Below are positions 1 to 64,000 of a DNA stretch of 64,000 bases, piece by piece (positions within the stretch are counted from its first letter, which is position 1; every line of letters starts with the position of its first letter). Location: contig NZ_BMGP01000001.1 in NCBI RefSeq assembly GCF_014640255.1, forward strand, positions 723,851 through 787,850. The letters run 5' to 3'. The translations under genes were made by a program, and so were the position numbers. Source of the DNA: Subtercola lobariae (lineage in GTDB: Bacteria; Actinomycetota; Actinomycetes; Actinomycetales; Microbacteriaceae). Under the pieces are notes generated by a model. That model ran no database searches and was not told the DNA's origin. It saw only the letters and a list, made by a program, of their open reading frames with translations.

Positions 1-1
1 C

Positions 2-1426
2 ACCATCGACCGCAACGAACTCTTCGTCGACGGCACCTTCGTGCGCGCCCAGAGCGATGAACGCATTCAGGCGATCAACCCGGCGACCGAAGAGGTCATC
101 GGCAGCGTTCCCGACTCGAACGCCGCCGACGTCGACCGAGCGGTGACCTCTGCTGTGCGAGCGTTTCCGCTCTGGAGCAACACGTCGGGTGCCGAGCGAG
201 CGAAAGTGCTGCGTGCCATCGCAGACGGTATTCGTGATCGCTCCGACGAACTGAAGCAGATCATCCAGCTCGAAAACGGCGCACCGCGCTGGTGGGTCAA
301 CCAAGACGTGGGGCTGACTGAGGTCGCCTATCGTCAGGCGGCGGCTGAGGCCGAGCAGCTGCAGAACGAAGAGCTCGTCGACCGCTTCGGTCACCAGACG
401 ATTCTGCGCCGCGAACCGCTGGGCGTGGTCGCGGCCATCGCTCCCTGGAACTCGCCGTCGATTCTGATGGCGTTCAAGGCCGCGACCGCGTTGGCTGCCG
501 GATGCACGGTGGTCACCAAACCGTCACCCGAAACCACTCTCGACAGCTACGTCTTCGCCGAGATTCTCAGTGCGGCCGGCCTGCCCGCCGGGGCGTACAA
601 CATCGTGCCCGGTGGCTCGGCCGCCGGAGCCGCGCTGGTGTCGCACCCCGGTATCGCGAAAGTGTCGTTCACCGGATCGACCGCAGTCGGCCGTCAGATC
701 GCTGCCGTATGCGGGCAGCTGCTTCGGCCGATGATCGCCGAGCTCGGCGGAAAGTCGGCGGCGATTCTGCTCGACGACGCCGACCTCGACGTGTTTCTCG
801 GCTCGGTGCAGTCGTTCTGCGTGCCGTTCTCGGGTCAGGCGTGCTTCTCGACCACGCGCATCCTGGTGCCTGCTGACCGGCACGATGAAGTTCTCGCAGC
901 CACCGCGGCGAAACTGCAGTCGTTCGCGTTCGGCGACCCGGCCGATGAAGCGACGGTGATGGGCCCGGTGATCACGGCGAAGCAGCGGGCGCGCATCGAA
1001 GAGCTCATCGCGAGCGGTGTCGATCAGGGCGCTCAGATCGTTCTGGGCGGCGGGCGGCCGGCAGCGTTCGATCGCGGCTTTTACATCGAGCCGACGATCT
1101 TCTCGGGCGTCACCCCCGAGATGCGCATCTTTCAGCAGGAGATCTTCGGCCCCGTGCTCACCTTCACCCCCTATCACGACGAGGAAGAGGCACGTTCACT
1201 GCACGACGCCACGACCTACGGCCTGTCAGGAGCCGTGTTCAGTCGCGACGTCGCCCGTGCCACCGAGTTCTCTCGCGGCCTGAACACCGGCCAGCTGCTG
1301 ATCAACGGCGACCGTGGCGTGCCGTTCATCGCCCGCGACATGTACAACGACAGTGCGGCTGGCGGCGGTGTCGACCGCGTCGAAGGCTTCTTGCAGACCA
1401 AGGCCATCTCGCAGCCCGCGGCCTGA
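2..1426 (+). CDS. Aldehyde dehydrogenase, 5'-truncated by window edge
   Basis: NAD(P)-dependent oxidation of an aldehyde to the acid. The frame is open to the window edge, and the codons before the first possible GTG (position 41) read like the usual ALDH N-terminus (ELFVDGTFV), so the true start lies upstream. Counting from that GTG: the FTGSTAVG nucleotide loop is at 210-217, the general-base Glu of AELGG near 234, the catalytic Cys of SGQACFS at 268, and EIFGPVL near 370. The usual C-terminal GFGREGG-type segment is replaced by a Gly-rich variant. It converges with the flavin reductase at 1582. Together with the genes to about 15 kb it probably belongs to a catabolic cluster. Substrate unknown. 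Confidence 0.9.
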   Translation, partial: TIDRNELFVDGTFVRAQSDERIQAINPATEEVIGSVPDSNAADVDRAVTSAVRAFPLWSNTSGAERAKVLRAIADGIRDRSDELKQIIQLENGAPRWWVNQDVGLTEVAYRQAAAEAEQLQNEELVDRFGHQTILRREPLGVVAAIAPWNSPSILMAFKAATALAAGCTVVTKPSPETTLDSYVFAEILSAAGLPAGAYNIVPGGSAAGAALVSHPGIAKVSFTGSTAVGRQIAAVCGQLLRPMIAELGGKSAAILLDDADLDVFLGSVQSFCVPFSGQACFSTTRILVPADRHDEVLAATAAKLQSFAFGDPADEATVMGPVITAKQRARIEELIASGVDQGAQIVLGGGRPAAFDRGFYIEPTIFSGVTPEMRIFQQEIFGPVLTFTPYHDEEEARSLHDATTYGLSGAVFSRDVARATEFSRGLNTGQLLINGDRGVPFIARDMYNDSAAGGGVDRVEGFLQTKAISQPAA

Positions 1427-1433
1427 CCCGCGC

Positions 1434-1475
1434 CCCCGCCCCCCACCCCCGACCCCGCCCCCCACCCCCGACCCC
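1434..1475. repeat. C-rich 19-bp tandem repeat
   Basis: Two perfect 19-bp units (1434-1452 and 1453-1471) plus the start of a third, almost pure C with single G and A interruptions. They lie just after the aldehyde dehydrogenase stop. The bottom strand carries runs of four to six G and could form a G-quadruplex. Whether it acts in transcription is unknown. Confidence 0.8.
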
Positions 1476-1491
1476 GCCGGTCACACACCAG

Positions 1492-1547
1492 CGAGAGGTC
1501 GAAATCTCTCCAATACGGCACGTTTTGGGAGAGATTTCGACCTCTCG
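1492..1547. repeat. Perfect 20-bp inverted repeat between convergent genes
   Basis: The arm at 1492-1511 (starting CGAGAGGTCG) is exactly complementary to 1528-1547, with a 16-nt loop. It lies between the stop of the aldehyde dehydrogenase (+) and the stop of the flavin reductase (-). A bidirectional terminator is the simplest reading, but neither side has a clear T-run. Arm length and perfect match would also fit a dispersed intergenic repeat or a small mobile hairpin. Confidence 0.7.
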
Positions 1548-1581
1548 ATTGACACGAGGGGGTCGGGAAGCCGTCAGGGCG

Positions 1582-2727
1582 TCAGGCCGCGGGTACGGTC
1601 ACGTCGGCGGCGATCTGCTGCAGCCGTGAGATCCACGTGTGCACTTCGTCAGTGGATGCGCCCGGGTGCATGCCTGTCATGCGCAAGGTCAGCGTCGGCT
1701 GATCTGGTGTGGCCGGTACGGGCACCACGATGCTCGCCAGATCGTACGTCTGACCGGGCACCAGCTCCGACCCGAGAAAGGCACCGAGTTCAGAGGTGGC
1801 GCGCCGCACTTCACGTTCGTGGCGCGGCAGGCGATCAGAGAGCTCGAACTCCGAGAGCGCCGCTTCGTGGCGTCTGATGACCTCGGGCTCGGCGGCGAGC
1901 ACGGAGTACCCGCGCGTGCGCACATTCTCGAGCAGCTGTACATTCGCGGCACGCTGCTCGGCGCTGTCGTCGGCCGCTCTTGACAGCCAGACGTCGATGT
2001 CTGACTCGGGCGCATCCACTAAGAAGACCGTGCCGAGCGGCGGAACGATGGGCTGTTTGTAGCCGAGCGGAAAGGCCTCGTGCAGGGGCGACTGGTTGGC
2101 CGCGAGAACCTGCACGGCATCCCAGCGGATGCGCGCGAGCACGCTGCAGTTCACCTGAAACTCTGCGCTCATCGCTTCGAGCTGGGGCCGCATAGACTCG
2201 GCGATGCGTGCCGACTGAATCAACTCGGGGTCGGGTGCAGCGACGAACGAGCCGGGGGAGAACCGGCCATAACCGCCCTGAAAGAACAGCAGAGGCAGGG
2301 TCGACCGCGCAACCGCAAGGTCGTGCACCAGGCCGAGAACGATGAAGTGGTCACCGGCCTCGCGGATATCTTCGTAGGTGCATTCGATCCATGACACGGC
2401 GTCGTCGAGCACGGGGGAGCCCAACGGCCCTGGCCGCCACGACACGTCGTCGAACTTGTGCTCGCTCGACGTCGCCAGCTGGCGGCAGAGCGGCTCTTGA
2501 TCAGAGGCGAGCACATTGATGCAGAAGGCATCGCTTGTTCTGATCTTCGCGAAACTCTGCGACTTTCGGGTGGGCAGAAACGCGACCAGAGGCGGGTCGA
2601 GCGACACGGAGGAGAAAGTGCCGACGACCATGCCCGCGGGTTGACCATCGACGATCGCGGTGATGACCGCGACGCCCGTGGGGTAGTGCCCGAGCGTTTC
2701 GCGAAAGAGAAATGGGTCGATCGTCAT
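1582..2727 (-). CDS. Flavin reductase with C-terminal IclR-like domain
   Basis: 381 aa. Residues 1 to about 158 form a flavin reductase domain of the HpaC type (HYPTGVAVITA near the N-terminus, SVSLDPPLVAF, GGYGRFSP at the end). Such enzymes supply FADH2 or FMNH2 to a separate oxygenase. Residues about 170-300 resemble the effector-binding domain of IclR regulators (LARIRWDAVQVLA, LGTVFLVDAPE, VRTRGYSV) with no DNA-binding domain. The start is the ATG at 2727, which has AAAGGA upstream; a 14-codon longer frame from 2769 lacks one. The likely partner is the flavin monooxygenase at 8592. By analogy with the ligand-stimulated reductase C1 of 4-hydroxyphenylacetate hydroxylase, whose extra domain is MarR-like, the added domain may sense substrate; this is inference. 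Confidence 0.88.
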   Translation of the reverse strand: MTIDPFLFRETLGHYPTGVAVITAIVDGQPAGMVVGTFSSVSLDPPLVAFLPTRKSQSFAKIRTSDAFCINVLASDQEPLCRQLATSSEHKFDDVSWRPGPLGSPVLDDAVSWIECTYEDIREAGDHFIVLGLVHDLAVARSTLPLLFFQGGYGRFSPGSFVAAPDPELIQSARIAESMRPQLEAMSAEFQVNCSVLARIRWDAVQVLAANQSPLHEAFPLGYKQPIVPPLGTVFLVDAPESDIDVWLSRAADDSAEQRAANVQLLENVRTRGYSVLAAEPEVIRRHEAALSEFELSDRLPRHEREVRRATSELGAFLGSELVPGQTYDLASIVVPVPATPDQPTLTLRMTGMHPGASTDEVHTWISRLQQIAADVTVPAA

Positions 2728-2798
2728 GGTGGTTAGTCCTTTAAATCGTTCTGGTCGAAGCCGGGTCAAGGCCGCGTCACAGCTGGGTTACGGCCGGG

Positions 2799-3869
2799 TT
2801 ACAGCCGCGTTGTCGACACCAGGCCGGTGACGGCACCGGTGCTCGCGAGGTACTCGGCGCGCTGGGTGCGAAATGCCTCACGGCGTTTCTTCTGGGCGGC
2901 CGGGTCTGGCACCGGGGCTGCTGCGAGCAGCAGGCGCGTGTAGGCGTCTTGCGGATGATCGATGACCTCGGCGGTCGTGCCGGTCTCGACAATGCGGCCG
3001 CGGTCGAGCACTGCGATGTGATCGGAGAGGTGGCCGATCACCGCGATGTCGTGTGAGATGAAGAGGTAGCTGAGGCTGCGCTCACGACGCAATCGGTCGA
3101 GCAGGTTGAGCACCTGGGCCTGAATCGAGAGGTCGAGTGCGCTGACGGCTTCGTCGCACACCACCAAGCGTGGGCGCACGATCAACGCGCGCGCTATCGC
3201 GATGCGCTGCCGTTGCCCGCCAGAGAACTCCGTCGGAAACCGCTGTGCGACGCTCGCCACCATGCCGACGGTGTCGAGCGACTCGTGCACCCTGGCGGTG
3301 ACCTCTTTTCTGGTCAGCGTCGCATCGCTCGCAACCAGTGATTCGGCGAGAGTCGCGCCGATCGATCGAGCTGGGTTCAGCGAGCCGTACGGGTCTTGAA
3401 AAACGACCTGGATGTCGCTGGTCAGCTCACGCCGGCGTTTCGGCGACGCGTGGGTGATGTCTTCGCCGTCGAAGATCACGGCGCCCGCTGCGGCCGGCAC
3501 GAGGCCGAGTACGACGTTGCCGATGGTCGACTTGCCCGAGCCGGACTCGCCGACCAGCCCTAACGTCTCACCCTCGACGATGTCGAAGCTGACATTCTCG
3601 ACGACGCGGGCGACCGTGCGGCGTCGCTTGTAGTCGACGGCGAGATCGGTCACGCGAAGCAGCGGCTCGGTCAACAGCGGCTCGGTCAGCTGCGGCTCAG
3701 TCAACAGTGGCTCAGTCAACGCTGACCCGCTCGATTGTGACTCGCTCGACAGCTGCTGATTCGACAGCTGCTGAGTCGGCAGCTGCTTGTTCACGCGTGA
3801 CCCGCTCGAGAGCATCGTGCTCGACGGCCTCTGCCCTGACCGCCGTTCGCTCGCCCGTGACTGATTCAT
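2799..3869 (-). CDS. Oligopeptide/dipeptide ABC transporter ATPase (DppF/OppF type)
   Basis: 356 aa cytoplasmic ATPase of a peptide-type importer. Walker A GESGSGKST is at 107-115, the signature FSGGQRQR at 215-222 and Walker B LVVCDE at 235-240. The first 75 residues are an extra low-complexity tail built of 5-residue repeats (LTEPL and QLSxQ types). The ATG at 3869 is preceded by GAGGAG at the right distance, so this tail is probably translated. The gene overlaps the 3' end of the upstream permease-ATPase fusion by 158 bp in another frame, which is unusually long. Last gene of the operon descending from 8408. Confidence 0.92.
   Translation of the reverse strand: MNQSRASERRSGQRPSSTMLSSGSRVNKQLPTQQLSNQQLSSESQSSGSALTEPLLTEPQLTEPLLTEPLLRVTDLAVDYKRRRTVARVVENVSFDIVEGETLGLVGESGSGKSTIGNVVLGLVPAAAGAVIFDGEDITHASPKRRRELTSDIQVVFQDPYGSLNPARSIGATLAESLVASDATLTRKEVTARVHESLDTVGMVASVAQRFPTEFSGGQRQRIAIARALIVRPRLVVCDEAVSALDLSIQAQVLNLLDRLRRERSLSYLFISHDIAVIGHLSDHIAVLDRGRIVETGTTAEVIDHPQDAYTRLLLAAAPVPDPAAQKKRREAFRTQRAEYLASTGAVTGLVSTTRL
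3664..3790. repeat. 15-bp periodic tandem repeats in a gene overlap
   Basis: Four 15-bp units of the GGCTCGGTCAACAGC type (3664-3723) and three of the TCGACAGCTGCTGAT type (3746-3790), with degenerate 15-bp units between them. The period is five codons. On the minus strand one frame encodes the N-terminal tail of the 2799-3869 ATPase. Another encodes the last pentads (AAVES, AAVER, VTIER) of the 3712-5826 fusion protein. Confidence 0.85.
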
Positions 3870-5826
3870 GTCTCAACTCCTCGATCTCGACGACGATTTC
3901 GTCGACGCGAATGCACCGCACAGCGTGCCGGTCTTCAATGAGCTCTAGTGGCACCGCCTGCTCGCGGCATGCGTCGGTCGCGAATCCGCACCGATCGGCG
4001 AAGCGGCAGCCGCTCGGCCACGTTCCGGGTGGTGGCACCACTCCGGGTATCGAGTGGAGCCTGCCACCCCGCTTCTGTGCGTGCGGGTCGGATGCCCGCA
4101 GGGCCATCGAATATGGGTGCCGCGGGTGGGCGAACAGCGGTGCCACCTCGGCCTCTTCCACGATCTCGCCCGCGTACATCGCAATGCCGCGGTCGCACAG
4201 GTCGGCGACCACACCCCAGTCGTGAGTGACCAGCAGCACGGCAAGGTCGCGCTCTTTCTGCAGGGTGCGCAGCAGATCGAGAATCTGCATCTGCGCGCTG
4301 ACGTCGAGTGCCGTGGTAGGCTCGTCGGCGACGATCACATCGGGGTCGCCTGACAGAGCGATCGCGATGACGATGCGCTGGGCCATGCCTCCCGAGATCT
4401 GGTGCGGGTAGGCCTTCAGCACGTGCTCGGTGTTCTTGATCTGCACTGTTTCGAGCAGCTGAATGGCCCGCTGCCGGGCGGCCTTGCGGCTCAGTTTCTG
4501 GTGAGTACGAACGATCTCGATCAGTTGGTTGCCCACCCGGTACGCCGGGTTCAACGCGGCCATCGGCTCCTGCGCGATGTAGGCGATCTTCGACCCGCGC
4601 AGTTTCTGCAGGGTCTGCTCCGACGCCCCGAGCACTTCCTGGCCGTCGAGCACCACCGAACCGGTCGCGGTTGCCCCCGCGGGAAGGATGCCCAGCGCGG
4701 CCCGCGCGGTCACCGACTTTCCGGCGCCCGACTCGCCCACCAACCCGACGACCTCGCCGGGCAGCAGCGTCAGCGAGACGTTCGAGACCAGCTTCACCGA
4801 TGAGCCGTCTTTCGGCACTGAGACGGTGAGGTCGCTGATGACGAGCATCGGGTTGATCGCCCCTGCTGCCGCACCTGCTGAAGCAGCGGTGCTGGCGACC
4901 TGGGTTGCAGAAACCGTGGCTCCGGATGCCCGCGCAGCAGTCTTCGCGACCGACCTCGAGATCTTCGCTCGACTGAGCCCGTTGTGCCGGCGTCGGCCAA
5001 GAACGGCGCGCTGCGCCACATCACCGAGCGTGGAGAAAGCCAAAATGGTCAGTACCACCACGGCAGACGTTGGAATCAGCGGCCAGATGTTCGTGTAGAT
5101 CGAGGTCGACGCCTCTTTGATCATGCCGCCCCAGCTCGGGTTCGGCGGCGCAGCATCGATGCCGAGAAAGCCCAAACCCACCTGCACGACAATCGCCAGC
5201 GAGGCGATGATCGACGACTGAATCACCAGCTGGCCGAGCAGTCGAGGTAGCTCGTGGCGAACCATGATCTGGCCCTCACGCAGACCCGAGGTGCGCGCAG
5301 CTGTGATGAACAGCTCGCCGCGAATGTTCAGCGTCGAGGCGCGGAACACCCGGTAGGCGCCAGCCGACATGAGCACTCCGAGCACGACCATGACGACGGT
5401 GACGTTACGGGAGGTCACCGCTGCCACAGAGAGCAGCACGACCAACGCGGGAATGGATTGCAGCATGTCGGCGAAGGCGGTAAACGTGGCATCCAGACCC
5501 GACCTGAAGTGACCGGCGATCAAACCCATGGTGGCGCCGATGACGTTCGCGATGACCGCGACAATAACGACGCCGGTGATGGTGACGCGCGAACCCCAGG
5601 CCAAGCGGGCGAGAATGTCACGCCCGAGAGAGTCTGTGCCCAGTAGGTGGGCGGCGCTCGGCAGCTGCAGCGTGGCCGCCAAGTCTTGTTCGGTCGGCGA
5701 GTATCGCGAGATCAGCGGAATCACGATCAGCATGCCGATGATCACAATCGCCAGCCAGATCAGAGCGAGAATCGAGACCGGGTTTGTGATGAGAGTGCGA
5801 AAGACGGTGCCGCGGCGAGTAGTCAT
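3712..5826 (-). CDS. Permease-ATPase fusion of a dipeptide-type ABC importer (DppC-DppD)
   Basis: 704 aa. Residues 1-280 are a DppC-like permease: N-terminal membrane segment, conserved LLGTDSLGRDILAR at 61-74, several membrane helices, and an EAA-type loop near 170-200. A roughly 45-residue Ala/Ser linker leads to a complete ATPase: Walker A GESGAGKSV at 364-372, signature ISGGMAQR at 477-484, Walker B VIVADEP at 497-503, and the Cys-containing oligopeptide-transporter C-terminal motif GCRFADRCG. The last 60 residues are acidic pentad repeats. Usually these are two proteins; fusions of this kind occur in some actinobacterial importers. The start overlaps the DppB-like gene by 4 bp. Confidence 0.93.
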   Translation of the reverse strand: MTTRRGTVFRTLITNPVSILALIWLAIVIIGMLIVIPLISRYSPTEQDLAATLQLPSAAHLLGTDSLGRDILARLAWGSRVTITGVVIVAVIANVIGATMGLIAGHFRSGLDATFTAFADMLQSIPALVVLLSVAAVTSRNVTVVMVVLGVLMSAGAYRVFRASTLNIRGELFITAARTSGLREGQIMVRHELPRLLGQLVIQSSIIASLAIVVQVGLGFLGIDAAPPNPSWGGMIKEASTSIYTNIWPLIPTSAVVVLTILAFSTLGDVAQRAVLGRRRHNGLSRAKISRSVAKTAARASGATVSATQVASTAASAGAAAGAINPMLVISDLTVSVPKDGSSVKLVSNVSLTLLPGEVVGLVGESGAGKSVTARAALGILPAGATATGSVVLDGQEVLGASEQTLQKLRGSKIAYIAQEPMAALNPAYRVGNQLIEIVRTHQKLSRKAARQRAIQLLETVQIKNTEHVLKAYPHQISGGMAQRIVIAIALSGDPDVIVADEPTTALDVSAQMQILDLLRTLQKERDLAVLLVTHDWGVVADLCDRGIAMYAGEIVEEAEVAPLFAHPRHPYSMALRASDPHAQKRGGRLHSIPGVVPPPGTWPSGCRFADRCGFATDACREQAVPLELIEDRHAVRCIRVDEIVVEIEELRHESVTGERTAVRAEAVEHDALERVTREQAAADSAAVESAAVERVTIERVSVD

Positions 5827-6764
5827 CGGAAGGTCACTTTCGGGTTCACAAGTGCGTATACGACATCGAGAACGATATTGATCAAGACGATGATGAGGGT
5901 GAAGACCACCGTGACGCCCAGGAGCATCGGCAGGTCACCCTGAGAAGAGGCCTGCACGGCGAGTCCGCCGAGCCCAGGAATAGCGAAGATCGTCTCGATG
6001 AGCACGGTGGCACTGAAGAGCGTGACGATCACCACACCGAGGTACGCGATGATCGGCACCGCAGAAGCCTTGAGAACGTGCTTCCAAATGATCGACTGGC
6101 GTGCGTAGCCATTGGCGCGCTGCACGGTCACGAATTCGCTGCTCATCACGTCTTCGGCGGCGGCTCGCGTCTGTTTGGCGATGATGCCCACGGCGCCGAA
6201 GGCGAGCGTTGCCACCGGCAGAACTAACGAAAGCGCCCATTTGTTGGGAGACGAGGCGAGGGGCACGTAACCGCTCGGCGGCAGCCAGTGCAGCCAGACG
6301 GCGAAGACGGGAATGGCGAACAACGCCAGAATGAAGTTAGGAACGGCCACCCCGGCGAACGAGATCGTGTCGATCGAGGTGGCGAGTCGGCCGCCGCGAA
6401 CCGCGCTCGTGAGGCCGAGGGGCACGGCGATGACCACGATCGCGACGGTGGCGATTCCCACCAACGAGAGGGTCGGCCCGAGGCGCTGGAAGATCGCCTC
6501 GCTCACCGACTGCCCGGTGATCAGCGAGTGGCCGAGGTTTCCTTGTAGTGCACTGGTGACCCAGTTGAGATACTGCACCAGAATGGGCTGGTCTAAGCCC
6601 ATCTGCTGCCGCAGCGCGGCGAGCTGGTCGGGAGTGGCCGACGAGCCGAGCACCGTGTAGGCCGCGTCGCCCGGGGTGAGGGAGACGAGCAGAAAGGTGA
6701 GAAATGAGACGGCGAACAGCAGCGGAATCGACACCGCCAACCGCCGAAGAAGAATGACTAGCAA
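5823..6764 (-). CDS. ABC transporter permease (DppB type)
   Basis: 313 aa integral membrane permease of a peptide-type importer with about six helices. LLVSLTPGDAAY and VLIETIFAIPGLG are typical of DppB/OppB proteins. I prefer the TTG at 6764, which has GGAGG seven bases upstream. The longer frame from 6812 would start inside a strong hairpin and lacks a ribosome binding site. The 3' end overlaps the fusion gene by 4 bp, indicating translational coupling. Confidence 0.9.
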   Translation of the reverse strand: MLVILLRRLAVSIPLLFAVSFLTFLLVSLTPGDAAYTVLGSSATPDQLAALRQQMGLDQPILVQYLNWVTSALQGNLGHSLITGQSVSEAIFQRLGPTLSLVGIATVAIVVIAVPLGLTSAVRGGRLATSIDTISFAGVAVPNFILALFAIPVFAVWLHWLPPSGYVPLASSPNKWALSLVLPVATLAFGAVGIIAKQTRAAAEDVMSSEFVTVQRANGYARQSIIWKHVLKASAVPIIAYLGVVIVTLFSATVLIETIFAIPGLGGLAVQASSQGDLPMLLGVTVVFTLIIVLINIVLDVVYALVNPKVTFR

Positions 6765-6782
6765 TTCTTTGCCTCCAAGCAG

Positions 6783-6815
6783 GGGGTGCTCTCGTATCTG
6801 ACGCGAGAGCACCCC
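6783..6815 (-). other. Intercistronic stem-loop between binding protein and permease genes
   Basis: A perfect 12-bp stem (6783-6794 with 6804-6815) and 9-nt loop lie between the binding-protein stop and the permease ribosome binding site. No U-run follows on the minus strand. That favours a partial attenuator or a 3' mRNA stabiliser giving more binding protein than permease, as known for the malE-malF junction, over a full terminator. Confidence 0.65.
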
Positions 6816-6833
6816 ACCGCCTTCGTTAGTGGG

Positions 6834-8408
6834 TTACGAAGCGGGCGTGATGTAAACGGGGTTGATGATGCCGAAGACCGCCACGTTGTTCACCTTGGTG
6901 TCATGGAAGATGATGGTCGGGTCACTGGTGATCGGCACCGAGTAGGCCTGGTCGACCGCGATCTTGTTGGTCGCCGCCCATGCGGCCTGTGATGCATCGG
7001 TGGATGCCGCGGCTGCCGCATCTGCTGATGCGTCGACGTCAGGCAGGGTGATGGCCTGCGGGTTGATGACGCCGGCAGGCGAGTAGAGCACCGAGTACGA
7101 GTTCGACATTCCGGTGAGGCCCGGCGACGGGTAGATCACCGCAGAGAATGCTCCACTTCGGCCATCCTTCGCGTACTCGGGGAAGGTCGTCGCAACGGTG
7201 ATGTTGACGGTGATGCCGACTTGGGCAAGCTCGGCGGCGATGGCCTGACCGATCTTGACCGCGCTCGGCACGAACCCGGGCAGCGCCACAGACATGGTGA
7301 AACCGTTCGCGTACCCGGCGGTGGCGAGCAGCTTCTTCGCCCCGTCTTGGTCGTAGGAGTACGTGCTGTCGAGACTGGCGTCATAGCCGAGCGCGTCGAC
7401 GGGAACGGTTTGAGCCGTCGCTTTGCCGAGCCCATTGGTGGCAGCGTTCGCGATCGATGTGCGGTCGACAGCCATGTTGATCGCCTGGCGTACTCGAGGG
7501 TCGGCGAGGGCCGGGGCATCCTTGCCGTTCCAGTCACTGATCCACAGCCCGCTGATGTTCGTGTTGTAGACCTCGGCCTTCACGCCCGAGCTCTGCGCGC
7601 TCTGGTAGGTGTCGGTCGAGCCGTTGGCCACGTCGATCTGGCCGGACTGTAAGGAGGCGAGGGCGGTGTTCGAGTCGGCGATCACCTTGATGACCACCTC
7701 TTTGTACTTGATGCCAGAGGGGTCGTAGTAGTGGGGGTTCGGCAGGTAGTGGTATTCCGAGCCCTGCACCGTGCCGGTGCTGCTCAGCATGTACGGGCCG
7801 GCGCCGTCGGTAGTTGTGCCGAGCGCGTCGAGATTGCCGGCGAGCGCAGTGGGGCTGATGATTTCGCCCATGCCGGTCGTAGTGCCGTCAGAAAGGCCGT
7901 ACAGAAAGTTCGTGTTCGGTTTCGACAGGTTGAAAACCACTGTCAGAGGGTCGGGTGTGTCGATCGATGCGATGACTGCTGCGGTGCTCGAGAACGAACC
8001 GCCGCCACTCTTGAAGTGTTCGATCGACGTCTTCACGGCCGCCGAGTCGAGGGCCGTGCCGTCAGAGAACATCAGACCTGAACGCAGTTTCACCTGCAAA
8101 GTCACCTGCGGGCCGCTGCCGAGCCAGGTGTATGACTCCGCAAGGCTCGGCACGGGCGGCTGCCCCAGTGTTTGGTCGTGCAGCAGAGTGCCGTAGGCCG
8201 GCAGGTGGAACGTCGTGTTCGTGCCGCCACTCTTGCTCGGGTCCATGCTGATGGGCGGCGACGGCATGGCGATTGTCAGCGTCGTGTTGTCAGACGAATC
8301 TGCGCTCGCCGAGCCGGAGCAGGCGCTCAACGACGCTGCTGCGGCAAGAGCTATGACCGCTGTGACGGCGATGACCCCGCCGCGCCGATCTCGAAAACTA
8401 CTTCTCAT
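6834..8408 (-). CDS. Extracellular solute-binding lipoprotein, family 5
   Basis: 524 aa, the binding protein of the importer encoded downstream. A signal peptide with the lipobox LSAC (Cys about 30) predicts a membrane-anchored lipoprotein. The body follows SBP_bac_5 architecture (ITIAMPSPPISMDPS-like start, LAESYTWLG, LRSGLMFSDGTALDS, DPRVRQAINMAVDR). The ATG at 8408 has GGAGA upstream; an upstream in-frame start at 8501 would bury the signal peptide and cross the promoter. First gene of the operon 8408-2799. Family members bind peptides, nickel, sugars or aromatic conjugates, so the substrate cannot be read from sequence. Confidence 0.93.
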   Translation of the reverse strand: MRSSFRDRRGGVIAVTAVIALAAAASLSACSGSASADSSDNTTLTIAMPSPPISMDPSKSGGTNTTFHLPAYGTLLHDQTLGQPPVPSLAESYTWLGSGPQVTLQVKLRSGLMFSDGTALDSAAVKTSIEHFKSGGGSFSSTAAVIASIDTPDPLTVVFNLSKPNTNFLYGLSDGTTTGMGEIISPTALAGNLDALGTTTDGAGPYMLSSTGTVQGSEYHYLPNPHYYDPSGIKYKEVVIKVIADSNTALASLQSGQIDVANGSTDTYQSAQSSGVKAEVYNTNISGLWISDWNGKDAPALADPRVRQAINMAVDRTSIANAATNGLGKATAQTVPVDALGYDASLDSTYSYDQDGAKKLLATAGYANGFTMSVALPGFVPSAVKIGQAIAAELAQVGITVNITVATTFPEYAKDGRSGAFSAVIYPSPGLTGMSNSYSVLYSPAGVINPQAITLPDVDASADAAAAASTDASQAAWAATNKIAVDQAYSVPITSDPTIIFHDTKVNNVAVFGIINPVYITPAS

Positions 8409-8472
8409 GTGATGGTCTCCACGCTTCGTTGTGTGAATGAACGGGGCACCGGATGCCCGCGCCTCTGAGTAG

Positions 8473-8501
8473 ACGGTATGTCTAGTATGACAGTCTGTCA
8501 A
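8473..8501 (-). promoter_or_regulatory. Promoter of the ABC importer operon with overlapping palindrome
   Basis: On the minus strand TTGACA (8496-8501) and TACCGT (8473-8478) are separated by 17 bp, upstream of the binding-protein gene. The palindrome TGACAGTCTGTCA (8488-8500) covers the -35 box, a position expected for a repressor. It shares ACAG/CTGT half-sites with the motif at 8551. The TetR encoded at 9899 is the nearest candidate. Confidence 0.55.
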
Positions 8502-8550
8502 TCACCGATTTGGCTTGTTGACGCCCTCGGAGTTTCGACTTACTATCAAA

Positions 8551-8568
8551 ACAGACGCTCTGTATACT
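8551..8568 (+). promoter_or_regulatory. Operator ACAGACGCTCTGT and -10 box of the monooxygenase gene
   Basis: ACAGACGCTCTGT (8551-8563) is a palindrome with 5-bp arms. It abuts a good -10 hexamer, TATACT (8563-8568), 24 bp before the monooxygenase start. The identical 13-mer recurs at 13821-13833 before the NmrA-like gene, suggesting one regulator for both. The -35 match is weak. Confidence 0.6.
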
Positions 8569-8591
8569 TTGAAGTTATCATAGGAGATGAC

Positions 8592-9815
8592 ATGGAATTC
8601 ACGCCCGCAAGCTCACCCCTTGAGGCCGCGATCGACCCAGCCGGCGAAGAGCTCGTCGACTGGGCACGCGCCTTCATTCCTGAACTCCGCGCGGCCCGCG
8701 ATGAGATCGACGCCGCCTCTCGCACCCCGCATGACATCGCCGCACAGATGAGCGATGCCGGGCTCTGGCGCATGGCGGTGCCCCGTGAACTTGGTGGCCT
8801 GCAGTCGGGAATCAGCGTGTGGAAGCGCGCGGTCACCGAGATCGGCCGCGGCGACGGCGGTGTCGCCTGGGGGCTCACCCTGAACTCCGCAGCAGCCTGG
8901 ATGGCCGCGAATCTGTACCCGCGTCACGTCGTCGACGAGGTTTTCGCCGAACCCGACGCCCGCTTCGCCGGGGTCTTTTCGGGTCGCGGCGTGAAGGCGC
9001 ACAAAGTCGAAGGCGGCATTGTGGTCGACAAGGGCATGTGGTTCTTCAACTCCGGTGTGTACCAGGCCGACTGGAACCTCTTGGGGGTGCCCGGGTTCAA
9101 CGAAGCCGGCGAGCCGGTCTTCCCGGGTGGCGTCGCGATCGTACCGATGTCTGACGTGACGATTCTGCACGACTGGAACCCCTCGGGGTTGCGGGGCAGC
9201 GGCAGCACGAACGTCGCCATGGAGGGCATTTTCATCGCCGACGATCGCATCGTCTCGCTGCAAGCCTGCAACGAGGGCACTCAACCGGCCATCTTCGGCG
9301 CCGAAGACCCGTTCTACCGGGTGGCGTTCGGCCCGCTGATGGTGCTCATTCTCGCGTTTCCGGTGTTGGGGCTCGGCAAGCACATGCTCGAATCCTTTCT
9401 CGAAGCGCTGCCGAAGCGCGACATCAAGCTGACGTTCTACACCAAGCAGAACCTCGCCGCCGTGACACATCTGCAGTTGGGCGAGGTGTCGGCGAAGATC
9501 GACACGGCAGACGCGATCATCGAGCGTGGTTGCGAGGCCATGCAGTACTGGGCCGACCGCAACGAGACGATGCCCAAAATCGAGCGAGCACGCATCACCC
9601 GCGACACTGCATACGCAGACCAGCTCGTCTGGGAGGCCATCGACACTCTGGCGAACGCTGCCGGTGGGTCGTGGGCGTGGAAGGCCAGTGAGCTGAACCG
9701 CATCTGGCAAGACGCCAAAGTCGCGACGATGCATCCCTTCGTCAACGTGGCCAGCAACCTCGAGTCGTACGGGCGCATGCTTGCTGGTATTGAGCCCGAC
9801 CTGATGGCAGTCTGA
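8592..9815 (+). CDS. Acyl-CoA-dehydrogenase-fold flavin-dependent monooxygenase
   Basis: 407 aa. The family includes the oxygenase components HpaH/C2, DszC and IacA, which use reduced flavin from a partner to hydroxylate aromatic or heterocyclic substrates. Visible features: N-terminal helical domain with MRxPRELGG-like text (WRMAVPRELGGLQSG), middle beta domain (GGVAIVPMSDV, WNPSGLRGSGSTNVAMEG), and C-terminal helical bundle (AGGSWAWKASELNRIWQD). The catalytic Glu typical of true acyl-CoA dehydrogenases is not evident. The ATG at 8592 has AGGAGA upstream. It is transcribed divergently from the importer; the flavin reductase at 1582 is the probable partner. A true dehydrogenase cannot be excluded. 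Confidence 0.85.
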   Translation: MEFTPASSPLEAAIDPAGEELVDWARAFIPELRAARDEIDAASRTPHDIAAQMSDAGLWRMAVPRELGGLQSGISVWKRAVTEIGRGDGGVAWGLTLNSAAAWMAANLYPRHVVDEVFAEPDARFAGVFSGRGVKAHKVEGGIVVDKGMWFFNSGVYQADWNLLGVPGFNEAGEPVFPGGVAIVPMSDVTILHDWNPSGLRGSGSTNVAMEGIFIADDRIVSLQACNEGTQPAIFGAEDPFYRVAFGPLMVLILAFPVLGLGKHMLESFLEALPKRDIKLTFYTKQNLAAVTHLQLGEVSAKIDTADAIIERGCEAMQYWADRNETMPKIERARITRDTAYADQLVWEAIDTLANAAGGSWAWKASELNRIWQDAKVATMHPFVNVASNLESYGRMLAGIEPDLMAV

Positions 9816-9898
9816 TCGGGGGCCGGATCGGGTAGGGTGCGGCTATCGCAACGTCATTCCACGCTGGCCGACCAGGTGGTGCACGAAGGGGAGAGAGC

Positions 9899-10618
9899 GT
9901 GGAACAATCTCAGGCTGTGATCGACGAGAGCACCGACCATCGCGTTCGTGTGGCCAGACAGCGGCGCGAGCGGATGCACAGGCGACTCCTCGAGGCCGTT
10001 CTGGTGTGTTTCGCCGAGACGCCGTTCGGAGGGTCACCCACGGTCGAGGTGGTCATTGCCAAGGCAGACGTCTCGAAGGCGACCTACTACAAGTACTTCG
10101 CGTCGATCGACGAGGCCGTGCAGCAGCTCGGCCAGACGATGGCCGACGACATGGTCGAGATCGCCAAGAGCATGTTCACGCCGACCAACACGGCCCCGTT
10201 TCGCATGACGGCGGCCATGCAGATCTTTTTGATTCGCAGTGTTCGCGAGCCGGTCTGGGCGGCCTTCGTCTCACGAGCCGACGTGATGGGCCCCACGAGT
10301 GAAGTGCGGCACGGCATCGATATGCACATCAGGGCTGCACGCGAGAGCGGATTTCTCACGTTCACGTCTCAGCAATCTGCGCTCGCGCTCGCGCTCGGCA
10401 CGCTGAGCGAGGGAATGCGTCACCTCGCTCAGACCCCGACCGAAGACGTGCTGCCGTTTGTTCACGACACCATGGCACTCATGTTGCGTGGCCTGGGGGC
10501 TGATTCTGTGAAGGCCGAAGAGCTTCTCGCTGAGACATCGACGTTCATTCGTGAATCGGCTGGCGACGAGCTGCCGACGTGGAGCGATTCGCTGAGAGAA
10601 CTCGGGGCAGACGAGTGA
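9899..10618 (+). CDS. TetR family transcriptional regulator
   Basis: 239 aa. The N-terminal helix-turn-helix spans about residues 20-70 (EVVIAKADVSKATYYKYFASIDEAVQ has the recognition-helix pattern). A long helical ligand-binding domain follows. GTG start at 9899 with AGGGGAGAG upstream. Its stop overlaps the GTG start of the next gene, so it is co-transcribed with the SnoaL-like and cyclase genes. It likely controls the divergent importer and monooxygenase promoters at 8473-8568, and possibly the copy at 13821. Confidence 0.9.
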   Translation: MEQSQAVIDESTDHRVRVARQRRERMHRRLLEAVLVCFAETPFGGSPTVEVVIAKADVSKATYYKYFASIDEAVQQLGQTMADDMVEIAKSMFTPTNTAPFRMTAAMQIFLIRSVREPVWAAFVSRADVMGPTSEVRHGIDMHIRAARESGFLTFTSQQSALALALGTLSEGMRHLAQTPTEDVLPFVHDTMALMLRGLGADSVKAEELLAETSTFIRESAGDELPTWSDSLRELGADE

Positions 10619-11226
10619 GCCAGCTAACGGCATCCGTCGACGAGGCGGCCATTCGCTCGATCATCGAGCGCTGGGCCGTGCTTCGAGACGGCGGCATGTG
10701 GGCCGAATTCGCTGAGCTCTGGTGTGCCGACGGCCAAATGAGCGCGACCTGGTTCGAGGGTTCGGCAACCGACTTCATTCAGGCGAGCCGCGCGGGCTAC
10801 GAACGCGGCGTGAATGTGACGCACTTTCTCGGCGGCGCGGCCATCGAGGTGGTCGGTGACCGTGCGGTCGCGCAGACGAAGATGTCTATTACGCAGCGCG
10901 TCGAGCTGCACGGTGTGCTGGTCGACATCGAGTGCACCGGGCGGTTCTACGATCTGCTGCGGCGCGAAGAGGGCCGGTTCGGCTGGGGTATACGAGATCG
11001 CCGCGTCATTTACGAGAACGACCGCATCGTCGCGGTGGTTCCGGGTGCGCCGTTGAGGCTCGACGAGTCGCTGCTGGCGCAGTTTCCCGAGGGGTACCGG
11101 CACCTCGGCTATGCCCAGGCCCTCGGCGGGCTCTCGGTGCGGCCCGGGCTGCCCGGCCGTTCGGGGCCCGCGCTCGAGGCGCTCATGGCTGAGGGGCGCG
11201 CATGGCTGGGGGGCGCGCATGACTGA
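10615..11226 (+). CDS. SnoaL-like (NTF2-fold) protein, copy 1
   Basis: 203 aa protein of the nuclear-transport-factor-2/SnoaL superfamily. Residues about 10-130 carry the fold pattern (IRSIIERWAVLRDGGMWAEFAELWCADGQM, then the beta-strand-rich VELHGVLVDIECTGRFYDLL). Relatives act as small isomerases, cyclases or hydroxylation accessories; exact activity unknown. GTG start inside the GTGA overlap with the TetR stop. The C-terminal block (YRHLGYAQALGG) aligns with YRYLSYTRALRG of the protein at 12268, so the two are paralogues flanking the cyclase. Confidence 0.75.
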   Translation: MSQLTASVDEAAIRSIIERWAVLRDGGMWAEFAELWCADGQMSATWFEGSATDFIQASRAGYERGVNVTHFLGGAAIEVVGDRAVAQTKMSITQRVELHGVLVDIECTGRFYDLLRREEGRFGWGIRDRRVIYENDRIVAVVPGAPLRLDESLLAQFPEGYRHLGYAQALGGLSVRPGLPGRSGPALEALMAEGRAWLGGAHD

Positions 11227-11243
11227 GGGGCGCGCATGGCTGA
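11184..11243. repeat. 17-bp tandem repeat carrying ribosome binding site and ATG
   Basis: Three 17-bp units (11184-11200, 11201-11217, 11218-11234) and part of a fourth, each reading CATGGCTGAGGGGCGCG or a one-base variant. Every junction places GAGGGG five bases before an ATG. The array covers the end of the SnoaL-like gene and the start of the cyclase gene. Because 17 is not a multiple of three, the successive ATGs (11185, 11202, 11219, 11236) fall in different frames. Confidence 0.85.
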
Positions 11244-12189
11244 CAGCGACGTCAGAGCAGACAAGAAAGTTCAGACAATGACAGACCACAATGTTTACGA
11301 CTCAGATCAGACCGACGACCTGCCCAGCAACTGGGGGAGGTGGGGTGACGACGACGAGCGCGGCACCCTGAATCTCATCACGGCCGAGTCTCGCCTGCGA
11401 GGCTATGCCGAGCTCGCGAGTGGTGAGGTTGTGTCGCTCGCTGTTCCCATCTCGCCGTCGCTGTTCGCCGGCGGCGGGCCGTGGCCGCGCTCGCAGGTCT
11501 TGTCGCCGCCACCCGTGCAGCAGACCATGACCTACACGGGCTCGCCGCCCCGTGCGCTCAGCGACGTTCTGCTGATCTACACGCACCACGTGCACATGAC
11601 CCACATCGATGCTCTCGCGCACATTCCCCTCGACGGGCTCGTCTACCCGGGCAAGTCGTTGTTCGAGACCACGCGGGGCGGCACGATCAATCACGGCTCG
11701 ACCTCTGCATTCACGGGGGGCATCGTCACTCGCGGCATTCTGCTCGACCTGGCGCCGGGAGCCAGGCTCGATGCCGAGTACGTGATTCATGCCGCCGACC
11801 TCGATGCCGCGCTCGAGCGCACCGGCCGGTCTCTCGAGCCGGGCGACGCTGTCGTCATCCGCGGCGGCTGGCGGGTACGCGAACGCGAAGACATCGACGA
11901 CCCGTACCCCTACTTCGCCCTCGACGTGATTCAGTGGCTGGCCGACCACGATGTGAGCATCATCGCGAGCGACGTGGGCGACCGAGTGCTCTCGAAGCCC
12001 GGCGCGGAGATTCCGCTGCACGACGTCGCTCTCGCGCGGCTCGGCATGCCACTCATCGACGGCGCCGAGGTCGAAGAACTGGCCGAGACGGCCGACAGGC
12101 TCGGGCGGTGGGCGTTTTTGTTCGTGTGCGGCCCGATGCCGGTGCAGAATTCGACCGGCGTTCCGGTGAATCCGCTCGCGCTGTTCTGA
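11236..12189 (+). CDS. Cyclase-family metal-dependent hydrolase
   Basis: 317 aa, the cyclase/kynurenine-formamidase-like family (PF04199), which hydrolyses amide or ester/lactone bonds using a divalent metal. The metal motif is visible: H123-x-D125-x3-H129 within MTHIDALAH, preceded by further His at 117-120. SxVGDRVLSKPG and the C-terminal FLFVCGPMPVQNSTG are also family-like. I chose ATG 11236 for the GAGGGG five bases upstream; ATG 11278 is an alternative. Fourth gene of the run 9899-12852, between two SnoaL-like paralogues, suggesting processing of a ring-opened or lactone intermediate. Confidence 0.85.
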   Translation: MADSDVRADKKVQTMTDHNVYDSDQTDDLPSNWGRWGDDDERGTLNLITAESRLRGYAELASGEVVSLAVPISPSLFAGGGPWPRSQVLSPPPVQQTMTYTGSPPRALSDVLLIYTHHVHMTHIDALAHIPLDGLVYPGKSLFETTRGGTINHGSTSAFTGGIVTRGILLDLAPGARLDAEYVIHAADLDAALERTGRSLEPGDAVVIRGGWRVREREDIDDPYPYFALDVIQWLADHDVSIIASDVGDRVLSKPGAEIPLHDVALARLGMPLIDGAEVEELAETADRLGRWAFLFVCGPMPVQNSTGVPVNPLALF

Positions 12190-12267
12190 GGCGCCGAGCA
12201 TCCTGGGCCACATCACTTGCCAGAAACCGCCCGGTGATAAACCGGTACTACTACCTCTGGAGAATCA

Positions 12268-12852
12268 ATGAACGACGCAGCAACTGTCGGCGCGCTCGTG
12301 GTGCGTGAGCGCCAAACTCGAACGCGAGGCCTCGGCGACGCTAACATCGCCTGCTATCACCCCGACGCCATCATCGAGACGAGCTGGCTACGCGGCAGCC
12401 CCCGAGATTTCATCGCCGGCGCGGGCAACCCGTACGCCACGTTCGCGCGCCCGGTGAACCGCCTCGGCCCGCCCGACGTCACGGTCGTGGGCGACCGGGC
12501 GATGGTCGAGCTGCCGTCGACGACAATCGTGTGGATGCCCGTGAACGACGTCGAAGCTGTCTTCACCTCGTTCATGCGGCTGATCTACCGTGTCGAACGT
12601 CGTGCCGGCGGCCCCTGGCTGCTCAGCGCACTGCACTCGGTGAACGAAGGTGACACGCTCGAGCCCGCCGTGCCCGGCACCAGCCTCGGAATCGAGCCCG
12701 AAGCTCTCGCAGGGTTTCGGTCGTCGTACCGGTATCTCTCATATACCCGTGCGCTGCGCGGAACGGTCGTCGACGCCGACCTGCCTGGAACCGATCGCCC
12801 AGACCAGCTCAACGCGCTCTACGTCGACATCGACGCCTGGCTGCAAAGCTGA
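12268..12852 (+). CDS. SnoaL-like (NTF2-fold) protein, copy 2
   Basis: 194 aa, a paralogue of the protein at 10615 by its C-terminal YRYLSYTRALRG and DLPGTDRP segments. The N-terminal half is less typical, lacking the first helix motif of copy 1, so function is uncertain. ATG 12268 has TGGAGA upstream. The 78-bp gap from the cyclase gene holds no clear terminator, so it is probably in the same operon. Its last codons and stop lie in the first unit of a 21-bp tandem repeat. Confidence 0.7.
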   Translation: MNDAATVGALVVRERQTRTRGLGDANIACYHPDAIIETSWLRGSPRDFIAGAGNPYATFARPVNRLGPPDVTVVGDRAMVELPSTTIVWMPVNDVEAVFTSFMRLIYRVERRAGGPWLLSALHSVNEGDTLEPAVPGTSLGIEPEALAGFRSSYRYLSYTRALRGTVVDADLPGTDRPDQLNALYVDIDAWLQS

Positions 12853-12915
12853 GACGCCTGGCTACAAGGCTGAGACGCCTGGCTACAAAGCTGAGACGCC
12901 TGGCTGCACGGCTGC
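12832..12915. repeat. 21-bp tandem repeat at a convergent gene junction
   Basis: Four 21-bp units of the GACGCCTGGCTACAAAGCTGA type (12832-12852, 12853-12873, 12874-12894, 12895-12915), identical except for a few positions. The first unit holds the last codons and stop of the SnoaL-like gene. Units 3 and 4 hold the stop and last codons of the NmrA-like gene on the other strand. It looks like local duplication of a 3' end. Confidence 0.9.
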
Positions 12916-13779
12916 CCGGCGGGCATCCCATTCCCGGCGAACGAACTGCTCATACGAGGTAGGTTCACGGCCGAGCAGCCAGGTGAGCACGTTCGGGTTG
13001 CCCACGAAGTCGTGGGCGCTGTTGTAGCCGGAGATGGTCTGTAAGGCGTTCACCTCGTGCTGCCGGGTCGACAGGTCGCCGGCGCCGAGCAGCGCGACGG
13101 CGAACGCTTCTGAATCGATCTCGCGCACCTCGATGGGCCTCTCGACCACGCGGCTGATGATTTCGCCGAGTTGGTGTGCCGTGAAACGCCCCGGGGCCAC
13201 GAGTTCATACGTTGCAGCTGCATGCCGGGCGGTGTCAGTGAGCGCCATTACGGCGACATCGGTCACATCGTCGAGATCGACTACGCTCTGGCTGCGATCG
13301 AGCGACCACATGAGTTCGAAAACGCCGTGCTCGAACACCGACCGCAACTTGATGGGCGACATGTAGTTCGACGGCTGCAGAATGGTGAACTCGAGGCCAG
13401 AGGCCAGCAGATGCTCTTCGATGTCGCGCTTGATCTCGTGCTGCACCAGCTCAGAAGCGATGGCGTGCAGCACCGAGCTGAACACGAAATGCGAAACGCC
13501 TGCTTCGCGTGCGGCATCGATGAGGCCGAACCCCATGGCGCGCTCGCCCGGGCTGACCGTCGCGGCGATGTGGTAGATCTTCTCGACACCCCGAACCGCC
13601 CGGCGTTGCATCTCGGGGTCGGCGATGTCGCCGACGATGACGTCGTGCACGCCCAGCTCACGCAGACGGGCAGCGGATGCCTCAGACCTGACACTCGCTC
13701 GAACCTCGAGCCCGCGCTGCAGAAGTTTGGGAAGCAGAAGCTTGCCCTGATTGCCGGAGGCAGAGGTCACGAGAATCAT
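12883..13779 (-). CDS. NmrA-like NAD(P)-binding oxidoreductase
   Basis: 298 aa atypical short-chain dehydrogenase of the NmrA/HSCARG type. Starts with a Rossmann motif MILVTSASGNQGKLL, then VRASVRSE (NADP-type strand), VFSSVLHAIAS and FTILQPSNYMSP. It may be a quinone or enone reductase, or a redox sensor. ATG 13779 has AAAGGG upstream. The 65-bp leader holds the palindrome shared with the monooxygenase promoter, placing the gene in the same presumed regulon. Its final codons lie in the 21-bp tandem repeat. Confidence 0.85.
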   Translation of the reverse strand: MILVTSASGNQGKLLLPKLLQRGLEVRASVRSEASAARLRELGVHDVIVGDIADPEMQRRAVRGVEKIYHIAATVSPGERAMGFGLIDAAREAGVSHFVFSSVLHAIASELVQHEIKRDIEEHLLASGLEFTILQPSNYMSPIKLRSVFEHGVFELMWSLDRSQSVVDLDDVTDVAVMALTDTARHAAATYELVAPGRFTAHQLGEIISRVVERPIEVREIDSEAFAVALLGAGDLSTRQHEVNALQTISGYNSAHDFVGNPNVLTWLLGREPTSYEQFVRREWDARRAAVQPGVSAL

Positions 13780-13820
13780 GGGGGCCCTTTCGATCGCGAT
13801 GCTGCGATCTCATCACCATA

Positions 13821-13833
13821 ACAGACGCTCTGT
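13821..13833. promoter_or_regulatory. Operator-like palindrome identical to 8551-8563
   Basis: ACAGACGCTCTGT, matching the 13-mer at 8551 exactly, and the flanking bases agree as well (AACAGACGCTCTGT, then TA after one variable base). It lies between the NmrA-like gene and the SDR upstream on the same strand. Probable binding site for the TetR at 9899. Confidence 0.6.
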
Positions 13834-13844
13834 CTATTATGAAT

Positions 13845-14582
13845 TCAGCCCTGTGCCGTCGGCCGAATAATGATTTCGCCGACTTCGACCCCTGCCGGCT
13901 GCGCGATGGCGTAGGCGACGGCTGCCGCAATGGCGTCGGGCGGCATGGCCATCGCGTCTCGCTGTGCGCGCAGGGCCGCGCCCACCTCGGGCGAGCCGCC
14001 CTTGCCGACCCCTTCGGTGTTCGTGAAACCGGGTGAGATCACGGTCACCCTCAGGTCGGGGCCGGCCTCTTGGCGCAGCCCCTCGCTCAACGCTCGCACC
14101 GCGGTCTTCGTTGCGGCGTAGACCGACATCGTCGCAGTCACCTTGTGAGCCGATGTCGACGCCGTGTGAATGAAGTGACCCGACTTCTGCCGCCGAAACA
14201 CGGGTAGCGCGGCAGAAATGCCGTTCAGTACGCCTTTGAGATTCACGTCGATCATCTCGTTCCAGTCGTCGACGGAGTCGTCGTCGAGGGCCGAGACCGC
14301 CATACTTCCGGCGTTGCTGAAGAGAACGTCGAGCCTGCCGTAGTTGTCGAGGGCTGCGCTGACCAGTTTGCGAAGGTCGGCCGGCTCCCGAACATCCACC
14401 TGCACCGCTATCGCTTCGCCGCCAGCATCGCGAATGCGTGTCGCCAGCGCCTGAACGAGTTCTTCTCTCCGAGCGGCCACGATCACGCGTGCGCCCTCGT
14501 CGGCGAGATGAAGTGCGGTGGCCTCGCCGATACCGCTGCTGGCTCCGGTGATTGCGACGACCTTCGCTGTTATGCCTGACAC
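13845..14582 (-). CDS. Short-chain dehydrogenase/reductase
   Basis: 245 aa classical SDR. Cofactor motif TGASSGIG at 12-19, acidic DVREPADL after strand 3, NAG at 90-92, catalytic Ser near 142, Tyr155 and Lys159 (YAATK). NAD(P)-dependent alcohol/ketone interconversion; substrate unknown. The GTG start at 14582 has AGGGAG six bases upstream. It is transcribed away from the TetR at 14642, with an operator-like palindrome between them. It may read through into the NmrA-like gene. Confidence 0.92.
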   Translation of the reverse strand: MSGITAKVVAITGASSGIGEATALHLADEGARVIVAARREELVQALATRIRDAGGEAIAVQVDVREPADLRKLVSAALDNYGRLDVLFSNAGSMAVSALDDDSVDDWNEMIDVNLKGVLNGISAALPVFRRQKSGHFIHTASTSAHKVTATMSVYAATKTAVRALSEGLRQEAGPDLRVTVISPGFTNTEGVGKGGSPEVGAALRAQRDAMAMPPDAIAAAVAYAIAQPAGVEVGEIIIRPTAQG

Positions 14583-14603
14583 GGTTTGCTCCCTAGAATG
14601 AAA

Positions 14604-14617
14604 CGGACAGTTGTCCG
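14604..14617. promoter_or_regulatory. Operator-like palindrome between SDR and TetR genes
   Basis: CGGACAGTTGTCCG has 6-bp arms around GT. A wider inverted pair, GAAACGGACA (14600-14609) and TGTCCGTTTC (14643-14652), overlaps the TetR start codon. Both suggest autoregulation by the TetR at 14642 and control of the divergent SDR. Confidence 0.65.
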
Positions 14618-14641
14618 CACATCCAGGAGGCTACCGTACAC

Positions 14642-15208
14642 ATGTCCGTTTCGCCACCGGATGCTCGTTCCGTCTCTTCACGGGCCGATGCCAACCGCAA
14701 CCGCCAACGAATTCTCGACGCAGCGCGCACGGCGCTCGACGAGTCAGCACAAACCACGATGCAGGCCATCGCGCGCTCGGCCGGTGTGGGCCAGGCGACG
14801 CTGTACCGGCATTTCGAGAGCCGAGAGGCGCTGCTGCTCGAGGTCTACGAGCACGAATTCGCCGAGCTCATCGACTCTGCCGAAACATTTCGCGATCGGA
14901 GCGAACCGGTGGTGGCGCTTCGAACGTGGCTCACTCACCTCGCGTCGTTCGGCAGAAAGAAGCACGCTCTCTCGGCGGTTCTCGATGCGGCGGCGAAACG
15001 CGCGCTTCACGAGAAGCAATATTCGAGCATCATCGGCGTGATCACCACCCTGCTCGACGACGGCAAGAACGCCGGCCAACTGCGCGCCGACATTCAGGCC
15101 GACGAGCTTCTCGCGCTGGTGGGTTTTCTCTGGCAACTCGACACCACCACAGACACCCGCATCACCCACCTGCTCGACCTGGTCGTCGACGGCCTGCGCG
15201 CTCACTAG
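14642..15208 (+). CDS. TetR family transcriptional regulator
   Basis: 188 aa. Helix-turn-helix at about residues 20-65 (ANRNRQRILDAARTAL, then GVGQATLYRHFESREALLLEVY), followed by an all-helical ligand domain typical of regulators beside SDR genes. ATG 14642 preceded by AGGAGG. The divergent SDR gene is the obvious target. Only 55 bp with small direct repeats (AGAAGCCGC) separate its stop from the convergent DUF72 gene. Confidence 0.92.
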   Translation: MSVSPPDARSVSSRADANRNRQRILDAARTALDESAQTTMQAIARSAGVGQATLYRHFESREALLLEVYEHEFAELIDSAETFRDRSEPVVALRTWLTHLASFGRKKHALSAVLDAAAKRALHEKQYSSIIGVITTLLDDGKNAGQLRADIQADELLALVGFLWQLDTTTDTRITHLLDLVVDGLRAH

Positions 15209-15263
15209 GCCCAGAAGCCGCAAGCCGCGAGACCTCTAAGCCCAGAAGCCGCGAGATCTGGGT

Positions 15264-16028
15264 CTAAGCCAGGAAGCCGCGCTCGGTGAGCAGGCGGCGC
15301 AGGGTGCGCGCGTTGTCGACCGCATTGCCACCGCCGTCGTTGTTGAAGTACAAGTAGACGGCTTTGCCCGAACCATGCCACTCGCTGGCGCGATCGGCCC
15401 ACCACGACAGGTCGGCGTCGGAGTACGAGCCGCCGTAGAGGTACTCGTGGTCGGGCCCGTGCAAGCGCACGTAGACGATGTCTGAGGTGGCGCGAATGAC
15501 GCAGGGCAGGTTCGCGCCACTCATGACGCAGTACGCGGCGTTGTGACGTTCGAGCAGGTCGAAAACCTCGGGGTCGTTCCAGCTCGGGTGGCGCAGCTCG
15601 ACCGCGACCCTCAGCCAGTGCGGCAGCGTGCCCAGAAAGTAGTTCAGGCGCTCGTCGTCGCGCGGCATGGTCGGCGGCAGCTGAACGAGAAGCACGGCGC
15701 GCTTGTCGCCGAGTTCGTGCCACGAGCGTGCGATGCGCGTGGCCCAGAGTTCGGGGGAGTACAGCTTCTTGCCGTGCGTGAGGCCGCGCGGCGCCTTCAC
15801 CGACAGGCGAAAGCCTTCGGGCATCCGTCGCCGCCAGCTTGCGAAAGCGCGATCGGTCGGCCAACGGTAGAAGCTGGCGTTGAGTTCGACGGTGCTGAAT
15901 TCGGCGGTGTATCGGTCGAGCCTCTGCCACGGGCGCAGGTCGGGCGAATAGAGCGGGCCGTTCCAGTGCTCGTAGCTCCAGCCCGAGGTACCCACCCAGA
16001 TGCCTCGGCCGTCGTTCGCACCTGACAT
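15264..16028 (-). CDS. DUF72 family protein
   Basis: 254 aa, near the full family length. Family hallmarks are the N-terminal VGTSGWSYEHWNGPLY, the strand FSTVELNASFYRWP, VELRHPSW in the middle, and YLYFNNDGGGNAVDNA at the end. The fold is a TIM-like barrel of unknown biochemical role. ATG 16028 has GAGGAG upstream. It stands alone between a convergent TetR and a divergent membrane protein. Confidence 0.92.
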   Translation of the reverse strand: MSGANDGRGIWVGTSGWSYEHWNGPLYSPDLRPWQRLDRYTAEFSTVELNASFYRWPTDRAFASWRRRMPEGFRLSVKAPRGLTHGKKLYSPELWATRIARSWHELGDKRAVLLVQLPPTMPRDDERLNYFLGTLPHWLRVAVELRHPSWNDPEVFDLLERHNAAYCVMSGANLPCVIRATSDIVYVRLHGPDHEYLYGGSYSDADLSWWADRASEWHGSGKAVYLYFNNDGGGNAVDNARTLRRLLTERGFLA

Positions 16029-16168
16029 AACGAGCTCCTCGCGATCGGCTGGGTCTCACAGAAGTTCAGCATGCCCGTCGCCCCGCGACAAACCCACACG
16101 CAGGTGAGTGGATGCCCGCCCCGGCGTGCTCACAGATTCGAGAGGTCACATCACATAAGGTTGCAGAC

Positions 16169-17740
16169 GTGAAACGAGGATTTGTCTGGGCGATCGGCCT
16201 GCTGATTGCCGGCGGCATCGCGCTGCGCCTCGTTGTTCTGCTTTCGCCCGGCTTCACCGTCAATGCCGACCGCGCGGTGGTGTACCTCATCGCCCTGCAC
16301 GCGTCGAAGGGCGATTTCAGCGCCCTCTACTGGGGGCAGCAATACGGCGGTACCGCGATCTCGTGGATAGCCGGCGGCATCATGGCCGTGAGTGTGGCGT
16401 CGCCGTATGTGCTCTACGGCGTGACGCTCGGCATGATCGCTGTGTCAGCGGTGCTGCTGTGCCGGCTCACGCTGCTCGCCTTGGGGCGCACCGCAGCCGT
16501 TGTTGCGACGGCGATCTTCGCCTTCCCGGGGTCGTATCTGGTCAGCCAGACCACTGACGACGGCGGCTTCTACATCTCGAGCGTGCTGTTCGGGTTGCTG
16601 GCGATCTGGCTGGCCGTCGATCATCCACTTCGCCTGCCGCGCTTGCGCATCGTCGGCGTGGGGCTCAGCATCGGGCTCGCGCTGTGGTGCTCGCCGATGG
16701 GGTTCGCTATCGCATTGCCCGCGGCGCTGCTCGTGGTGTACAACCGGCGCAGGGTTTCGTCGGTGCTCTTGCTGCTGCCCGGGTTCGCGGTGGGCGTTCT
16801 GATCTACCTGTGGGGGCTCGAACAGTGGCGGGCCGGCGGCGAGGCCATGAGCCAGAAGACCACTCTGTTCGCGGACATTTTCGACCGCACGCAGGCGCTG
16901 TTCTACGTGCTCATGCCGGCAGGAGTGCCGCTCGGTCACGGCCGTGGCCTGGTACTGGTGGGCACTATTGTGATTGCGCTGATCGTTGTGCTGATCATCG
17001 GCGCCTGGCGCGACCGCACCGGCATCACCTTCGCGTTCGCCGTGGGGTTGGTGCTGCTCACGGTGGTGTTCGTTCTGTCGGGAATCTTGCTCGTGCCGTC
17101 GGCGGCGCGCTACGACGAGTTCTTCTTGCCCGGGCTGGCATTCGCCGTGGCCGCGGTGGCGGCTCGTGTGTTCGCGTTCATCGGGGGTGCCCTGAGCAGG
17201 CAATCGACCAGGCGTGCAGTGTGGATCGTTGCGGGATGCACGGCTGTACTCGTTGTCGTCGCAACGACCATCACGGTGCGCGGTTCAGCCAACCTGATCG
17301 CACTCTCAGCATCAGCGGCGGCGGCCCGCGAAGCCGCAGGGCTGCCGACAGCACCCGCACCCGACGGGCTGGTGATGTTCGGCGAAGACTACGCGCTGGT
17401 CGACTCCTACCTCGAGTCGCGCGGAATCACGGCCGTCTGGGCAACCTACTGGACGTCGTACAGCCTCGCCGCGGTGAGCAACGAGCGCGTGACGGCAGCT
17501 GACATCGAGTTCGGGCGATATGCGCCCTACCGCGCGGCCGCAGCTGGCGTGACCCCGGGCGTCATCATCGAGCCGACCGGCAGCGACGTCGCCCAGACGC
17601 TCGCGACGTCGACCACGCTGCCGTACGCCGAAATGATTCCGAACGTGGGCGGCTCGTCGATCTTCATCTACTCGCACCCGGTGACCGGCGCCCAGCTCTC
17701 GTCGGTGACATTCACGGGGTTCGCCACCAGCTCAGACTGA
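16169..17740 (+). CDS. Polytopic membrane protein, possible GT-C-type glycosyltransferase
   Basis: 523 aa with roughly ten hydrophobic segments up to about residue 400, then a soluble C-terminal domain of about 120 residues. The first extracellular loop holds acidic residues in NADRAV and a YWGQQYGGT motif, reminiscent of ArnT/PMT-type membrane glycosyltransferases that use lipid-linked sugars. I cannot assign the family firmly. GTG 16169 (VKRGFVW) has AAGG upstream and places the first membrane helix at the N-terminus. It stands alone; its neighbours give no pathway. Confidence 0.7.
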   Translation: MKRGFVWAIGLLIAGGIALRLVVLLSPGFTVNADRAVVYLIALHASKGDFSALYWGQQYGGTAISWIAGGIMAVSVASPYVLYGVTLGMIAVSAVLLCRLTLLALGRTAAVVATAIFAFPGSYLVSQTTDDGGFYISSVLFGLLAIWLAVDHPLRLPRLRIVGVGLSIGLALWCSPMGFAIALPAALLVVYNRRRVSSVLLLLPGFAVGVLIYLWGLEQWRAGGEAMSQKTTLFADIFDRTQALFYVLMPAGVPLGHGRGLVLVGTIVIALIVVLIIGAWRDRTGITFAFAVGLVLLTVVFVLSGILLVPSAARYDEFFLPGLAFAVAAVAARVFAFIGGALSRQSTRRAVWIVAGCTAVLVVVATTITVRGSANLIALSASAAAAREAAGLPTAPAPDGLVMFGEDYALVDSYLESRGITAVWATYWTSYSLAAVSNERVTAADIEFGRYAPYRAAAAGVTPGVIIEPTGSDVAQTLATSTTLPYAEMIPNVGGSSIFIYSHPVTGAQLSSVTFTGFATSSD

Positions 17741-17804
17741 CCCGCCGAGGCTCACGCCGCCGTGCGAGCCCGGCCCGGTCATCCACTCCCGATGACCGAC
17801 GAGC

Positions 17805-18419
17805 CTATGCCTGATCGCCGTTCTGGCTCTTGCGCCTGCTGCGGATGAACGACACGACCACCGGCCCGATGGAGACCACCGCGATGATGACCGCGATGAC
17901 CTCGATGTTGTTGGCGATCAACGCAATGCCGCCCAGAAAGTAACCGGCCACGGTGAGAACGAGCGCCCAGGCTATGCCGCCGATCGTGTTCCAGACGAGA
18001 AACGTGCGAAACGGCAGCTTCGACATTCCGACCACGGGCGGCACGTAGGTGCGCACGATGGGCACGAACCGAGCGATCACGAGCGACCGGCCGCCGTACT
18101 TCGTGAAAAACGCGTCGGCCTCGGCGAGGTAGCGCGTCTTGAACACCCGCGCATCGGGCTTGAACAGCCGCGGCCCGAACCGCCTGCCGATGTGATACCC
18201 CGTCTGGTCGCCCAGAATCGCGGCCACCGAGACCCCGAGCACGATCAGCCAGAGCGGCAACCCCAGAGGCACGGCGAGCAGTGCGGCGGTGAACACCAGA
18301 GTGTCGCCGGGCAGAAACGGAAAGAGCAGTCCGGTCTCGATGAAAACGACCAGCATCACGACCACGAGCACCCACGGCCCCGCACCTTCGAGAAGCGCGG
18401 TCGGGTTCAGAATGTTCAC
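17805..18419 (-). CDS. DedA family (SNARE-associated) membrane protein
   Basis: 204 aa inner-membrane protein. DedA features: LFPFLPGDTLVFTAALLA, GDQTGYHIGRRFGPRLF, KYGGRSLVIARFVPIVRTYVPP and a C-terminal multi-helix region. Relatives are lipid scramblases or flippases and affect membrane potential and antimicrobial resistance. The GTG at 18419 overlaps the stop of the FtsX-like gene by 4 bp, so it is translationally coupled to the ABC export module. That coupling is less common than stand-alone DedA genes. Confidence 0.9.
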   Translation of the reverse strand: MNILNPTALLEGAGPWVLVVVMLVVFIETGLLFPFLPGDTLVFTAALLAVPLGLPLWLIVLGVSVAAILGDQTGYHIGRRFGPRLFKPDARVFKTRYLAEADAFFTKYGGRSLVIARFVPIVRTYVPPVVGMSKLPFRTFLVWNTIGGIAWALVLTVAGYFLGGIALIANNIEVIAVIIAVVSIGPVVVSFIRSRRKSQNGDQA

Positions 18420-19840
18420 TCGATGGCCAATGCCCGAACGGGCGAGATGCGCACGGCCGATCGAGCGGGAATGGCCGACGAGACGATGGCCAGCAGAATG
18501 GCACCCGCCGCGATGGCGATGATGATCCACGCCGGAATGGTCGGCGCGAAGAACCCGCCGATGTGATGGTCTGAGGCGATGGCGGCGAGCACCCCGGCCC
18601 AGCCGTAGAAGATGCCCAAGATGAGCCCGGTGACTCCGCCGACGAGGGTGAGTTGGATGCTCTCAGCCAAGATCATGGCCCGAACCTGCCCTTTCGTGAA
18701 CCCCAACGCCCGCAGAAGCCCTATCTCGCGGCGACGCTGAATGACGCTGAGCGAGAGGCTGTTGACGAGCCCGATGGCGGCGATCACCAACGAGAACCCG
18801 ATGAGCACCGCGAGAATGCCCATGGTGAGCTGCAGAAACGCCTGATCGCCCGCTTCGTCGGCCGCATTCGCCCCGGCGGCAACAGGCCCGGTCTGCGCGA
18901 GAAACGACTGCCCGGCCACGGTGAACATGGTCACCAGGGTCACACCGATGATGAGGCCGATGGTCGAGCGCGCCGAACGAGCGGGGTAGCGCAGCGCATT
19001 GGCGCTCGCGAGCACGCTCGGCGTCGAGGTTCCGGTAGCGCGCCCGGCAACCTTGAGCAACCCGGGAATGAAGTAGGTGGCGCCGAGCACGAACCCCACG
19101 AAGCTGAGCGCGCCGCCTGGAGCCGCGACGAGCAGCCCGAGCGGCGACTTCAGGCCGATGGCCACGCCGGCCACCAGCAGCACGATGCCGCCGGCGAACG
19201 CGATGATGACCAGCGCCCGAAGCCTCCGGGGCATCTCGGCCACAGTGGCGACCTTCGGTTCTTGGGTGTGGCCGGTGGCCTCGATGGGGGAGACGGCGAG
19301 AATCTTGCGCGACCCGAACCACGCCGCCCCGGTCGTGCTGGCCACGCCCACGACGATGGGTGCGATCAAGAGCGGAGTGATCGTGGCGATCGGCACATCG
19401 ACGAAGGTGCCGGCAGACACCAGCGAACCGTACGCGATCTGGGTCACGATCAGCCCGAGAACGAGCCCGATGACTGAACCAACCAGCCCCACAACGGCAC
19501 CCTCGATGGCGATCGCGCCGCGAAGCGTTTTCGCCGAGGCGCCGAGCAGGCGCAGCAGCGCGATGTGCTTCGACCGCCCAGCCATGATGATGCCGAATGT
19601 ATTCGCCGTGACGATGCACGCCACGAACACCGCAACGAAGAAGAACAGAATGTCGAGCACGTCGAGAAGCGCACGAACGTAACCGTGCTTGATGAATTGG
19701 CCGCCCACTGACTGCACGCGCAGCACCGTATCCATCTCGATCAGCATGGTCGCGAAGACCGACGAGAGCAGGGCGACGAGGATGCTCGAGATGTGCTGCT
19801 TTCCGCCGTGCACCAGCTCCCGAAACGCGAGGGCGATCAC
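18416..19840 (-). CDS. FtsX-like ABC transporter permease
   Basis: 474 aa permease of the MacB/FtsX type. Two repeated FtsX halves are visible: residues about 60-190 (TANTFGIIMAGRSKHIALLRLLGA, SPIEA) and 340-470 (NSLSLSVIQRRREIGLLRALGFTKGQ, SPVRALA). Such permeases export or extract peptides and lipids, or transmit force to cell-wall enzymes. GTG start 19840 overlaps the ATPase stop. Paired with the ATPase at 19837 and the two-component system upstream, it resembles antimicrobial-peptide resistance modules. Confidence 0.92.
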   Translation of the reverse strand: MIALAFRELVHGGKQHISSILVALLSSVFATMLIEMDTVLRVQSVGGQFIKHGYVRALLDVLDILFFFVAVFVACIVTANTFGIIMAGRSKHIALLRLLGASAKTLRGAIAIEGAVVGLVGSVIGLVLGLIVTQIAYGSLVSAGTFVDVPIATITPLLIAPIVVGVASTTGAAWFGSRKILAVSPIEATGHTQEPKVATVAEMPRRLRALVIIAFAGGIVLLVAGVAIGLKSPLGLLVAAPGGALSFVGFVLGATYFIPGLLKVAGRATGTSTPSVLASANALRYPARSARSTIGLIIGVTLVTMFTVAGQSFLAQTGPVAAGANAADEAGDQAFLQLTMGILAVLIGFSLVIAAIGLVNSLSLSVIQRRREIGLLRALGFTKGQVRAMILAESIQLTLVGGVTGLILGIFYGWAGVLAAIASDHHIGGFFAPTIPAWIIIAIAAGAILLAIVSSAIPARSAVRISPVRALAIE

Positions 19841-20598
19841 GCTGTCACCTCGAGGCTCAGAATGATGTCAGACAACGTCTTCGCGTCGCTCCGGCCCACC
19901 ACGTCTCGGGCGATGGCGCCGTCGGCGATGAAGATCACCCTGTCGGCGTGGGATGCGGCCACGGGGTCGTGAGTCACCAAAACCACCGTCTGCTGATACT
20001 CGCGGGTCAGGTCGCGCAACAGCGTCAGCACTTCGCGGCTCGAACGGGAGTCGAGGTTTCCGGTGGGCTCGTCGGCGAAGATCAACTGCGGTCGCATCGC
20101 CAGAGCACGGGCGATAGCGACGCGCTGCTGCTGCCCTCCAGAGAGTTCATGCGGGCGACGTGCCTCGAGCATCCCGAGCCCGAGGCGACCGAGCAGCTCG
20201 CGCACCCAGCTCAGTTCGGCGGCGGTGGGTTTGCGACCGTCGAGCTCGAAGGGCAGGGTGACGTTGCCGAGCACGCTGAGCGTGGGCACGAGGTTGAAGG
20301 CCTGAAAGACGAAGCCGAGTTTGCGGCGGCGCAGCACGGTGAGGGCGTTGTCGTCGAGGTGGGTGATATCGGTGTCGCCGATGCTCACCGTGCCGTGAGT
20401 CGCGTTGTCGAGGCCGGCGAAGACGTGCATCAGGGTCGACTTGCCCGAACCGCTGGGGCCCATGATGGCGGTGAGACTGCCGGCGCCGATCTGCAGGTCG
20501 ACGTTGTTCAATGCCGTGGTGGCGCTGTCGCCTGAGCCGTAGATCTTGCTGACGCCCCGAGCCTCGGCGGCGGTTTGTGCGAACACGGTGTCACTCAT
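19837..20598 (-). CDS. ABC transporter ATPase (MacB/LolD type)
   Basis: 253 aa. Walker [10 protein letters not shown] near residue 47, Q-loop [17 protein letters not shown] (typical for MacB/LolD/FtsE), signature LSGGQQQR, Walker [17 protein letters not shown], and switch His in VTHD. It energises the FtsX-like permease immediately downstream. ATG 20598 preceded by GGGAAG. The 148-bp leader between it and the response regulator holds a palindrome at 20680, so it may have its own regulated promoter. Confidence 0.94.
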
Positions 20599-20679
20599 GC
20601 TGGTCTTCCCCTCGCGGCGCGCCTGTCACGCTCACCTCAACGCTACGAAGGCGACGAGTTCGACGAATCGGTCTGAAGA

Positions 20680-20690
20680 GTGAACTTCAC
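20680..20690. promoter_or_regulatory. Palindrome GTGAACTTCAC upstream of the ABC ATPase gene
   Basis: GTGAACTTCAC has perfect 5-bp arms. It sits inside a second, wider palindrome, TGAAG-N6-CTTCA (20674-20689), about 80 bp before the ATPase start. It is a candidate site for the NarL-type response regulator at 20747. No experimentally known motif is claimed. Confidence 0.4.
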
Positions 20691-20746
20691 CTACACACAA
20701 GTGATGACGCGCAGACCGGCGCTGCGTTGTTGGGCGCCGCGAGGCG

Positions 20747-21415
20747 TCAGACGCTGAGCCCGTTCTGGTAGGCGAAAATCACCAGCTGCACGCGGTCGCG
20801 AAGCTCGAGCTTGCTCAAGATGCGGCTGACGTGGGTCTTCACGGTGGCGTCGCTGAGGCGCAGCTGAGCCGCGATTTCGGCGTTGCTGAGGCCGGCGGCC
20901 ACAGCCGCGAACAGGTCGCGTTCGCGCGGAGTCAGGGCGTGCAACGGGTCGCCGGTGATGCTTCTCGCAGCGGGCGCCGCGAACCGCCGCACCAGGTTCG
21001 CCGTTGCGCTGGGCGCCAGAACCGCGCTACCGGCGTGCACCGTGCGAATCGCGGCGAGCAGAAACTCGGGGTCTGTCGTTTTCAGCAGAAACCCACTCGC
21101 ACCGGCGTTCACAGCCTGAAACGTCTTGTCGTCGAGGTCGAACGTGGTGAGCACAATGAACCGAGGTGGATGCCCGGCAGCCCCCATCACCCGCGTAATA
21201 GCCTCGACGCCGCCCATCTTCGGCATCTCGAGATCCATCAGCACCACGTCGACAGGCTCGGCCGCACACCGTTCGACGGCCTCGGCGCCGTCAGACGCCT
21301 CCCACACCACGGTGAGGTCGGGTTGTGAGTTGATGACCATCGCGATTCCTGCTCGAAACAGCGGCTGGTCGTCGGTGAGGCCGATGCGGATGCTCGGCAG
21401 CGGCCGCCCGCTCAC
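20747..21415 (-). CDS. NarL/LuxR family response regulator
   Basis: 222 aa. Receiver domain: acidic pair D15-D16, phosphoacceptor D61 (VVLMDLEMPKMGG), Lys112. C-terminal LuxR helix-turn-helix at about 160-215 (LTPRERDLFAAVAAGLSNAEIA, ATVKTHVSRILSKL). The start overlaps the stop of the histidine kinase by 4 bp. It likely controls the ABC/FtsX/DedA genes that follow on the same strand. Confidence 0.95.
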   Translation of the reverse strand: MSGRPLPSIRIGLTDDQPLFRAGIAMVINSQPDLTVVWEASDGAEAVERCAAEPVDVVLMDLEMPKMGGVEAITRVMGAAGHPPRFIVLTTFDLDDKTFQAVNAGASGFLLKTTDPEFLLAAIRTVHAGSAVLAPSATANLVRRFAAPAARSITGDPLHALTPRERDLFAAVAAGLSNAEIAAQLRLSDATVKTHVSRILSKLELRDRVQLVIFAYQNGLSV

Positions 21416-22626
21416 AGCTTGGCTCCCTGCGCCTCGGCCTCGGTCGCGTTGAACGGCAGATGCCCCTCCACCGAGAAGCCCGGAACGCCGAACGTTCGAG
21501 CGCCGGTTTGAACGGCTCCGCCGAGCAGTCGCATGCGCTCTTTCATTCCGATGATGCCCTGGCCGAGTGCTCGACCCGAGCCAGTCGCGAGGCGCTCGGT
21601 GGTGAGCACCCGAAAGTGCACCGCATCACGGTGCCAGTCGAGCGTGACCTGCACATCTGTCTCGCGGCCGCCGTGTTTGATGGCATTCGTCAGCGACTCT
21701 TGCAGCACGCGGTAGAGGGCGAGTTCGTGCGCGGCAGACATCGCCATTCGGTCACCCGATTCGGTCAATGTCACGTTGAGCCCGGCCTCGCGAACGCTCG
21801 CCAGAAGCAGCTCGAGGTCAGCGGCCCCCGGAGTCTCGCGGCCTGAGCCGGCTGGTTCGCGCAGCACCTGCAGGAGTTCGTGCACGTCGTCGAGTGCCGC
21901 TCGTGCGGTGCGATTGATGGTGGCGAGGGCCGTCGCTTCGGCGTTCGGGTCGGTCAGTTTGGCATAGCGTGCGCCGTCAGACTGGGCAATCACGACGGCC
22001 AGGGCGTGGCCGACCAGATCGTGCATCTCGCGGCTCAGCAGGGCTCGCTCACGCTCTTGGGTGAGGGTCGCTTCGGCGACGATGCGTTCGCGCTCGCGCT
22101 CTGAGCGCGCGGCCACCGTGGCTCGGCGATTGCGAACGACCACGCCGAGAGTCCAGAACAGGGCGAGTGCGGCAGCGACGACACCGCTCACGATGACGAA
22201 CGAAACGCCGCGGTAGAACGGGTCGGTGGGAATGTACTCCCCGTCACCGTATGTCGGCGCGTACAGGGTGAGCCGGGCGCCGGCTACTCCGCCGCCCACG
22301 ATGCTCGAGAAAATACCGGCCCAGCGAACGGTCTTGGACTCAGAGAGCCCCGTCGCGAACACCACGCCGAGAATGAGAATATCGCCGACGAGCAGCCCGT
22401 CGACGGTGGCGATTTGCACCAGCGCGCCGACCCAGGCGATCGCGAGCCCCAGCCCGGGCATCCGTCGCCAGAAGACGATGGCCGCGGCGAAGATGATGGT
22501 GATCAGCGCGGCAGAAGCCCCGCCTCGCACGTAATCGGCCGCGCCGAAGAGCACCAGCGCCACCGCGCCGAGCAAGACATCGGTGACCCCGGGCCGACCT
22601 TCGAACCATGCGAACACAGGCGCCAC
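21412..22626 (-). CDS. Sensor histidine kinase (HisKA_3, DesK/NarX type)
   Basis: 404 aa. About five membrane helices up to residue 165 with only short loops, which suggests sensing within the membrane. Then a dimerisation/phosphoacceptor motif EMHDLVGHALA (His202), and a HATPase domain (ALYRVLQESLTNAIKHGG as N-box, GQGIIGMKERMRLLGG as G-box). GTG start 22626 lies only 6 bp after the stop of an IclR gene on the same strand, so some read-through from that promoter is likely. It phosphorylates the regulator encoded next. Confidence 0.93.
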   Translation of the reverse strand: MAPVFAWFEGRPGVTDVLLGAVALVLFGAADYVRGGASAALITIIFAAAIVFWRRMPGLGLAIAWVGALVQIATVDGLLVGDILILGVVFATGLSESKTVRWAGIFSSIVGGGVAGARLTLYAPTYGDGEYIPTDPFYRGVSFVIVSGVVAAALALFWTLGVVVRNRRATVAARSERERERIVAEATLTQERERALLSREMHDLVGHALAVVIAQSDGARYAKLTDPNAEATALATINRTARAALDDVHELLQVLREPAGSGRETPGAADLELLLASVREAGLNVTLTESGDRMAMSAAHELALYRVLQESLTNAIKHGGRETDVQVTLDWHRDAVHFRVLTTERLATGSGRALGQGIIGMKERMRLLGGAVQTGARTFGVPGFSVEGHLPFNATEAEAQGAKL

Positions 22627-22632
22627 TCTAAC

Positions 22633-23574
22633 TCAGCGGCCGCTGAGCTTGAGGTCGCGCGTAATGGCCCGCGCGATGGCGATGACGGCGGGCTCCACCA
22701 CGCGAGAGTCGAGTGTGCCGTCGGCGCCGAGCACCGCGATCGACGCGGCGCACGCTCCGGAGCGATCGAAGATGGGCGCGCAGACCGAAGCGGCCGGCTC
22801 GGGCAACAACCGAGACATGTGGGCGATGCCGGTTTGGCGCACGGCCTGCAGCTGCGCGCGAACCTCGGCCGCCGTGACCGGCGTATGTTCGGGTTCGAGA
22901 AAGAGCGAGCGCTGCAGGTAGGCGTCTTGAAACTCGGGCCGGCTGTACGCCAAAAGCACGAGTCCGAGCCCGGTGCCGTGCAGGGGCACGCGGCCGCCGA
23001 CCGAATAGAGCACTTTGCCCGCGCCTGGCGTCGAGAGGCGTTCGACGATGACACCCTCGTCGTTCTCTCTGACGGCCAACTGAACATGCTGCCCGGTGGC
23101 GCGGTGCAGATCTTCGAGGTACGGCAACGCAATAGAGCGCAGGCCGTGCCCGCGCGGAGCGAGCGAGGCGTATTCGAGCAGGCGCAAGCCGATCATGAAG
23201 GTGCCGTCGGCCTGGCGTTCGAGGGCGCCCAGGCGGCTGAGATGCAGTGCCAGTCGAAGGGTGGAACTCAATGGAATGCCGGTGCGCTCGCTCAGTTCGG
23301 TGAGGGTCAACCGGGGCGCATCGTCGTGAAACGCGTCGAGCAGTCGAAAAGCACGGTCGAGAACGGGTTCGCCGTTCGCTGGGCGCCCGCCGCGCCGAGA
23401 CGTCGGCGCCGACACCTCTGCCGACGTCTCTGCCAGCGTCTCTGTCGGCGTGGTTGCTGGCGACTCTGCCAGCATCGCTGTCGGCGTGGTCGCCGACGTC
23501 TCTGCCGGCGTCATAGTCATGTCTCGATGGTGCCATTCATTGGAAGTCGCCGCAAACGCGCTCACAGCTTTCAT
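22633..23574 (-). CDS. IclR family transcriptional regulator
   Basis: Up to 313 aa. A winged helix at about 68-120 (VLDRAFRLLDAF, LTLTELSERTGIPLSSTLRLALHL) and an effector domain from about 135 to the end (GQHVQLAVRENDEG, LHGTGLGLVLLAY). It is preceded by a 60-residue Thr/Ala/Glu-rich tail encoded by 36-bp repeats. The start is uncertain: ATG 23574 lies inside one operator-like palindrome, and ATG 23520 would drop 18 residues; neither has a strong ribosome binding site. Divergent from the amidohydrolase at 23675, its likely target, with an aromatic acid as plausible effector. Confidence 0.9.
   Translation of the reverse strand: MKAVSAFAATSNEWHHRDMTMTPAETSATTPTAMLAESPATTPTETLAETSAEVSAPTSRRGGRPANGEPVLDRAFRLLDAFHDDAPRLTLTELSERTGIPLSSTLRLALHLSRLGALERQADGTFMIGLRLLEYASLAPRGHGLRSIALPYLEDLHRATGQHVQLAVRENDEGVIVERLSTPGAGKVLYSVGGRVPLHGTGLGLVLLAYSRPEFQDAYLQRSLFLEPEHTPVTAAEVRAQLQAVRQTGIAHMSRLLPEPAASVCAPIFDRSGACAASIAVLGADGTLDSRVVEPAVIAIARAITRDLKLSGR
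23428..23518. repeat. 36-bp in-frame repeats in the IclR N-terminal tail
   Basis: Two 36-bp units (23428-23463, 23464-23499) and half a third, starting CTCTGCCAGC. They encode 12-residue repeats (around PATTPTETLAET) ahead of the DNA-binding domain. The unit length keeps the frame, so copy-number change would alter only tail length. Confidence 0.75.
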
Positions 23575-23583
23575 TCATTGAAA
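23531..23583. promoter_or_regulatory. Two IclR-type 15-bp operator candidates
   Basis: TGCCATTCATTGGAA (23531-23545) and TTTCATTCATTGAAA (23569-23583) are palindromes with 5-bp arms around the same TTCAT core, 38 bp centre to centre. IclR-family sites are usually 15-bp palindromes of this build. They lie at the IclR start and upstream of the divergent amidohydrolase operon. Confidence 0.6.
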
Positions 23584-23674
23584 GGAGACACGTCGTGAAC
23601 GACGCCCACGAGTTCTAATGAGAGCACCGCGGAACACTGCTGTGTGTGTATTCGCCCAACGACGGGAGAAGCCG

Positions 23675-24631
23675 ATGAAGATCATCGCCCTTGAAGAGCA
23701 CATGCTGCCTCGAGACATCATTGAAGCCGCCGGGGTCGACCTGGGCATTCGAGCGGGCAAGAAGGCCGCCGAACTCGATGACCTGGGCGAAGAGCGTCTG
23801 CGCATCATGGATGCGGCGGGCATCGACATGCAAGTGCTCTCGGCTCTCAGCTACTTCGTGCAGGGCCTCGAGCCCGAACTGGCCGTCGATGTGAACCACA
23901 AGATCAACGACCGGCTCGCCGAGACCGTCACGAACAAGCCCGATCGCTTTCAGGCGTTCGCGGCGCTGCCCATGAGTGACCCGATCGCCGCCGCCGCCGA
24001 ACTCACCCGCTGCGTTGAAGAGCTGGGCTTTCTCGGTGCCATGATTCATGGCCAGACCAACGGCATCTTTCTCGACGACCCGTCGATGAGGCCGGTATTG
24101 CAGGCTGCGGCGCGGCTGGATGTTCCGATCTACCTGCACCCCGCGCCGGGCCCCGAGATCGTTCAGGAGGCGTATTACTCCGGCCTTGATCCCGAGGTCG
24201 CGGCCTGCCTCTCGACGTCGGGTTGGGGTTGGCACTCGGAATGCGGCATGCACGTGCTCCGAATGGTGGCCTCTGGCGTGTTCGAAGAACTGCCCGAGCT
24301 GAAGCTCATCGTCGGCCACATGGGCGAGGGGCTGCCGTTTCACATCGATCGCATCGAGTCGATGCTGAATCCGGTGGTCACGGGTCACTCGTTGAGCGTC
24401 GCTGAGACGTTGCGCCGCAATCTCTACCTCACCACGTCGGGCTACAACTTCGACGTGCCGCTGCTCTGCGCTATTGCGTCATTCGGTGTCGACCACATCA
24501 TGTTCTCGGTCGATCATCCCTTCGCCGACAGCAAGAAGGCAACCACCTACCTCGAAACGGCCCCCGTACAGCCGGCCGATCTCGAGAAAATCGCTCACGG
24601 CAACGTCGAAGCGTTGCTTCGAATGAACTGA
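23675..24631 (+). CDS. Amidohydrolase-2 family non-oxidative decarboxylase (gamma-resorcylate decarboxylase-like)
   Basis: 318 aa TIM-barrel metal enzyme. The N-terminus MKIIALEEH carries E7 and H9 instead of the HxH of hydrolytic relatives, the arrangement seen in 2,6-dihydroxybenzoate (gamma-resorcylate) decarboxylases. H155 (YLHPAP), H215 (VGHMGEG) and D280 (VDHPF) complete the metal/catalytic set. It would remove CO2 from a hydroxybenzoate; the substrate is inferred. ATG 23675 has GGGAG upstream; the longer frame from 23618 does not. It is followed nine bases later by an aldehyde dehydrogenase. The IclR regulator and a nearby aromatic-acid symporter support aromatic catabolism. Confidence 0.82.
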   Translation: MKIIALEEHMLPRDIIEAAGVDLGIRAGKKAAELDDLGEERLRIMDAAGIDMQVLSALSYFVQGLEPELAVDVNHKINDRLAETVTNKPDRFQAFAALPMSDPIAAAAELTRCVEELGFLGAMIHGQTNGIFLDDPSMRPVLQAAARLDVPIYLHPAPGPEIVQEAYYSGLDPEVAACLSTSGWGWHSECGMHVLRMVASGVFEELPELKLIVGHMGEGLPFHIDRIESMLNPVVTGHSLSVAETLRRNLYLTTSGYNFDVPLLCAIASFGVDHIMFSVDHPFADSKKATTYLETAPVQPADLEKIAHGNVEALLRMN

Positions 24632-24640
24632 GGAACACGA

Positions 24641-26122
24641 ATGACTATCACCGTAGAACAAGGCAGTGCCACCGTCACGACGCACTTCATCAATGGCGAG
24701 TGGACGGATGCCGAGAGCCCCACATTCGCGGTCACCAACCCGTTCAACGGCGAGGTGGTTGCCGAAGCCGCCGCGGGTGGCCGTAGAGAAGCAGAGGCCG
24801 CGGTCGCCGCTGCCGCCGCCGCTTACCCGGCGTGGGCAGCCCTTGCGCCGGGCGAACGTCAGCGGTTGTTTCTGAAGGCTGCCGACATCGTCGACCGGCG
24901 GCACGAAGAGCTCGTTGAACTGATGGCTGTCGAGGGTGGCGCGAGCCGGGCCTTCTCATCGTTTCAGATTCGTCTCTCGTCGGCCATGCTGCGTCAGGCG
25001 GCTGGCTGGGGTTACCTGCCGGCCGGAGATGTGATTCGCAGTGACATTCCGGGCCGTACGGCCACCGTCACGCGTAAGCCGCTTGGTGTCGTGGCGGGGT
25101 TCACCCCCTGGAACGGCGCGTTCTACCTCGCCTGGCGCACCTTCTTGCTGCCACTGGCCTTCGGCAACACCACCGTTATTAAGCCGTCAGAGCTGGCGCC
25201 CATGTCGGCGGGCCTCGTGCACGCCGAGATTCTCGAAGAAGCCGGCTTTCCGGCCGGCACCTTCAACGTGGTCACCCACGCGCCAGGCGAGGCGGCAGCG
25301 ATCTCCGACGTGTTCTTCGAGAGCCCGGCCGTGCGCTGCATCAACTTCACCGGCTCCGACAAGACCGCGCGCATTCTCGGCGCTCAGGCCGGCCGTGCGC
25401 TGAAGCGCATGGTTCTCGAGCTCGGTGGGTTCAATCCGGTGATTCTGCTCGACGACGCCGACATCGACGAGTCGATCAAGGCAGTGACCTTCGGCGCGTT
25501 CTTGCACCAGGGTCAGGTCTGCATGAATTCGCGCAAGATCTACGTCGACCGCTCGATTCACGACGAGTTCGTCGCCGGCCTCACCGCGCGAGTCAAGTCA
25601 CTCAAGATCGGCGACCCGCGCGACCCAGAGGTCATCATCGGCCCGCTCATCAACGAGCGTGCCGTGCAGCAGATCGACGAGCGCGTTCAAGACGCCCTCA
25701 ATCGTGGCGCGACGCTCGAGACCGGCGGTCACTCAGACGGCCTGATCTACGAACCGACCATCTTGACCCACGTGCCGGCCGACGCCATCTGCACGACGGG
25801 TGCCGACGAGACCTTCGGCCCTCTGCTGGTGATCGAGGCGTTCGACGACGTCGAGACGGCGTTCCGCGCCGCGCAAGACACCCCTTACGGCTTGAGCGCA
25901 TCGATCATGACGCGCGACCGCTCTCGCGGGCTCGACCTCGCCGAACGGTTCGACACCGGCATCGTGCACATCAACGCACCGACCATGGCGAGCGAAGCTG
26001 CGCTGCCGGTCGGCGGCGTGAAAGACAGTGGCTGGGGCAGATCTGGCCTCTACGCCATCGAAGACTTCACCGAACTGCGACTCACCACGGTGAGCAGCAA
26101 GCCCGGCCGGTACCCCTTCTAA
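24641..26122 (+). CDS. Aldehyde dehydrogenase, benzaldehyde/vanillin type
   Basis: 493 aa, full length. Motifs: GFTPWNGAFYLAWR, KPSELAP, FTGSDKTARILG, general base in LELGGFNPVILLDDAD, catalytic Cys in HQGQVCMNSRKI, ETFGPLL, and a C-terminal GGVKDSGWGRSG. The pattern resembles vanillin, salicylaldehyde and benzaldehyde dehydrogenases. ATG with GAGGAA upstream, in one operon with the decarboxylase. Its 3' end, including the stop, is duplicated in a 65-bp direct repeat downstream. Confidence 0.92.
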   Translation: MTITVEQGSATVTTHFINGEWTDAESPTFAVTNPFNGEVVAEAAAGGRREAEAAVAAAAAAYPAWAALAPGERQRLFLKAADIVDRRHEELVELMAVEGGASRAFSSFQIRLSSAMLRQAAGWGYLPAGDVIRSDIPGRTATVTRKPLGVVAGFTPWNGAFYLAWRTFLLPLAFGNTTVIKPSELAPMSAGLVHAEILEEAGFPAGTFNVVTHAPGEAAAISDVFFESPAVRCINFTGSDKTARILGAQAGRALKRMVLELGGFNPVILLDDADIDESIKAVTFGAFLHQGQVCMNSRKIYVDRSIHDEFVAGLTARVKSLKIGDPRDPEVIIGPLINERAVQQIDERVQDALNRGATLETGGHSDGLIYEPTILTHVPADAICTTGADETFGPLLVIEAFDDVETAFRAAQDTPYGLSASIMTRDRSRGLDLAERFDTGIVHINAPTMASEAALPVGGVKDSGWGRSGLYAIEDFTELRLTTVSSKPGRYPF

Positions 26123-26246
26123 GCCGATGCTGCCGACGAAGGGTGCGTTTCAGTGCTGGTCGATGATGGATGCCGTACCCGTTCTAAGCCGATGCTGCCG
26201 ACGAAGGGTGCGCGCTAGTGTCTGCCGATGATGGATGCCGTACCCC
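26110..26246. repeat. 65-bp direct repeat at a convergent gene junction
   Basis: Units 26110-26174 and 26175-26239 match at most positions, and a third begins at 26240. Each starts GTACCC and holds TTCTAAGCCGATGCTGCC. Copy 1 contains the end of the aldehyde dehydrogenase and its stop. Copy 2 encodes the end of the LacI regulator on the other strand and keeps a relic of the dehydrogenase C-terminus (PYPF, stop). Confidence 0.88.
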
Positions 26247-27242
26247 GACGCTCGCGCGAACAACGAGTTCACCCCGCAGCCGTATCTGCCGCGGGGCGCT
26301 GCCGGGCGAGCTGACACGCTCGACGATCAGCTCGACGGCGGCGTCGACCATCTCGTCGATGGGCTGCGAGTACGTGGTGAGCTGGTACGCCGAGAACGCA
26401 GCGGGCTCGATGTTGTCGTACCCCACAACAGACACGTCTTCGGGCACGCGCAGATTCAAGTTGTACCGAAGGGCATCCATCAAAGACAACGCCATCATGT
26501 CGTTTGCGCAGAAGATTGCTTCGGGGCCGGCGTTTTCGCCGTCGAAGAGTTCACGAGCCACGCTGAGCGACTTATGAACGTCGTAGTCGCCGGAGATGTG
26601 CTGAACGGTCACGCCGGCGACCGAAGCGAGCGCGCGCAAGAAGCCACGCTCGCGTTCGATGTTCGTCGAGGTGTTCTGAATTCCGGCCACGTAGGCGAGT
26701 CGCCGGTGGCCCTGTTTCACCAGAAAACGCGCGACTTCGCTCGCGCCGAACTCGTTGTCACTCGCGACGCTCGACGAGGCGGTGTCTTCGGTCGTTCGGT
26801 TGATGAGAACAACGGGTATGCCGCGCTCTTGCAGACGAGCGCCGAGATGCGACGACACCTCGGTCGAGGTGAGCACCAGCGCATCGAGACGGTAGTTGAT
26901 CACGTCTTCGAGAAGATCGTCAGAATTCGCCCTGTCGGGCACGGTGAAGAGAAGGAGGTGAAAATTGCGCTGTTGTAGCTTCTCAGAGAGCTTGTAGATG
27001 AGTTGGCTGTAAAACGGATTGCTCAAGTCTCCGACGGCGAGCCCGATGATTCCGGTGCGACGTGTGATAAGTGACCTGGCGATCAGGTTCGGTCTGTAAC
27101 CGAGCTGTTCTGCAGCCTCGATGACTCTGGCGCGTTTTGCTTCGCTGATGCTCGCACCTTCGGTGAAGGCACGAGAAACGGCAGATTGCGAGACGCCGGC
27201 CAGTTGCGCGACATCGGTCGATGTCGGCTCGGGGCGACTCAC
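26184..27242 (-). CDS. LacI family transcriptional regulator
   Basis: 352 aa from the GTG at 27242 (an ATG at 27302 would add 20 residues but lies inside the presumed operator). N-terminal LacI helix-turn-helix (TSTDVAQLAGVSQSAVSRAF), hinge RPNLIARSLITRRT, then a periplasmic-binding-protein-like effector domain (NPFYSQLIYKLSEKL, VLINRT, YDNIEPAAFSAYQLTT). No start has a convincing ribosome binding site. The C-terminal tail is encoded by repeat DNA. Target genes are unclear; the decarboxylase operon and the aromatic-acid transporter are nearest. Confidence 0.88.
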   Translation of the reverse strand: MSRPEPTSTDVAQLAGVSQSAVSRAFTEGASISEAKRARVIEAAEQLGYRPNLIARSLITRRTGIIGLAVGDLSNPFYSQLIYKLSEKLQQRNFHLLLFTVPDRANSDDLLEDVINYRLDALVLTSTEVSSHLGARLQERGIPVVLINRTTEDTASSSVASDNEFGASEVARFLVKQGHRRLAYVAGIQNTSTNIERERGFLRALASVAGVTVQHISGDYDVHKSLSVARELFDGENAGPEAIFCANDMMALSLMDALRYNLNLRVPEDVSVVGYDNIEPAAFSAYQLTTYSQPIDEMVDAAVELIVERVSSPGSAPRQIRLRGELVVRASVGVRHPSSADTSAHPSSAASA

Positions 27243-27297
27243 TGAGCCAGAACAATCGTTCGCACAGGGAAAGTGTACCAATACGCTTTGTGCTGTT

Positions 27298-27311
27298 TGC
27301 ATACGTATGCA
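27298..27311. promoter_or_regulatory. LacI-type operator TGCATACGTATGCA
   Basis: A perfect 14-bp palindrome with central CG, the geometry usual for LacI-family sites, about 56 bp upstream of the probable LacI start. Probably autoregulatory. Confidence 0.6.
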
Positions 27312-27349
27312 GTAAGCATGTTATGAATCCTTTGTTTCGAAGGCAAGAG

Positions 27350-27382
27350 GATGGGCCCGGGTGCAACGCACCCGGGCCCATC
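27350..27382 (-). terminator. Strong hairpin terminator after the aromatic-acid transporter gene
   Basis: A perfect 15-bp GC-rich stem (27350-27364 with 27368-27382) and 3-nt loop, 36 bp after the MFS stop at 27418 on the minus strand. It is followed by a moderately T-rich stretch (CTCTTGCCTT). It separates the transporter from the LacI gene. Confidence 0.8.
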
Positions 27383-27417
27383 TGTGTCGGCTCAGCCGTG
27401 CTGAGCGACGCTCGTGA

Positions 27418-28794
27418 TCAGCTCGTAGCGGCGCGAACCGAAGCAGTCGAGCTCTGTACGTCGGGCGCAAGTTCGGCGTCGTCAGCGCCCACCACGAGGG
27501 CCGGCCGCTTCGGCAACTTCAGCGCCACAATGGCGAGCCCACCGAGAATCAGCGGCACGGCGAACAGCAGATACAGCGACGGTGCCGACCATCCACCATC
27601 GATCAGCACACCGGCCAGAATCGGCGAGATGATGGCGCCGATGCGGCCCAAGGTCACCGCGAAGCCCACGCCCGCGGTGCGCACCGAGGTGGGAAAGAGC
27701 TCGGGTGAGATGGTGAAGAGCCCCGTTGCGCAGGCCTGGATGAACATGCCCACTGCGAGGGCGAGAAACAGAGTCCAACCCAGGCTGCCGAATGAGATAC
27801 CCATCAAAACGAAGGCCACGGTTGCGCCGGCGAACGAGATGATGGTCAGAATCTTCTTCTTGTATTTCAGGGCGAACAACCCGAAGCCGATGGCCGCTGC
27901 CGCGCCACCGAGGTTCAGCAGAACGCCGGCACCGATGCTCTGCTGAGCTGTCATCCCGGCCTGGAGCAGCAGACGCGGCGTCCATCCGTTCGCAAAGTAG
28001 AACGCCGCCATCATGACGAAGAAGGCGAACGAGATGAGCGCCGTCTTTCGGCCGTTACCGGCCTTGAAGAGCCCCGTGATGAACTCGTTCGGTACGCGAG
28101 GCTGCGGTTGCGGCAGGGTCGAAACGGTCTCGAGCTTCATTCTGCGCAGCGTGCGGTTGATGGTCTCTACGGCGTTCTTGGGGCGTTTGGCCAAGAGAAA
28201 GTCGATGGATTCGGGCATCGCTGCCAGCACCAGAACGAACACGATGAGCGTGAGCACGACGCCGACGACGAAGCTCGCGCGCCAGCCGAAACTGCCGAGC
28301 ACGATCGAGGCTACGAAGCCACCGACCACGCCGCCGATGGGCAGGCCTGCGGTGCCGATGGCGACCCAGGTGGCCCGGCGGCGCAGGGGAGAGAACTCAG
28401 AGATGACAACCGGCACGCTGGCGACGAGGCCGCCGATGCCGAGCCCCGTGATCACACGGGTGATGCCGAGCTGCGTGGAGTTCATGGTCAGGGCTGAGGC
28501 CGCCATCGAGACGGTCACGATGCCGAGGCCGAGAAGGGTCATGCGGCGCCGGCCGATGCGGTCGGCCAGTGGAGCGATGAGCAATGACCCGAAGACCATT
28601 CCGATGCCCACGGCGCTGAGCAGTAAGCCGATTGCGGTTGCGTTCAGCTTCCAGTCAGCGGCGACCGCGGAGGCAGAGAAGGCCATGAGCAGAAGGTCGT
28701 AACCCTCGATCAGAACGATGAGAAGACTGATGGAGATCACCAAGAGTTGGTATCGGCTCATGGGAGCTTTGTCGATGGACTCGCGAATTGACAT
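27418..28794 (-). CDS. MFS aromatic acid:H+ symporter (AAHS type)
   Basis: 458 aa, about 12 membrane helices. Family signs: EGYDLLLMAFSASAVAADW in helix 1 (the acidic residue is needed for substrate in PcaK-like proteins), LADRIGRRRMTLLG between helices 2 and 3, and LFPTSVRTAGVGFAVTLGRIGA in the C-terminal half. Imports benzoates or similar acids. ATG 28794 preceded by AAAGGG. It lies 1.3 kb from the decarboxylase operon, as transporters do in other hydroxybenzoate clusters, but has its own promoter and terminator. The 193 bp upstream hold only its leader. Confidence 0.9.
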   Translation of the reverse strand: MSIRESIDKAPMSRYQLLVISISLLIVLIEGYDLLLMAFSASAVAADWKLNATAIGLLLSAVGIGMVFGSLLIAPLADRIGRRRMTLLGLGIVTVSMAASALTMNSTQLGITRVITGLGIGGLVASVPVVISEFSPLRRRATWVAIGTAGLPIGGVVGGFVASIVLGSFGWRASFVVGVVLTLIVFVLVLAAMPESIDFLLAKRPKNAVETINRTLRRMKLETVSTLPQPQPRVPNEFITGLFKAGNGRKTALISFAFFVMMAAFYFANGWTPRLLLQAGMTAQQSIGAGVLLNLGGAAAAIGFGLFALKYKKKILTIISFAGATVAFVLMGISFGSLGWTLFLALAVGMFIQACATGLFTISPELFPTSVRTAGVGFAVTLGRIGAIISPILAGVLIDGGWSAPSLYLLFAVPLILGGLAIVALKLPKRPALVVGADDAELAPDVQSSTASVRAATS

Positions 28795-28987
28795 TCGGGC
28801 ACCCTTTCGTTGAGTGCGGAATGCGTGCGGCGGCTGTGGCGCCGGTGCCTAGTCTGCTGTGTACGTCTCGCCACACATCATCTTCGACATCGGCGGCGAC
28901 CCTCTTTGGTCGCGCCGCCTGCATACCGCAGGTGGGGGGAGGAGATGCGACCCGTGCCCGTGCTCTGTTCGAGCGCGTGCGCGGGTT

Positions 28988-30253
28988 TCACCGCCGACTA
29001 CTACCCACACTGTAGGGTGAATCCGTATTCAAATCAAGAGTATTGCGCAATCGTCGATAACGAATCAGGTAGTACGCGCACACTCCGAACGCGGCGAAAC
29101 CCGAGGCCGCACCCACCGCGACTCCCCACCGCGGCCCGAAGGCGTCGACCACGAGGCCCACGAGCGGTGCGCCGATGGGGGTTCCGCCCAGACCCACGGC
29201 CAGCATGATGGCAACGACGCGCCCGCGCATGGCTTGTTCGGTCGAGAGCTGCACGAGGCTCTGGGTGGTCGTCGTGAAAGTGAGGGTGGCGATTCCGACG
29301 ATGACGAGCGCAATCGCGAACCAGAGATAGGTCGGGGCGATGGCGCCGAACCCGAGAGCCACACCGAAGGCTGCGGTCGAGATCAGCAGCAGCGTGATGC
29401 GCGGATGCTCGCGCCGGGCTGACAGGAGGGCGCCGGCGACCGAGCCGATGGCCATGAAGGTGCTGAGCGCGCCATAAGCCGCCGGGCCGACGTTGAACAC
29501 CGACACCGACATGGTGGGCAGAAAGATCTGAAAGTTCGCGCCGAAGGTGCCGACGAGAAAGAACATCAGCAGCATCACCTTGAGATCGGGCCTGGTGAGC
29601 ACATAGCGAAAGCCATCGACGAAGTCGCTCGGCTTCTTCGGCCGCCGCTCGAAGCTGTGCAACTCAGAGACCCGAATCGCGAAGAGCGAGATGAGTACCA
29701 GCGAGTAGCTCGCCGCGTTGATGATGAATACCCAGCCGGTGCCCACGAGGGCGATGAGAATGCCGGCGAGGGCCGGGCCGATCATCCGTGCGATGTTGAA
29801 TGACGTCGAGTTGAGCGCTACGGCGTTCGAGAGATGCGTGCCGGCAACGAGTTGCGAGACGAAGGTCTGGCGGGCGGGGGAGTCGAAGGCGGCCGCCGAG
29901 CCGAACACGAAGGCGAAGATGTAGACCTGCCAGAGCGTGATCTCATTCGTGACGGTGAGGATGCCCAGGGCGAGCGAGAGCGCGCCCATGGCTGTTTGGG
30001 TGGCGATGAGCAGCTTGCGGCGGTCGAAGCGATCGGCGGCGAGCCCGGTGAACGGCAGCAGCAGCACTTGGGGAGCGAACTGAAACGCGAGCACAATGCC
30101 CACGGCGGTGGCGTTGTGGTCGGTGAGCTGAACCAGCACGATCCAGTCTTGGGCGGCACGCTGCATCCACGTGCCCACGTTCGAGACGATGGCGCCGGAT
30201 GCCCAGATGCGGTAATTGCGAATGCTGAGCGACCGGAAGGTGCCGCCGCTCAC
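28988..30253 (-). CDS. MFS transporter (MFS_3, efflux type)
   Basis: 421 aa with about 12 membrane helices. The N-terminal FRSLSIRNYRIWASGAIVSNVGTWMQRAAQDWIVL and ADRFDRRKLLI are typical of the MFS_3 group with multidrug and siderophore exporters. GTG 30253 overlaps the MarR stop by 4 bp, so it is translationally coupled to its regulator. An exporter of a MarR ligand is likely; the compound is unknown. Confidence 0.9.
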   Translation of the reverse strand: MSGGTFRSLSIRNYRIWASGAIVSNVGTWMQRAAQDWIVLVQLTDHNATAVGIVLAFQFAPQVLLLPFTGLAADRFDRRKLLIATQTAMGALSLALGILTVTNEITLWQVYIFAFVFGSAAAFDSPARQTFVSQLVAGTHLSNAVALNSTSFNIARMIGPALAGILIALVGTGWVFIINAASYSLVLISLFAIRVSELHSFERRPKKPSDFVDGFRYVLTRPDLKVMLLMFFLVGTFGANFQIFLPTMSVSVFNVGPAAYGALSTFMAIGSVAGALLSARREHPRITLLLISTAAFGVALGFGAIAPTYLWFAIALVIVGIATLTFTTTTQSLVQLSTEQAMRGRVVAIMLAVGLGGTPIGAPLVGLVVDAFGPRWGVAVGAASGFAAFGVCAYYLIRYRRLRNTLDLNTDSPYSVGSSRR

Positions 30254-30693
30254 GACCCGGCGATTTCGTTCAAGATGCGCGCGGCTTCGACGAGCACTCG
30301 GCGTTCGGCGGGCGAGAGCTGATCGAGCCGGGAGTTCAGCCAGACGTGTTTGGCCGTTCGGAGCTCGGCCGCGCGGGTGATGCCCTGGTCGGTGGCGGCG
30401 ACGAGCACCTTGCGGCCGTCGCTCGGGTCGGGGGCGCGGGTGACCAGACCTTCGGTCTGCAAGATGTTGATGGTCTGGTTCATGGCCGGGGGAGTGACGC
30501 GTTCGAGTTCGCTCAGCAGGCCGGGCGTCTGCGGGCCGTGCTTCACGAGGTAGGCGAGCACCGATACGGCCGTGTCGCCGAGCTGTTCGTCGTGCATCTC
30601 TGAGCGCACCCGGCGGTAGATGCGGCCGACCGCGCGGCGCACCTCGGGGCCGATGTCGTCGGGTGACGGCTCGTTGGTCTCGGATTCGGTCAT
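30250..30693 (-). CDS. MarR family transcriptional regulator
   Basis: 147 aa. Winged-helix core at about residues 50-110 (VTPPAMNQTINILQTEGLVTRAPDPSDGRKVLVAATDQG includes recognition helix and wing). Flanking helices are for dimerisation. First gene of a two-gene unit with the MFS exporter. A perfect 17-bp palindrome 16 bp before its start suggests autorepression relieved by a small hydrophobic ligand. Confidence 0.93.
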   Translation of the reverse strand: MTESETNEPSPDDIGPEVRRAVGRIYRRVRSEMHDEQLGDTAVSVLAYLVKHGPQTPGLLSELERVTPPAMNQTINILQTEGLVTRAPDPSDGRKVLVAATDQGITRAAELRTAKHVWLNSRLDQLSPAERRVLVEAARILNEIAGS

Positions 30694-30708
30694 ATCGTTA
30701 GGCTACTT

Positions 30709-30725
30709 CATTAAGTGGCTTAATG
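30709..30725. promoter_or_regulatory. MarR-type operator CATTAAGTGGCTTAATG
   Basis: Perfect 7-bp arms around a 3-bp centre, directly upstream of the MarR start. AT-rich against its surroundings, as MarR sites often are. Confidence 0.7.
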
Positions 30726-30785
30726 GAAATCGGCGGCCGATGAGTTCGTGGAGAATTTGTGCAGAATTATTATGCAGAACTATTG

Positions 30786-30802
30786 TGCACAGAAAGTGTG
30801 CA
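30786..30802. promoter_or_regulatory. Operator-like palindrome before the ArsR-like gene
   Basis: TGCACAGAAAGTGTGCA has 6-bp arms and a 5-bp centre, 15 bp before the ATG at 30818. Near-repeats of TGCAGAA lie just upstream (30749-30780). Candidate autoregulatory site for the regulator encoded next. Confidence 0.55.
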
Positions 30803-30817
30803 TGGCAGAGTCGAACC

Positions 30818-31450
30818 ATGACCGACGCAATCGAACCCGCGACTACCTCTGACGGCTATAGCGGCATCCGCCTCGACGAGCGGGCCGTGCGGGTACTCGC
30901 GCATCCGCTGCGTTCGCGCATTCTCGGGCGATTGCGCGTCGATGGCCCGCTCACCGCGACCGAGCTGGCGGGCATCCTGTCGACGAACACGGGTGCAACG
31001 AGCTACCACCTGCGCGCCCTCGAGTCGGTGGGATTGGTGACCGACACGGGCGAAGGCGCGGGCAAGCGGCGGCTGTGGCGGGCGTCGAGCGACTACCACT
31101 CGTGGCAGAATTCGGACTTCAGCGAGACCGAAGACGCCCGCACCGCGCTCGGCTGGTTGCAGCGCGACTATGTGCGCCAGTTCGCGTCGCGCGCCGAGCA
31201 GTGGCTCGACGTCGCCGACTCGTGGCCTGCCGAATGGGTCGATGTCTTCGGGCTGAACGACACGTTCGTGCTCGTCAACCCCGAGCAGGCCGCGCAACTG
31301 AAACTCGATCTCGACGCGTTGTTCGAACGGTACCGGATGCTCGGGGCCGGCGACCCCCGCGCCAAACGCGTGCACGTGCACACGTTCCAGAGCCCGGTCG
31401 ACCTCGAGCCTGTGCCCGGCGAGCAGCCGGTCGGCGGTGACGCGCCATGA
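30818..31450 (+). CDS. ArsR-like winged-helix regulator
   Basis: 210 aa. An ArsR/HTH_20-like domain covers residues about 20-85 (LAHPLRSRILGRLRVDGPLTATELAG, TNTGATSYHLRALESVGLV). The C-terminal half is helical and longer than in metal-sensing ArsR proteins, with no Cys metal site, so a drug-responsive role is more likely. ATG 30818; the ribosome binding site is weak. Its stop overlaps the MFS start by 4 bp (ATGA). Confidence 0.87.
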   Translation: MTDAIEPATTSDGYSGIRLDERAVRVLAHPLRSRILGRLRVDGPLTATELAGILSTNTGATSYHLRALESVGLVTDTGEGAGKRRLWRASSDYHSWQNSDFSETEDARTALGWLQRDYVRQFASRAEQWLDVADSWPAEWVDVFGLNDTFVLVNPEQAAQLKLDLDALFERYRMLGAGDPRAKRVHVHTFQSPVDLEPVPGEQPVGGDAP

Positions 31451-32799
31451 CGCCGCCCTCGATGACGGCTCCGGCCGGAGCGTCCGAGCGTGCTGTCGCG
31501 CTCACCAGTGCGCAAGCCGAACATCGGTTTCTGCTGCTGACGGCCACCCGCTGGTTTCCGGTGGGGCTCGTGTTCGGGCTCACCGTTCTGCTTCCGCTCG
31601 AACGCGGATTCACGCTCGCTCAGGTCGGGCTGCTGCTCTCGATTCAGGGGTTCGTGGTCTTGGTGCTCGAGCTGCCGACGGGCGGACTCGCTGACGTGCT
31701 CGGCCGCCGGCCCCTGCTCATCGTATCTGGGGTCATCGCCGTGGCATCCACTGGGCTGATTCTGTTCGCGCAGCAGTTCTGGATGTTCGCGCTCGCCATG
31801 ATTCTGCAAGGCGTTTTTCGGGCGCTCGACTCGGGCCCGCTCGAGGCGTGGTACGTCGATGCGATGCACGTCGACGCGGCCCATGCACCAAACGAGAACA
31901 ATTCAGAGGAGCGGCATTCGATCGAGCGCGGGTTGAGCCGGGCATCCGTCACCCTCGGCGCCGCGATCGCCTCGGGTGCTCTGCTCGGCGGAGTGGTGGT
32001 GGCGTGGCATCCATTCGGGGAGTGGTCGGCGCTCGCGCTGCCCTTTGCGGTGACGATGGTTCTCTATGCGGCCCATACCGTTTTGCTCGGGGTGCTCGTG
32101 AAGGAGCCGCAGAGGCGGTCGAGGCGGCCTCGATCGACGAGAGGTCTGGGTTCGGTGACGGATGCCCTGCGCCGAGCACCCCGCACGATTCTGCTCGGCG
32201 TGCGGGCGTTACGCGGGTCGCCCGTGCTGCTCTGCCTCGTTCTGGTGGAGGTGTTCTGGAGTGTGGCGATGATCGCGTTCGAGACGTTGACTCCGGTGCA
32301 GCTGGCCGATCAGCTGGGCGGCGAAGATGCTGCGGCCGCGGTGTTCGGCCCGGCCGATGCGGCGGCCTGGGCGCTGTTCGCTGCGGGAGCGATGCTGGCC
32401 GCGGTGGTCAGCACGCGGTTTGGAGTCGCGCGCACGGCAATGGCGGCGCGGGTGCTCAACGGACTCTTCGTGGTGGCCATGGGCGTGGCCGCCGGGCCGG
32501 TGGGTCTGCTCATCGGCTACGGGCTCGCGTACCTCTCGCACGGTTCGGCCGGGCCGATGCACAGCGCCCTGCTGCACCGCGAGGCCACGCCGGCCAACCG
32601 CGCGCTTGTGCTCTCGATGAATTCGATGGTGAGTGGGGGCGCGTACAGCCTCGGCCTGCTGGTGCTGACTCCGCTCGCCGGCGCGACGTCGCCGGGCCTC
32701 GCGCTCGTCGTCGCGGGTGCTTTCAGCGTGCTCGGGGTGTTTCTGTACCTACCCGCCCGTCGTCGCGAGCTGCAGTGGCAAGCCGCGAGTCTCGGCTAA
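31447..32799 (+). CDS. MFS transporter
   Basis: 450 aa, about 12 helices. ELPTGGLADVLGRRPLLI carries the loop-2 MFS motif. The central loop is long and basic (RRSRRPRSTRG). Coupled to the ArsR-like gene by ATGA, it forms a regulator-exporter pair that mirrors the MarR-MFS pair on the other strand. Probable drug/proton antiporter; substrate unknown. It is only distantly similar to the MFS protein at 28988. Confidence 0.88.
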   Translation: MTPPSMTAPAGASERAVALTSAQAEHRFLLLTATRWFPVGLVFGLTVLLPLERGFTLAQVGLLLSIQGFVVLVLELPTGGLADVLGRRPLLIVSGVIAVASTGLILFAQQFWMFALAMILQGVFRALDSGPLEAWYVDAMHVDAAHAPNENNSEERHSIERGLSRASVTLGAAIASGALLGGVVVAWHPFGEWSALALPFAVTMVLYAAHTVLLGVLVKEPQRRSRRPRSTRGLGSVTDALRRAPRTILLGVRALRGSPVLLCLVLVEVFWSVAMIAFETLTPVQLADQLGGEDAAAAVFGPADAAAWALFAAGAMLAAVVSTRFGVARTAMAARVLNGLFVVAMGVAAGPVGLLIGYGLAYLSHGSAGPMHSALLHREATPANRALVLSMNSMVSGGAYSLGLLVLTPLAGATSPGLALVVAGAFSVLGVFLYLPARRRELQWQAASLG

Positions 32800-32845
32800 C
32801 CGCACCGCCGGACGCCATTCGCGATGGTCGCACCCGGCGGGCCAG

Positions 32846-32914
32846 CGGGTGGCGGGGCGGCGGGGGCATCGGGTCGCGGGGCATCGGGTGCCGGGGCGGC
32901 GGGTGGCGGGGCAG
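32846..32914. repeat. G-rich degenerate tandem repeat between convergent genes
   Basis: Repeated GGGTGGCGGGGC, GGGGCATCGGGT and GGCGGG blocks between the MFS stop (32799) and the LLM enzyme stop (32954). Runs of four to five G on the top strand could form G-quadruplexes. Confidence 0.7.
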
Positions 32915-32953
32915 CAGCTACAACGCGCGGCTTACCTGGCGATCCCGGCGCCC

Positions 32954-33838
32954 TTACGACGTCGTGACGAAGTCTGCGATGACCTCGTCGGCGACCCAGC
33001 GGGCGACGCCGGTGGGATGCGGCGCGGGCAGACCCAGAACGAAGTGCGTGAAACCGGCATCCGCAGCCGCCGCGATGGTGTCACGAACTCTCGCGGGCTG
33101 CTCGTACGACACCGAAAGGTGCATCGAGCGCGTGATGGCCTCGGGGTCGCGGCCGATTTCGGCGCAGTAGCGGTCGAGCAGAGCACTTCGTTCGGTCGCG
33201 TCGACGAGGTTGCCGCCCGGAATGTTCCAGAGGTCGGCGTGTTTCGCCACCACGCGCAACACGGCAGTAGATCGCCCGCCGATCATGATGGGCGGGTAGG
33301 GTCGCTGCACCGGTTTCGGGTTGCCGAAAGCACCGGCGAGGTGCAGATACGTGCCGTCGAAGTCGAAGGGGGCATCCTCTGTCCACAGCCGACGGATGAC
33401 CGTCAGCGCCTCATCGAGATTGCCGACTGCGTGCGAGAAGTCGTCGTAGGGTAACCCGTGGGCGAGGTATTCGCGCCGAGCGGTTGGAACGTCGGGGCGC
33501 GAACCCGCACCGATGCCGAAATCGAGCCGACCGCCCGACACGATGTCGACGGTGGTGGCGATCTTGGCCAGCACCGCCGGGGGTCGAAACCGGTTGCTCG
33601 TCACGAGCAGCCCCAGCCGCAGCCGTTCGGTTTGGGCGGCGAGCGCCGAGAGCAGGCTCCAGCCTTCGAAAATGGGGCCGTTCGGGTCACCGCCGATGGG
33701 CAACAGGTGGTCGAAGAGCCAGGCGTGTTCGATTTCGGTGATGGCGTCTGCTTCGCGCCAGATGCGCTGCAGATCTGCATAGTCGACCTGTTGAGGGGCA
33801 GTTGCGATTCCGAAACTGAGGTGAGAACTGGTGGGCAT
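32954..33838 (-). CDS. LLM-class flavin-dependent oxidoreductase
   Basis: 294 aa, luciferase-like TIM barrel. Features: FGIATAPQQVDYADL start, LFDHLLPIGG, LGLLVTSNRFRPPAVLAKIATTVDIVSGGRLDFGIGAG (cofactor pocket) and YPPIMIGGRSTAVLRVVAKHADLWNIPGG. In actinobacteria many such proteins use F420, others FMN; sequence alone does not decide. ATG 33838 (MPTSSHLSF) with AAAGGA upstream; the frame extends to 33916 without support. Confidence 0.9.
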   Translation of the reverse strand: MPTSSHLSFGIATAPQQVDYADLQRIWREADAITEIEHAWLFDHLLPIGGDPNGPIFEGWSLLSALAAQTERLRLGLLVTSNRFRPPAVLAKIATTVDIVSGGRLDFGIGAGSRPDVPTARREYLAHGLPYDDFSHAVGNLDEALTVIRRLWTEDAPFDFDGTYLHLAGAFGNPKPVQRPYPPIMIGGRSTAVLRVVAKHADLWNIPGGNLVDATERSALLDRYCAEIGRDPEAITRSMHLSVSYEQPARVRDTIAAAADAGFTHFVLGLPAPHPTGVARWVADEVIADFVTTS

Positions 33839-33927
33839 AACGGCGATCGTCCTTTCGAAGCTCGACGGAGGCGGGCTCGGAGACGTATCATCGAACGAAA
33901 CGGAACCGCGATCCACTATCGATCATA

Positions 33928-33942
33928 CGGAACATGGTTCCG
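33928..33942. promoter_or_regulatory. Palindrome CGGAACATGGTTCCG upstream of the LLM gene
   Basis: 6-bp arms around ATG, with an additional CGGAACC half-site at 33901-33907. This is typical TetR-operator geometry, but no TetR gene is adjacent. Small C-rich direct repeats (CGGCCAGCCCC) follow at 33958-33985. Confidence 0.5.
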
Positions 33943-33993
33943 CTTATCAAGTCCTTCGGCCAGCCCCCGGCCAGCCCCCGGCCAGCCTCTGGG

Positions 33994-34851
33994 TCAGGCC
34001 CGCACGGCCGCGATCGCAGACACGCGTAAGAAGTCGAGCTTCGCCGCCGCCGGAGAACCCGTGGCTGCCGTGTACGCGACGATGCGCAGATCGGTGCCGG
34101 CCACACTGAAAACGTCGCAGTCGAGCTCGACGTCTCCCACGATGTCGTTGCGCACCACCTTGCGCTCGGATTGGTGTTCGCCGACCGCTCCGCTCTGCCA
34201 GAGTTCGCGAAACGGTTCGCTGGCCACGAGGAGCTCGTCGACCAGAGCATTCACTCCGCGATCATCGGGATACTGCCCGTGCACGCGGCGGAGGTCGGCC
34301 ACGAGCGACGCGCCGAACGCTTCGATGCTGCCCGAGCGACTGACGATGTACCCCTCGCCGCTGTGCAGCGCCGCATCGGTGAACAGCGACCTGATGAGGT
34401 TGGGCCGACCCACGGCAGGCTGCACGGGTTCGCCGAGCAGGGCCGCCCAGAGTGGGCTGCACGTGATGAGATCCCACGAGGCAGTGAACACGGCCAACGG
34501 AATCTCGCCGAGCCGTGTGATCAGCCGACCCACCCCCGGCGGAATGTGCGCCGGTACCTCGCGCGGCGACGGCGGCAACAGCCCGGCGAGCACGTAGAGG
34601 TGGTCGCGCTCGGTATCGCTCAGCTGAAGCGCTCGGGCGAGCGATGCGGCTACTTGAGCGGATGGCCGGCGAGCCCTGCCCTGCTCCAGCCGCACCACGT
34701 AGTCGACACTGAGCCCCGCCAGCGCTGCGAGTTCTTCGCGGCGCAACCCGGTCGCCCGCCGCGCGATACCGGCCGGATAGCCCACATCGACTGGCGACAG
34801 CCGATCGCGCCACGACCGCAGCAGCGCGCCGAGGTCGCCATGCGCCTGCAT
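33994..34851 (-). CDS. XRE-family regulator with MmyB-like ligand domain
   Basis: 285 aa. The Cro/C1-type helix-turn-helix spans about residues 15-75 (GLRREELAALAGLSVDYVVRLEQGR). The rest is the MmyB/MLTR ligand-binding domain (FTASWDLITCSPLWAALLGEP, then DVFSVAGTDLRIVAYTAATGSPAAAKLDFL). Structures of relatives bind fatty-acid-like ligands. ATG 34851 has GGAGG seven bases upstream. Divergent from an SDR, a very common actinobacterial pairing. Confidence 0.93.
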   Translation of the reverse strand: MQAHGDLGALLRSWRDRLSPVDVGYPAGIARRATGLRREELAALAGLSVDYVVRLEQGRARRPSAQVAASLARALQLSDTERDHLYVLAGLLPPSPREVPAHIPPGVGRLITRLGEIPLAVFTASWDLITCSPLWAALLGEPVQPAVGRPNLIRSLFTDAALHSGEGYIVSRSGSIEAFGASLVADLRRVHGQYPDDRGVNALVDELLVASEPFRELWQSGAVGEHQSERKVVRNDIVGDVELDCDVFSVAGTDLRIVAYTAATGSPAAAKLDFLRVSAIAAVRA

Positions 34852-34885
34852 TTCCATTCCTCCAGTCTGCCAGCGCCGATCGCAC

Positions 34886-34904
34886 AATGGGTGGTACCGC
34901 CATT
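34886..34904. promoter_or_regulatory. Operator-like inverted repeat in the MmyB/SDR divergent region
   Basis: AATGG-N9-CCATT with inner GGTACC, in the 107-bp region between the MmyB-type regulator and the SDR gene. Candidate binding site for that regulator. Confidence 0.45.
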
Positions 34905-34958
34905 CCACATGCTGAGCCGGGCCACGACATCTGTGCCACAGGCGCGCAGACTCGAACC

Positions 34959-35651
34959 ATGACAACAACACTCATCACCGGGGCCAACAAGGGCCTCGGC
35001 TACGAAACCGCCCGCCGACTCATCGAAGCGGGTCACACGGTATGGATGGCCGCCCGAGACGAATCGCGCGGCCGCAGCGCGGCCGAGTCGCTCGGTGGCA
35101 TGTTCGTTCAGCTCGACGTCACGAACGACGCCTCCGTCGCGGCTGCGGCGGCGGTCGTCGCGGCCAACGGCGGCATCGATGTACTGATCAACAACGCCGG
35201 AATCTCGGGCCCCTTCACGCCGCCCACCGAGCTCACCGCAGAGCAGGCGACGGCAGTCTTCGACACCAACGTGGTGAGCATTGTGCGCATGACCACGGCG
35301 TTCGTGCCACTTCTTCGGGCATCCGCTGCCCCCACCATCGTCAATGTGACGAGCGGCATGGGTTCGTTCGGCTTTGTGCACGACCCCCACCACATCGAGT
35401 CGACCATTGTGGCGCCGCTCTATCAGGCCTCGAAGTCGGCTGTCACCATGCTCACCGTTCAGTACGCAAAGGCGCTGCCGGAGATGCGCGTCAATGCTGC
35501 CGACCCGGGTTACACGGCGACCGATTTCAACCACAACAACGGCACGCAGACCGTCACCGAAGGAACCGACGCCATCGTCGAGTTGGCTACCCGTGGTGGC
35601 GAAGGGCCTACGGGTACGTTCATCAACCGCGACGGTGTTGCTCCGTTCTAG
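34959..35651 (+). CDS. Short-chain dehydrogenase/reductase
   Basis: 230 aa SDR. TGANKGLG at 7-14, NNAG at 78-81, Ser132, Tyr155 and Lys159 (YQASK). Lacks the longer C-terminus of many SDRs. ATG 34959 (MTTTLITGANKG); the ribosome binding site is not obvious. Divergent from the MmyB-type regulator that probably controls it; the likely product or substrate is the regulator ligand. The 287 bp after it up to the next gene hold no gene I can support. Confidence 0.92.
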   Translation: MTTTLITGANKGLGYETARRLIEAGHTVWMAARDESRGRSAAESLGGMFVQLDVTNDASVAAAAAVVAANGGIDVLINNAGISGPFTPPTELTAEQATAVFDTNVVSIVRMTTAFVPLLRASAAPTIVNVTSGMGSFGFVHDPHHIESTIVAPLYQASKSAVTMLTVQYAKALPEMRVNAADPGYTATDFNHNNGTQTVTEGTDAIVELATRGGEGPTGTFINRDGVAPF

Positions 35652-35938
35652 TCGCGGGGGCCGTACGCATTGGCTTGTGCCGGCCGGCACCGTGCGTGCC
35701 CACCGACGCACACGGCGAAATTCCTGAAACGGGGGCTTTTCTGTCTCCACCGCGTACGCGATGCTGATCTGACTTCTGTCAATATGCCAGTATGGGCTGA
35801 CGCACGAGGGTAAGTGGGGGGTGATGGGGGCGCTATGACCGGCTTTCTTGCCTCGACGGGCCTAGTACCTTTCGATGGCCATGCGGCGGCTCCGAGGATG
35901 GGCGGCATCGTGCCTAGTGCGGCGCTCGAAATGAGCGA

Positions 35939-37169
35939 ATGAGTCTCGCGTTATCGCGATGGCGGGGTCGCCGTGGGGCGGCGCTCGGGCCCCGTCGGCG
36001 CTCAGCTTTCGTCGGATGCGTTGCAGCGGTCATCACGCTCGCGCTGACGCTCAGCGGTTGCGCCACTGGCGCGGGTGGGTCGTCGCCGCCGCCGGGGTCG
36101 CTGGCTGCGGGCGCCCCCGCCATGTCAGCCGCAGACGCAGCGTTCGCCTCCACGATGCCCGGGCCGATTCAGACCTGGCGCACCTCGTTCGAGGCCAGTT
36201 CGATGAGCTTCTCGGTACCCGGCACGGTGCTGGCCGCGTCGGTGGGTGACAGCCCGGTCGTCGCGGTGGCCAATGGAGATGCCGTGCTCGGTTCGACGCC
36301 CGTCGACGCCTCCGACACGTTTCACATCGGCAGCATGACGAAACTGTTCACGGCGGCGCTTATCATGCAACTCGATGAAGAACACGTGCTGGCGCTCAGC
36401 GACACGATCGACAAGTGGTTTCCCTCCGCACCGAACGGCTCGAAGATCACCGTTCTGATGCTGCTCGAACATGAAAGCGTTCGCCCAGACCCCGATCGCC
36501 GAACCCGGAACCGAATATCAGTACCTGAACGCGGGGTACATCATTCTCGGCCGCATCGCCGAACTAGCGGCGGGTGAGCCTTACGACGCGCTCATTCGGG
36601 CTCGGTTCATCGATGCCCTCGGCTTGACGAGCACCTACCTCGACGGCTACGGTACGGGCCCCGACGCACTCGCGGGCTACGACCTGACCTGCGGCGCGGG
36701 CAATGGCAGTGACTGCCTGGGTAAACCGTCGACACCCACCGCGACAAGACCCTCGCCACAGTGGACCGGTGCCTGGTCTGCCGGCGGTATGGTCAGCTCG
36801 GCCAGAGATCAGGCGGTCTGGATTCGCGCGCTCGTTGCCGGCGACGTGCTCGACGCCGCCCACAAGCAGGTGATGCAGACCCTGACGCCGCTCTCGTCGG
36901 CTTATTACAGCGGCGCCTACGGCAAAGCGGGTCTGACCCCGGTGCAGCTTGGCGAAGGTGCGGGTCTCGCAACGTGGGCGGTGCCGGGCGTCGGCACCTG
37001 CCTCGGGCATGCGGGGTCGATTCCGGGGTCGAACGGTGTCGCGGCGTACTGCCCTGACGCACAGCTCTCCATCGTCATTCTGAACGACATCGACCCGGCG
37101 GGAACAGCTCCCGGGTACCCCGGTCTTGTCGATCTCGCGCCAGCCGCCCTCGCGGCGCTGAAGGGCTGA
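35939..37169 (+). pseudogene. Disrupted serine hydrolase (beta-lactamase class C-like), lipoprotein
   Basis: Two frames cover one gene. The first (from ATG 35939) gives a lipoprotein signal peptide (lipobox LSGC, Cys41), then the catalytic SxxK in HIGSMTKLFTA and LMLLEHES, after which the frame is lost near 36475. The second frame resumes with AEPGTEYQYLNAGYIILGRI (YxN motif) and runs to the stop at 37169. The family normally has about 30-40 residues between these two points and here almost none. An internal deletion with frameshift is the simplest explanation. A sequencing error alone would not explain the missing segment. Confidence 0.8.
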
Positions 37170-37301
37170 CCTTCAACCGAATCGACGGGAAGCGCGGTGG
37201 CTGACACGATCTGAACGTGCGGCAAGAGTCGGCGCGGAAGCCACTTCTGGCTCTGCAGCCGTATCCGCAGTGACACCCTCGGCCTCGGGGTGGCGTCGCA
37301 C

Positions 37302-38732
37302 TCAGAACGGCGCACTGGCTCCTCCCGGGTCGGTGTCGAGAGTTTCGATCGATCTCGGTTGCTCGTTCGGTGAACCTGGCCCCGCCGGTGGGGCGGCGGT
37401 GAATTGCGGAATCGGTTTCGTTACCGGGGTGGGCTCAACGGTGTAGGCGAAGCCGGCAGGTGAAGTCCAGGTGATGGAGCCTGCCATACCGCCGTGGCCA
37501 GGGTGCTGTTCGATTCTCCATTCGGTGTGGTGTTTCACCTTGTGATGGCTGCGGCAGAGGGGGCTGAGATTGTGGAATTCGGTTTCGTGACCCTCGCCGA
37601 AAGCCTTGGTGTGGTCGAGGTCGGCGGTGGCCGATGGAGTGCACGCCAGCGGAAAACTGCATTCGGCGCGGGCTGTGCGAATGAGTTCGTCGAGGTCGGC
37701 CGGCGGTTTGTACCGTTGCCGGCCGTAGTTGAGGGCGATGCCCGTGGCGGGGTCGGTAAGAATTCGGTAGAACCCCGGTGCGTCGCGGGCCAGTTCGCGT
37801 GCAGTGAGGTCATCGATGGGGCCATACCCCTCGAGATTCGCTGCTCCACCGTCGAAGACAGCAGACTCGTTCGGGCGTCGGAGCAGAGCCAGCGCTGGCA
37901 CGGTAACTCTCACGTGCGGGCGGATACCGCGGGTTGCACCGGGAATCGACGTTTCGCCGTTCAGGGTGAGGTCTGCGAGTGCGTCGCCTCGAAGCTGAGT
38001 GAGCGTGCGCGGGTCGCCGCTGTTCTTCAGCGAACGACCGAGTTCGGTGGCGCGAGTGTAGATTGCGACGGCTTCGACGGCGGGGAGGTACCAGGTCAGG
38101 TATGCCATTCCGTCTGCCGCCGGTTCGAGGGCGAGATAGCGTTCAGCCGTCGCGTCGAGATGCCGTTGAACCGCGGTGACGGCCTGTGCATCTTCGGCCG
38201 CGCCACGGGCTTCGCGGTCGAGACGTTGCACGCTCACCCGCTTTGCGGTCGGCAGAATTCGGTCTTCAAAGTCGAGCACGCACTCGCGTGGAAGGCGGAG
38301 ACCATGCTGCACGATCTTCTCGGCATGTCGATAGGAGATCTGGCCGTCTGACAGCGCGCTCAGTGTATTCACGAAGTCGCCACAGAGACCCATCGCGGTG
38401 TCGACCTTTCGCCTCGCGTCGATTTCGCTGAGATGCGCGCCGACGGCGAGCTCGGTCACCACGGTGCGTTGCGTAACGGCTTCTGGTGACCATTTCGGGC
38501 CGCCAGAAGACTGGTCAGCGAAGTGCATTGCTAGGGCCGCGCACCGAAGACGTTCCACGCGCACAACCTGTCGAGCGGCAGCCGCCGCCGCCTCGCGTTC
38601 CCCGTCGAAAACCGCGGTTGCCGCCGCCGCGTACAGCTCGCGCAAGCGCGATCGTTCAGACGGAGGCTCGGGATTTTCACCCTCATCGCCCCAATCAGGT
38701 GTGAGTATTGCTCGATTCATGCCCCCAGTCAA
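37302..38732 (-). CDS. 13E12/DUF222-HNH endonuclease family protein
   Basis: 476 aa. Residues about 35-330 form a DUF222 domain (VVTELAVGAHLSEIDARRKVDTAMGL). The HNH nuclease motif follows at about 375-420 (CTPSATADLDHTKAFGEGHETEFHNLSPLCRSHHKVKH, with the HNH His, Asn and His visible). This family is multi-copy in many actinobacterial genomes and behaves like a mobile or repeat gene; its role is unproven. TTG 38732 has GGTGG upstream; ATG 38720 is the alternative. It stands alone, convergent with the broken hydrolase. Confidence 0.92.
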   Translation of the reverse strand: MTGGMNRAILTPDWGDEGENPEPPSERSRLRELYAAAATAVFDGEREAAAAAARQVVRVERLRCAALAMHFADQSSGGPKWSPEAVTQRTVVTELAVGAHLSEIDARRKVDTAMGLCGDFVNTLSALSDGQISYRHAEKIVQHGLRLPRECVLDFEDRILPTAKRVSVQRLDREARGAAEDAQAVTAVQRHLDATAERYLALEPAADGMAYLTWYLPAVEAVAIYTRATELGRSLKNSGDPRTLTQLRGDALADLTLNGETSIPGATRGIRPHVRVTVPALALLRRPNESAVFDGGAANLEGYGPIDDLTARELARDAPGFYRILTDPATGIALNYGRQRYKPPADLDELIRTARAECSFPLACTPSATADLDHTKAFGEGHETEFHNLSPLCRSHHKVKHHTEWRIEQHPGHGGMAGSITWTSPAGFAYTVEPTPVTKPIPQFTAAPPAGPGSPNEQPRSIETLDTDPGGASAPF

Positions 38733-38839
38733 TCAGAGGCCACCGACATCGGATCGAGGTATCACGCAATCTGTTCACAACCTCGATCAGGTCGACGTTG
38801 TGAAGGAGTAGTGGGCTGCCGCCGGTGAAGCCGAGACGG

Positions 38840-39550
38840 CTAGAACAGGGTATCGGGCGCTGAAGTCGGGGCGGGCGAAGGCGTTCGTGCGGTGCTAGCG
38901 AGCGGCGTGTTCTTTCTCGCGGTCGACGCGGTCGACGCGGTCGAGGTGCTTGAGGTGCTTGAGGTGCTTGAGGCGCTTGAGGTGCTTGAGGTGCTTGAGG
39001 CGCTTGAGGATGTCGGGGCGGTCGATTCGGCCGAGCCGGTCGAAGCCGACGAGCGAGCGGGCGCGGTCGCCTCGAGATGCTCGACCGCTTTGGGGTACCC
39101 CGGCCCGGTGTCGGGGGCGCGACCACGAGCATAGGCCTCCGCGGCGGCTCGGGCACGGGCATCCGCTGCCTCATTGAGAGTGTGGCCGACGTGGCCCTTG
39201 ACCCATTCGAAGCGGTAGCGTCGGCCCACGATGGCGTCGTCGATCTCTTTGATGAGGTCGAGGTTCATGACCGGTTTGCCGTCGCCCTTGCGCCAGCCTT
39301 TGCGCTTCCAGCCGGGCATCCATTTGGTCACCGTGTTGATGACGTATTGGCTGTCGCACAGAATGTGCAGGTCGTCGTCGACGTGGGCTGTGGCGCGAAA
39401 CAGCTCGAGTACCGCCTTCAGCTCGCCCATGTTGTTGGTGCCGTGCGGCCAGCCGCCGGCCGACCATGTGTTGTCGTCGATGTACCAGGCCCAGCCGGCC
39501 GGCCCGGGGTTGCCGAGGGCAGAGCCGTCGGCTGATGCGGTGATGGTCAT
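38840..39550 (-). CDS. rnhA: Ribonuclease HI with repetitive Ser/Thr/Ala tail
   Basis: 236 aa. Residues 1-145 are RNase HI: the active-site acids are D in SADGSALGNPG, E in NNMGELKAV, D in LCDSQYV, and D in NEAADARARAAA. It degrades RNA in RNA-DNA hybrids. Instead of ending near 150 residues it continues with about 85 residues rich in Ser, Thr and Ala, encoded by 9-bp repeats. ATG 39550; ribosome binding site weak. The tail is probably disordered. Confidence 0.93.
   Translation of the reverse strand: MTITASADGSALGNPGPAGWAWYIDDNTWSAGGWPHGTNNMGELKAVLELFRATAHVDDDLHILCDSQYVINTVTKWMPGWKRKGWRKGDGKPVMNLDLIKEIDDAIVGRRYRFEWVKGHVGHTLNEAADARARAAAEAYARGRAPDTGPGYPKAVEHLEATAPARSSASTGSAESTAPTSSSASSTSSTSSASSTSSTSSTSTASTASTARKNTPLASTARTPSPAPTSAPDTLF
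38943..39005. repeat. 9-bp tandem repeat in the RNase HI tail
   Basis: Seven perfect or one-mismatch copies of GAGGTGCTT in a row, preceded by three of GCGGTCGAC (about 38919-38945). On the minus strand they encode SST/SAS-type tripeptides. The unit keeps frame, so copy number can vary without truncating the enzyme. Confidence 0.92.
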
Positions 39551-39596
39551 TTCATCAACGGTACCGGCCTTCGCGCAGATCGCGGTTCGCCTCGCG

Positions 39597-39626
39597 CTGA
39601 AAGCTAATGAATTAACGTCATATAAT
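39597..39626 (+). promoter_or_regulatory. Promoter with perfect TATAAT -10 box
   Basis: CTGAAA (39597-39602), 18 bp, then TATAAT (39621-39626), in an AT-rich patch. Transcription would begin near 39633 and soon meet a hairpin with a T-run (39651-39694). The RNase HI promoter probably lies in the same patch on the other strand. Confidence 0.5.
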
Positions 39627-39632
39627 TTGTCA

Positions 39633-39694
39633 GCACTCGTTAACGAGAAACCCCGACCGTCACACGTGAGTGCGCTGCGTCGGGGGCTATTTTT
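39633..39694 (+). ncRNA. Candidate small RNA or leader ending in a Rho-independent terminator
   Basis: Downstream of a perfect TATAAT box come a 12-bp palindrome CTCGTTAACGAG (39636-39647) and a stem CCCCGAC/GTCGGGG (39651-39657 with 39679-39685), followed by GCTATTTTT. This would give a transcript of about 60 nt. The same hairpin could instead act as an attenuator for the short frame that follows. No known RNA family recognised. Confidence 0.35.
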
Positions 39695-39903
39695 CAACAG
39701 TAGCTGATGGTGGAGCGGAGCGATTTGCTGATTGGCTTGCACAGGCTGAAGGCGACCGTTCCAGGGCGCTGGAACACGACTGTCTGTTTTCGTTGGCGGG
39801 CTACATCGACGATGGCCTCGAAAGTTGGCTACGCGACGAGAGCGCGATCGCCCACGTCATCAACCGGTGCCCGCTTCGCGACACAAGCAGACTGCTGCTC
39901 TGA
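39670..39903 (+). CDS. Short hypothetical frame, possibly a gene remnant
   Basis: 77 codons. The protein-like part is RFADWLAQAEGD to the end (acidic, LAGYIDDGLESWLRDES). The only in-frame start (GTG 39670) lies inside the hairpin described above, and no ribosome binding site is seen. Base composition is lower in GC than the neighbours. Could be a fragment of an acquired gene; I do not recognise it. Confidence 0.25.
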   Translation: MRCVGGYFSTVADGGAERFADWLAQAEGDRSRALEHDCLFSLAGYIDDGLESWLRDESAIAHVINRCPLRDTSRLLL

Positions 39904-39920
39904 CGCGTAGTCAGTGGTAC

Positions 39921-40715
39921 CTATGAGGCGCTCGCGTCGGCGATGCCGAGCCACGCGTCCGGCGAACCAGAGCCCGAACCCGAACCCGACCCGGAGCCGC
40001 CGCCAGCACCGGATGCCCGGTCTTCGCCCGACTTCATGGCGCGCAATTGGCGCTCGACGTCGGCCGCCGCAGCACCAGCCGCCAGTTGCCGCTCGAGGTC
40101 GGCGTCGGGGGTGGCCGTGAGGTCGGTCAGCGCCCCCGTAAACAGGAGGTCGTCGGTGGCTGCCGCACGCGCCTGCATCTGCGCAACGCGATCTTTGGCC
40201 CGCTGCAGGCTTGCACCGATGTCGTCGTTCTGCGAACCGATGCCCGCGACCGCTTCGTTCGCTTTCACCTGCGCAGCAGACGCGGTGTACAGCGCCTTGA
40301 TGGTCTCTTTCTCGGTGCGAAACGCCTCGACGCTCTCGGCGAGACGGCGTTCTTTGTCTTGCAGCTGAGCCTGCTGCTGCTGCACGGCGGTGAACTGATC
40401 GCGCAACGCCACGACCTGCCGCTCGAGCAACGAGCGACGCTCGAGAGCCGTGCGAGCAAGATCTTCTCGACCCTGATTCAGCGCTTCTTGGGCCTGATCG
40501 GCGAGATTCTGGTAACGCGCGCCCATCTCCTGCCCTTGCAGCTCGATGCGCTTCTTCGCCGTGGCCACGTCGGCGAGCGCGCGGCGCACCTGCTGCAGCA
40601 TCTTCAGTTGCTGGTTGTAACTGTCGTCGAGGGCTTCGCGCGGATCTTCGATGCGATCAAGCGCCCGCGACGATTTGCTGCGAAAGATGTCGCGCATTCG
40701 CGAGGTGTTGCTCAT
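39921..40715 (-). CDS. pspA: PspA/IM30 family protein
   Basis: 264 aa. Long coiled-coil over residues about 25-200 (SYNQQLKMLQQVRRALADVATAKKRIELQ, LERRSLLERQVVALRDQFTAVQQQQAQLQDKE), typical of PspA/ESCRT-III-like membrane remodelling proteins. The C-terminus is a Gly-Ser repeat linker (GSGSGSGSGS) ending in a short hydrophobic segment. ATG 40715 has GGGAG upstream. It follows the membrane-protein gene with a one-base gap, forming a two-gene operon for envelope stress. Confidence 0.92.
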   Translation of the reverse strand: MSNTSRMRDIFRSKSSRALDRIEDPREALDDSYNQQLKMLQQVRRALADVATAKKRIELQGQEMGARYQNLADQAQEALNQGREDLARTALERRSLLERQVVALRDQFTAVQQQQAQLQDKERRLAESVEAFRTEKETIKALYTASAAQVKANEAVAGIGSQNDDIGASLQRAKDRVAQMQARAAATDDLLFTGALTDLTATPDADLERQLAAGAAAADVERQLRAMKSGEDRASGAGGGSGSGSGSGSGSPDAWLGIADASAS

Positions 40716-40716
40716 G

Positions 40717-41304
40717 TCAGACTCCCTGCTTGGCCCGAGAACCGGGCACGTGCTCGCGCATGGTGAAACTGCGCCACTGCTCGGCGCCCGCGTAATGCGC
40801 GGCCACCTCGCGGTCGACTTCTCGGCCGAGAGCGTCAAGGCTGCCTTCGTTCACTTCGGCGAACCCGTCGGCCACGGCGCCGCGCAAGTGCGTCACCATG
40901 GTGCACACCCGATCTACTCTGCCCCGAGCGGTGAGGATGCCCGCGCCCAGCGCCCTCGCATCCGTTTCGCTCTCAAGCAACGTGAGCTGTCTGTCGATGA
41001 CAGCCGCTTCAGCGTCGATGCGGGCGAAGAGCCCGGGTAGCTCGCCCGGAGCTGAACCAGACGCGCCCGGCGCGGCCAGCGCAAGCGCCGTCTGCCCGCT
41101 CAGCACCGTCTCATTGAGGCGCACCCTCAGCTTCAGAACCTTGCGCCGCGACCCCAGGCTGAACGATGCCCGCGCTCGCAGAAGAGAAAGCGCGAGCGCC
41201 CGACTGCGGCTGATGCGCAGGTAAACCACCCGCGCGGTGACGCCAACCGCTATGGCCCCGGCCAGCACGATGGCTGCGAAGGTGATCAGCGCTCCAGTGA
41301 GCAT
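40717..41304 (-). CDS. Membrane protein co-transcribed with PspA
   Basis: 195 aa with one N-terminal membrane helix (residues 3-27) and a long basic, then acidic, cytoplasmic part likely helical. I do not recognise the family. ATG 41304 has GGAG upstream. Position directly before pspA suggests a membrane anchor or regulator for it, a role other actinobacterial PspA partners play. The 174 bp upstream hold its promoter region and no gene. Confidence 0.75.
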   Translation of the reverse strand: MLTGALITFAAIVLAGAIAVGVTARVVYLRISRSRALALSLLRARASFSLGSRRKVLKLRVRLNETVLSGQTALALAAPGASGSAPGELPGLFARIDAEAAVIDRQLTLLESETDARALGAGILTARGRVDRVCTMVTHLRGAVADGFAEVNEGSLDALGREVDREVAAHYAGAEQWRSFTMREHVPGSRAKQGV

Positions 41305-41478
41305 ATGCGCTCCAATTCGAGAGATGGATGCCCGTCAATTTACGCTTTCCGAACGCCGAACGTTAGCCCCGCAGCCGGTTCGCACGGTTTGCGCAGATTC
41401 GCCGGCGCCGGCGCTCACGCAGACTCAGACGCCGGCGAGACCCGAGGCACCCGCCACGCCCGCCGGCGCCCCCGACAC

Positions 41479-41643
41479 TCAGACGCGACGGCTGCCCGTG
41501 AGCAGCCGAACGAGAAACACGATGAGGGCGATGACGAGCAGAACGACTCCGACCCAGATGAGAAAGCTGAGCGACGAGGAGATTCCGCCGGTGATCAGCA
41601 GCACAACGGCGATGACGGCAATGATGACGAGAAGAATATTCAT
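41479..41643 (-). CDS. Small two-helix membrane protein
   Basis: 54 aa. Two hydrophobic helices (ILLVIIAVIAVVLLITGG and WVGVVLLVIALIVFLVRLL) and a basic end (TGSRRV). ATG 41643 preceded by AAGGGA. Small proteins of this kind are common in actinobacteria and often stress-induced; function unknown. Divergent from the response regulator at 41744. Confidence 0.75.
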   Translation of the reverse strand: MNILLVIIAVIAVVLLITGGISSSLSFLIWVGVVLLVIALIVFLVRLLTGSRRV

Positions 41644-41724
41644 GAGTTTTCCCTTTTCTGCGATGGGCACAGCGAACCGAATTCGGTTCTGTGTCTAGCC
41701 CACCACTGCCGGGGCAGCAAGTAA

Positions 41725-41740
41725 ACACCCCTAGGGGTGT
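41725..41740. promoter_or_regulatory. Perfect 16-bp palindrome ACACCCCTAGGGGTGT
   Basis: It lies three bases before the TTG start of the response regulator. Its right arm supplies the only ribosome binding site (AGGGG). It could be an operator for the regulator itself, or an RNA hairpin that hides the ribosome binding site. Confidence 0.7.
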
Positions 41741-41743
41741 ACT

Positions 41744-42430
41744 TTGACGAATGTGACCGACACCGCATCCCGACCCCGCCCCATCACTGTCGCCCTCGTC
41801 GACGACTATGACGTGGTGCTGATGGGGTTGGCGCGCATGTTCGACCAGTATCAAGACCGGGTGACGGTGACGGAGATCGATGCCCGCACCGCTGTCGATG
41901 AGTCGGTCGACATCGTCATGTACGACTCGTTCGCGCAGCCCGAGACCGACCAAGAAGAGGTGAGTGCGCTCGTACGCAACCCGAGGGCGCGCCGCGTCGT
42001 GGTGTACACCTGGAACTTTCAGCCCGAACTCGTCGACAGCGCTCGCGGCCACGGGGTGCACGGCTACCTCTCGAAGACGCTGCCCGCCGCCGAGCTGGTG
42101 AGTGCGCTCGAAGCGATCCACGCCGGTGAGACCATCGTCAGCGAGCCGCAGCGGCGCATCGGCAGCGCCTTCGGGCTCGACTGGCCCGGGCGTACCGAGG
42201 GCATCACCGACCGCGAGTCAGAGATTCTGGCGCTCATCACGCAGGGCAAGAGCAACGCCGAGGTCGCCACGCTCACGTATCTCAGCCCGAATACGGTGAA
42301 GTCGTACATCCGGAGCATCTACCGCAAGATTCACGTCACCAGCCGCACCCAGGCGGTGCTCTGGGGTGTGGCGCACGGTTTCACCCCCGACCAGCGTCGC
42401 ATCGAGCGCTGGCGCGAGTCGACGGCCTGA
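41744..42430 (+). CDS. Orphan LuxR/NarL-type response regulator
   Basis: 228 aa. Receiver with D20-D21, probable phosphoacceptor D61 (IVMYDSFAQ) and K111 (YLSKTL). The usual MP residues after the Asp are missing, so it may be an atypical receiver. LuxR helix-turn-helix at about 152-210 (ITDRESEILALITQGKSNAEVA, PNTVKSYIRSIYRKI). TTG 41744 uses AGGGG inside the upstream palindrome; GTG 41753 is an alternative without a site. No histidine kinase nearby. Confidence 0.9.
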   Translation: MTNVTDTASRPRPITVALVDDYDVVLMGLARMFDQYQDRVTVTEIDARTAVDESVDIVMYDSFAQPETDQEEVSALVRNPRARRVVVYTWNFQPELVDSARGHGVHGYLSKTLPAAELVSALEAIHAGETIVSEPQRRIGSAFGLDWPGRTEGITDRESEILALITQGKSNAEVATLTYLSPNTVKSYIRSIYRKIHVTSRTQAVLWGVAHGFTPDQRRIERWRESTA

Positions 42431-42585
42431 CGCGCCTGACCTGGCTGGCGCGCCTGACCTGCCTGACGCACCTTACCTGCCTGGCGCCTGACTTGCCTGA
42501 CGCGCCTGACCTGCCCTGCCGGAGGCGCCTGACCTGCCTGACTTACCTGACGCGCCCGACTTGCCTGACGCGCCCAGAGCCGCCC
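42430..42585. repeat. Degenerate CCTGAC/GCGC repeat after the response regulator
   Basis: Irregular alternation of GCGCCTGACCTGCCTGAC-like units with variants, starting at the stop codon and running about 155 bp. No gene is supported here. It resembles the other 3'-end repeats in the window but is more decayed. Confidence 0.7.
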
Positions 42586-42670
42586 GATGCCCGCCGGCTC
42601 GCGGCCCAGCTCGCCGCACAGCCCGGCCCCGTATGCTTTTGCACGCGCGCAGCGTCTTAAGGAGTGACTG

Positions 42671-43456
42671 ATGACCGATTCACCTTCTGACGAGCAGGGC
42701 GACTATCAGCGCTACGTCGGCCACCGCGACGTCACCGAGTGGCGCTCCGCCCCGGGGCGCCGTCTGCGCAAACGGCAGCAGCAGCTCGCCGAGAGGTTCG
42801 GGGCGCGCCGAACCCTCGTCGTCACGCTCATCGCGGGCGGCACCGTCGCCACCCTTATGACGTTTCTCGCCGCGCTGACCTACGACGCAGTGACCGATCG
42901 TGACGGCATCGCCTCGCTCGACAAACCGGCCCTCCGCCGTGCCAAGCGACTGCGTTCACCGGCTCTCGACACCGCGGCTGCGGGTATCGCCTATGTCTTC
43001 GGCCCCATCGGGATGCCCGCGATGACCATCGCGTCAGCCGCCGCCCTCTCTGCTCGCCACAAGCAGATCTCGCCCGCCGTACTTCTGACGGCCGCCGGCG
43101 CGGGGTCGCTCATCATGACCGTTCGCGGTAAGGGAATCGTGCACCGCAATCGTCCGCGCCGCCGCGATGCTGTACCGCCGTACGAGACATCGCCCTCGTT
43201 TCCGAGCGGCCACACCCTCAACGCCACCACGATCGCCGGAACCCTCGCCTACCTCATCGCCCTGTCGCAGAAGCGGCAGTTGCCGCAGGCGGCCGTGATC
43301 GGCGGCGCAGGCGTCGTGGTGACGGGCGTCGGCCTCTCGCGGGTTCTGCTCGGCGCGCACTGGCTCACCGACGTGATGTTCGGCTGGCTGAGCGGAACAG
43401 GCTGGCTCGCCCTGGTCGTCACCAGCCACCGGCTCTACCTGAGCTCGAAGAAGTGA
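42671..43456 (+). CDS. PAP2-family phosphatase
   Basis: 261 aa membrane phosphatase. Catalytic motifs: K154-x6-R161P162, P178-S-G-H181, and S223-R224...H230...D234 (SRVLLGAHWLTD). About five or six membrane helices, after a charged 45-residue cytoplasmic N-terminus. Acts on lipid phosphates such as undecaprenyl diphosphate or phosphatidic acid; substrate not resolved. ATG preceded by AAGGAG. Confidence 0.92.
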   Translation: MTDSPSDEQGDYQRYVGHRDVTEWRSAPGRRLRKRQQQLAERFGARRTLVVTLIAGGTVATLMTFLAALTYDAVTDRDGIASLDKPALRRAKRLRSPALDTAAAGIAYVFGPIGMPAMTIASAAALSARHKQISPAVLLTAAGAGSLIMTVRGKGIVHRNRPRRRDAVPPYETSPSFPSGHTLNATTIAGTLAYLIALSQKRQLPQAAVIGGAGVVVTGVGLSRVLLGAHWLTDVMFGWLSGTGWLALVVTSHRLYLSSKK

Positions 43457-43524
43457 CGCCCCAGGTGTGGCGCGAGCCCCCAGAGCCCTAGCTCAGCCGG
43501 CCAAGCCGTGGGTACACTTTCGTC

Positions 43525-43890
43525 ATGATTGGCTCACTCGACGTGGTCGTTCTCGACTGCCCCGACCCCGATGCTCTCGCCGCCTTCTACACCGAGCTGC
43601 TCGGCCTCACGGTGCTGTCGGCCGAAGACGACTGGGTCGAAATCGGGGGCCCGACGGATGCTCGGCCCCTCATCGCGTTTCAGAAAGTCGACTCGTACAG
43701 GGCGCCCGAGTGGCCGGGTCAGGTGGTTCCGCAGCAATTGCACTTCGACGTCAAGGTCGACGATTTGGATGCCGGTGAGCAACAGGTGCTCGCCATCGGT
43801 GCGGTGGCCACCGGTTCTGGCGGAGAGACCTATCGGGTGTATCTCGACCCGGCCGGGCATCCGTTCTGCCTGATCAACCCGGTCGACTGA
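43525..43890 (+). CDS. VOC-superfamily (glyoxalase-like) protein
   Basis: 121 aa, one pair of beta-alpha-beta-beta-beta modules (LDVVVLDCPDPDALAAFYTELLG, LHFDVKVDDLDAGEQQVLAIGA, DPAGHPFCLI). Relatives are glyoxalases, dioxygenases or bleomycin-binding proteins; this one is unassigned. Probably a leaderless mRNA: TACACT (43513-43518) lies six bases before the ATG and no ribosome binding site is present. Confidence 0.88.
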   Translation: MIGSLDVVVLDCPDPDALAAFYTELLGLTVLSAEDDWVEIGGPTDARPLIAFQKVDSYRAPEWPGQVVPQQLHFDVKVDDLDAGEQQVLAIGAVATGSGGETYRVYLDPAGHPFCLINPVD

Positions 43891-43952
43891 CCGCGAGCCC
43901 ACCGAGAGTGGTCGGTAGCGGACCAACGAGTATGGCGAGAATCGGAGAGATC

Positions 43953-44945
43953 ATGCGCGCGGTGGAAATGAGCGTACCGGCGGCAGACGCCTCCGCCACG
44001 CGGGTGATCGAGGCTGAGCTGCCCGAGGTTGCGGCGGGCGAGGTGCTCATCGAAGTCGCCTACGCCGGCATCAACTTCATGGATGTGATGGCCCGCCGCG
44101 GCGACCCCGGCTACGCGAGTTCGTACCCGTATCGTGCAGGGCTCGAGATCGCCGGAGTGGTTCGTGCGGTCGGCGCCGACGTGCACGAGAGAGCCCTGGG
44201 CGACCGGGTTGCGGCGTTCGTCGCCGAGGGCGGGTTCGCCGAGTACGCGGTTGCTCCGGCCGAACTCACGGTGCCTGTGCCAGCAGAGGTTGCGCTCGAA
44301 CAGGCGGCGGCAGCCCCACTGATGCTGGCCACAGCGGTCTTACTCCTCGAAGACGTGGTGCGGATGCGCCCCGGCGAATCGCTGCTCATGCACTCGGCGA
44401 GCGGCGGTCTCGGGCAGGCCCTCGCCCAGGTCGCAGCGTCGCTGGGCGCAGAGCTGACCGTCGGCACCGTCGGTCGCAGCGACAAGGTCGAGGCGGCCCT
44501 CGCCGCGGGCTGGCAGCACGCGCTGGTGCGCGGCGAGCAGCTCGACGAACAAGTCGGCGCGCTGAATTCACGCGGATTCGACGTGATACTCGACCCCACG
44601 GGAACGGGCAATCTCGACTTCGACGTAGCGCACGCGGCGGCGGGCGGCACGATCGTGCTGTTCGGCAACCCGGGCGGCGAGACGCTCGATGCGTTGCCAG
44701 GCGTGGGCACGCTTCTGGTGAACAATCTGGGGGTGCGGGGGTTCAGCATCCGTCGCCTGCGAATGGAAGCGCCAGCGCGGGTAGCCGCCGCGCTCGCACG
44801 CGCCCTCGAGCTGCTCGAGGCGGGCGAGGTGGATGTTGCGGTGACCATCATCGACGACCTCGACGGTGTCGCGGCGGTGCACGATCTTCTCGCGGAGGGA
44901 AGGGCCCTGGGCAAATACGTGGTGGCGGTGAACCCCGCGCTGTAG
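43953..44945 (+). CDS. Zinc-independent MDR oxidoreductase (quinone oxidoreductase-like)
   Basis: 330 aa medium-chain dehydrogenase. GroES-like N-terminal half (VLIEVAYAGINFMDVMARRG, GLEIAGVVRAVGADV), Rossmann half with SASGGLGQALAQVAASLGA. The Cys/His zinc ligands of alcohol dehydrogenases are absent, pointing to a quinone or enone reductase using NADPH. ATG 43953 with GGAGAG upstream; the longer frame from 43908 is not supported. Confidence 0.9.
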   Translation: MRAVEMSVPAADASATRVIEAELPEVAAGEVLIEVAYAGINFMDVMARRGDPGYASSYPYRAGLEIAGVVRAVGADVHERALGDRVAAFVAEGGFAEYAVAPAELTVPVPAEVALEQAAAAPLMLATAVLLLEDVVRMRPGESLLMHSASGGLGQALAQVAASLGAELTVGTVGRSDKVEAALAAGWQHALVRGEQLDEQVGALNSRGFDVILDPTGTGNLDFDVAHAAAGGTIVLFGNPGGETLDALPGVGTLLVNNLGVRGFSIRRLRMEAPARVAAALARALELLEAGEVDVAVTIIDDLDGVAAVHDLLAEGRALGKYVVAVNPAL

Positions 44946-45098
44946 GTCGAATGCGGTTCGGCCGACGGGCGGATACGACGGGTGGATACGACGGGTCGGC
45001 CGACCCGCGGATGCGACCGGTGGATGCAGCTCGACAGGCTACCAATTGTGCAGCTTCTGGTAACGCCACGTTTGCTTTGCGCGCGTAACTTATGGGCC

Positions 45099-45299
45099 GT
45101 GCTCGCCTTCTCGGAGTTCTTCTACCTCGTTCACGCCGGTCAGGGTCGGTGGAAGATCAAGCATCAGATCACCGACGAATCGGCAGGGCTCGTGGTGCGA
45201 AGCGGCGCAGGTTTCGAGCTGTTCGACGAGCACGAGGGCCGCGTCGGCACGTTCGACACCATCGAGCACGCGCTCGGTGAGCTGTACGCCGCGGTGTGA
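45099..45299 (+). CDS. Small conserved-looking hypothetical protein
   Basis: 66 aa (FSEFFYLVHAGQGRWKIKHQ, FELFDEHEGRVGTFDTIEHALGELYAAV). Composition and codon use are gene-like. GTG 45099 lies seven bases after a TAACTT -10-like box, suggesting a leaderless message; an in-frame start at 44982 is possible. Function unknown. Confidence 0.55.
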   Translation: MLAFSEFFYLVHAGQGRWKIKHQITDESAGLVVRSGAGFELFDEHEGRVGTFDTIEHALGELYAAV

Positions 45300-45385
45300 G
45301 CGGCCGGGCCGCCCGACCCGCCAGAGGCGCCCGACTCGCCCGACCCGCCGCACTCGCCCGACTCGCCCGACCCGCTTGAGGCGCT

Positions 45386-46633
45386 TCAGGCGCCGATGCG
45401 ACCGTGCACCAGTCGCCTCAGCAGCAACCCCACATAAAGCCGCGTACGGCCGAGCGGCGACAGCGGGTCGTAGCCGAGCTGACTCGCGAGCTCGGGCATT
45501 CGCGCATGCACCGACGAGTGGTGCAGGCCCGCTGCGCTGGCGACGGCCCGGATGCTCGCACCGTCGGCCAGCGCCTGAAGTGCTTCGATCGACCACGACC
45601 CCGCGACCAGCTGGTCGAGCGTCACCACGTCGTGCGGCACCTCTGAGCGACCGTCGACCAGCTCGGCGAGGTGCAGCAGGGGGCCCAGATCATCGGCCCG
45701 GCTGAGTGGATGCGCGCTGAGTGGATGCGCGCCGAGTGGATGTGCGCCGAGTGGATGTGCGCCGAGTGGATGCGTGCCGAGTGGATGCGTGCCGTCGGCC
45801 AGAACGAGCGTGATCACCGCAGAGCGCCACGAGTCGGGCAGCGCGGCGACCGGGCCGCTCAGGCCGAGCGCGGTGCGAGTGACGGGCGCGCCGCTACGGC
45901 CGCCCGCTAGCACAATTGCATCGGGTCCGGCCCCGGCGGCGGACGTGGCCTTGACACCGACACCGACACCGACACCGGCCCTGGCGGCGGCGGACGTGGC
46001 TTTGGCCCCGGCGCCAGCCCCGGAACCGACGGTGTCTGCCTCGACCTCCGCGACATCGGCGGCGTCAGCCGGCACGATTGCGCCGCGAACGATTCCCCAC
46101 GGCGTGGTGAGCAGAGCCGTGGGGAGCCCCGGGCGCACGACGGCGTCGGCCGTCAGTGCGACGGCACGAACGGCCGCCGCGGGGTCGAGACGAAGACGGC
46201 CGGCGGCCTCGAGGCGCTGCCGATCATCCGTCGCCCCGCTCAGCAGAACCTCGACCGATCGTCGAAGAGGGGAATCGTCGGCGTGCCCGGTGGTGGTCAG
46301 CGCCACCGCGAGTGCCAGGCGCTCGCCGATCATGGGGTCATTGGCGTGTGCCGGGCCGTCGCGTTCGATCCAGACCACGGCGTCGGTGCCCGCCGGGTAG
46401 ACCGGGTACGACGCCGACTCGACGGCCGCCCCGCGCTGACCGTCGGCCAGCACCCGAAGCCACCGCGCGTCGCGCCGGTACCCCGCAGCGACGCCCGAGA
46501 GCGTTGCGGCACCACGCAGCAGCGTCTCGACGCTCACCCGGCCGTCGAGCAAGGTGTCGAAATACGTGATCACGGTGAGCGCTGCACTGGCCTCGGGGTC
46601 GAGGGCGGTGAGTTTTCCGGCGAGCTCCTTCAT
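45386..46633 (-). CDS. PucR-type helix-turn-helix regulator with repeat insert
   Basis: 415 aa. The C-terminal 55 residues form a PucR-like helix-turn-helix (LQALADGASIRAVASAAGLHHSSVHARMPELASQLGYD). N-terminal residues 1-180 look like a sensor domain (DAVVWIERDG, LALAVALTTTGHADDSPLRRSVEVLLSG). The middle is low complexity: GVGVGVGVKATSAAG, and six copies of the pentapeptide GAHPL encoded by a 15-bp repeat. ATG 46633 with GAGGAG upstream. Target genes unknown. Confidence 0.85.
   Translation of the reverse strand: MKELAGKLTALDPEASAALTVITYFDTLLDGRVSVETLLRGAATLSGVAAGYRRDARWLRVLADGQRGAAVESASYPVYPAGTDAVVWIERDGPAHANDPMIGERLALAVALTTTGHADDSPLRRSVEVLLSGATDDRQRLEAAGRLRLDPAAAVRAVALTADAVVRPGLPTALLTTPWGIVRGAIVPADAADVAEVEADTVGSGAGAGAKATSAAARAGVGVGVGVKATSAAGAGPDAIVLAGGRSGAPVTRTALGLSGPVAALPDSWRSAVITLVLADGTHPLGTHPLGAHPLGAHPLGAHPLSAHPLSRADDLGPLLHLAELVDGRSEVPHDVVTLDQLVAGSWSIEALQALADGASIRAVASAAGLHHSSVHARMPELASQLGYDPLSPLGRTRLYVGLLLRRLVHGRIGA
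45701..45790. repeat. Six 15-bp tandem units in the PucR-type regulator
   Basis: Units of GCTGAGTGGATGCGC and close variants at 45701, 45716, 45731, 45746, 45761 and 45776. In frame, they encode GAHPL/GTHPL/SAHPL pentads. Pairs of neighbouring units are identical, indicating recent duplication. Confidence 0.95.
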
Positions 46634-46659
46634 CGATTCTCCTCAGCCTCATTCTGCAC

Positions 46660-46674
46660 CCGGCAGCATGCCGG
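46660..46674. terminator. Small hairpin between esterase and PucR-type regulator genes
   Basis: CCGGCA-GCA-TGCCGG, 6-bp stem, no T-run. Possibly ends transcription of the esterase gene before the regulator gene on the same strand. Confidence 0.35.
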
Positions 46675-46732
46675 CAGACCTCGGCCCAGAAGTCGGAGCC
46701 AACCTGGGCACAGAACCGGCTCAGTGCTCGCC

Positions 46733-47689
46733 TCAGAACCCGAGGTGGCGCCGCACCCACGCCTCTCTGGCCGCGCGAGTCACGATCGAGAGCGCAGAGG
46801 TGGCGATCATCTCGTAGCCGTGAAAGCCCCCGTTCCACACGTGTAGTTCGGCTTCACCGCCGTCGTGCCAGATCTTCGTGGCATACGCCACCACCTCGTC
46901 TCGAAAGACTTCGGCGCTGCCCACGTCGAGGTAGGCGGGCGGCAGACCCGACAGATCGGTCGCCCTGGCCGGCGCTGCGTAGATCGACACCTCAGCCGTG
47001 CCCACCCGGTCGCCCAGCAGGCTCGCCCACCCGAAACGATTGTCGTTGCGGTTCCAGATTCCGATGTTTTCGTACTGCTGCGACGACACCGAGGTGTCAC
47101 TGTCGTCGAGCATCGGGTACATCAGCAGCTGAGCGGCGATCTGCGGGCCGCGGCGGTCGCGCGCGAGCAGCACGGTGCCGGCCGCGAGGCCACCACCGGC
47201 ACTGCCGCCCGCCACCATGAGGTGCCGTGTGTCGAACCGCAGCTCGTCGCTGTGTTCGACGAACCAGACGAGCGCCGCGTAGCAGTCTTCGATGGGGGTG
47301 GGGTCGGGATGCTCGGGGGCAAGCCGATACTCGACCGTCGCCGCCACGGCGTCGTAAGTCTCGACCCACTTCACCAGCGCTTCGGCGCCCACCCAGCGGT
47401 CACCGAGAATCATTCCGCCGCCGTGAATGCTGAACACGGCCGGCCCGTCGGTTCGCTCGTGATCGGCACGTTGCATGGTCGAGACGATGATCTCTCTGCC
47501 GTCGAACGAGGTGACCGTGTGATCGACCACCACCACCTCGTGACCGTCGAGCACCTTTTCGATGGGCGGCGTGAACCGGTTGGTGCGAGCGGTGGGCAGC
47601 GAGTCATTCGACAGCGGCGGCCGAGTCGGCATGAGGTCGAGGGCGGCCTTCAGTTCGGGGTCATAGGGCGGCCGGGTTAGCGTTGACAT
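46733..47689 (-). CDS. Alpha/beta hydrolase, hormone-sensitive-lipase family
   Basis: 318 aa. Oxyanion motif HGGG at 89-92, nucleophile elbow GGSAGG (Ser163), acid in the YLDVGSAEVFRDE region, and His in FHGYEM. Likely esterase on small acyl esters. ATG 47689 preceded by GGAGA. Divergent from the UvrA-like gene; the intervening 195 bp hold both promoters. Confidence 0.93.
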   Translation of the reverse strand: MSTLTRPPYDPELKAALDLMPTRPPLSNDSLPTARTNRFTPPIEKVLDGHEVVVVDHTVTSFDGREIIVSTMQRADHERTDGPAVFSIHGGGMILGDRWVGAEALVKWVETYDAVAATVEYRLAPEHPDPTPIEDCYAALVWFVEHSDELRFDTRHLMVAGGSAGGGLAAGTVLLARDRRGPQIAAQLLMYPMLDDSDTSVSSQQYENIGIWNRNDNRFGWASLLGDRVGTAEVSIYAAPARATDLSGLPPAYLDVGSAEVFRDEVVAYATKIWHDGGEAELHVWNGGFHGYEMIATSALSIVTRAAREAWVRRHLGF

Positions 47690-47884
47690 CTCGTCGTCTC
47701 CTCTTTCACCACGCGTCGGCGAGTGGTCTTACAATCTTCCCGCGCGCGGCCGCCGCAGAAAACCGACACGGCGGCGCAAGAGGCGCTCGGCGGCCCGACG
47801 TTTGGCGCAGCGCGTGTCGACGCTGCCTCGAGCGAGCAGAATTCGAGAAGCGACGCCGGGGGTGCCCGAATTAGGCTGACTGCC

Positions 47885-50389
<2,505 letters not shown>

Positions 50390-50396
50390 TTCGAGG

Positions 50397-51314
50397 CTAG
50401 TTCGAGGTGTTTTCGCCGCGCTCGTAAACCTCAGCTGCCGAGCCGATGATCTTCGGGTCGGGAGAGCCAACGACCGCGGTGTCTTTATTGTCGTAATCGA
50501 ACAGTGAAAGAACGTGCCGCATGGCTTCGAGGCGGGCGCGCTTCTTGTCGTTGCTCTTCACCACCGTCCATGGCGCGTCTTCAGTGTCGGTCACGCGGAA
50601 CATCGCCTCCTTCGCCACGGTGTAGGTGCCCCATTTGTCGAGGGAGGCGATGTCCATGGGTGAGAGCTTCCACTGCCGCACAGGGTCGACCTGCCGAATG
50701 GCGAAACGAGTGCGTTGCTCGTCGGCTGACACCGAGAACCAGAACTTGATGAGGTCGATGCCGTCGCCCACGAGCATCCGTTCGAATGCCGGAGTCTGGC
50801 GCATGAACTCGTCGTACTGCGCATCGGTGCAGAACCCCATGACCCGTTCGACGCCTGCACGGTTGTACCACGATCGGTCGAACAAAACGATCTCGCCGGC
50901 CGCGGGCAGGTGCTGCACGTAGCGCTGAAAGTACCACTCGGTCTGCTCGCGTTCGCTCGGCTTTTCGAGTGCCACGGTGCGGGCGCCGCGCGGGTTCAGG
51001 TGTTCGGTGAAGCGCTTGATGGTGCCGCCTTTGCCTGCGGCGTCGCGGCCCTGGAACACGATGACGAGACGGCGTCCTTCGGCCTTGATCCAGTTCTGCA
51101 GCTTCAGCAACTCGATCTGCAGCAGACGTTTGTCGAACTCGTACTCGTCGCGGTCGAGACGGTGGTCGTAGGGGTAGCCCTCGCGCCAGGTGTCGATGGG
51201 TCGGCCCTCACGATCGACCAGTACGGGGTCGTCGTCATCGGTGTCGAGCACGGTGTAACCGAGCACGTTGCTGAGGTCTGGGGGCGGCAGGTGAGGCGTC
51301 TGGTTGTTCGTCAC
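50397..51314 (-). CDS. ppk2: Polyphosphate kinase 2
   Basis: 305 aa, single-domain PPK2. Walker A GRDAAGKGG at 89-97, Walker B/lid region EIVLFDRSWYNRAGVERVMG from 141, WKLSPMD and TVVKSNDKKRARLEAM. Transfers phosphate between polyphosphate and nucleotides. GTG 51314 with no ribosome binding site; TAAGAT (51323-51328, minus strand) eight bases upstream suggests a leaderless transcript. Lies near the phosphate transporter at 51864. Confidence 0.95.
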   Translation of the reverse strand: MTNNQTPHLPPPDLSNVLGYTVLDTDDDDPVLVDREGRPIDTWREGYPYDHRLDRDEYEFDKRLLQIELLKLQNWIKAEGRRLVIVFQGRDAAGKGGTIKRFTEHLNPRGARTVALEKPSEREQTEWYFQRYVQHLPAAGEIVLFDRSWYNRAGVERVMGFCTDAQYDEFMRQTPAFERMLVGDGIDLIKFWFSVSADEQRTRFAIRQVDPVRQWKLSPMDIASLDKWGTYTVAKEAMFRVTDTEDAPWTVVKSNDKKRARLEAMRHVLSLFDYDNKDTAVVGSPDPKIIGSAAEVYERGENTSN

Positions 51315-51455
51315 GATTGGGCATCTTAGGGTGCGGGCGTAACGGGGTGGTGAACGCCGGTCGACGTGAGGGGCGTGCGCGAGGGCGCGGCGATTCGGCC
51401 GACTGGTGTCGGCGGCGCTTGGCCCGGTGAGCGCATGGCGGCGAGGCGACGCCCG

Positions 51456-51860
51456 TCAGTGAAACTGGGGCACGATGAGGTAGACGCTGTAGAGCACCGC
51501 GGCGATGCCGATGGCGAGGCAGACGTAGGCGCCCGCTGTAGCAGCGAACGGGCGGTGGCCGCGTTCGCTGCTGACCATGCCGGTTGCTCCCGCGCCGTCT
51601 GCGTTAGCGGTTGCTGCCCCGCCAGCGCTTGCGGGTGCATCGGTGTCATCGGCCGAGCCGACCGCGAACAGTCGAAGCGCGAGCGAATAGAACACGACGA
51701 TGACCACCGCGGCGATGAACGACACCACAGCGACCAGAGCGAAGGCGCCCCAGTCGACGCCCAGAAACTGGCCGGTGGCTGCGGTACGAACGAGGGGCGC
51801 GACCTGAGCGTGCGCGGTTGAAGCGATGTGCGCGTTCAGAATGCTGAGTGAGACGGCCAT
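51456..51860 (-). CDS. Small membrane protein downstream of the phosphate transporter
   Basis: 134 aa with two membrane helices (about residues 38-62 and 110-130) and an Ala/Gly-rich middle. Starts three bases after the PiT stop, so co-transcribed with it. Family not recognised; possibly an accessory of the transporter. Confidence 0.75.
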   Translation of the reverse strand: MAVSLSILNAHIASTAHAQVAPLVRTAATGQFLGVDWGAFALVAVVSFIAAVVIVVFYSLALRLFAVGSADDTDAPASAGGAATANADGAGATGMVSSERGHRPFAATAGAYVCLAIGIAAVLYSVYLIVPQFH

Positions 51861-51863
51861 GAC

Positions 51864-53033
51864 CTATGCCTTTCTGCCCGCGGCAACGGGTTCTTGTTCG
51901 TCGCTGGCGATCTCAGTCTGGTCGTCGACCTCGTTGACGTTGTGCTGGTTGATCGGGTGCCGCCTGGCGAGAAAGAAGAACACGGCCCCAGCCGCGAGCG
52001 CCAGCACCGCCACGATGATGAGGCCCGGCGTGCTCGACGAAGCGGCCCACGCCGCGAGCCCGCCCACGAGCGCGGCGGCAGGCAGCGTCAGCACCCAGCC
52101 GATGGCGATCTTGCCCACCACGCCCCAGTGCACTAGCGCGAGCTTCTTGCCGAGCCCCGACCCGACCACCGCGCCCGAGGTGACCTGCGTGGTCGAGAGC
52201 GCGAAGCCGAGATGCGACGAGATGAGGATGGTCGCTGCCGAACTGCTCTCTGCCGCGAACCCCTGCGCCGGGTGCACGTCGGTGATCTGCTTTCCCACCG
52301 TTCGCATGATGCGCCAGCCACCGATATAAGTGCCGAGCCCGATGGCGAGACCACAGCCCGCGATCACCCAGATCTGCGGCCCCGTGTTCGCCTGCTGGTA
52401 GCCGGCGGCGATCAGGGTCAGGGTGATGACACCCATCGTCTTCTGTGCGTCGTTGGTGCCGTGCGCGAGCGAGACGAACGAGGCCGAGACCGTTTGGCCG
52501 TGCCTGAACCCGCGGTCAGAGCCGCGAGCCTTCGCCTGCTTCGTTATTCGGTACGCCGCATAGGTTGCGACGAGTGCAACCGCGCCGGCGACGAGCGGCG
52601 AGAACAGAGCCGGCAGCACCACCTTCGACAGCAGCACCCCGTAGTCGACCGAGTTGAAGCCCGCGCCGATGATGGCGGCGCCGATCAGTCCGCCGAACAA
52701 CGCGTGTGTCGAACTCGAGGGCAGGCCGAGGTACCAGGTGCCCACGTTCCAGAGCACCGCGCCCACGAGCCCGGCGAAGATCATCGTCGGCGTGATCAGC
52801 ACCCCTCCCGGGCCCTCTTTGATGAGCCCCTGCGAGATGGTCTGAGCGACCTGGGTCGAGATGAAGGCGCCGGCCAGGTTCAGCACGGCCGAAATGAGCA
52901 CGGCGACCCGGGGTTTGAGTGCTCCGGTGGCTACCGAGGTGGCCATGGCGTTGGCGGTGTCGTGAAATCCGTTGGTGAAGTCGAAGATCAGGGCAATGGC
53001 GATCACGAGCGTGACGGTGATGATGACATCCAT
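51864..53033 (-). CDS. pit: PiT-family inorganic phosphate transporter
   Basis: 389 aa. Two inverted PiT signatures: FTNGFHDTANAMATSVATGAL near the N-terminus and LAHGTNDAQKTMGV in the middle; SSTHALFGGLIGA between. About ten membrane helices. Imports metal-phosphate with protons. ATG 53033 has AGGGAG upstream; a start at 53060 is less supported. A PHO box 67 bp upstream indicates control by phosphate starvation. Confidence 0.95.
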   Translation of the reverse strand: MDVIITVTLVIAIALIFDFTNGFHDTANAMATSVATGALKPRVAVLISAVLNLAGAFISTQVAQTISQGLIKEGPGGVLITPTMIFAGLVGAVLWNVGTWYLGLPSSSTHALFGGLIGAAIIGAGFNSVDYGVLLSKVVLPALFSPLVAGAVALVATYAAYRITKQAKARGSDRGFRHGQTVSASFVSLAHGTNDAQKTMGVITLTLIAAGYQQANTGPQIWVIAGCGLAIGLGTYIGGWRIMRTVGKQITDVHPAQGFAAESSSAATILISSHLGFALSTTQVTSGAVVGSGLGKKLALVHWGVVGKIAIGWVLTLPAAALVGGLAAWAASSSTPGLIIVAVLALAAGAVFFFLARRHPINQHNVNEVDDQTEIASDEQEPVAAGRKA

Positions 53034-53099
53034 CTGGTTCACTCCCTCTGCTGAAGTCATGCGGCGGCGTATGGGCGTTTCACCCGCGACGCTAAAACC

Positions 53100-53121
53100 G
53101 CGATGTGAACAGAGGGTGAAC
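53100..53121 (-). promoter_or_regulatory. PHO box upstream of the phosphate transporter gene
   Basis: On the minus strand two 11-bp direct repeats abut: GTTCACCCTCT (53111-53121) and GTTCACATCGC (53100-53110). This matches the arrangement of actinobacterial PhoP sites (direct repeats of GTTCACCCGGC type), at a typical distance from the pit start. Confidence 0.75.
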
Positions 53122-53166
53122 CGGGCCAGGGACTTGACAACCCGAGCCGTCGACCTTAGAGAGACG

Positions 53167-53451
53167 CTACGAAAGGGGAATGCGCCACTCGCGCGCGAAG
53201 TCTTCGGGCGAGCTGGTCAGCAGGGCGCGTCGGGCCGAGGCGAGCATCCGCTCGGACTCGTCGTCGTCGCCCGCAGCAATGAGGTGCGCCACCCGCAGAT
53301 CGTCGAGCGAAATCACGATGAGGTCAGACATATCGGGGGAGTGGCGGCAGAATTCGAACACCACGCCGGCGGGGTTCAGAATGCTGCGCTTCCACGCCAC
53401 TGGCGTGCGCGGCCGAAGCTCCACGCGCCAACACTCCGCCGCCGTTTCCAT
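53167..53451 (-). CDS. Hypothetical protein
   Basis: 94 aa from ATG 53451 (METAAECWRVELRP); a start at 53478 is possible. Compact beta-strand-rich N-terminus, then DLIVISLDDLRVAHLIAAG and an acidic helical C-terminus. No family recognised. It lies directly upstream of the PHO box region, on the same strand as the transporter. Confidence 0.6.
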   Translation of the reverse strand: METAAECWRVELRPRTPVAWKRSILNPAGVVFEFCRHSPDMSDLIVISLDDLRVAHLIAAGDDDESERMLASARRALLTSSPEDFAREWRIPLS

Positions 53452-53645
53452 GCTTCCAGTGCACCACCCCTCACGCATCCCCGGCAGCCCTTGCCAAGCA
53501 GCTCCTCAACACGTACTCCCCTCGCCGCGCGACGGCCCGCCCCCCACTCACCTGTCTTCGCGCTGTTCATCTAGCGTTCATCTGACAGATTGTCGTGTTG
53601 CTGCAGGTAACCGGGGAGCCCCTTCGAGCCGGATCGAGAATTACC

Positions 53646-54170
53646 TCAGGCCGAAATCTTCTGCGCCAAAGTAGACATGTCGGCCAAACCCCTGCCTCCC
53701 ACTAGTGATCGCGCTCTCAACACAAGCGAGGCTGCCGCAATGACACGTTCATCTTCGGTCGAGGTCATGTCGACAGCAAGGGAGGCGCGAAACCATTCGG
53801 CGACTTTCGTCCATGAGTAGAGCGCCCACGAGTCGTCTGAAAGCGGCGCTGGGAATCCACCAGGCCCGCGTTTGCCTTGGGCGAGCAATCGTACGCTTTC
53901 GTAGCTGCGCCCGGCCCGCCGCGCGACGGTCTTGAGCGAGACAAGATCATGATCTTCAAGACGCACAACAGAAAAACCAGCTTCCGCAGCATCGTGAGCG
54001 ACGCTGAAAATCGCTTCGATCAGGGTCGGAGCGTTGCGGGTTGCGTACAGATACCCGTTTCCGGCTTCGACGACGGGCAACGCGTCATCGAGCCCGGCTT
54101 CGAACAATCGGTCGAACTCCGCGTCGGTGGGCGCACGATCGAGAACCGCGGTGAACTCATAACTAGGCAA
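53646..54170 (-). CDS. Putative DNA-binding protein with HicB-like N-terminus
   Basis: 174 aa. N-terminal 75 residues resemble a compact alpha-beta HicB/antitoxin-like domain (YEFTAVLDRAPTDAEFDRLFEAGL). Then a short helix-turn-helix stretch (VSLKTVARRAGRSYESVRLLAQGKRGPGGFPAP) and a C-terminal helical part. TTG 54170 with AAGG upstream overlaps the end of the 54163 frame by 8 bp, so the two are coupled. The region is less GC-rich than its surroundings. Family call is tentative. Confidence 0.6.
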   Translation of the reverse strand: MPSYEFTAVLDRAPTDAEFDRLFEAGLDDALPVVEAGNGYLYATRNAPTLIEAIFSVAHDAAEAGFSVVRLEDHDLVSLKTVARRAGRSYESVRLLAQGKRGPGGFPAPLSDDSWALYSWTKVAEWFRASLAVDMTSTEDERVIAAASLVLRARSLVGGRGLADMSTLAQKISA

Positions 54171-54351
54171 TTGAGCCGCCTTCTTTGTCGTGTCTCTGGC
54201 AGAAGCGCTGGAGTGCGGCCGCGTTATCTTCTGGAACGCGAGCAGTCGACCAAATCGGTGCGTACGCGCCGCATTGGCGGCAAACCAGATGACCCCACCG
54301 ATGCCAAAACGATGAAAACTCAGAATAACACGGGTGGGAGATCGGACTCAT
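54163..54351 (-). CDS. Small Cys-containing hypothetical protein, coupled to 53646
   Basis: 62 aa from ATG 54351 (76 aa if TTG 54393). Contains VCRQCGAYAP and a C-terminal CQRHDKEGG, which might form a small metal site. No ribosome binding site is convincing. Overlaps the downstream DNA-binding-like protein gene by 8 bp. With it, it may form a toxin-antitoxin-like or regulatory pair; not recognised. Confidence 0.4.
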   Translation of the reverse strand: MSPISHPCYSEFSSFWHRWGHLVCRQCGAYAPIWSTARVPEDNAAALQRFCQRHDKEGGSIA

Positions 54352-54499
54352 TCGCGAGGGTGAGCTGGCGGCGTCTTGCGTGCGCAAACTCAATCGAGGC
54401 AGCGTTCACATGATTGTTACCGGGGGTTCACACCGTCGACAAATGGCGGGTCTAGCTTCACAGCATGAAGCTGGGCTGCAGAACACCGAACAGGGCTCG

Positions 54500-56737
54500 A
54501 TGATCGAGCGGGTCGATCCGTTCATCGGATCTGAGGCCACGAGCCTCCCGCAACCCACCGGCCTCGCGGCAACCTGGTGGTGGCCCAAACCGCAGATCGG
54601 CAACACGCACCCGGGCGCGACGTACCCGCTCGGCATGGTGTCGGCCTGTGGATACTCGGGGGCGTACCCGACGGGGTACGGGCGGTATGACTTGGCGCTC
54701 GAGGGGGTGCCGCCGACCATCCACGACCGCCAGCTCGTGTCAGGGTTCACGCACTTTCAGCAATCGGGCACCGGCGCTATTCGCAAGTATTACAACTACT
54801 TTCGGGTGACCCCGATGACGTCGTCGCTGGATGATCTGGGTCGCCTCTATGAGATCACCGACGAGCACGCCGAACCCGGCTGGTATTCGGCGACTCTCGA
54901 CACGGGCGTCACTGCAGAAGTGACCGTGGGGCCCAAAAGCGCCGTGCACCGGTACACCTTTCCGCGCCACGCGAGTTCGCGGCTGGTGATCGACTTCTCG
55001 CTCGGCGGGCTGTCGATTCCGTACGGCGTGACCATTCCGCTGCGAGCTCACCTCGAGTCGCTCGGCCCGGGCACGGCCCAGGGTGAGATCGTGGTGGAGG
55101 GCACCCCGATCGCGGTGTACATCGAGTGCGACACCCCGCAGTGGCGGCAGATGCTCTGGTACGACCGCCGGCTGATGCCGGGTGGCAAGCGGCTCGACTT
55201 CGACCACATCAGGCCCACCACCCTGCGGCCGTTCGGCATGATGTGGGCGGGTCCCAGCGAACCGGGTCAGACCATCGAGGTGCGCATCGGGTTTTCGCTG
55301 CGCGGTGTCGAGCAGGCCAAAGCGAACCTCGAGAAAGATTGCGGAACCGGCGAGTCGAGGTTCACCGCGCGCCGTGAGAAGACCGCCAAGGCGTGGCGTA
55401 AACGACTGAAGTCGATCACGGTTGACTCGCCCTCGATCGAGCGCCGTACGGTATTCGCGACGGCCCTTTATCACTCGCTCATCAAGCCCTGCCTTGCGCC
55501 CTCTGAGAGCCCGTTCTGGCCGTCAGACGGGCCGTTCGCGTTCGACTTCAGCACCATGTGGGACATCTATCGAACCCAGCTGCCGCTGCTCACCGCCCTG
55601 ATGCCCGAGCGGGCCGTCGAACTGGCCAATGCGCTGCTGACCATCTGCGAAGAAGAGGGCAACTTTCCTATCGGCTACCGCATGGCCAAGGGCAGCGACC
55701 GCTTCTCCCGCCAAGGCAGCGCGCTTGCCCACACCTTTCTCGCCGATCTCTGTCAGCTCGGGCTGCCCGGCATCGATTGGGAGGGCGCGCTGGTGCACAT
55801 GTCGGATGATCTGCGGCGCACCTACGGCGAAGAGTTTCTCCTGAACGGCGAAGCCCACCCCATCAGCCACACCCTCGACCTCGCTTTCGGCTATTGGTGC
55901 ACGGCCAAGGTCGCCCAGCGCGTAGGCGACAAGACTCTCGTCGACCAGTTCACCCCGATGGCGGCGCAGTGGGCGAACGCCTTCGATCCCTCGACCGGAT
56001 TGCTCAAAGACTCGACCTACTACGAGGGCAGCCGCTACAACTACTCGTTTCGGTTGCTGCACGACATGGCGTCGCGCATCGAGGTGAGCGGCGGCCGCGA
56101 GGCGTTCGTTCGCCAGCTCGACGAGTTCTTCGGGTATGGGGCCGACCCGGTCATCCAGCCCGGCCTGAAGCCAGCCGTCGCCGACATGCAGGCCGGTTAC
56201 CGGCTGGGCCGATTCGAAGGTTTGAACAATGAGCCCGATATGGATGCCCCGTGGGCTTACCACTACGCCGGCCGACCCGACCGAACCGCCGAGATCGTGC
56301 ACAACGTTCTGCTGCAGCAGTTCGGCACCGGGCGCGGCGGCCTGCCGGGTAACGACGACTCGGGCGGGCTCAGCTCGTGGTACGTCTGGGCGTCGCTCGG
56401 ACTCTTTCCGGTGGCAGGGCAGAACCTCTTTCTGGTGAACGCGCCGTCGTTCGCCGAGAGCTCGTTCGCCATCGGTGACGAGACGTTCGCGGTTCGAACC
56501 GAGGGCTTCATCGAACCTACCCACGGGGGTCCTGTGCAGTACGTGCAGTCGGTCACCTTCAACGGCGAACCGCTCGAGCGCAGCTTCATCACCGCGACCG
56601 AGTTGCATCGCGGCGGCGATCTGCTCATCACGCTCGGCGAATCGCCGAGCGAATGGGCGACCGAAAACGTTCCACCCTCGTGGCCCACCCCCACGAGCGC
56701 CGTGCCCGAGCGCATCATGCGAGGAGAAAAGCCATGA
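54500..56737 (+). CDS. GH92 family alpha-mannosidase-like glycosidase, intracellular
   Basis: 745 aa. GH92 signatures: VDPFIGSEATS start, GNTHPGATYPLGMVS, STMWDIYRTQLPLLTALMP, FEGLNNEPDMDAPWAYHYAG and LPGNDDSGGLSSWYVWASLGLFPV. Family members are calcium-dependent inverting exo-alpha-mannosidases. ATG 54500 has AGGG upstream, and neither it nor upstream starts give a signal peptide, whereas most GH92 are exported. The stop overlaps the glycosyltransferase start (ATGA). Confidence 0.92.
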   Translation: MIERVDPFIGSEATSLPQPTGLAATWWWPKPQIGNTHPGATYPLGMVSACGYSGAYPTGYGRYDLALEGVPPTIHDRQLVSGFTHFQQSGTGAIRKYYNYFRVTPMTSSLDDLGRLYEITDEHAEPGWYSATLDTGVTAEVTVGPKSAVHRYTFPRHASSRLVIDFSLGGLSIPYGVTIPLRAHLESLGPGTAQGEIVVEGTPIAVYIECDTPQWRQMLWYDRRLMPGGKRLDFDHIRPTTLRPFGMMWAGPSEPGQTIEVRIGFSLRGVEQAKANLEKDCGTGESRFTARREKTAKAWRKRLKSITVDSPSIERRTVFATALYHSLIKPCLAPSESPFWPSDGPFAFDFSTMWDIYRTQLPLLTALMPERAVELANALLTICEEEGNFPIGYRMAKGSDRFSRQGSALAHTFLADLCQLGLPGIDWEGALVHMSDDLRRTYGEEFLLNGEAHPISHTLDLAFGYWCTAKVAQRVGDKTLVDQFTPMAAQWANAFDPSTGLLKDSTYYEGSRYNYSFRLLHDMASRIEVSGGREAFVRQLDEFFGYGADPVIQPGLKPAVADMQAGYRLGRFEGLNNEPDMDAPWAYHYAGRPDRTAEIVHNVLLQQFGTGRGGLPGNDDSGGLSSWYVWASLGLFPVAGQNLFLVNAPSFAESSFAIGDETFAVRTEGFIEPTHGGPVQYVQSVTFNGEPLERSFITATELHRGGDLLITLGESPSEWATENVPPSWPTPTSAVPERIMRGEKP

Positions 56738-58035
56738 CACGCACCGAAAACCGTCTCGTGATCGTTGTGCGCGCCGATCCGGTGATCTGCGGGCATTCCG
56801 TTGAAGCACGAAACCTCGCCGAGACTGCGCTCGAGCGCGGGTTCGATGAGGTGCGCATCGTCACCTGGCCCATCGAGAAGCTCGAGCAGGCCGGGCTGCC
56901 GCTGAAACCACTCGATTCGGTGCTGCCGTACAGCCCGGGCATCATCGTCGAACGCCCGGCGCCGGTGGGCGACTACAAGGTGCCCGACGGCCGGTATCTC
57001 GCCGGTATCACGGGGCGCCTGATCGAACTCTTCACCGACGGCGTACCCACGGTCTGCCTGTCGCTCTACCTCAGCCCGCACACCATTGCCGTAGCGGATG
57101 CTCTGCGAGCCGCCTGGAGCACCGGACTGCCTGTCAACGTGACGACCATCGCCGAGGCCGTGGGTTCTGACGTCACGAACGTGGTTCGCACCGCCGTCGA
57201 AGAGGGCAGGCTCGGTGCCGCCGCGCACATTCTGTCGAGCTACCTCAGCCAAGACCACTGCGTGGCCGTGTCGGAGTACACTCGCCAGCTCATCATCACC
57301 GAGGCCGAGCGCGTCGACGAGCAGCACGGCACCCGGTTCGCGCCGCAGTGCCGCGACCGCATTCGCGTCTCGTACCCGGCCATCGACGCCGATGCCTACC
57401 TCGACTTGAGCGACGAGGTGCTCGGCGAGGTGCTGGCCGCGCGCGGCCTCGAGCGTGACGGGTACGTGCTGTTTCTCTCCCGGCTGACCGAGGCGAAGGG
57501 TGTCGAAGATCTCATCGCCGGGTTCGAGCTCAGCGGCTGCTACCAGAACAAAGAGCTGATCATCGCCGGTCGCGGGCCCCAGGCCGAGGCTCTGCAGGCC
57601 GTGGCGGCCGAGTCTGGCGTGGCCCATCGCATCCGCTTTCTCGATGACGTCGGCGACGCCGAAAAGCCGTACCTGATGGCCGGATGTGCGGCTTTCGTCT
57701 TACCGAGCAAGCCCCGCCCCGAATTCGTGGAGACTTTCGGCATTGCGCTCGCCGAGAAGATGCTCGCCGGCGGCGGCCCGGTCATCACCACGGTCACGGG
57801 CGGAATCGGCGAGGCCACCGGTGAGCACGCGCTCGTGGTTCCGGTCGAAGACCCGCAGGCCATTGCGGCCGCGCTCGTGCACGCGCTCGTCGAAACCAGC
57901 CCCGCCGAACGCGCCGAATGGGCCGAGCGGGCTCGCGAATACGCGTTGCAGTTCGATCGTCGAAGCGTCTTCGACCGGATGTTCGTCGATGTGCCGCGCT
58001 CGGCACCGATGCTGTTCGAGCCCAACACACCCTGA
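56734..58035 (+). CDS. GT4-family glycosyltransferase
   Basis: 433 aa GT-B fold. The C-terminal half has RDGYVLFLSRLTEAKGVEDLIAGF, LIIAGRGPQ and the nucleotide-sugar motif ending FVETFGIALAEKMLAGGGPVITT. N-terminal half begins with a Rossmann-like strand (RLVIVVRADPVICGHSVEARNLAE). ATG with GAGGAG upstream overlaps the GH92 stop. Acceptor and donor unknown; coupling to GH92 suggests handling of one intracellular mannose-containing glycan. The 170 bp after it hold nothing I can support. Confidence 0.9.
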   Translation: MTRTENRLVIVVRADPVICGHSVEARNLAETALERGFDEVRIVTWPIEKLEQAGLPLKPLDSVLPYSPGIIVERPAPVGDYKVPDGRYLAGITGRLIELFTDGVPTVCLSLYLSPHTIAVADALRAAWSTGLPVNVTTIAEAVGSDVTNVVRTAVEEGRLGAAAHILSSYLSQDHCVAVSEYTRQLIITEAERVDEQHGTRFAPQCRDRIRVSYPAIDADAYLDLSDEVLGEVLAARGLERDGYVLFLSRLTEAKGVEDLIAGFELSGCYQNKELIIAGRGPQAEALQAVAAESGVAHRIRFLDDVGDAEKPYLMAGCAAFVLPSKPRPEFVETFGIALAEKMLAGGGPVITTVTGGIGEATGEHALVVPVEDPQAIAAALVHALVETSPAERAEWAERAREYALQFDRRSVFDRMFVDVPRSAPMLFEPNTP

Positions 58036-58206
58036 AAACGGTAGCGCTCGACGTGCCGCCCAGAGGTGCCCCCGGTGCTACTCTTTGCCGCGGGAATCGT
58101 GCTCACGAGCATCCGTCGTCGCCGCGAGTTTGAGTGTGTCGCCAGCGCGGCCACCGATGGCGGGCCAGTCGCCCCTGCACGATACTCGGGCCGCGCGGCT
58201 ACCTCG

Positions 58207-59394
58207 TCAGAAGGCCGAGATGCCCGTCAGCTCGCGGCCCAGCACGAGCTGGTGAATCTCGTCGGTGCCCTCGTAGGTGCGCACCGACTCCAGGTTCGCC
58301 AGGTGGCGCATCACCGGGAATTCGTCGGTGATGCCGTCGCCGCCGAGAATCGAGCGCGCGTTCTGCGCGATGGCGAGCGCCTCGCGCACGTTGTTCAGCT
58401 TGCCCACGCTGATCTGCGCCGGAGTCAGCGCACCGCGTTCTTTGAGCCGCCCGAGGTGCAGCGCCAGCAGCACGCCCTTCTCGTATTCGACGAACATGTC
58501 GGCGAGTTTCGCCTGGGTGAGCTGGCGACTGCCGATCGGCGCGCCGAACACCTCACGCGTTCGTGAGCGTTGCACCGCAGCCTCGAGGCAGCTGCGGGCG
58601 GCGCCCATCGCGCCCCATACGATGCCGAAGCGCGCCTCATTCAGGCACGAGAACGGCCCCGAAAGCCCGCGTGCGTTCGGCAGCATCGCCGACGCGGGCA
58701 CTCGAACATCCTCGAGCGTCACATCGCACTGAATGGATGCCCGCATCGACAGCTTTCCCGCAATCGGCGTAGACCGAAACCCTTCGGTCTCGGTCGGAAC
58801 GACGAACCCGCGCACCACGCCCTCAGGGTCTTTCGCCCAGATCACGGCCACGTCGGCGATGCTCGCCAGCCCGATCCAGCGTTTCGTGCCATTGAGCACC
58901 CAGCCCTCGCCACCGCCCACGTCGTCGCGCCGCGCGGTGGTCGTCATCGCCGCGGGATCGCTGCCCCCTTCGGGCTCGGTGAGCCCGAAGCATCCGATGG
59001 CCTCGCCCCTGGCCATTCGCGGCAGCCACGTCGTCTTCTGTTCTTCAGAGCCGTGCTTGTAGATCGCCGACATGGCCAGTGACCCCTGCACCGACACGAA
59101 CGTGCGCCAGCCGCTGTCGGCGGCCTCGAGCTCGAGGCAGACCGCGCCGTAGGCTACCGCTCCGGCACCCGCGCAGCCGTACCCCGTGAGATGCATGCCC
59201 AGAAACCCGGCCGCACCGAGCTCGGCGACCAGCTCGCGCCGAAAGTGCTTGTTCTCGAAGTCGCTCTCGATCGTGGGCAGAATGCGTTCGTCGGCGAACG
59301 CTCTCGCCTTGCGCTTCCACTCCAGTTCGTCTGCGCTCAGCAACGCATCGACGTCGAACACCTCGTCGACACTGAGTGCGGTCTCGTTCGTCAT
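58207..59394 (-). CDS. Acyl-CoA dehydrogenase, glutaryl-CoA dehydrogenase-like
   Basis: 395 aa. FAD-dependent. Family text: CFGLTEPEGGSDPAAMTTTARRD, WVLNGTKRWIGLASIADVAVIWAK, SQL-type RQLTQAKLADM, ARSILGGDGITDEFPVMRHLANLESVRTYEGTDEIHQLVLGRELTG. The YEGT region holds the catalytic Glu in glutaryl-CoA dehydrogenases; here it reads YEGTDEIH. Acts in lysine/tryptophan or dicarboxylate breakdown. ATG 59394 with AAAGG upstream. Confidence 0.93.
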   Translation of the reverse strand: MTNETALSVDEVFDVDALLSADELEWKRKARAFADERILPTIESDFENKHFRRELVAELGAAGFLGMHLTGYGCAGAGAVAYGAVCLELEAADSGWRTFVSVQGSLAMSAIYKHGSEEQKTTWLPRMARGEAIGCFGLTEPEGGSDPAAMTTTARRDDVGGGEGWVLNGTKRWIGLASIADVAVIWAKDPEGVVRGFVVPTETEGFRSTPIAGKLSMRASIQCDVTLEDVRVPASAMLPNARGLSGPFSCLNEARFGIVWGAMGAARSCLEAAVQRSRTREVFGAPIGSRQLTQAKLADMFVEYEKGVLLALHLGRLKERGALTPAQISVGKLNNVREALAIAQNARSILGGDGITDEFPVMRHLANLESVRTYEGTDEIHQLVLGRELTGISAF

Positions 59395-59404
59395 AGTGCG
59401 CCTT

Positions 59405-59767
59405 TCAAGGGGTCTTTCGCACCGCGATGCGGGATTCGGGTTCTGCCGTGTTTCGCTGATGACGATTGAACACGAGGTCGAGAACGGTCACCAGAACCGC
59501 AGTCAGTAGCGCCCCGGCGATGGTGAAGAGCACGCGCTGAACGTCGACGGCGAACACGTCGGCGCCGCGCGAATTGAGCAGCGCCCAGCCCGCCGTGGTG
59601 CCGTGCGCCCACGTGGTGGCGGCGGTGAGGGCGACGCCAGACGCCGAGACCAGCGCGGCATGAGTAAGAACGAACAGCAGGGCGACGGCCACGACAACGC
59701 GAATGGTCGAGCGGCCACGGCTGCCGTCGTCGCCTCGCCGATTCGGCACCGCGGTCTGCATCGCCAT
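59405..59767 (-). CDS. Small two-helix membrane protein
   Basis: 120 aa. Two hydrophobic helices (about 25-48 and 85-105) and polar ends. Ten bases upstream of the acyl-CoA dehydrogenase start, so probably in one operon. No family recognised. Confidence 0.7.
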   Translation of the reverse strand: MAMQTAVPNRRGDDGSRGRSTIRVVVAVALLFVLTHAALVSASGVALTAATTWAHGTTAGWALLNSRGADVFAVDVQRVLFTIAGALLTAVLVTVLDLVFNRHQRNTAEPESRIAVRKTP

Positions 59768-59850
59768 GTGCCCGAGTCTAAAGCCAGACCCACATCAAGC
59801 GGGTGCGTGCCGACCGCAGGCAGTGCGCGTCGCTGGTAGCCTCGAACATC

Positions 59851-60159
59851 ATGGGCACACTCATCTACGGTCCGGCAGCAACGTCGATCGCCATCGACGA
59901 CCGCGATCTGGCCCACCTGCAAACCGTCATACTGGCGAAACTGCGCCGCAGCGAAAGCTTCGCCTTCAGCTGGGAACGGCCGGGTGACGTGGTCAGCGGT
60001 CACACCACGCTCTGGATGCACCCCCAGATGTACCTCGAGTTCAGCTACTCGGGGGCGAAGGGGCTCACGCTGAACCGTGCCTGGATCGATCGCCTCATGA
60101 CGCGGGCCAACAGCGGCAGCGGCCTCGAGCTGATTCCCGAAGAAGCTCCGGCGAGCTGA
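59851..60159 (+). CDS. DUF7882-type small protein
   Basis: 102 aa. Pattern MGTLIYGPAATSIAIDDRDLAHLQTVILAKLRRSESFAFSW, LWMHPQMYLEFSY, NRAWIDRLMTRANSGSGLELIPE matches a small family frequent in Microbacteriaceae and often mislabelled ATP-dependent DNA ligase; nothing here is a ligase domain. Probably leaderless: TAGCCT (59837-59842) lies eight bases before the ATG. Confidence 0.85.
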   Translation: MGTLIYGPAATSIAIDDRDLAHLQTVILAKLRRSESFAFSWERPGDVVSGHTTLWMHPQMYLEFSYSGAKGLTLNRAWIDRLMTRANSGSGLELIPEEAPAS

Positions 60160-60199
60160 TCGAGTAGGGGAATCGCACCCTGTCTGCTTCACTTGCAGT

Positions 60200-60598
60200 A
60201 TGAGAGAGCTGCATTACGGGTCAGGCGTGATCACCGTCAGTTTCGATGTGTGTTCTGCCGTGTTCGACTACACGGTTGCTCTGGCCAATGCGGGCCGAAC
60301 AGATCGCATCACGATTCCGGTGCTGAACGGCGGCGAACGGGGGTTCTCGAACCTGCTGCTCGGGCCTCAGACGCAGCTGTACTGCACCGCGTCGGGCGAC
60401 GAGGCCGGCACCGGCGAAACGACCGCCGGCGCCGGTACCTCCACCCCCGGCGTCGATCTTGACGACGCCGAACTGATCGAGACCCTCAAACGCAAGACCG
60501 CCCAGCTCAGCAACTCGACATCGTTGAGCGCCTCAAGTGGCAGCCTCAACGGCAGTGTCGACGAATCCGAACTGGGCGACGAGCACTTCGATCACTAG
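60200..60598 (+). CDS. Hypothetical protein
   Basis: 132 aa. The first 65 residues are beta-rich and conserved-looking (GSGVITVSFDVCSAVFDYTVALANAGRTDRITIPVLNGG). The rest is Ser/Gly/Thr-rich and acidic, probably disordered. Its TAG stop and the TAG stop of the convergent hydrolase are the same four bases, CTAG (60595-60598). Function unknown; possibly paired with the DUF7882 gene before it. Confidence 0.75.
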   Translation: MRELHYGSGVITVSFDVCSAVFDYTVALANAGRTDRITIPVLNGGERGFSNLLLGPQTQLYCTASGDEAGTGETTAGAGTSTPGVDLDDAELIETLKRKTAQLSNSTSLSASSGSLNGSVDESELGDEHFDH

Positions 60599-61416
60599 CT
60601 CTTGATGAACGCCAAGATGTCTTGGTCGAGCTCTTGCTGGTACGCACCGGCTATGCCGTGCGGGGCGCCCTTGTAGAGCTTCAGCGTTCCGTTCTTCACG
60701 AGCTTGATACTCTTCTCAGCCGCATCAGCCACCGGAACGATCTGGTCGTCGTCGCCTTGCGCAATGAAGATAGGCACATCGAGCGCCTTGAGGTCTTCGG
60801 TGAAGTCGCTCTCGCTGAACGCCTTGATGCAGTCGTAGGCGGCCTTGATGTTCACGTTCATGCCTTGGCGCCAGAAGTCGTCGATCAGTCCCTGCGACAC
60901 CGTCGCACCATCGCGGTTCGCGCCGTAGAACGGCGTGGCGAGCTCTTCGTAGAACTGCGAACGGTCGGCGAGCACGCTGGCACGGAGGCCGTCGAACGCC
61001 TCGATGGGTGTTCCGTCGGGATTGCTCTCTGACTTCACCATGATGGGCGGAACAGCGCCGGCCGTGAAGACCTTCGCCACGCGCCCCGCGCCGTACTGCG
61101 CTGCATAACGAACAACCTCGCCGCCACCGGTGGAGTGCCCCACCAGAACGATGTCGTGCAGATCGAGGTGCTCGACGAGCGCGTTCAGGTCGGCGGCGTA
61201 GGTGTCCATATCGTTGCCCTCCCAGGGGCCCGACGACTTGCCGTGGCCGCGACGGTCGTGTGCAATGGCCCGGTAGCCGTTGTCGGCGAGCAGCTTGAGC
61301 TCCACGGCCCAGGCGTCTGAACTGAGCGGCCAGCCGTGACTCAGGATGACCGGCTGGCCGGTTCCCCAATCGGTGTAGTGAATCTGGGTTCCATCGGCGG
61401 TGGTGACGTAGGGCAT
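60595..61416 (-). CDS. Alpha/beta hydrolase (haloperoxidase/arylesterase type)
   Basis: 273 aa. HGWP oxyanion loop at 27-30, nucleophile GHSTGG (Ser95), acid in IAQGDDDQIVP, and His in GAPHGI. The set is typical of cofactor-free haloperoxidases and arylesterases, which can also catalyse perhydrolysis. ATG 61416 has AGGAG upstream. It follows the decayed cupin gene on the same strand. Confidence 0.94.
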   Translation of the reverse strand: MPYVTTADGTQIHYTDWGTGQPVILSHGWPLSSDAWAVELKLLADNGYRAIAHDRRGHGKSSGPWEGNDMDTYAADLNALVEHLDLHDIVLVGHSTGGGEVVRYAAQYGAGRVAKVFTAGAVPPIMVKSESNPDGTPIEAFDGLRASVLADRSQFYEELATPFYGANRDGATVSQGLIDDFWRQGMNVNIKAAYDCIKAFSESDFTEDLKALDVPIFIAQGDDDQIVPVADAAEKSIKLVKNGTLKLYKGAPHGIAGAYQQELDQDILAFIKS

Positions 61417-61482
61417 GGTATTTCTCCTTTTGTGATGCGGTGAACGGTGTGGACGGTGTGGAGCGTGTGACTGGGTGACGTG

Positions 61483-61954
61483 TTACGAGTTCGTGGGGTC
61501 GGCGGGGCTGAAGGGAAAGGTCGGCAGAGCATCCACACCGCCGAACGTCGCCGCCAGAACCACGCGTGAATACGCCGAGGCCGAGGCGCGGTAGCCGATG
61601 TCGCCGGGCGTGGGGTGGTCGAAGACGATCAAGAAGTGAAGGTCGTGAGACGACGTGACCTCGATCTGGTGTGGATACGCCCGCGGAATGAAATAGCAGT
61701 CGCTCGGCCCGAGCAGGTGGGTGTCGACCGTGCCGTCGGGATCGCCAGCTTCACGTGAGCGAACGGATGCTCGAACGGCGCCGTCTCTTTACCGATGTTC
61801 TCGATGTGATGCAGCGAGCCCGAGGTGACGGAGAACATCTGGCTGACGGCAGTGCGTTCTCGCTCGTGGCCGTGAATCGAGCGATGCTGCCGAGGTCGCG
61901 CTGGTGTTGCGCCGGCGCTGCGGTGAGCGAGCGCACATGACGTGAAGTGCTCAT
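61483..61954 (-). pseudogene. Decayed cupin (oxalate-decarboxylase-like) gene
   Basis: From ATG 61954 the first frame gives RDLGSIARFTATSENALPS. A second frame continues with QMFSVTSGSLHHIENIGKETAPF. A third frame ends the protein with DCYFIPRAYPHQIEV, FDHPTPGDIGYRASASAYSRVVLAATFGG and the stop at 61483. Relatives have about 50 more residues between the first two parts, including the HxH metal motif, so a deletion and at least two frameshifts are needed. The fragments still read as one gene in order. Confidence 0.75.
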
Positions 61955-62090
61955 GACGCTCACTCTAGGCCCGCCAATACGCGACACGCGTGGCCCTCAC
62001 ACGGCTACTCAGACCCGGCGACGTGTTTCGTTCGGCGGTATCGACCTGCCATACTGGAGCGACCATTCAAGAATGATCGAGGAGCGCCCG

Positions 62091-63089
62091 GTGACGACTT
62101 CCAACGGCAACCCTGTCGGCCGGCGGCGCATCGGCATTCTGCTCTTCGACCGCGTGAAGACGCTCGATTTCGTGGGGCCGGCCGAAGTGTTCGTCGAAGC
62201 GAACCAACGTGTCGACGGGTACGAACTCGTGCTGCTCTCGGCCGATGGCGCCGATGTGACGACGTCGATGGGTGTGCGCATCGGGGTACACGCCGCTGCG
62301 GCAGACGCAGGCGAATTCGACACGGTCATCGTGCCGGGCAGCGAATTCGTGCCGGGCGTTTTCGATGACCCTGCCATACTTGGTGCCGTGTTGTCGCTCT
62401 CAACGAGAACGCGGCGCATGGCGTCGATCTGCAGCGGTGCTCTGGCGCTCGCCGCAACTGGCCTGCTCGACGGTAAATCGGCCACCACGCACTGGAAATT
62501 TGCAGACTACCTTGCCAGCCATTTCGAGCAGATCACCGTACAGCCTGACTCCATTTTCGTGCGCGACGGATGCACGTACACCTCCGCCGGCGTGGCCGCC
62601 GGCATCGATCTGGCGCTCGCTTTGGTCGAAGAAGACCACGGTGCCGACGTAGCTCGCGCCGTTTCGCAGCTGCTTCTCGTCTACATGCAGCGCTCGGGTG
62701 GGCAATCGCAATTCTCGGCCTCGCTTCGGGCCACGCCGCCGCGCACCCCGGTGGCTCGCGCGGTTGCAAGCTATGTGAACGCTGACCCGAGCCGCCCGTG
62801 CTCGCTCGCCGATCTCGCTGCGTACGCGAACGTGAGTACGAGGCATCTCACCCGGGTGATGCAGGCCGAACTCGGCATGTCGCCACTCGAATACGTGACT
62901 TCGATGCGACTCGACCTTGCAACCGGGTACCTGGAGTCAGGCCGCTCTGTCGCTCAGGCCGCCGCAGATGCGGGCTACAGCTCGCCGGTGGCATTTCGAC
63001 GCGCCTTCGTCGCACGTCTGGGCGTCACGCCCATCGACTATCAGCGGCGCTTTCAAACCACCAGGCGCGAAGAGTCTCAAGCGGTGTGA
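62091..63089 (+). CDS. GlxA-type AraC regulator (DJ-1/PfpI domain plus AraC HTH)
   Basis: 332 aa. DJ-1/PfpI-like domain at about 10-190 (GILLFDRVKTLDFVGPAEVF, MASICSGALALAATGLLDGKSATTHW), then two helix-turn-helix motifs at about 230-325 (CSLADLAAYANVSTRHLTRVMQAELGMSPLEYVTSMRLDLA, GYSSPVAFRRAFVARLGVTPIDYQRRF). GTG 62091 has GAGGAG upstream; longer frames lack one. Divergent from the broken cupin gene, perhaps its former target. Confidence 0.93.
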   Translation: MTTSNGNPVGRRRIGILLFDRVKTLDFVGPAEVFVEANQRVDGYELVLLSADGADVTTSMGVRIGVHAAAADAGEFDTVIVPGSEFVPGVFDDPAILGAVLSLSTRTRRMASICSGALALAATGLLDGKSATTHWKFADYLASHFEQITVQPDSIFVRDGCTYTSAGVAAGIDLALALVEEDHGADVARAVSQLLLVYMQRSGGQSQFSASLRATPPRTPVARAVASYVNADPSRPCSLADLAAYANVSTRHLTRVMQAELGMSPLEYVTSMRLDLATGYLESGRSVAQAAADAGYSSPVAFRRAFVARLGVTPIDYQRRFQTTRREESQAV

Positions 63090-63123
63090 AGTCTCGGATG
63101 GCCGGGTCGCAAGCGGTCGAGGA

Positions 63124-63723
63124 TCAGGCGGCTTGAAGCGCCGAGAGCCGGCCCGAGAGGGTAGCGATGCCGCGCAGCCGCTCGACAGGCGTGCCGATTC
63201 GGCTCAGATTGATGAGCCCCTGCGAAACCAGAACGATGTGCGCGCCGAGTGGCTCGATCTCCGCGCTGCTGATGCTTAGCTCGCCGTCTTCGATACCCTG
63301 CGCCACGCGAACGGTCACCACGTCTTCCATTCGTGACACTGCGCGTGAACTGATGGCCAGTACCTCAGGAAATCGGGTACCGAGTTCGGCCACGGAGTTC
63401 AACATGAGACAGCCACGTCGGTCTTCGAATGACGTGCAATCGGCAACCACCTTGTCGAGGTAGTTGGCAACGGCTGACTCGAAATCGCCATGATGCGCAG
63501 TGACTATACCGTCGACGAACGTCACCCTGCCCTCGCAGTAGCGACTGAACACAGCGAGAAAAAGGCCGAGCTTGCTCCCGTACGCGGCATAGATGCTGCC
63601 GTTCCCGACTCCGGAGAGTAGCGAGATGTCTTCGATAGAGGTCTGGTCGTATCCGTTCACCCAGAACGTCTCTTGGGCGCAGTCGAGCAGGGTGTGCTCA
63701 TCGAAGCGCCGTGTGCCAGCCAT
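63124..63723 (-). CDS. TetR family transcriptional regulator
   Basis: 199 aa. Helix-turn-helix at about 10-55 (LLDCAQETFWVNGYDQTSIEDISLLSGVGNGSIYAAYGSKLGLFL). C-terminal domain similar to AcrR-like regulators (RRGCLMLNSVAELGTRFPEV). ATG 63723. Target unclear; it is convergent with the GlxA-type regulator and lies close to the MmyB-type gene. Confidence 0.92.
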   Translation of the reverse strand: MAGTRRFDEHTLLDCAQETFWVNGYDQTSIEDISLLSGVGNGSIYAAYGSKLGLFLAVFSRYCEGRVTFVDGIVTAHHGDFESAVANYLDKVVADCTSFEDRRGCLMLNSVAELGTRFPEVLAISSRAVSRMEDVVTVRVAQGIEDGELSISSAEIEPLGAHIVLVSQGLINLSRIGTPVERLRGIATLSGRLSALQAA

Positions 63724-63732
63724 AACTCAACG

Positions 63733-64000
63733 CTACAGGTAATGCGCCGGCATGCTGAATTGTGCGCTGGTCACTCGCGCGGCCAGCTGCGCGAGTGCAA
63801 AACTGCCCTCGGTGCCGGGTTCGCCGAAGATGATCGTGAGCGTATGGTCTGTGCTCGGCACGGCGAAGCTCTGGTATCGCAGCGAGACAAGGCCGGCCCC
63901 ATCGATGTGATGCACTGTCGGGCCGAACGTGAGCGGGTAGGCGTCGTGACGCGCCCAGAGGTGCCGAAACTCTGGCTCTGCCGCCCACAGCGTTGCCACC
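63733..64000 (-). CDS. C-terminus of an MmyB-type XRE regulator, cut by window edge
   Basis: 88 residues visible. AAEPEFRHLWARHDAYPLTFGP, VSLRYQSFAVP, TLTIIFGEPGTEGSFALAQLAA are the end of the MmyB/MLTR ligand domain. The DNA-binding part lies beyond the window. It is the second such regulator in the window after 33994. It ends nine bases before the TetR start. Confidence 0.85.
   Translation of the reverse strand, partial: VATLWAAEPEFRHLWARHDAYPLTFGPTVHHIDGAGLVSLRYQSFAVPSTDHTLTIIFGEPGTEGSFALAQLAARVTSAQFSMPAHYL

Follow-up and report, generated by a model that had tools for sequence, protein, structure and literature searches.

Do the two identical 13-mers that lie 5.3 kb apart in a 64,000-nucleotide stretch of the Subtercola lobariae genome (contig NZ_BMGP01000001.1; the window) belong to a shared operator of a small regulon, as the initial annotation proposed, and which regulator would bind there? 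The 13-mer ACAGACGCTCTGT was found with zero mismatches at 8551-8563 and 13821-13833, and TATACT, the box it had been said to touch, overlaps its last base at the first position (8563-8568). The exact 13-mer has no other copy in the 4.09-Mb genome, and in the set of 12 genus genomes it occurs once more, inside an open reading frame of the relative G005, and is absent from the other ten (10/12), while the reversed control was found in none (0/12). Because of this rarity, two exact copies at such a distance are indeed unlikely to have arisen by chance. When up to two mismatches were allowed, the window still contained just these two; as many or more were present in 50 of 100 shuffles, thus the loose pattern is uninformative; as a genome-wide marker it was rejected as well (66 matches vs 65 for the reversed control).

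The 13-mers are the middle part of a 27-bp palindrome

Both 13-mers form the middle part of a 27-bp palindrome, TCATAATAGAC-N5-GTCTATTATGA, whose axis is 2 bases away from that of the 13-mer. The genome scan suggested earlier was carried out with a profile (E ≤ 10) and detected five copies of this operator (A-E), each of them located before a gene:

8546..8572, + strand: operator A, TCAAAACAGAC-GCTCT-GTATACTTTGA, 8/11 arm pairs, before the monooxygenase operon
8551..8563, + strand: 13-mer, inner part of operator A, exact match
13816..13842, - strand: operator B, plus-strand reading CCATAACAGAC-GCTCT-GTCTATTATGA, 9/11 arm pairs, in the interval from the SDR stop codon to the NmrA start
13821..13833, + strand: 13-mer, inner part of operator B, exact match
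8464..8490, - strand: operator C, plus-strand reading TCTGAGTAGAC-GGTAT-GTCTAGTATGA, 8/11 arm pairs, before the importer operon
L044:11720-11746, outside the window, 2.1 kb to its left: operator D, 7/11 arm pairs
locus L045 on another contig, outside the window: operator E, 7/11 arm pairs

The proposal of a shared operator is therefore well supported, but the operator is of a 27-bp N5 type and the regulon is larger than first described, as D and E lie outside the window. Both the pattern AGACNNNNNGTMTANTWTGA and the scoring matrix used below (A-C matrix) were built from A-C, so the only independent sites are D, E and those of the Rhizobiales locus described below. D and E reached 26.9 and 27.3 bits with the A-C matrix, and no match of at least 25 bits appeared in 30 simulated 4.09-Mb genomes. 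The pattern gave 18 genomic matches with up to two mismatches vs 13 for the control: four were exact (A, B, C, and E), two had one mismatch (D on both strands), and twelve had two, four of the latter being A, B, C, and E read on the second strand, the remaining eight being set aside as background. G005 and G010, both relatives from the genus, carry a look-alike (19.5 bits with the A-C matrix, profile-scan E of 0.77 and above) where a conserved histidine-kinase gene begins. We read it as chance or another motif; its position indicates that the operator core can occur outside the regulon. No operator was detected at six loci with NmrA paralogs (four in this genome, two in others; best 9.1 bits), the Rfam scan of the window gave no match at gathering scores, and megablast of window positions 1-25000 against plasmids returned three short matches only. 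The five sites look like docking sites of one repressor; the switch is of ordinary type, but new and clearly defined.

Genes behind the operators

The genes of the candidate regulon and its surroundings in the window are the following:

1..1426, + strand: aldehyde dehydrogenase, third gene of the site D operon, start left of the window
1582..2769, - strand: HsaB-like flavin reductase, last gene of the importer operon
2799..3869, - strand: ABC importer ATPase
3712..5826, - strand: ABC importer permease fused to ATPase
5823..6812, - strand: ABC importer permease
6834..8408, - strand: SBP_bac_5 substrate-binding protein, first gene behind operator C
8592..9815, + strand: HsaA/XiaF-like flavin-dependent monooxygenase, oxygenase component with acyl-CoA dehydrogenase fold, behind operator A
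9899..10618, + strand: TetR1, candidate repressor, behind operator A; located between A and B, as noted earlier
10615..11226, + strand: SnoaL-like protein, start codon uncertain
11278..12189, + strand: PF04199 cyclase-family hydrolase
12268..12852, + strand: SnoaL/NTF2-like protein, no Pfam match at 0.001
12883..13779, - strand: NmrA-like reductase, behind operator B
13845..14582, - strand: SDR, divergent from TetR2, without an operator copy in front
14642..15208, + strand: TetR2, rival regulator with SbtR-like C-terminal domain; its own dyad CGGACAGTTGTCCG lies at 14604-14617

Site D precedes an amidohydrolase-SDR-ALDH unit, and the unlinked site E, on the other contig, a paralogous SnoaL gene with a luciferase-like monooxygenase gene; the product of the gene behind E and the 12268..12852 protein are 36% identical. 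The oxygenase behind A is HsaA-like and the reductase behind C is HsaB-like, which makes them a natural pair, and the 1582 reductase is likely the partner of the 8592 oxygenase. Their equivalog scores (172.4 vs a cut-off of 450 for HsaA, 171.8 vs 230 for HsaB) fall below the cut-offs and place both products in the same superfamily as HsaA and HsaB, an assignment that does not extend to enzyme identity. The genes behind the operators likely form one catabolic regulon for the import and breakdown of one compound.

A Rhizobiales locus with the operator and a relative of TetR1

The locus MKVW01000003.1 of the Rhizobiales bacterium 62-17 MAG (L011) encodes relatives of the monooxygenase (63% identity) and, beside it, of TetR1 (41%), and a SnoaL-like relative is also present. 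Two operator copies occupy the intergenic region of its divergent monooxygenase and MFS transporter genes. With the A-C matrix they ranked first and second of 17,158 bp (25.0 and 18.4 bits), the next-best matches being 12.0 bits, overlapping the second site, and 9.9 elsewhere. With the matrix made from the two L011 sites alone, B, C, and A took the first three ranks in the 64-kb window, and D and E ranked first in L044 and L045; since both directions succeeded, the match is reciprocal. The second L011 site is weak alone, its score of 18.4 bits being reached 19 times in 30 simulated genomes. The sequence-only profile R1 put the two sites on top of the locus when filters were off (4.4 and 4.0 bits, E 1.4 and 1.9) and gave no match on the whole MAG genome at E ≤ 10. 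The L011 locus differs from the window in having an MFS transporter instead of the ABC importer, in the TetR gene being convergent with the monooxygenase gene, and in the outer arms of the operator, which end in TTA/TAA there and in TGA/TCA here.

Orthologs whose promoter regions could be aligned, as suggested earlier, did not turn up in the sampled genomes. TetR1 found itself only among 299 sampled family genomes (1/299, E ≤ 1e-10), and itself and one protein at 26% among 396 sampled phylum genomes (2/396, E ≤ 1e-8); the monooxygenase found itself only among 394 sampled class genomes (1/394, E ≤ 1e-85). Similarly, the TetR of the MAG matched itself and one protein at 27% in 297 genomes of its order (2/297, E ≤ 1e-12), and its monooxygenase matched itself only in 378 genomes of its phylum (1/378, E ≤ 1e-90). 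Six plasmid loci (L020-L025) had been selected for encoding a TetR relative, a monooxygenase relative or both; TetR relatives occurred at 25-32% in L020, L023, L024, and L025, a weaker one in L021 (25%, E 1e-5), and none was reported in L022. No operator was detected in these six loci (best 14.2 bits, A-C matrix).

TetR1 scored 16.9 bits against Pfam TetR_N (cut-off 24, E 0.0055), and its relative at L011:9148-9885 scored 24.5 bits, above the cut-off. The HTH stretches of the two proteins are nearly alike (VSKATYYKYF and VSRATFYKYF). The model of TetR1 built from two sequences is all helical, with a mean pLDDT of 61 and blocks up to 91 in the HTH; the single-sequence model was unusable (pLDDT 42). 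The fold search with the former gave 805 PDB matches at E ≤ 10 and none at E ≤ 0.001; the 50 listed ones look like TetR-family regulators, judged partly by title. The palindrome was found at the likely promoters of TetR1's own and candidate target operons, as five 27-bp sites near promoter-like hexamers; no copy was found immediately before the TetR1 gene itself. Through L011, the one comparison locus on which this assignment rests, the operator sites would belong to TetR1 as the best candidate.

The operator could instead be bound by TetR2, or by a protein encoded elsewhere, with TetR1 being a bystander. TetR2 adjoins the cluster and is a clear TetR, and site B immediately follows the SDR gene, which diverges from TetR2. 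However, BLAST at 1e-4 gave no match of TetR2 in L011, which carries the same operator and matches TetR1, and the divergent region of TetR2 and the SDR holds a different dyad of its own, without an operator copy. We therefore regard this explanation as unlikely and keep TetR1 as the candidate.

Promoters and the sign of regulation

The sites were placed relative to promoters by consensus scan at A and D, and by eye at B, C, and E. One promoter-like element lies in front of operator A:

8518..8546, + strand: TTGACG-17-TACTAT, consensus match only, second hexamer ending where operator A starts

The TTGACG-17-(-10) layout is common to A and D and nearly alike in both; at A the operator starts on the final base of the -10 hexamer, and at D two positions past it. 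The TATACT box named by the initial annotation truly overlaps the 13-mer, but it may not be a -10 box, since TTGACG-17-TACTAT ends at the operator start. The hexamers around B, C, and E are weak by eye, and no hexamer pair passed the consensus scan at E and on the minus strand at C. Such weak hexamers would suit recruitment of an activator instead of a repressor, and the position of a site alone would fit either sign, but the sites seem to cover the -10, the promoter spacer or the start region, where a dimer would stand in the way of the polymerase, and not the part upstream of -35, which makes an activator quite improbable.

Origin and symmetry of the repeated sequence

Operators A and B share the spacer GCTCT and 22/27 bases, thus their likeness could come from local duplication of one promoter piece, the 13-mer having no common function. 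Against this, C, D, E, and the two Rhizobiales sites agree in the arms and differ in the spacer, and the matrix test was reciprocal. Duplication may well stand behind the common A/B spacer; as an explanation of the operator it is very improbable.

The palindrome TGACAGTCTGTCA had been described as a related motif covering the -35 of the importer promoter:

8488..8500, no strand assigned: TGACAGTCTGTCA, overlapping operator C by 3 bases and the importer-promoter TTGACA

It does contain most of this TTGACA (minus strand, 8496-8501), but it misfits the operator model and is not an operator copy; the actual third member of the motif is TAGACGGTATGTCTA within 8464-8490. Over seven sites, which were chosen with the N5 layout in view and so are biased toward it, the N5 axis gave 55/77 complementary pairs and the best of the other offsets tried 28. 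That the binding site is the 13-mer dyad ACAGA-CGC-TCTGT with TGACAGTCTGTCA as its relative is hardly credible, because, although both are short, perfect dyads seldom seen in the genome, the 13-mer axis paired only 19/77 over these sites and TGACAGTCTGTCA has a single exact copy in the genome.

Comparison with known systems

KstR regulates HsaA-type enzymes in cholesterol catabolism, and its operator differs from the one found here. It was the sole NCBIfam model touched by TetR1 at 0.001, and the score of 19 bits vs a cut-off of 280 (NF033703) rules out TetR1 as a KstR. The operator-directed literature search found no relevant description among the papers listed. PheR, an IclR-type regulator, was set aside as a comparison.

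CymR represses an aromatic-catabolism system and its cumate operator P2-CuO is AACAAACAGACAATCTGGTCTGTTTGTA (PMC1654148). The likeness, which concerns the operator sequence and not the protein, includes AT-rich outer arms, AGAC/GTCT inner half-sites and location at the promoters of two operons; by eye, CuO has six bases between its CAGAC and GTCTG halves vs five here, and different outer arms (PMC1654148). The present operator matched CuO in neither sequence nor spacing. RolR, the resorcinol repressor of Corynebacterium glutamicum, is a TetR-type regulator of aromatic catabolism (PMC3086911). A PDB sequence comparison gave TetR1 three matches only, of which RolR (3aqs/3aqt) was the second, with very low similarity (22.3 bits, E 8.2e-4, query 11-210), and the other two were engineered RamR variants; RolR was also among the listed weak fold matches. 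This likeness rests on the protein, the operator sequence being no part of it. The paper on EdcR, the estrogen-responsive repressor of Caenibius, describes one palindrome over the -10 box of several cluster promoters (PMC8700777). A repressor of a degradation cluster and a palindrome at the -10 box are the points of likeness; the EdcR operator as given there, TnnCnnTACnAnTnGTAnnGnnA, is not that found here (PMC8700777).

Proposed mechanism and significance

Computation on the sequences established the sites, their common symmetry, their number and placement before genes, and the presence, in a distant bacterium, of the operator close to a relative of TetR1. These sites are probably the operators of one local repressor, most likely TetR1, relieved by a pathway compound; promoters, binding, repression, autoregulation, and inducer are what we infer. 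A TetR1 dimer would bind the 27-bp palindrome on or next to the likely core promoter at five places and block transcription there. Binding of a pathway substrate or intermediate would release TetR1, by which the importer, the flavin reductase, the two-component monooxygenase, and the downstream enzymes would be switched on jointly. TetR1 would be autoregulated because its gene is behind site A.

We also suggest, tentatively and at somewhat less than even chance, that TetR1 and the operator are a package that moved between two phyla (the Actinomycetota host and Rhizobiales) with the two-component monooxygenase, the transporter being swapped (ABC vs MFS), and that the operator also captured the unlinked site E locus with its paralogous SnoaL and luciferase-like monooxygenase genes.

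For a catabolic cluster still uncharacterised, the results provide an exact operator and the complete set of candidate regulon members. Whatever induces the repressor would indicate the pathway substrate, and the two-part TetR1/operator system may be of use as a biosensor. Conservation of the operator across so great a distance, with repressors sharing 41% identity, would be a clear instance of a regulator that moves, or stays, together with its sites.

The operator is predicted to be a 27-bp palindrome with five sites

The 13-mer ACAGACGCTCTGT, which the initial annotation had described as identical at 8551-8563 and 13821-13833, was indeed present at both places, and no further exact copy was found in the whole S. 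lobariae genome (4,088,613 bases in 22 contigs; the window is C1:723851-787850). Across 12 genomes of the genus including this one, one additional exact copy was detected, and the reversed control had none. With two mismatches allowed, the 13-mer was at background level both in the genome (66 matches vs. 65 for the control) and in the window, where 50 of 100 shuffles were at least as rich. Inverted-repeat analysis placed the best dyad of the second region at 13817-13841 (CATAACAGAC-GCTCT-GTCTATTATG), and its axis lies two bases to the right of that of the 13-mer. The same layout around a five-base centre (N5) recurs as TAGAC-GGTAT-GTCTA at 8464-8490, and also at 8546-8572, where the inner arm is poorer. 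The part common to the three window sites, AGACNNNNNGTMTANTWTGA, was used as a genome search pattern, which recovered these sites, one extra exact match at C4:337606 (site E) and one place matched with a single mismatch on both strands at C1:721719-721745 (site D).

Predicted operator sites and the genes behind them
Site A, 8546-8572: HsaA/XiaF-like oxygenase, TetR1 (9899-10618), SnoaL-like protein, PF04199 hydrolase, second SnoaL/NTF2-like protein
Site B, 13816-13842: NmrA-like reductase
Site C, 8464-8490: minus-strand row from 8408 down to 1582, with substrate-binding protein, permease, permease-ATPase, ATPase and HsaB-like flavin reductase
Site D, L044:11720-11746: amidohydrolase, SDR, aldehyde dehydrogenase running into the window
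Site E, L045:12607-12633: SnoaL-like gene, then luciferase-like monooxygenase

The five sites, taken in both orientations, were built into a sequence-only profile, which retrieved just these five from the genome at E<=10 (with scoring of 150 out of 478 first-look candidates); their majority consensus is TCATAATAGACANTNTGTCTATTATGA. Over seven sites, five from this genome and two from another, 55 of 77 pairs were complementary about the N5 axis, compared with at most 28 of 77 for any of 24 alternative offsets and 19 of 77 for the 13-mer axis, a comparison somewhat biased toward N5 as the sites were picked with this layout in view. The 27-bp N5 palindrome is the predicted operator of all five sites. 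The shared operator and small regulon proposed initially rested on a real signal and were the right kind of conclusion, with wrong boundaries; the proposed genome scan for the motif, which gave the exact 13-mer only twice and nothing above background at two mismatches, yielded five sites with the longer operator.

With a score matrix made from sites A, B and C alone, D and E reached 26.9 and 27.3 bits, and the runners-up 12.2 bits in the window and 12.1 and 11.4 bits in the stretches carrying D and E (L044 and L045). In a simulation of 122.6 million positions (30 genome equivalents), trained on the window and three stretches of the genome and with each base conditioned on the preceding three, no position scored at least 25 bits, 5 scored at least 20 and 19 at least 18.4.

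Genes and promoter-like sequences at the sites

The oxygenase behind A and the HsaB-like reductase behind C probably constitute one two-component enzyme, the two halves of which thus stand behind different operator copies. In the reductase (1582-2769, 395 aa), the reductase domain spans residues 27-169 and is the sole Pfam match at 0.001; a flavin reductase about 6 kb beyond site E (L045:5167-6312) shares 64% identity with this protein over 373 residues. The SnoaL-like gene behind E is 36% identical to that at 12268. Judging from strand and spacing, each gene row would form a single transcript. Four further NmrA relatives (35-70%; C4:326516-327370, 442282-443148, 444044-444895 and 451023-451886) sit in two further catabolic-looking regions, one of which includes a monooxygenase relative (33.5%). 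No operator was found within the 3.9-kb locus of each; the first is about 10 kb away from site E.

Directly before the window start lies a single N (L044:13851), and the 32 bases to its left recur on its right (L044:13819-13883). Since the aldehyde-dehydrogenase frame also seems to run on across the N, two overlapping contigs were probably joined here without merging, and it is on this join that the placing of site D beside the window depends.

Consensus scanning detected TTGACG-17-TACTAT 5′ of A, whose last base, 8546, is also where the operator begins, and TTGACG-17-TAGATT 5′ of D, ending at L044:11718, two positions ahead of the operator start. With the promoter-like hexamers ending there, the operator would cover the transcription start at both sites. 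By eye, the E operator overlies TTGCAT and TACTAT, 18 bases apart, and the C operator overlies the stretch between TTGACA and TACCGT, 17 apart; the consensus scans gave no match at E, nor on the minus strand at C. These positions suit repression, without proving it.

The predicted operator in a Rhizobiales locus and its likely regulator

A scan of GTDB genome contigs revealed one locus with a relative of the 8592-9815 monooxygenase (63% identity), L011 of a Rhizobiales MAG. The window would come from a different phylum, Actinomycetota; for a UvrA-like protein encoded in it (47723-50389), the top ten listed plasmid hits all belong to Streptomyces or Embleya (77-79% identity). L011 also encodes a TetR1 relative (41%), convergent with the monooxygenase, and a SnoaL-like relative inside a long ORF overlapping an MFS gene. 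Two sites lie in the monooxygenase/MFS intergenic region.

Sites in L011
7916-7942, in front of the monooxygenase: TAATAGTAGAT-TATAA-GTCTATTATTA
7780-7806, in front of the MFS gene: GAAGAATATTC-ATATA-GTCTATTATTA

Over the 17-kb locus, the A-C matrix ranked these as the top two (25.0 and 18.4 bits; by itself, the 18.4 bits of the second site corresponds to about 0.6 occurrences per simulated genome), followed by a match of 12.0 bits overlapping the second site and, elsewhere, by one of 9.9. None of 1000 order-1 simulations of the AT-rich intergenic region scored as high with the A-E matrix. In the reverse test, with a matrix from the two L011 sites alone, the three highest scores of the 64-kb window fell on B, C and A, and D and E came first in their own loci. 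The stricter sequence-only profile had no hit at E<=10 when run on the genome of the MAG; on L011 with filters off, the intergenic sites were its top places, yet with only 4.4 and 4.0 bits.

When both window TetRs were blasted against the L011 ORFs of at least 90 aa, TetR1 had a relative, and TetR2 (14642-15208) had no match at 1e-4. The recognition regions of TetR1 and its relative read VSKATYYKYF and VSRATFYKYF, respectively. Of the two TetRs compared, TetR1 is most likely the regulator of the five predicted sites. In Pfam it resembles the TetR family weakly (16.9 bits vs. a cut-off of 24), and its fold model has low confidence outside the HTH. A separate dyad, CGGACAGTTGTCCG, at 14604-14617, in the region from which the SDR and TetR2 genes diverge, is a candidate operator of TetR2.

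Look-alikes and known systems

The operator was absent from all six plasmid loci searched, L020-L025, where the A-C matrix reached at most 14.2 bits and the seven-site matrix at most 14.0. TetR relatives occur at 25-32% identity in L020, L023, L024 and L025, a weaker one (25%, E 1e-5) in L021, and none was reported in L022. Upstream of their distant TetR1 relatives, two of these plasmids, from Burkholderia arboris (L023:7839) and Paraburkholderia sp. D15 (L025:7849), have a different palindrome in common, TGTCATTATGACA. It is probably the own operator of those TetRs, as would be expected of operators that drift along with their repressor. The closest look-alike in the genus was TAGAC-N5-GTCTA, a 21-bp palindrome that scored 19.5 bits with the A-C matrix. 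In two relatives (G005 C1:2499223-2499243 and G010 C59:3510-3530) it stands where a histidine-kinase gene begins. Its occurrence there shows that the operator core alone is no proof of regulon membership; the palindrome is possibly a conserved element in its own right.

The cumate operator (PMC1654148) resembles the present one in its inner half-sites AGAC/GTCT and AT-rich arms, and differs in spacing and in the arms themselves. RolR, one of three PDB sequence matches of TetR1, is a repressor of resorcinol catabolism (PMC3086911). Searches of an open-access library turned up no paper on this operator, which is weak evidence of absence. The operator and the regulon, with its five predicted sites in S. 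lobariae, are new, and of a well-known kind.
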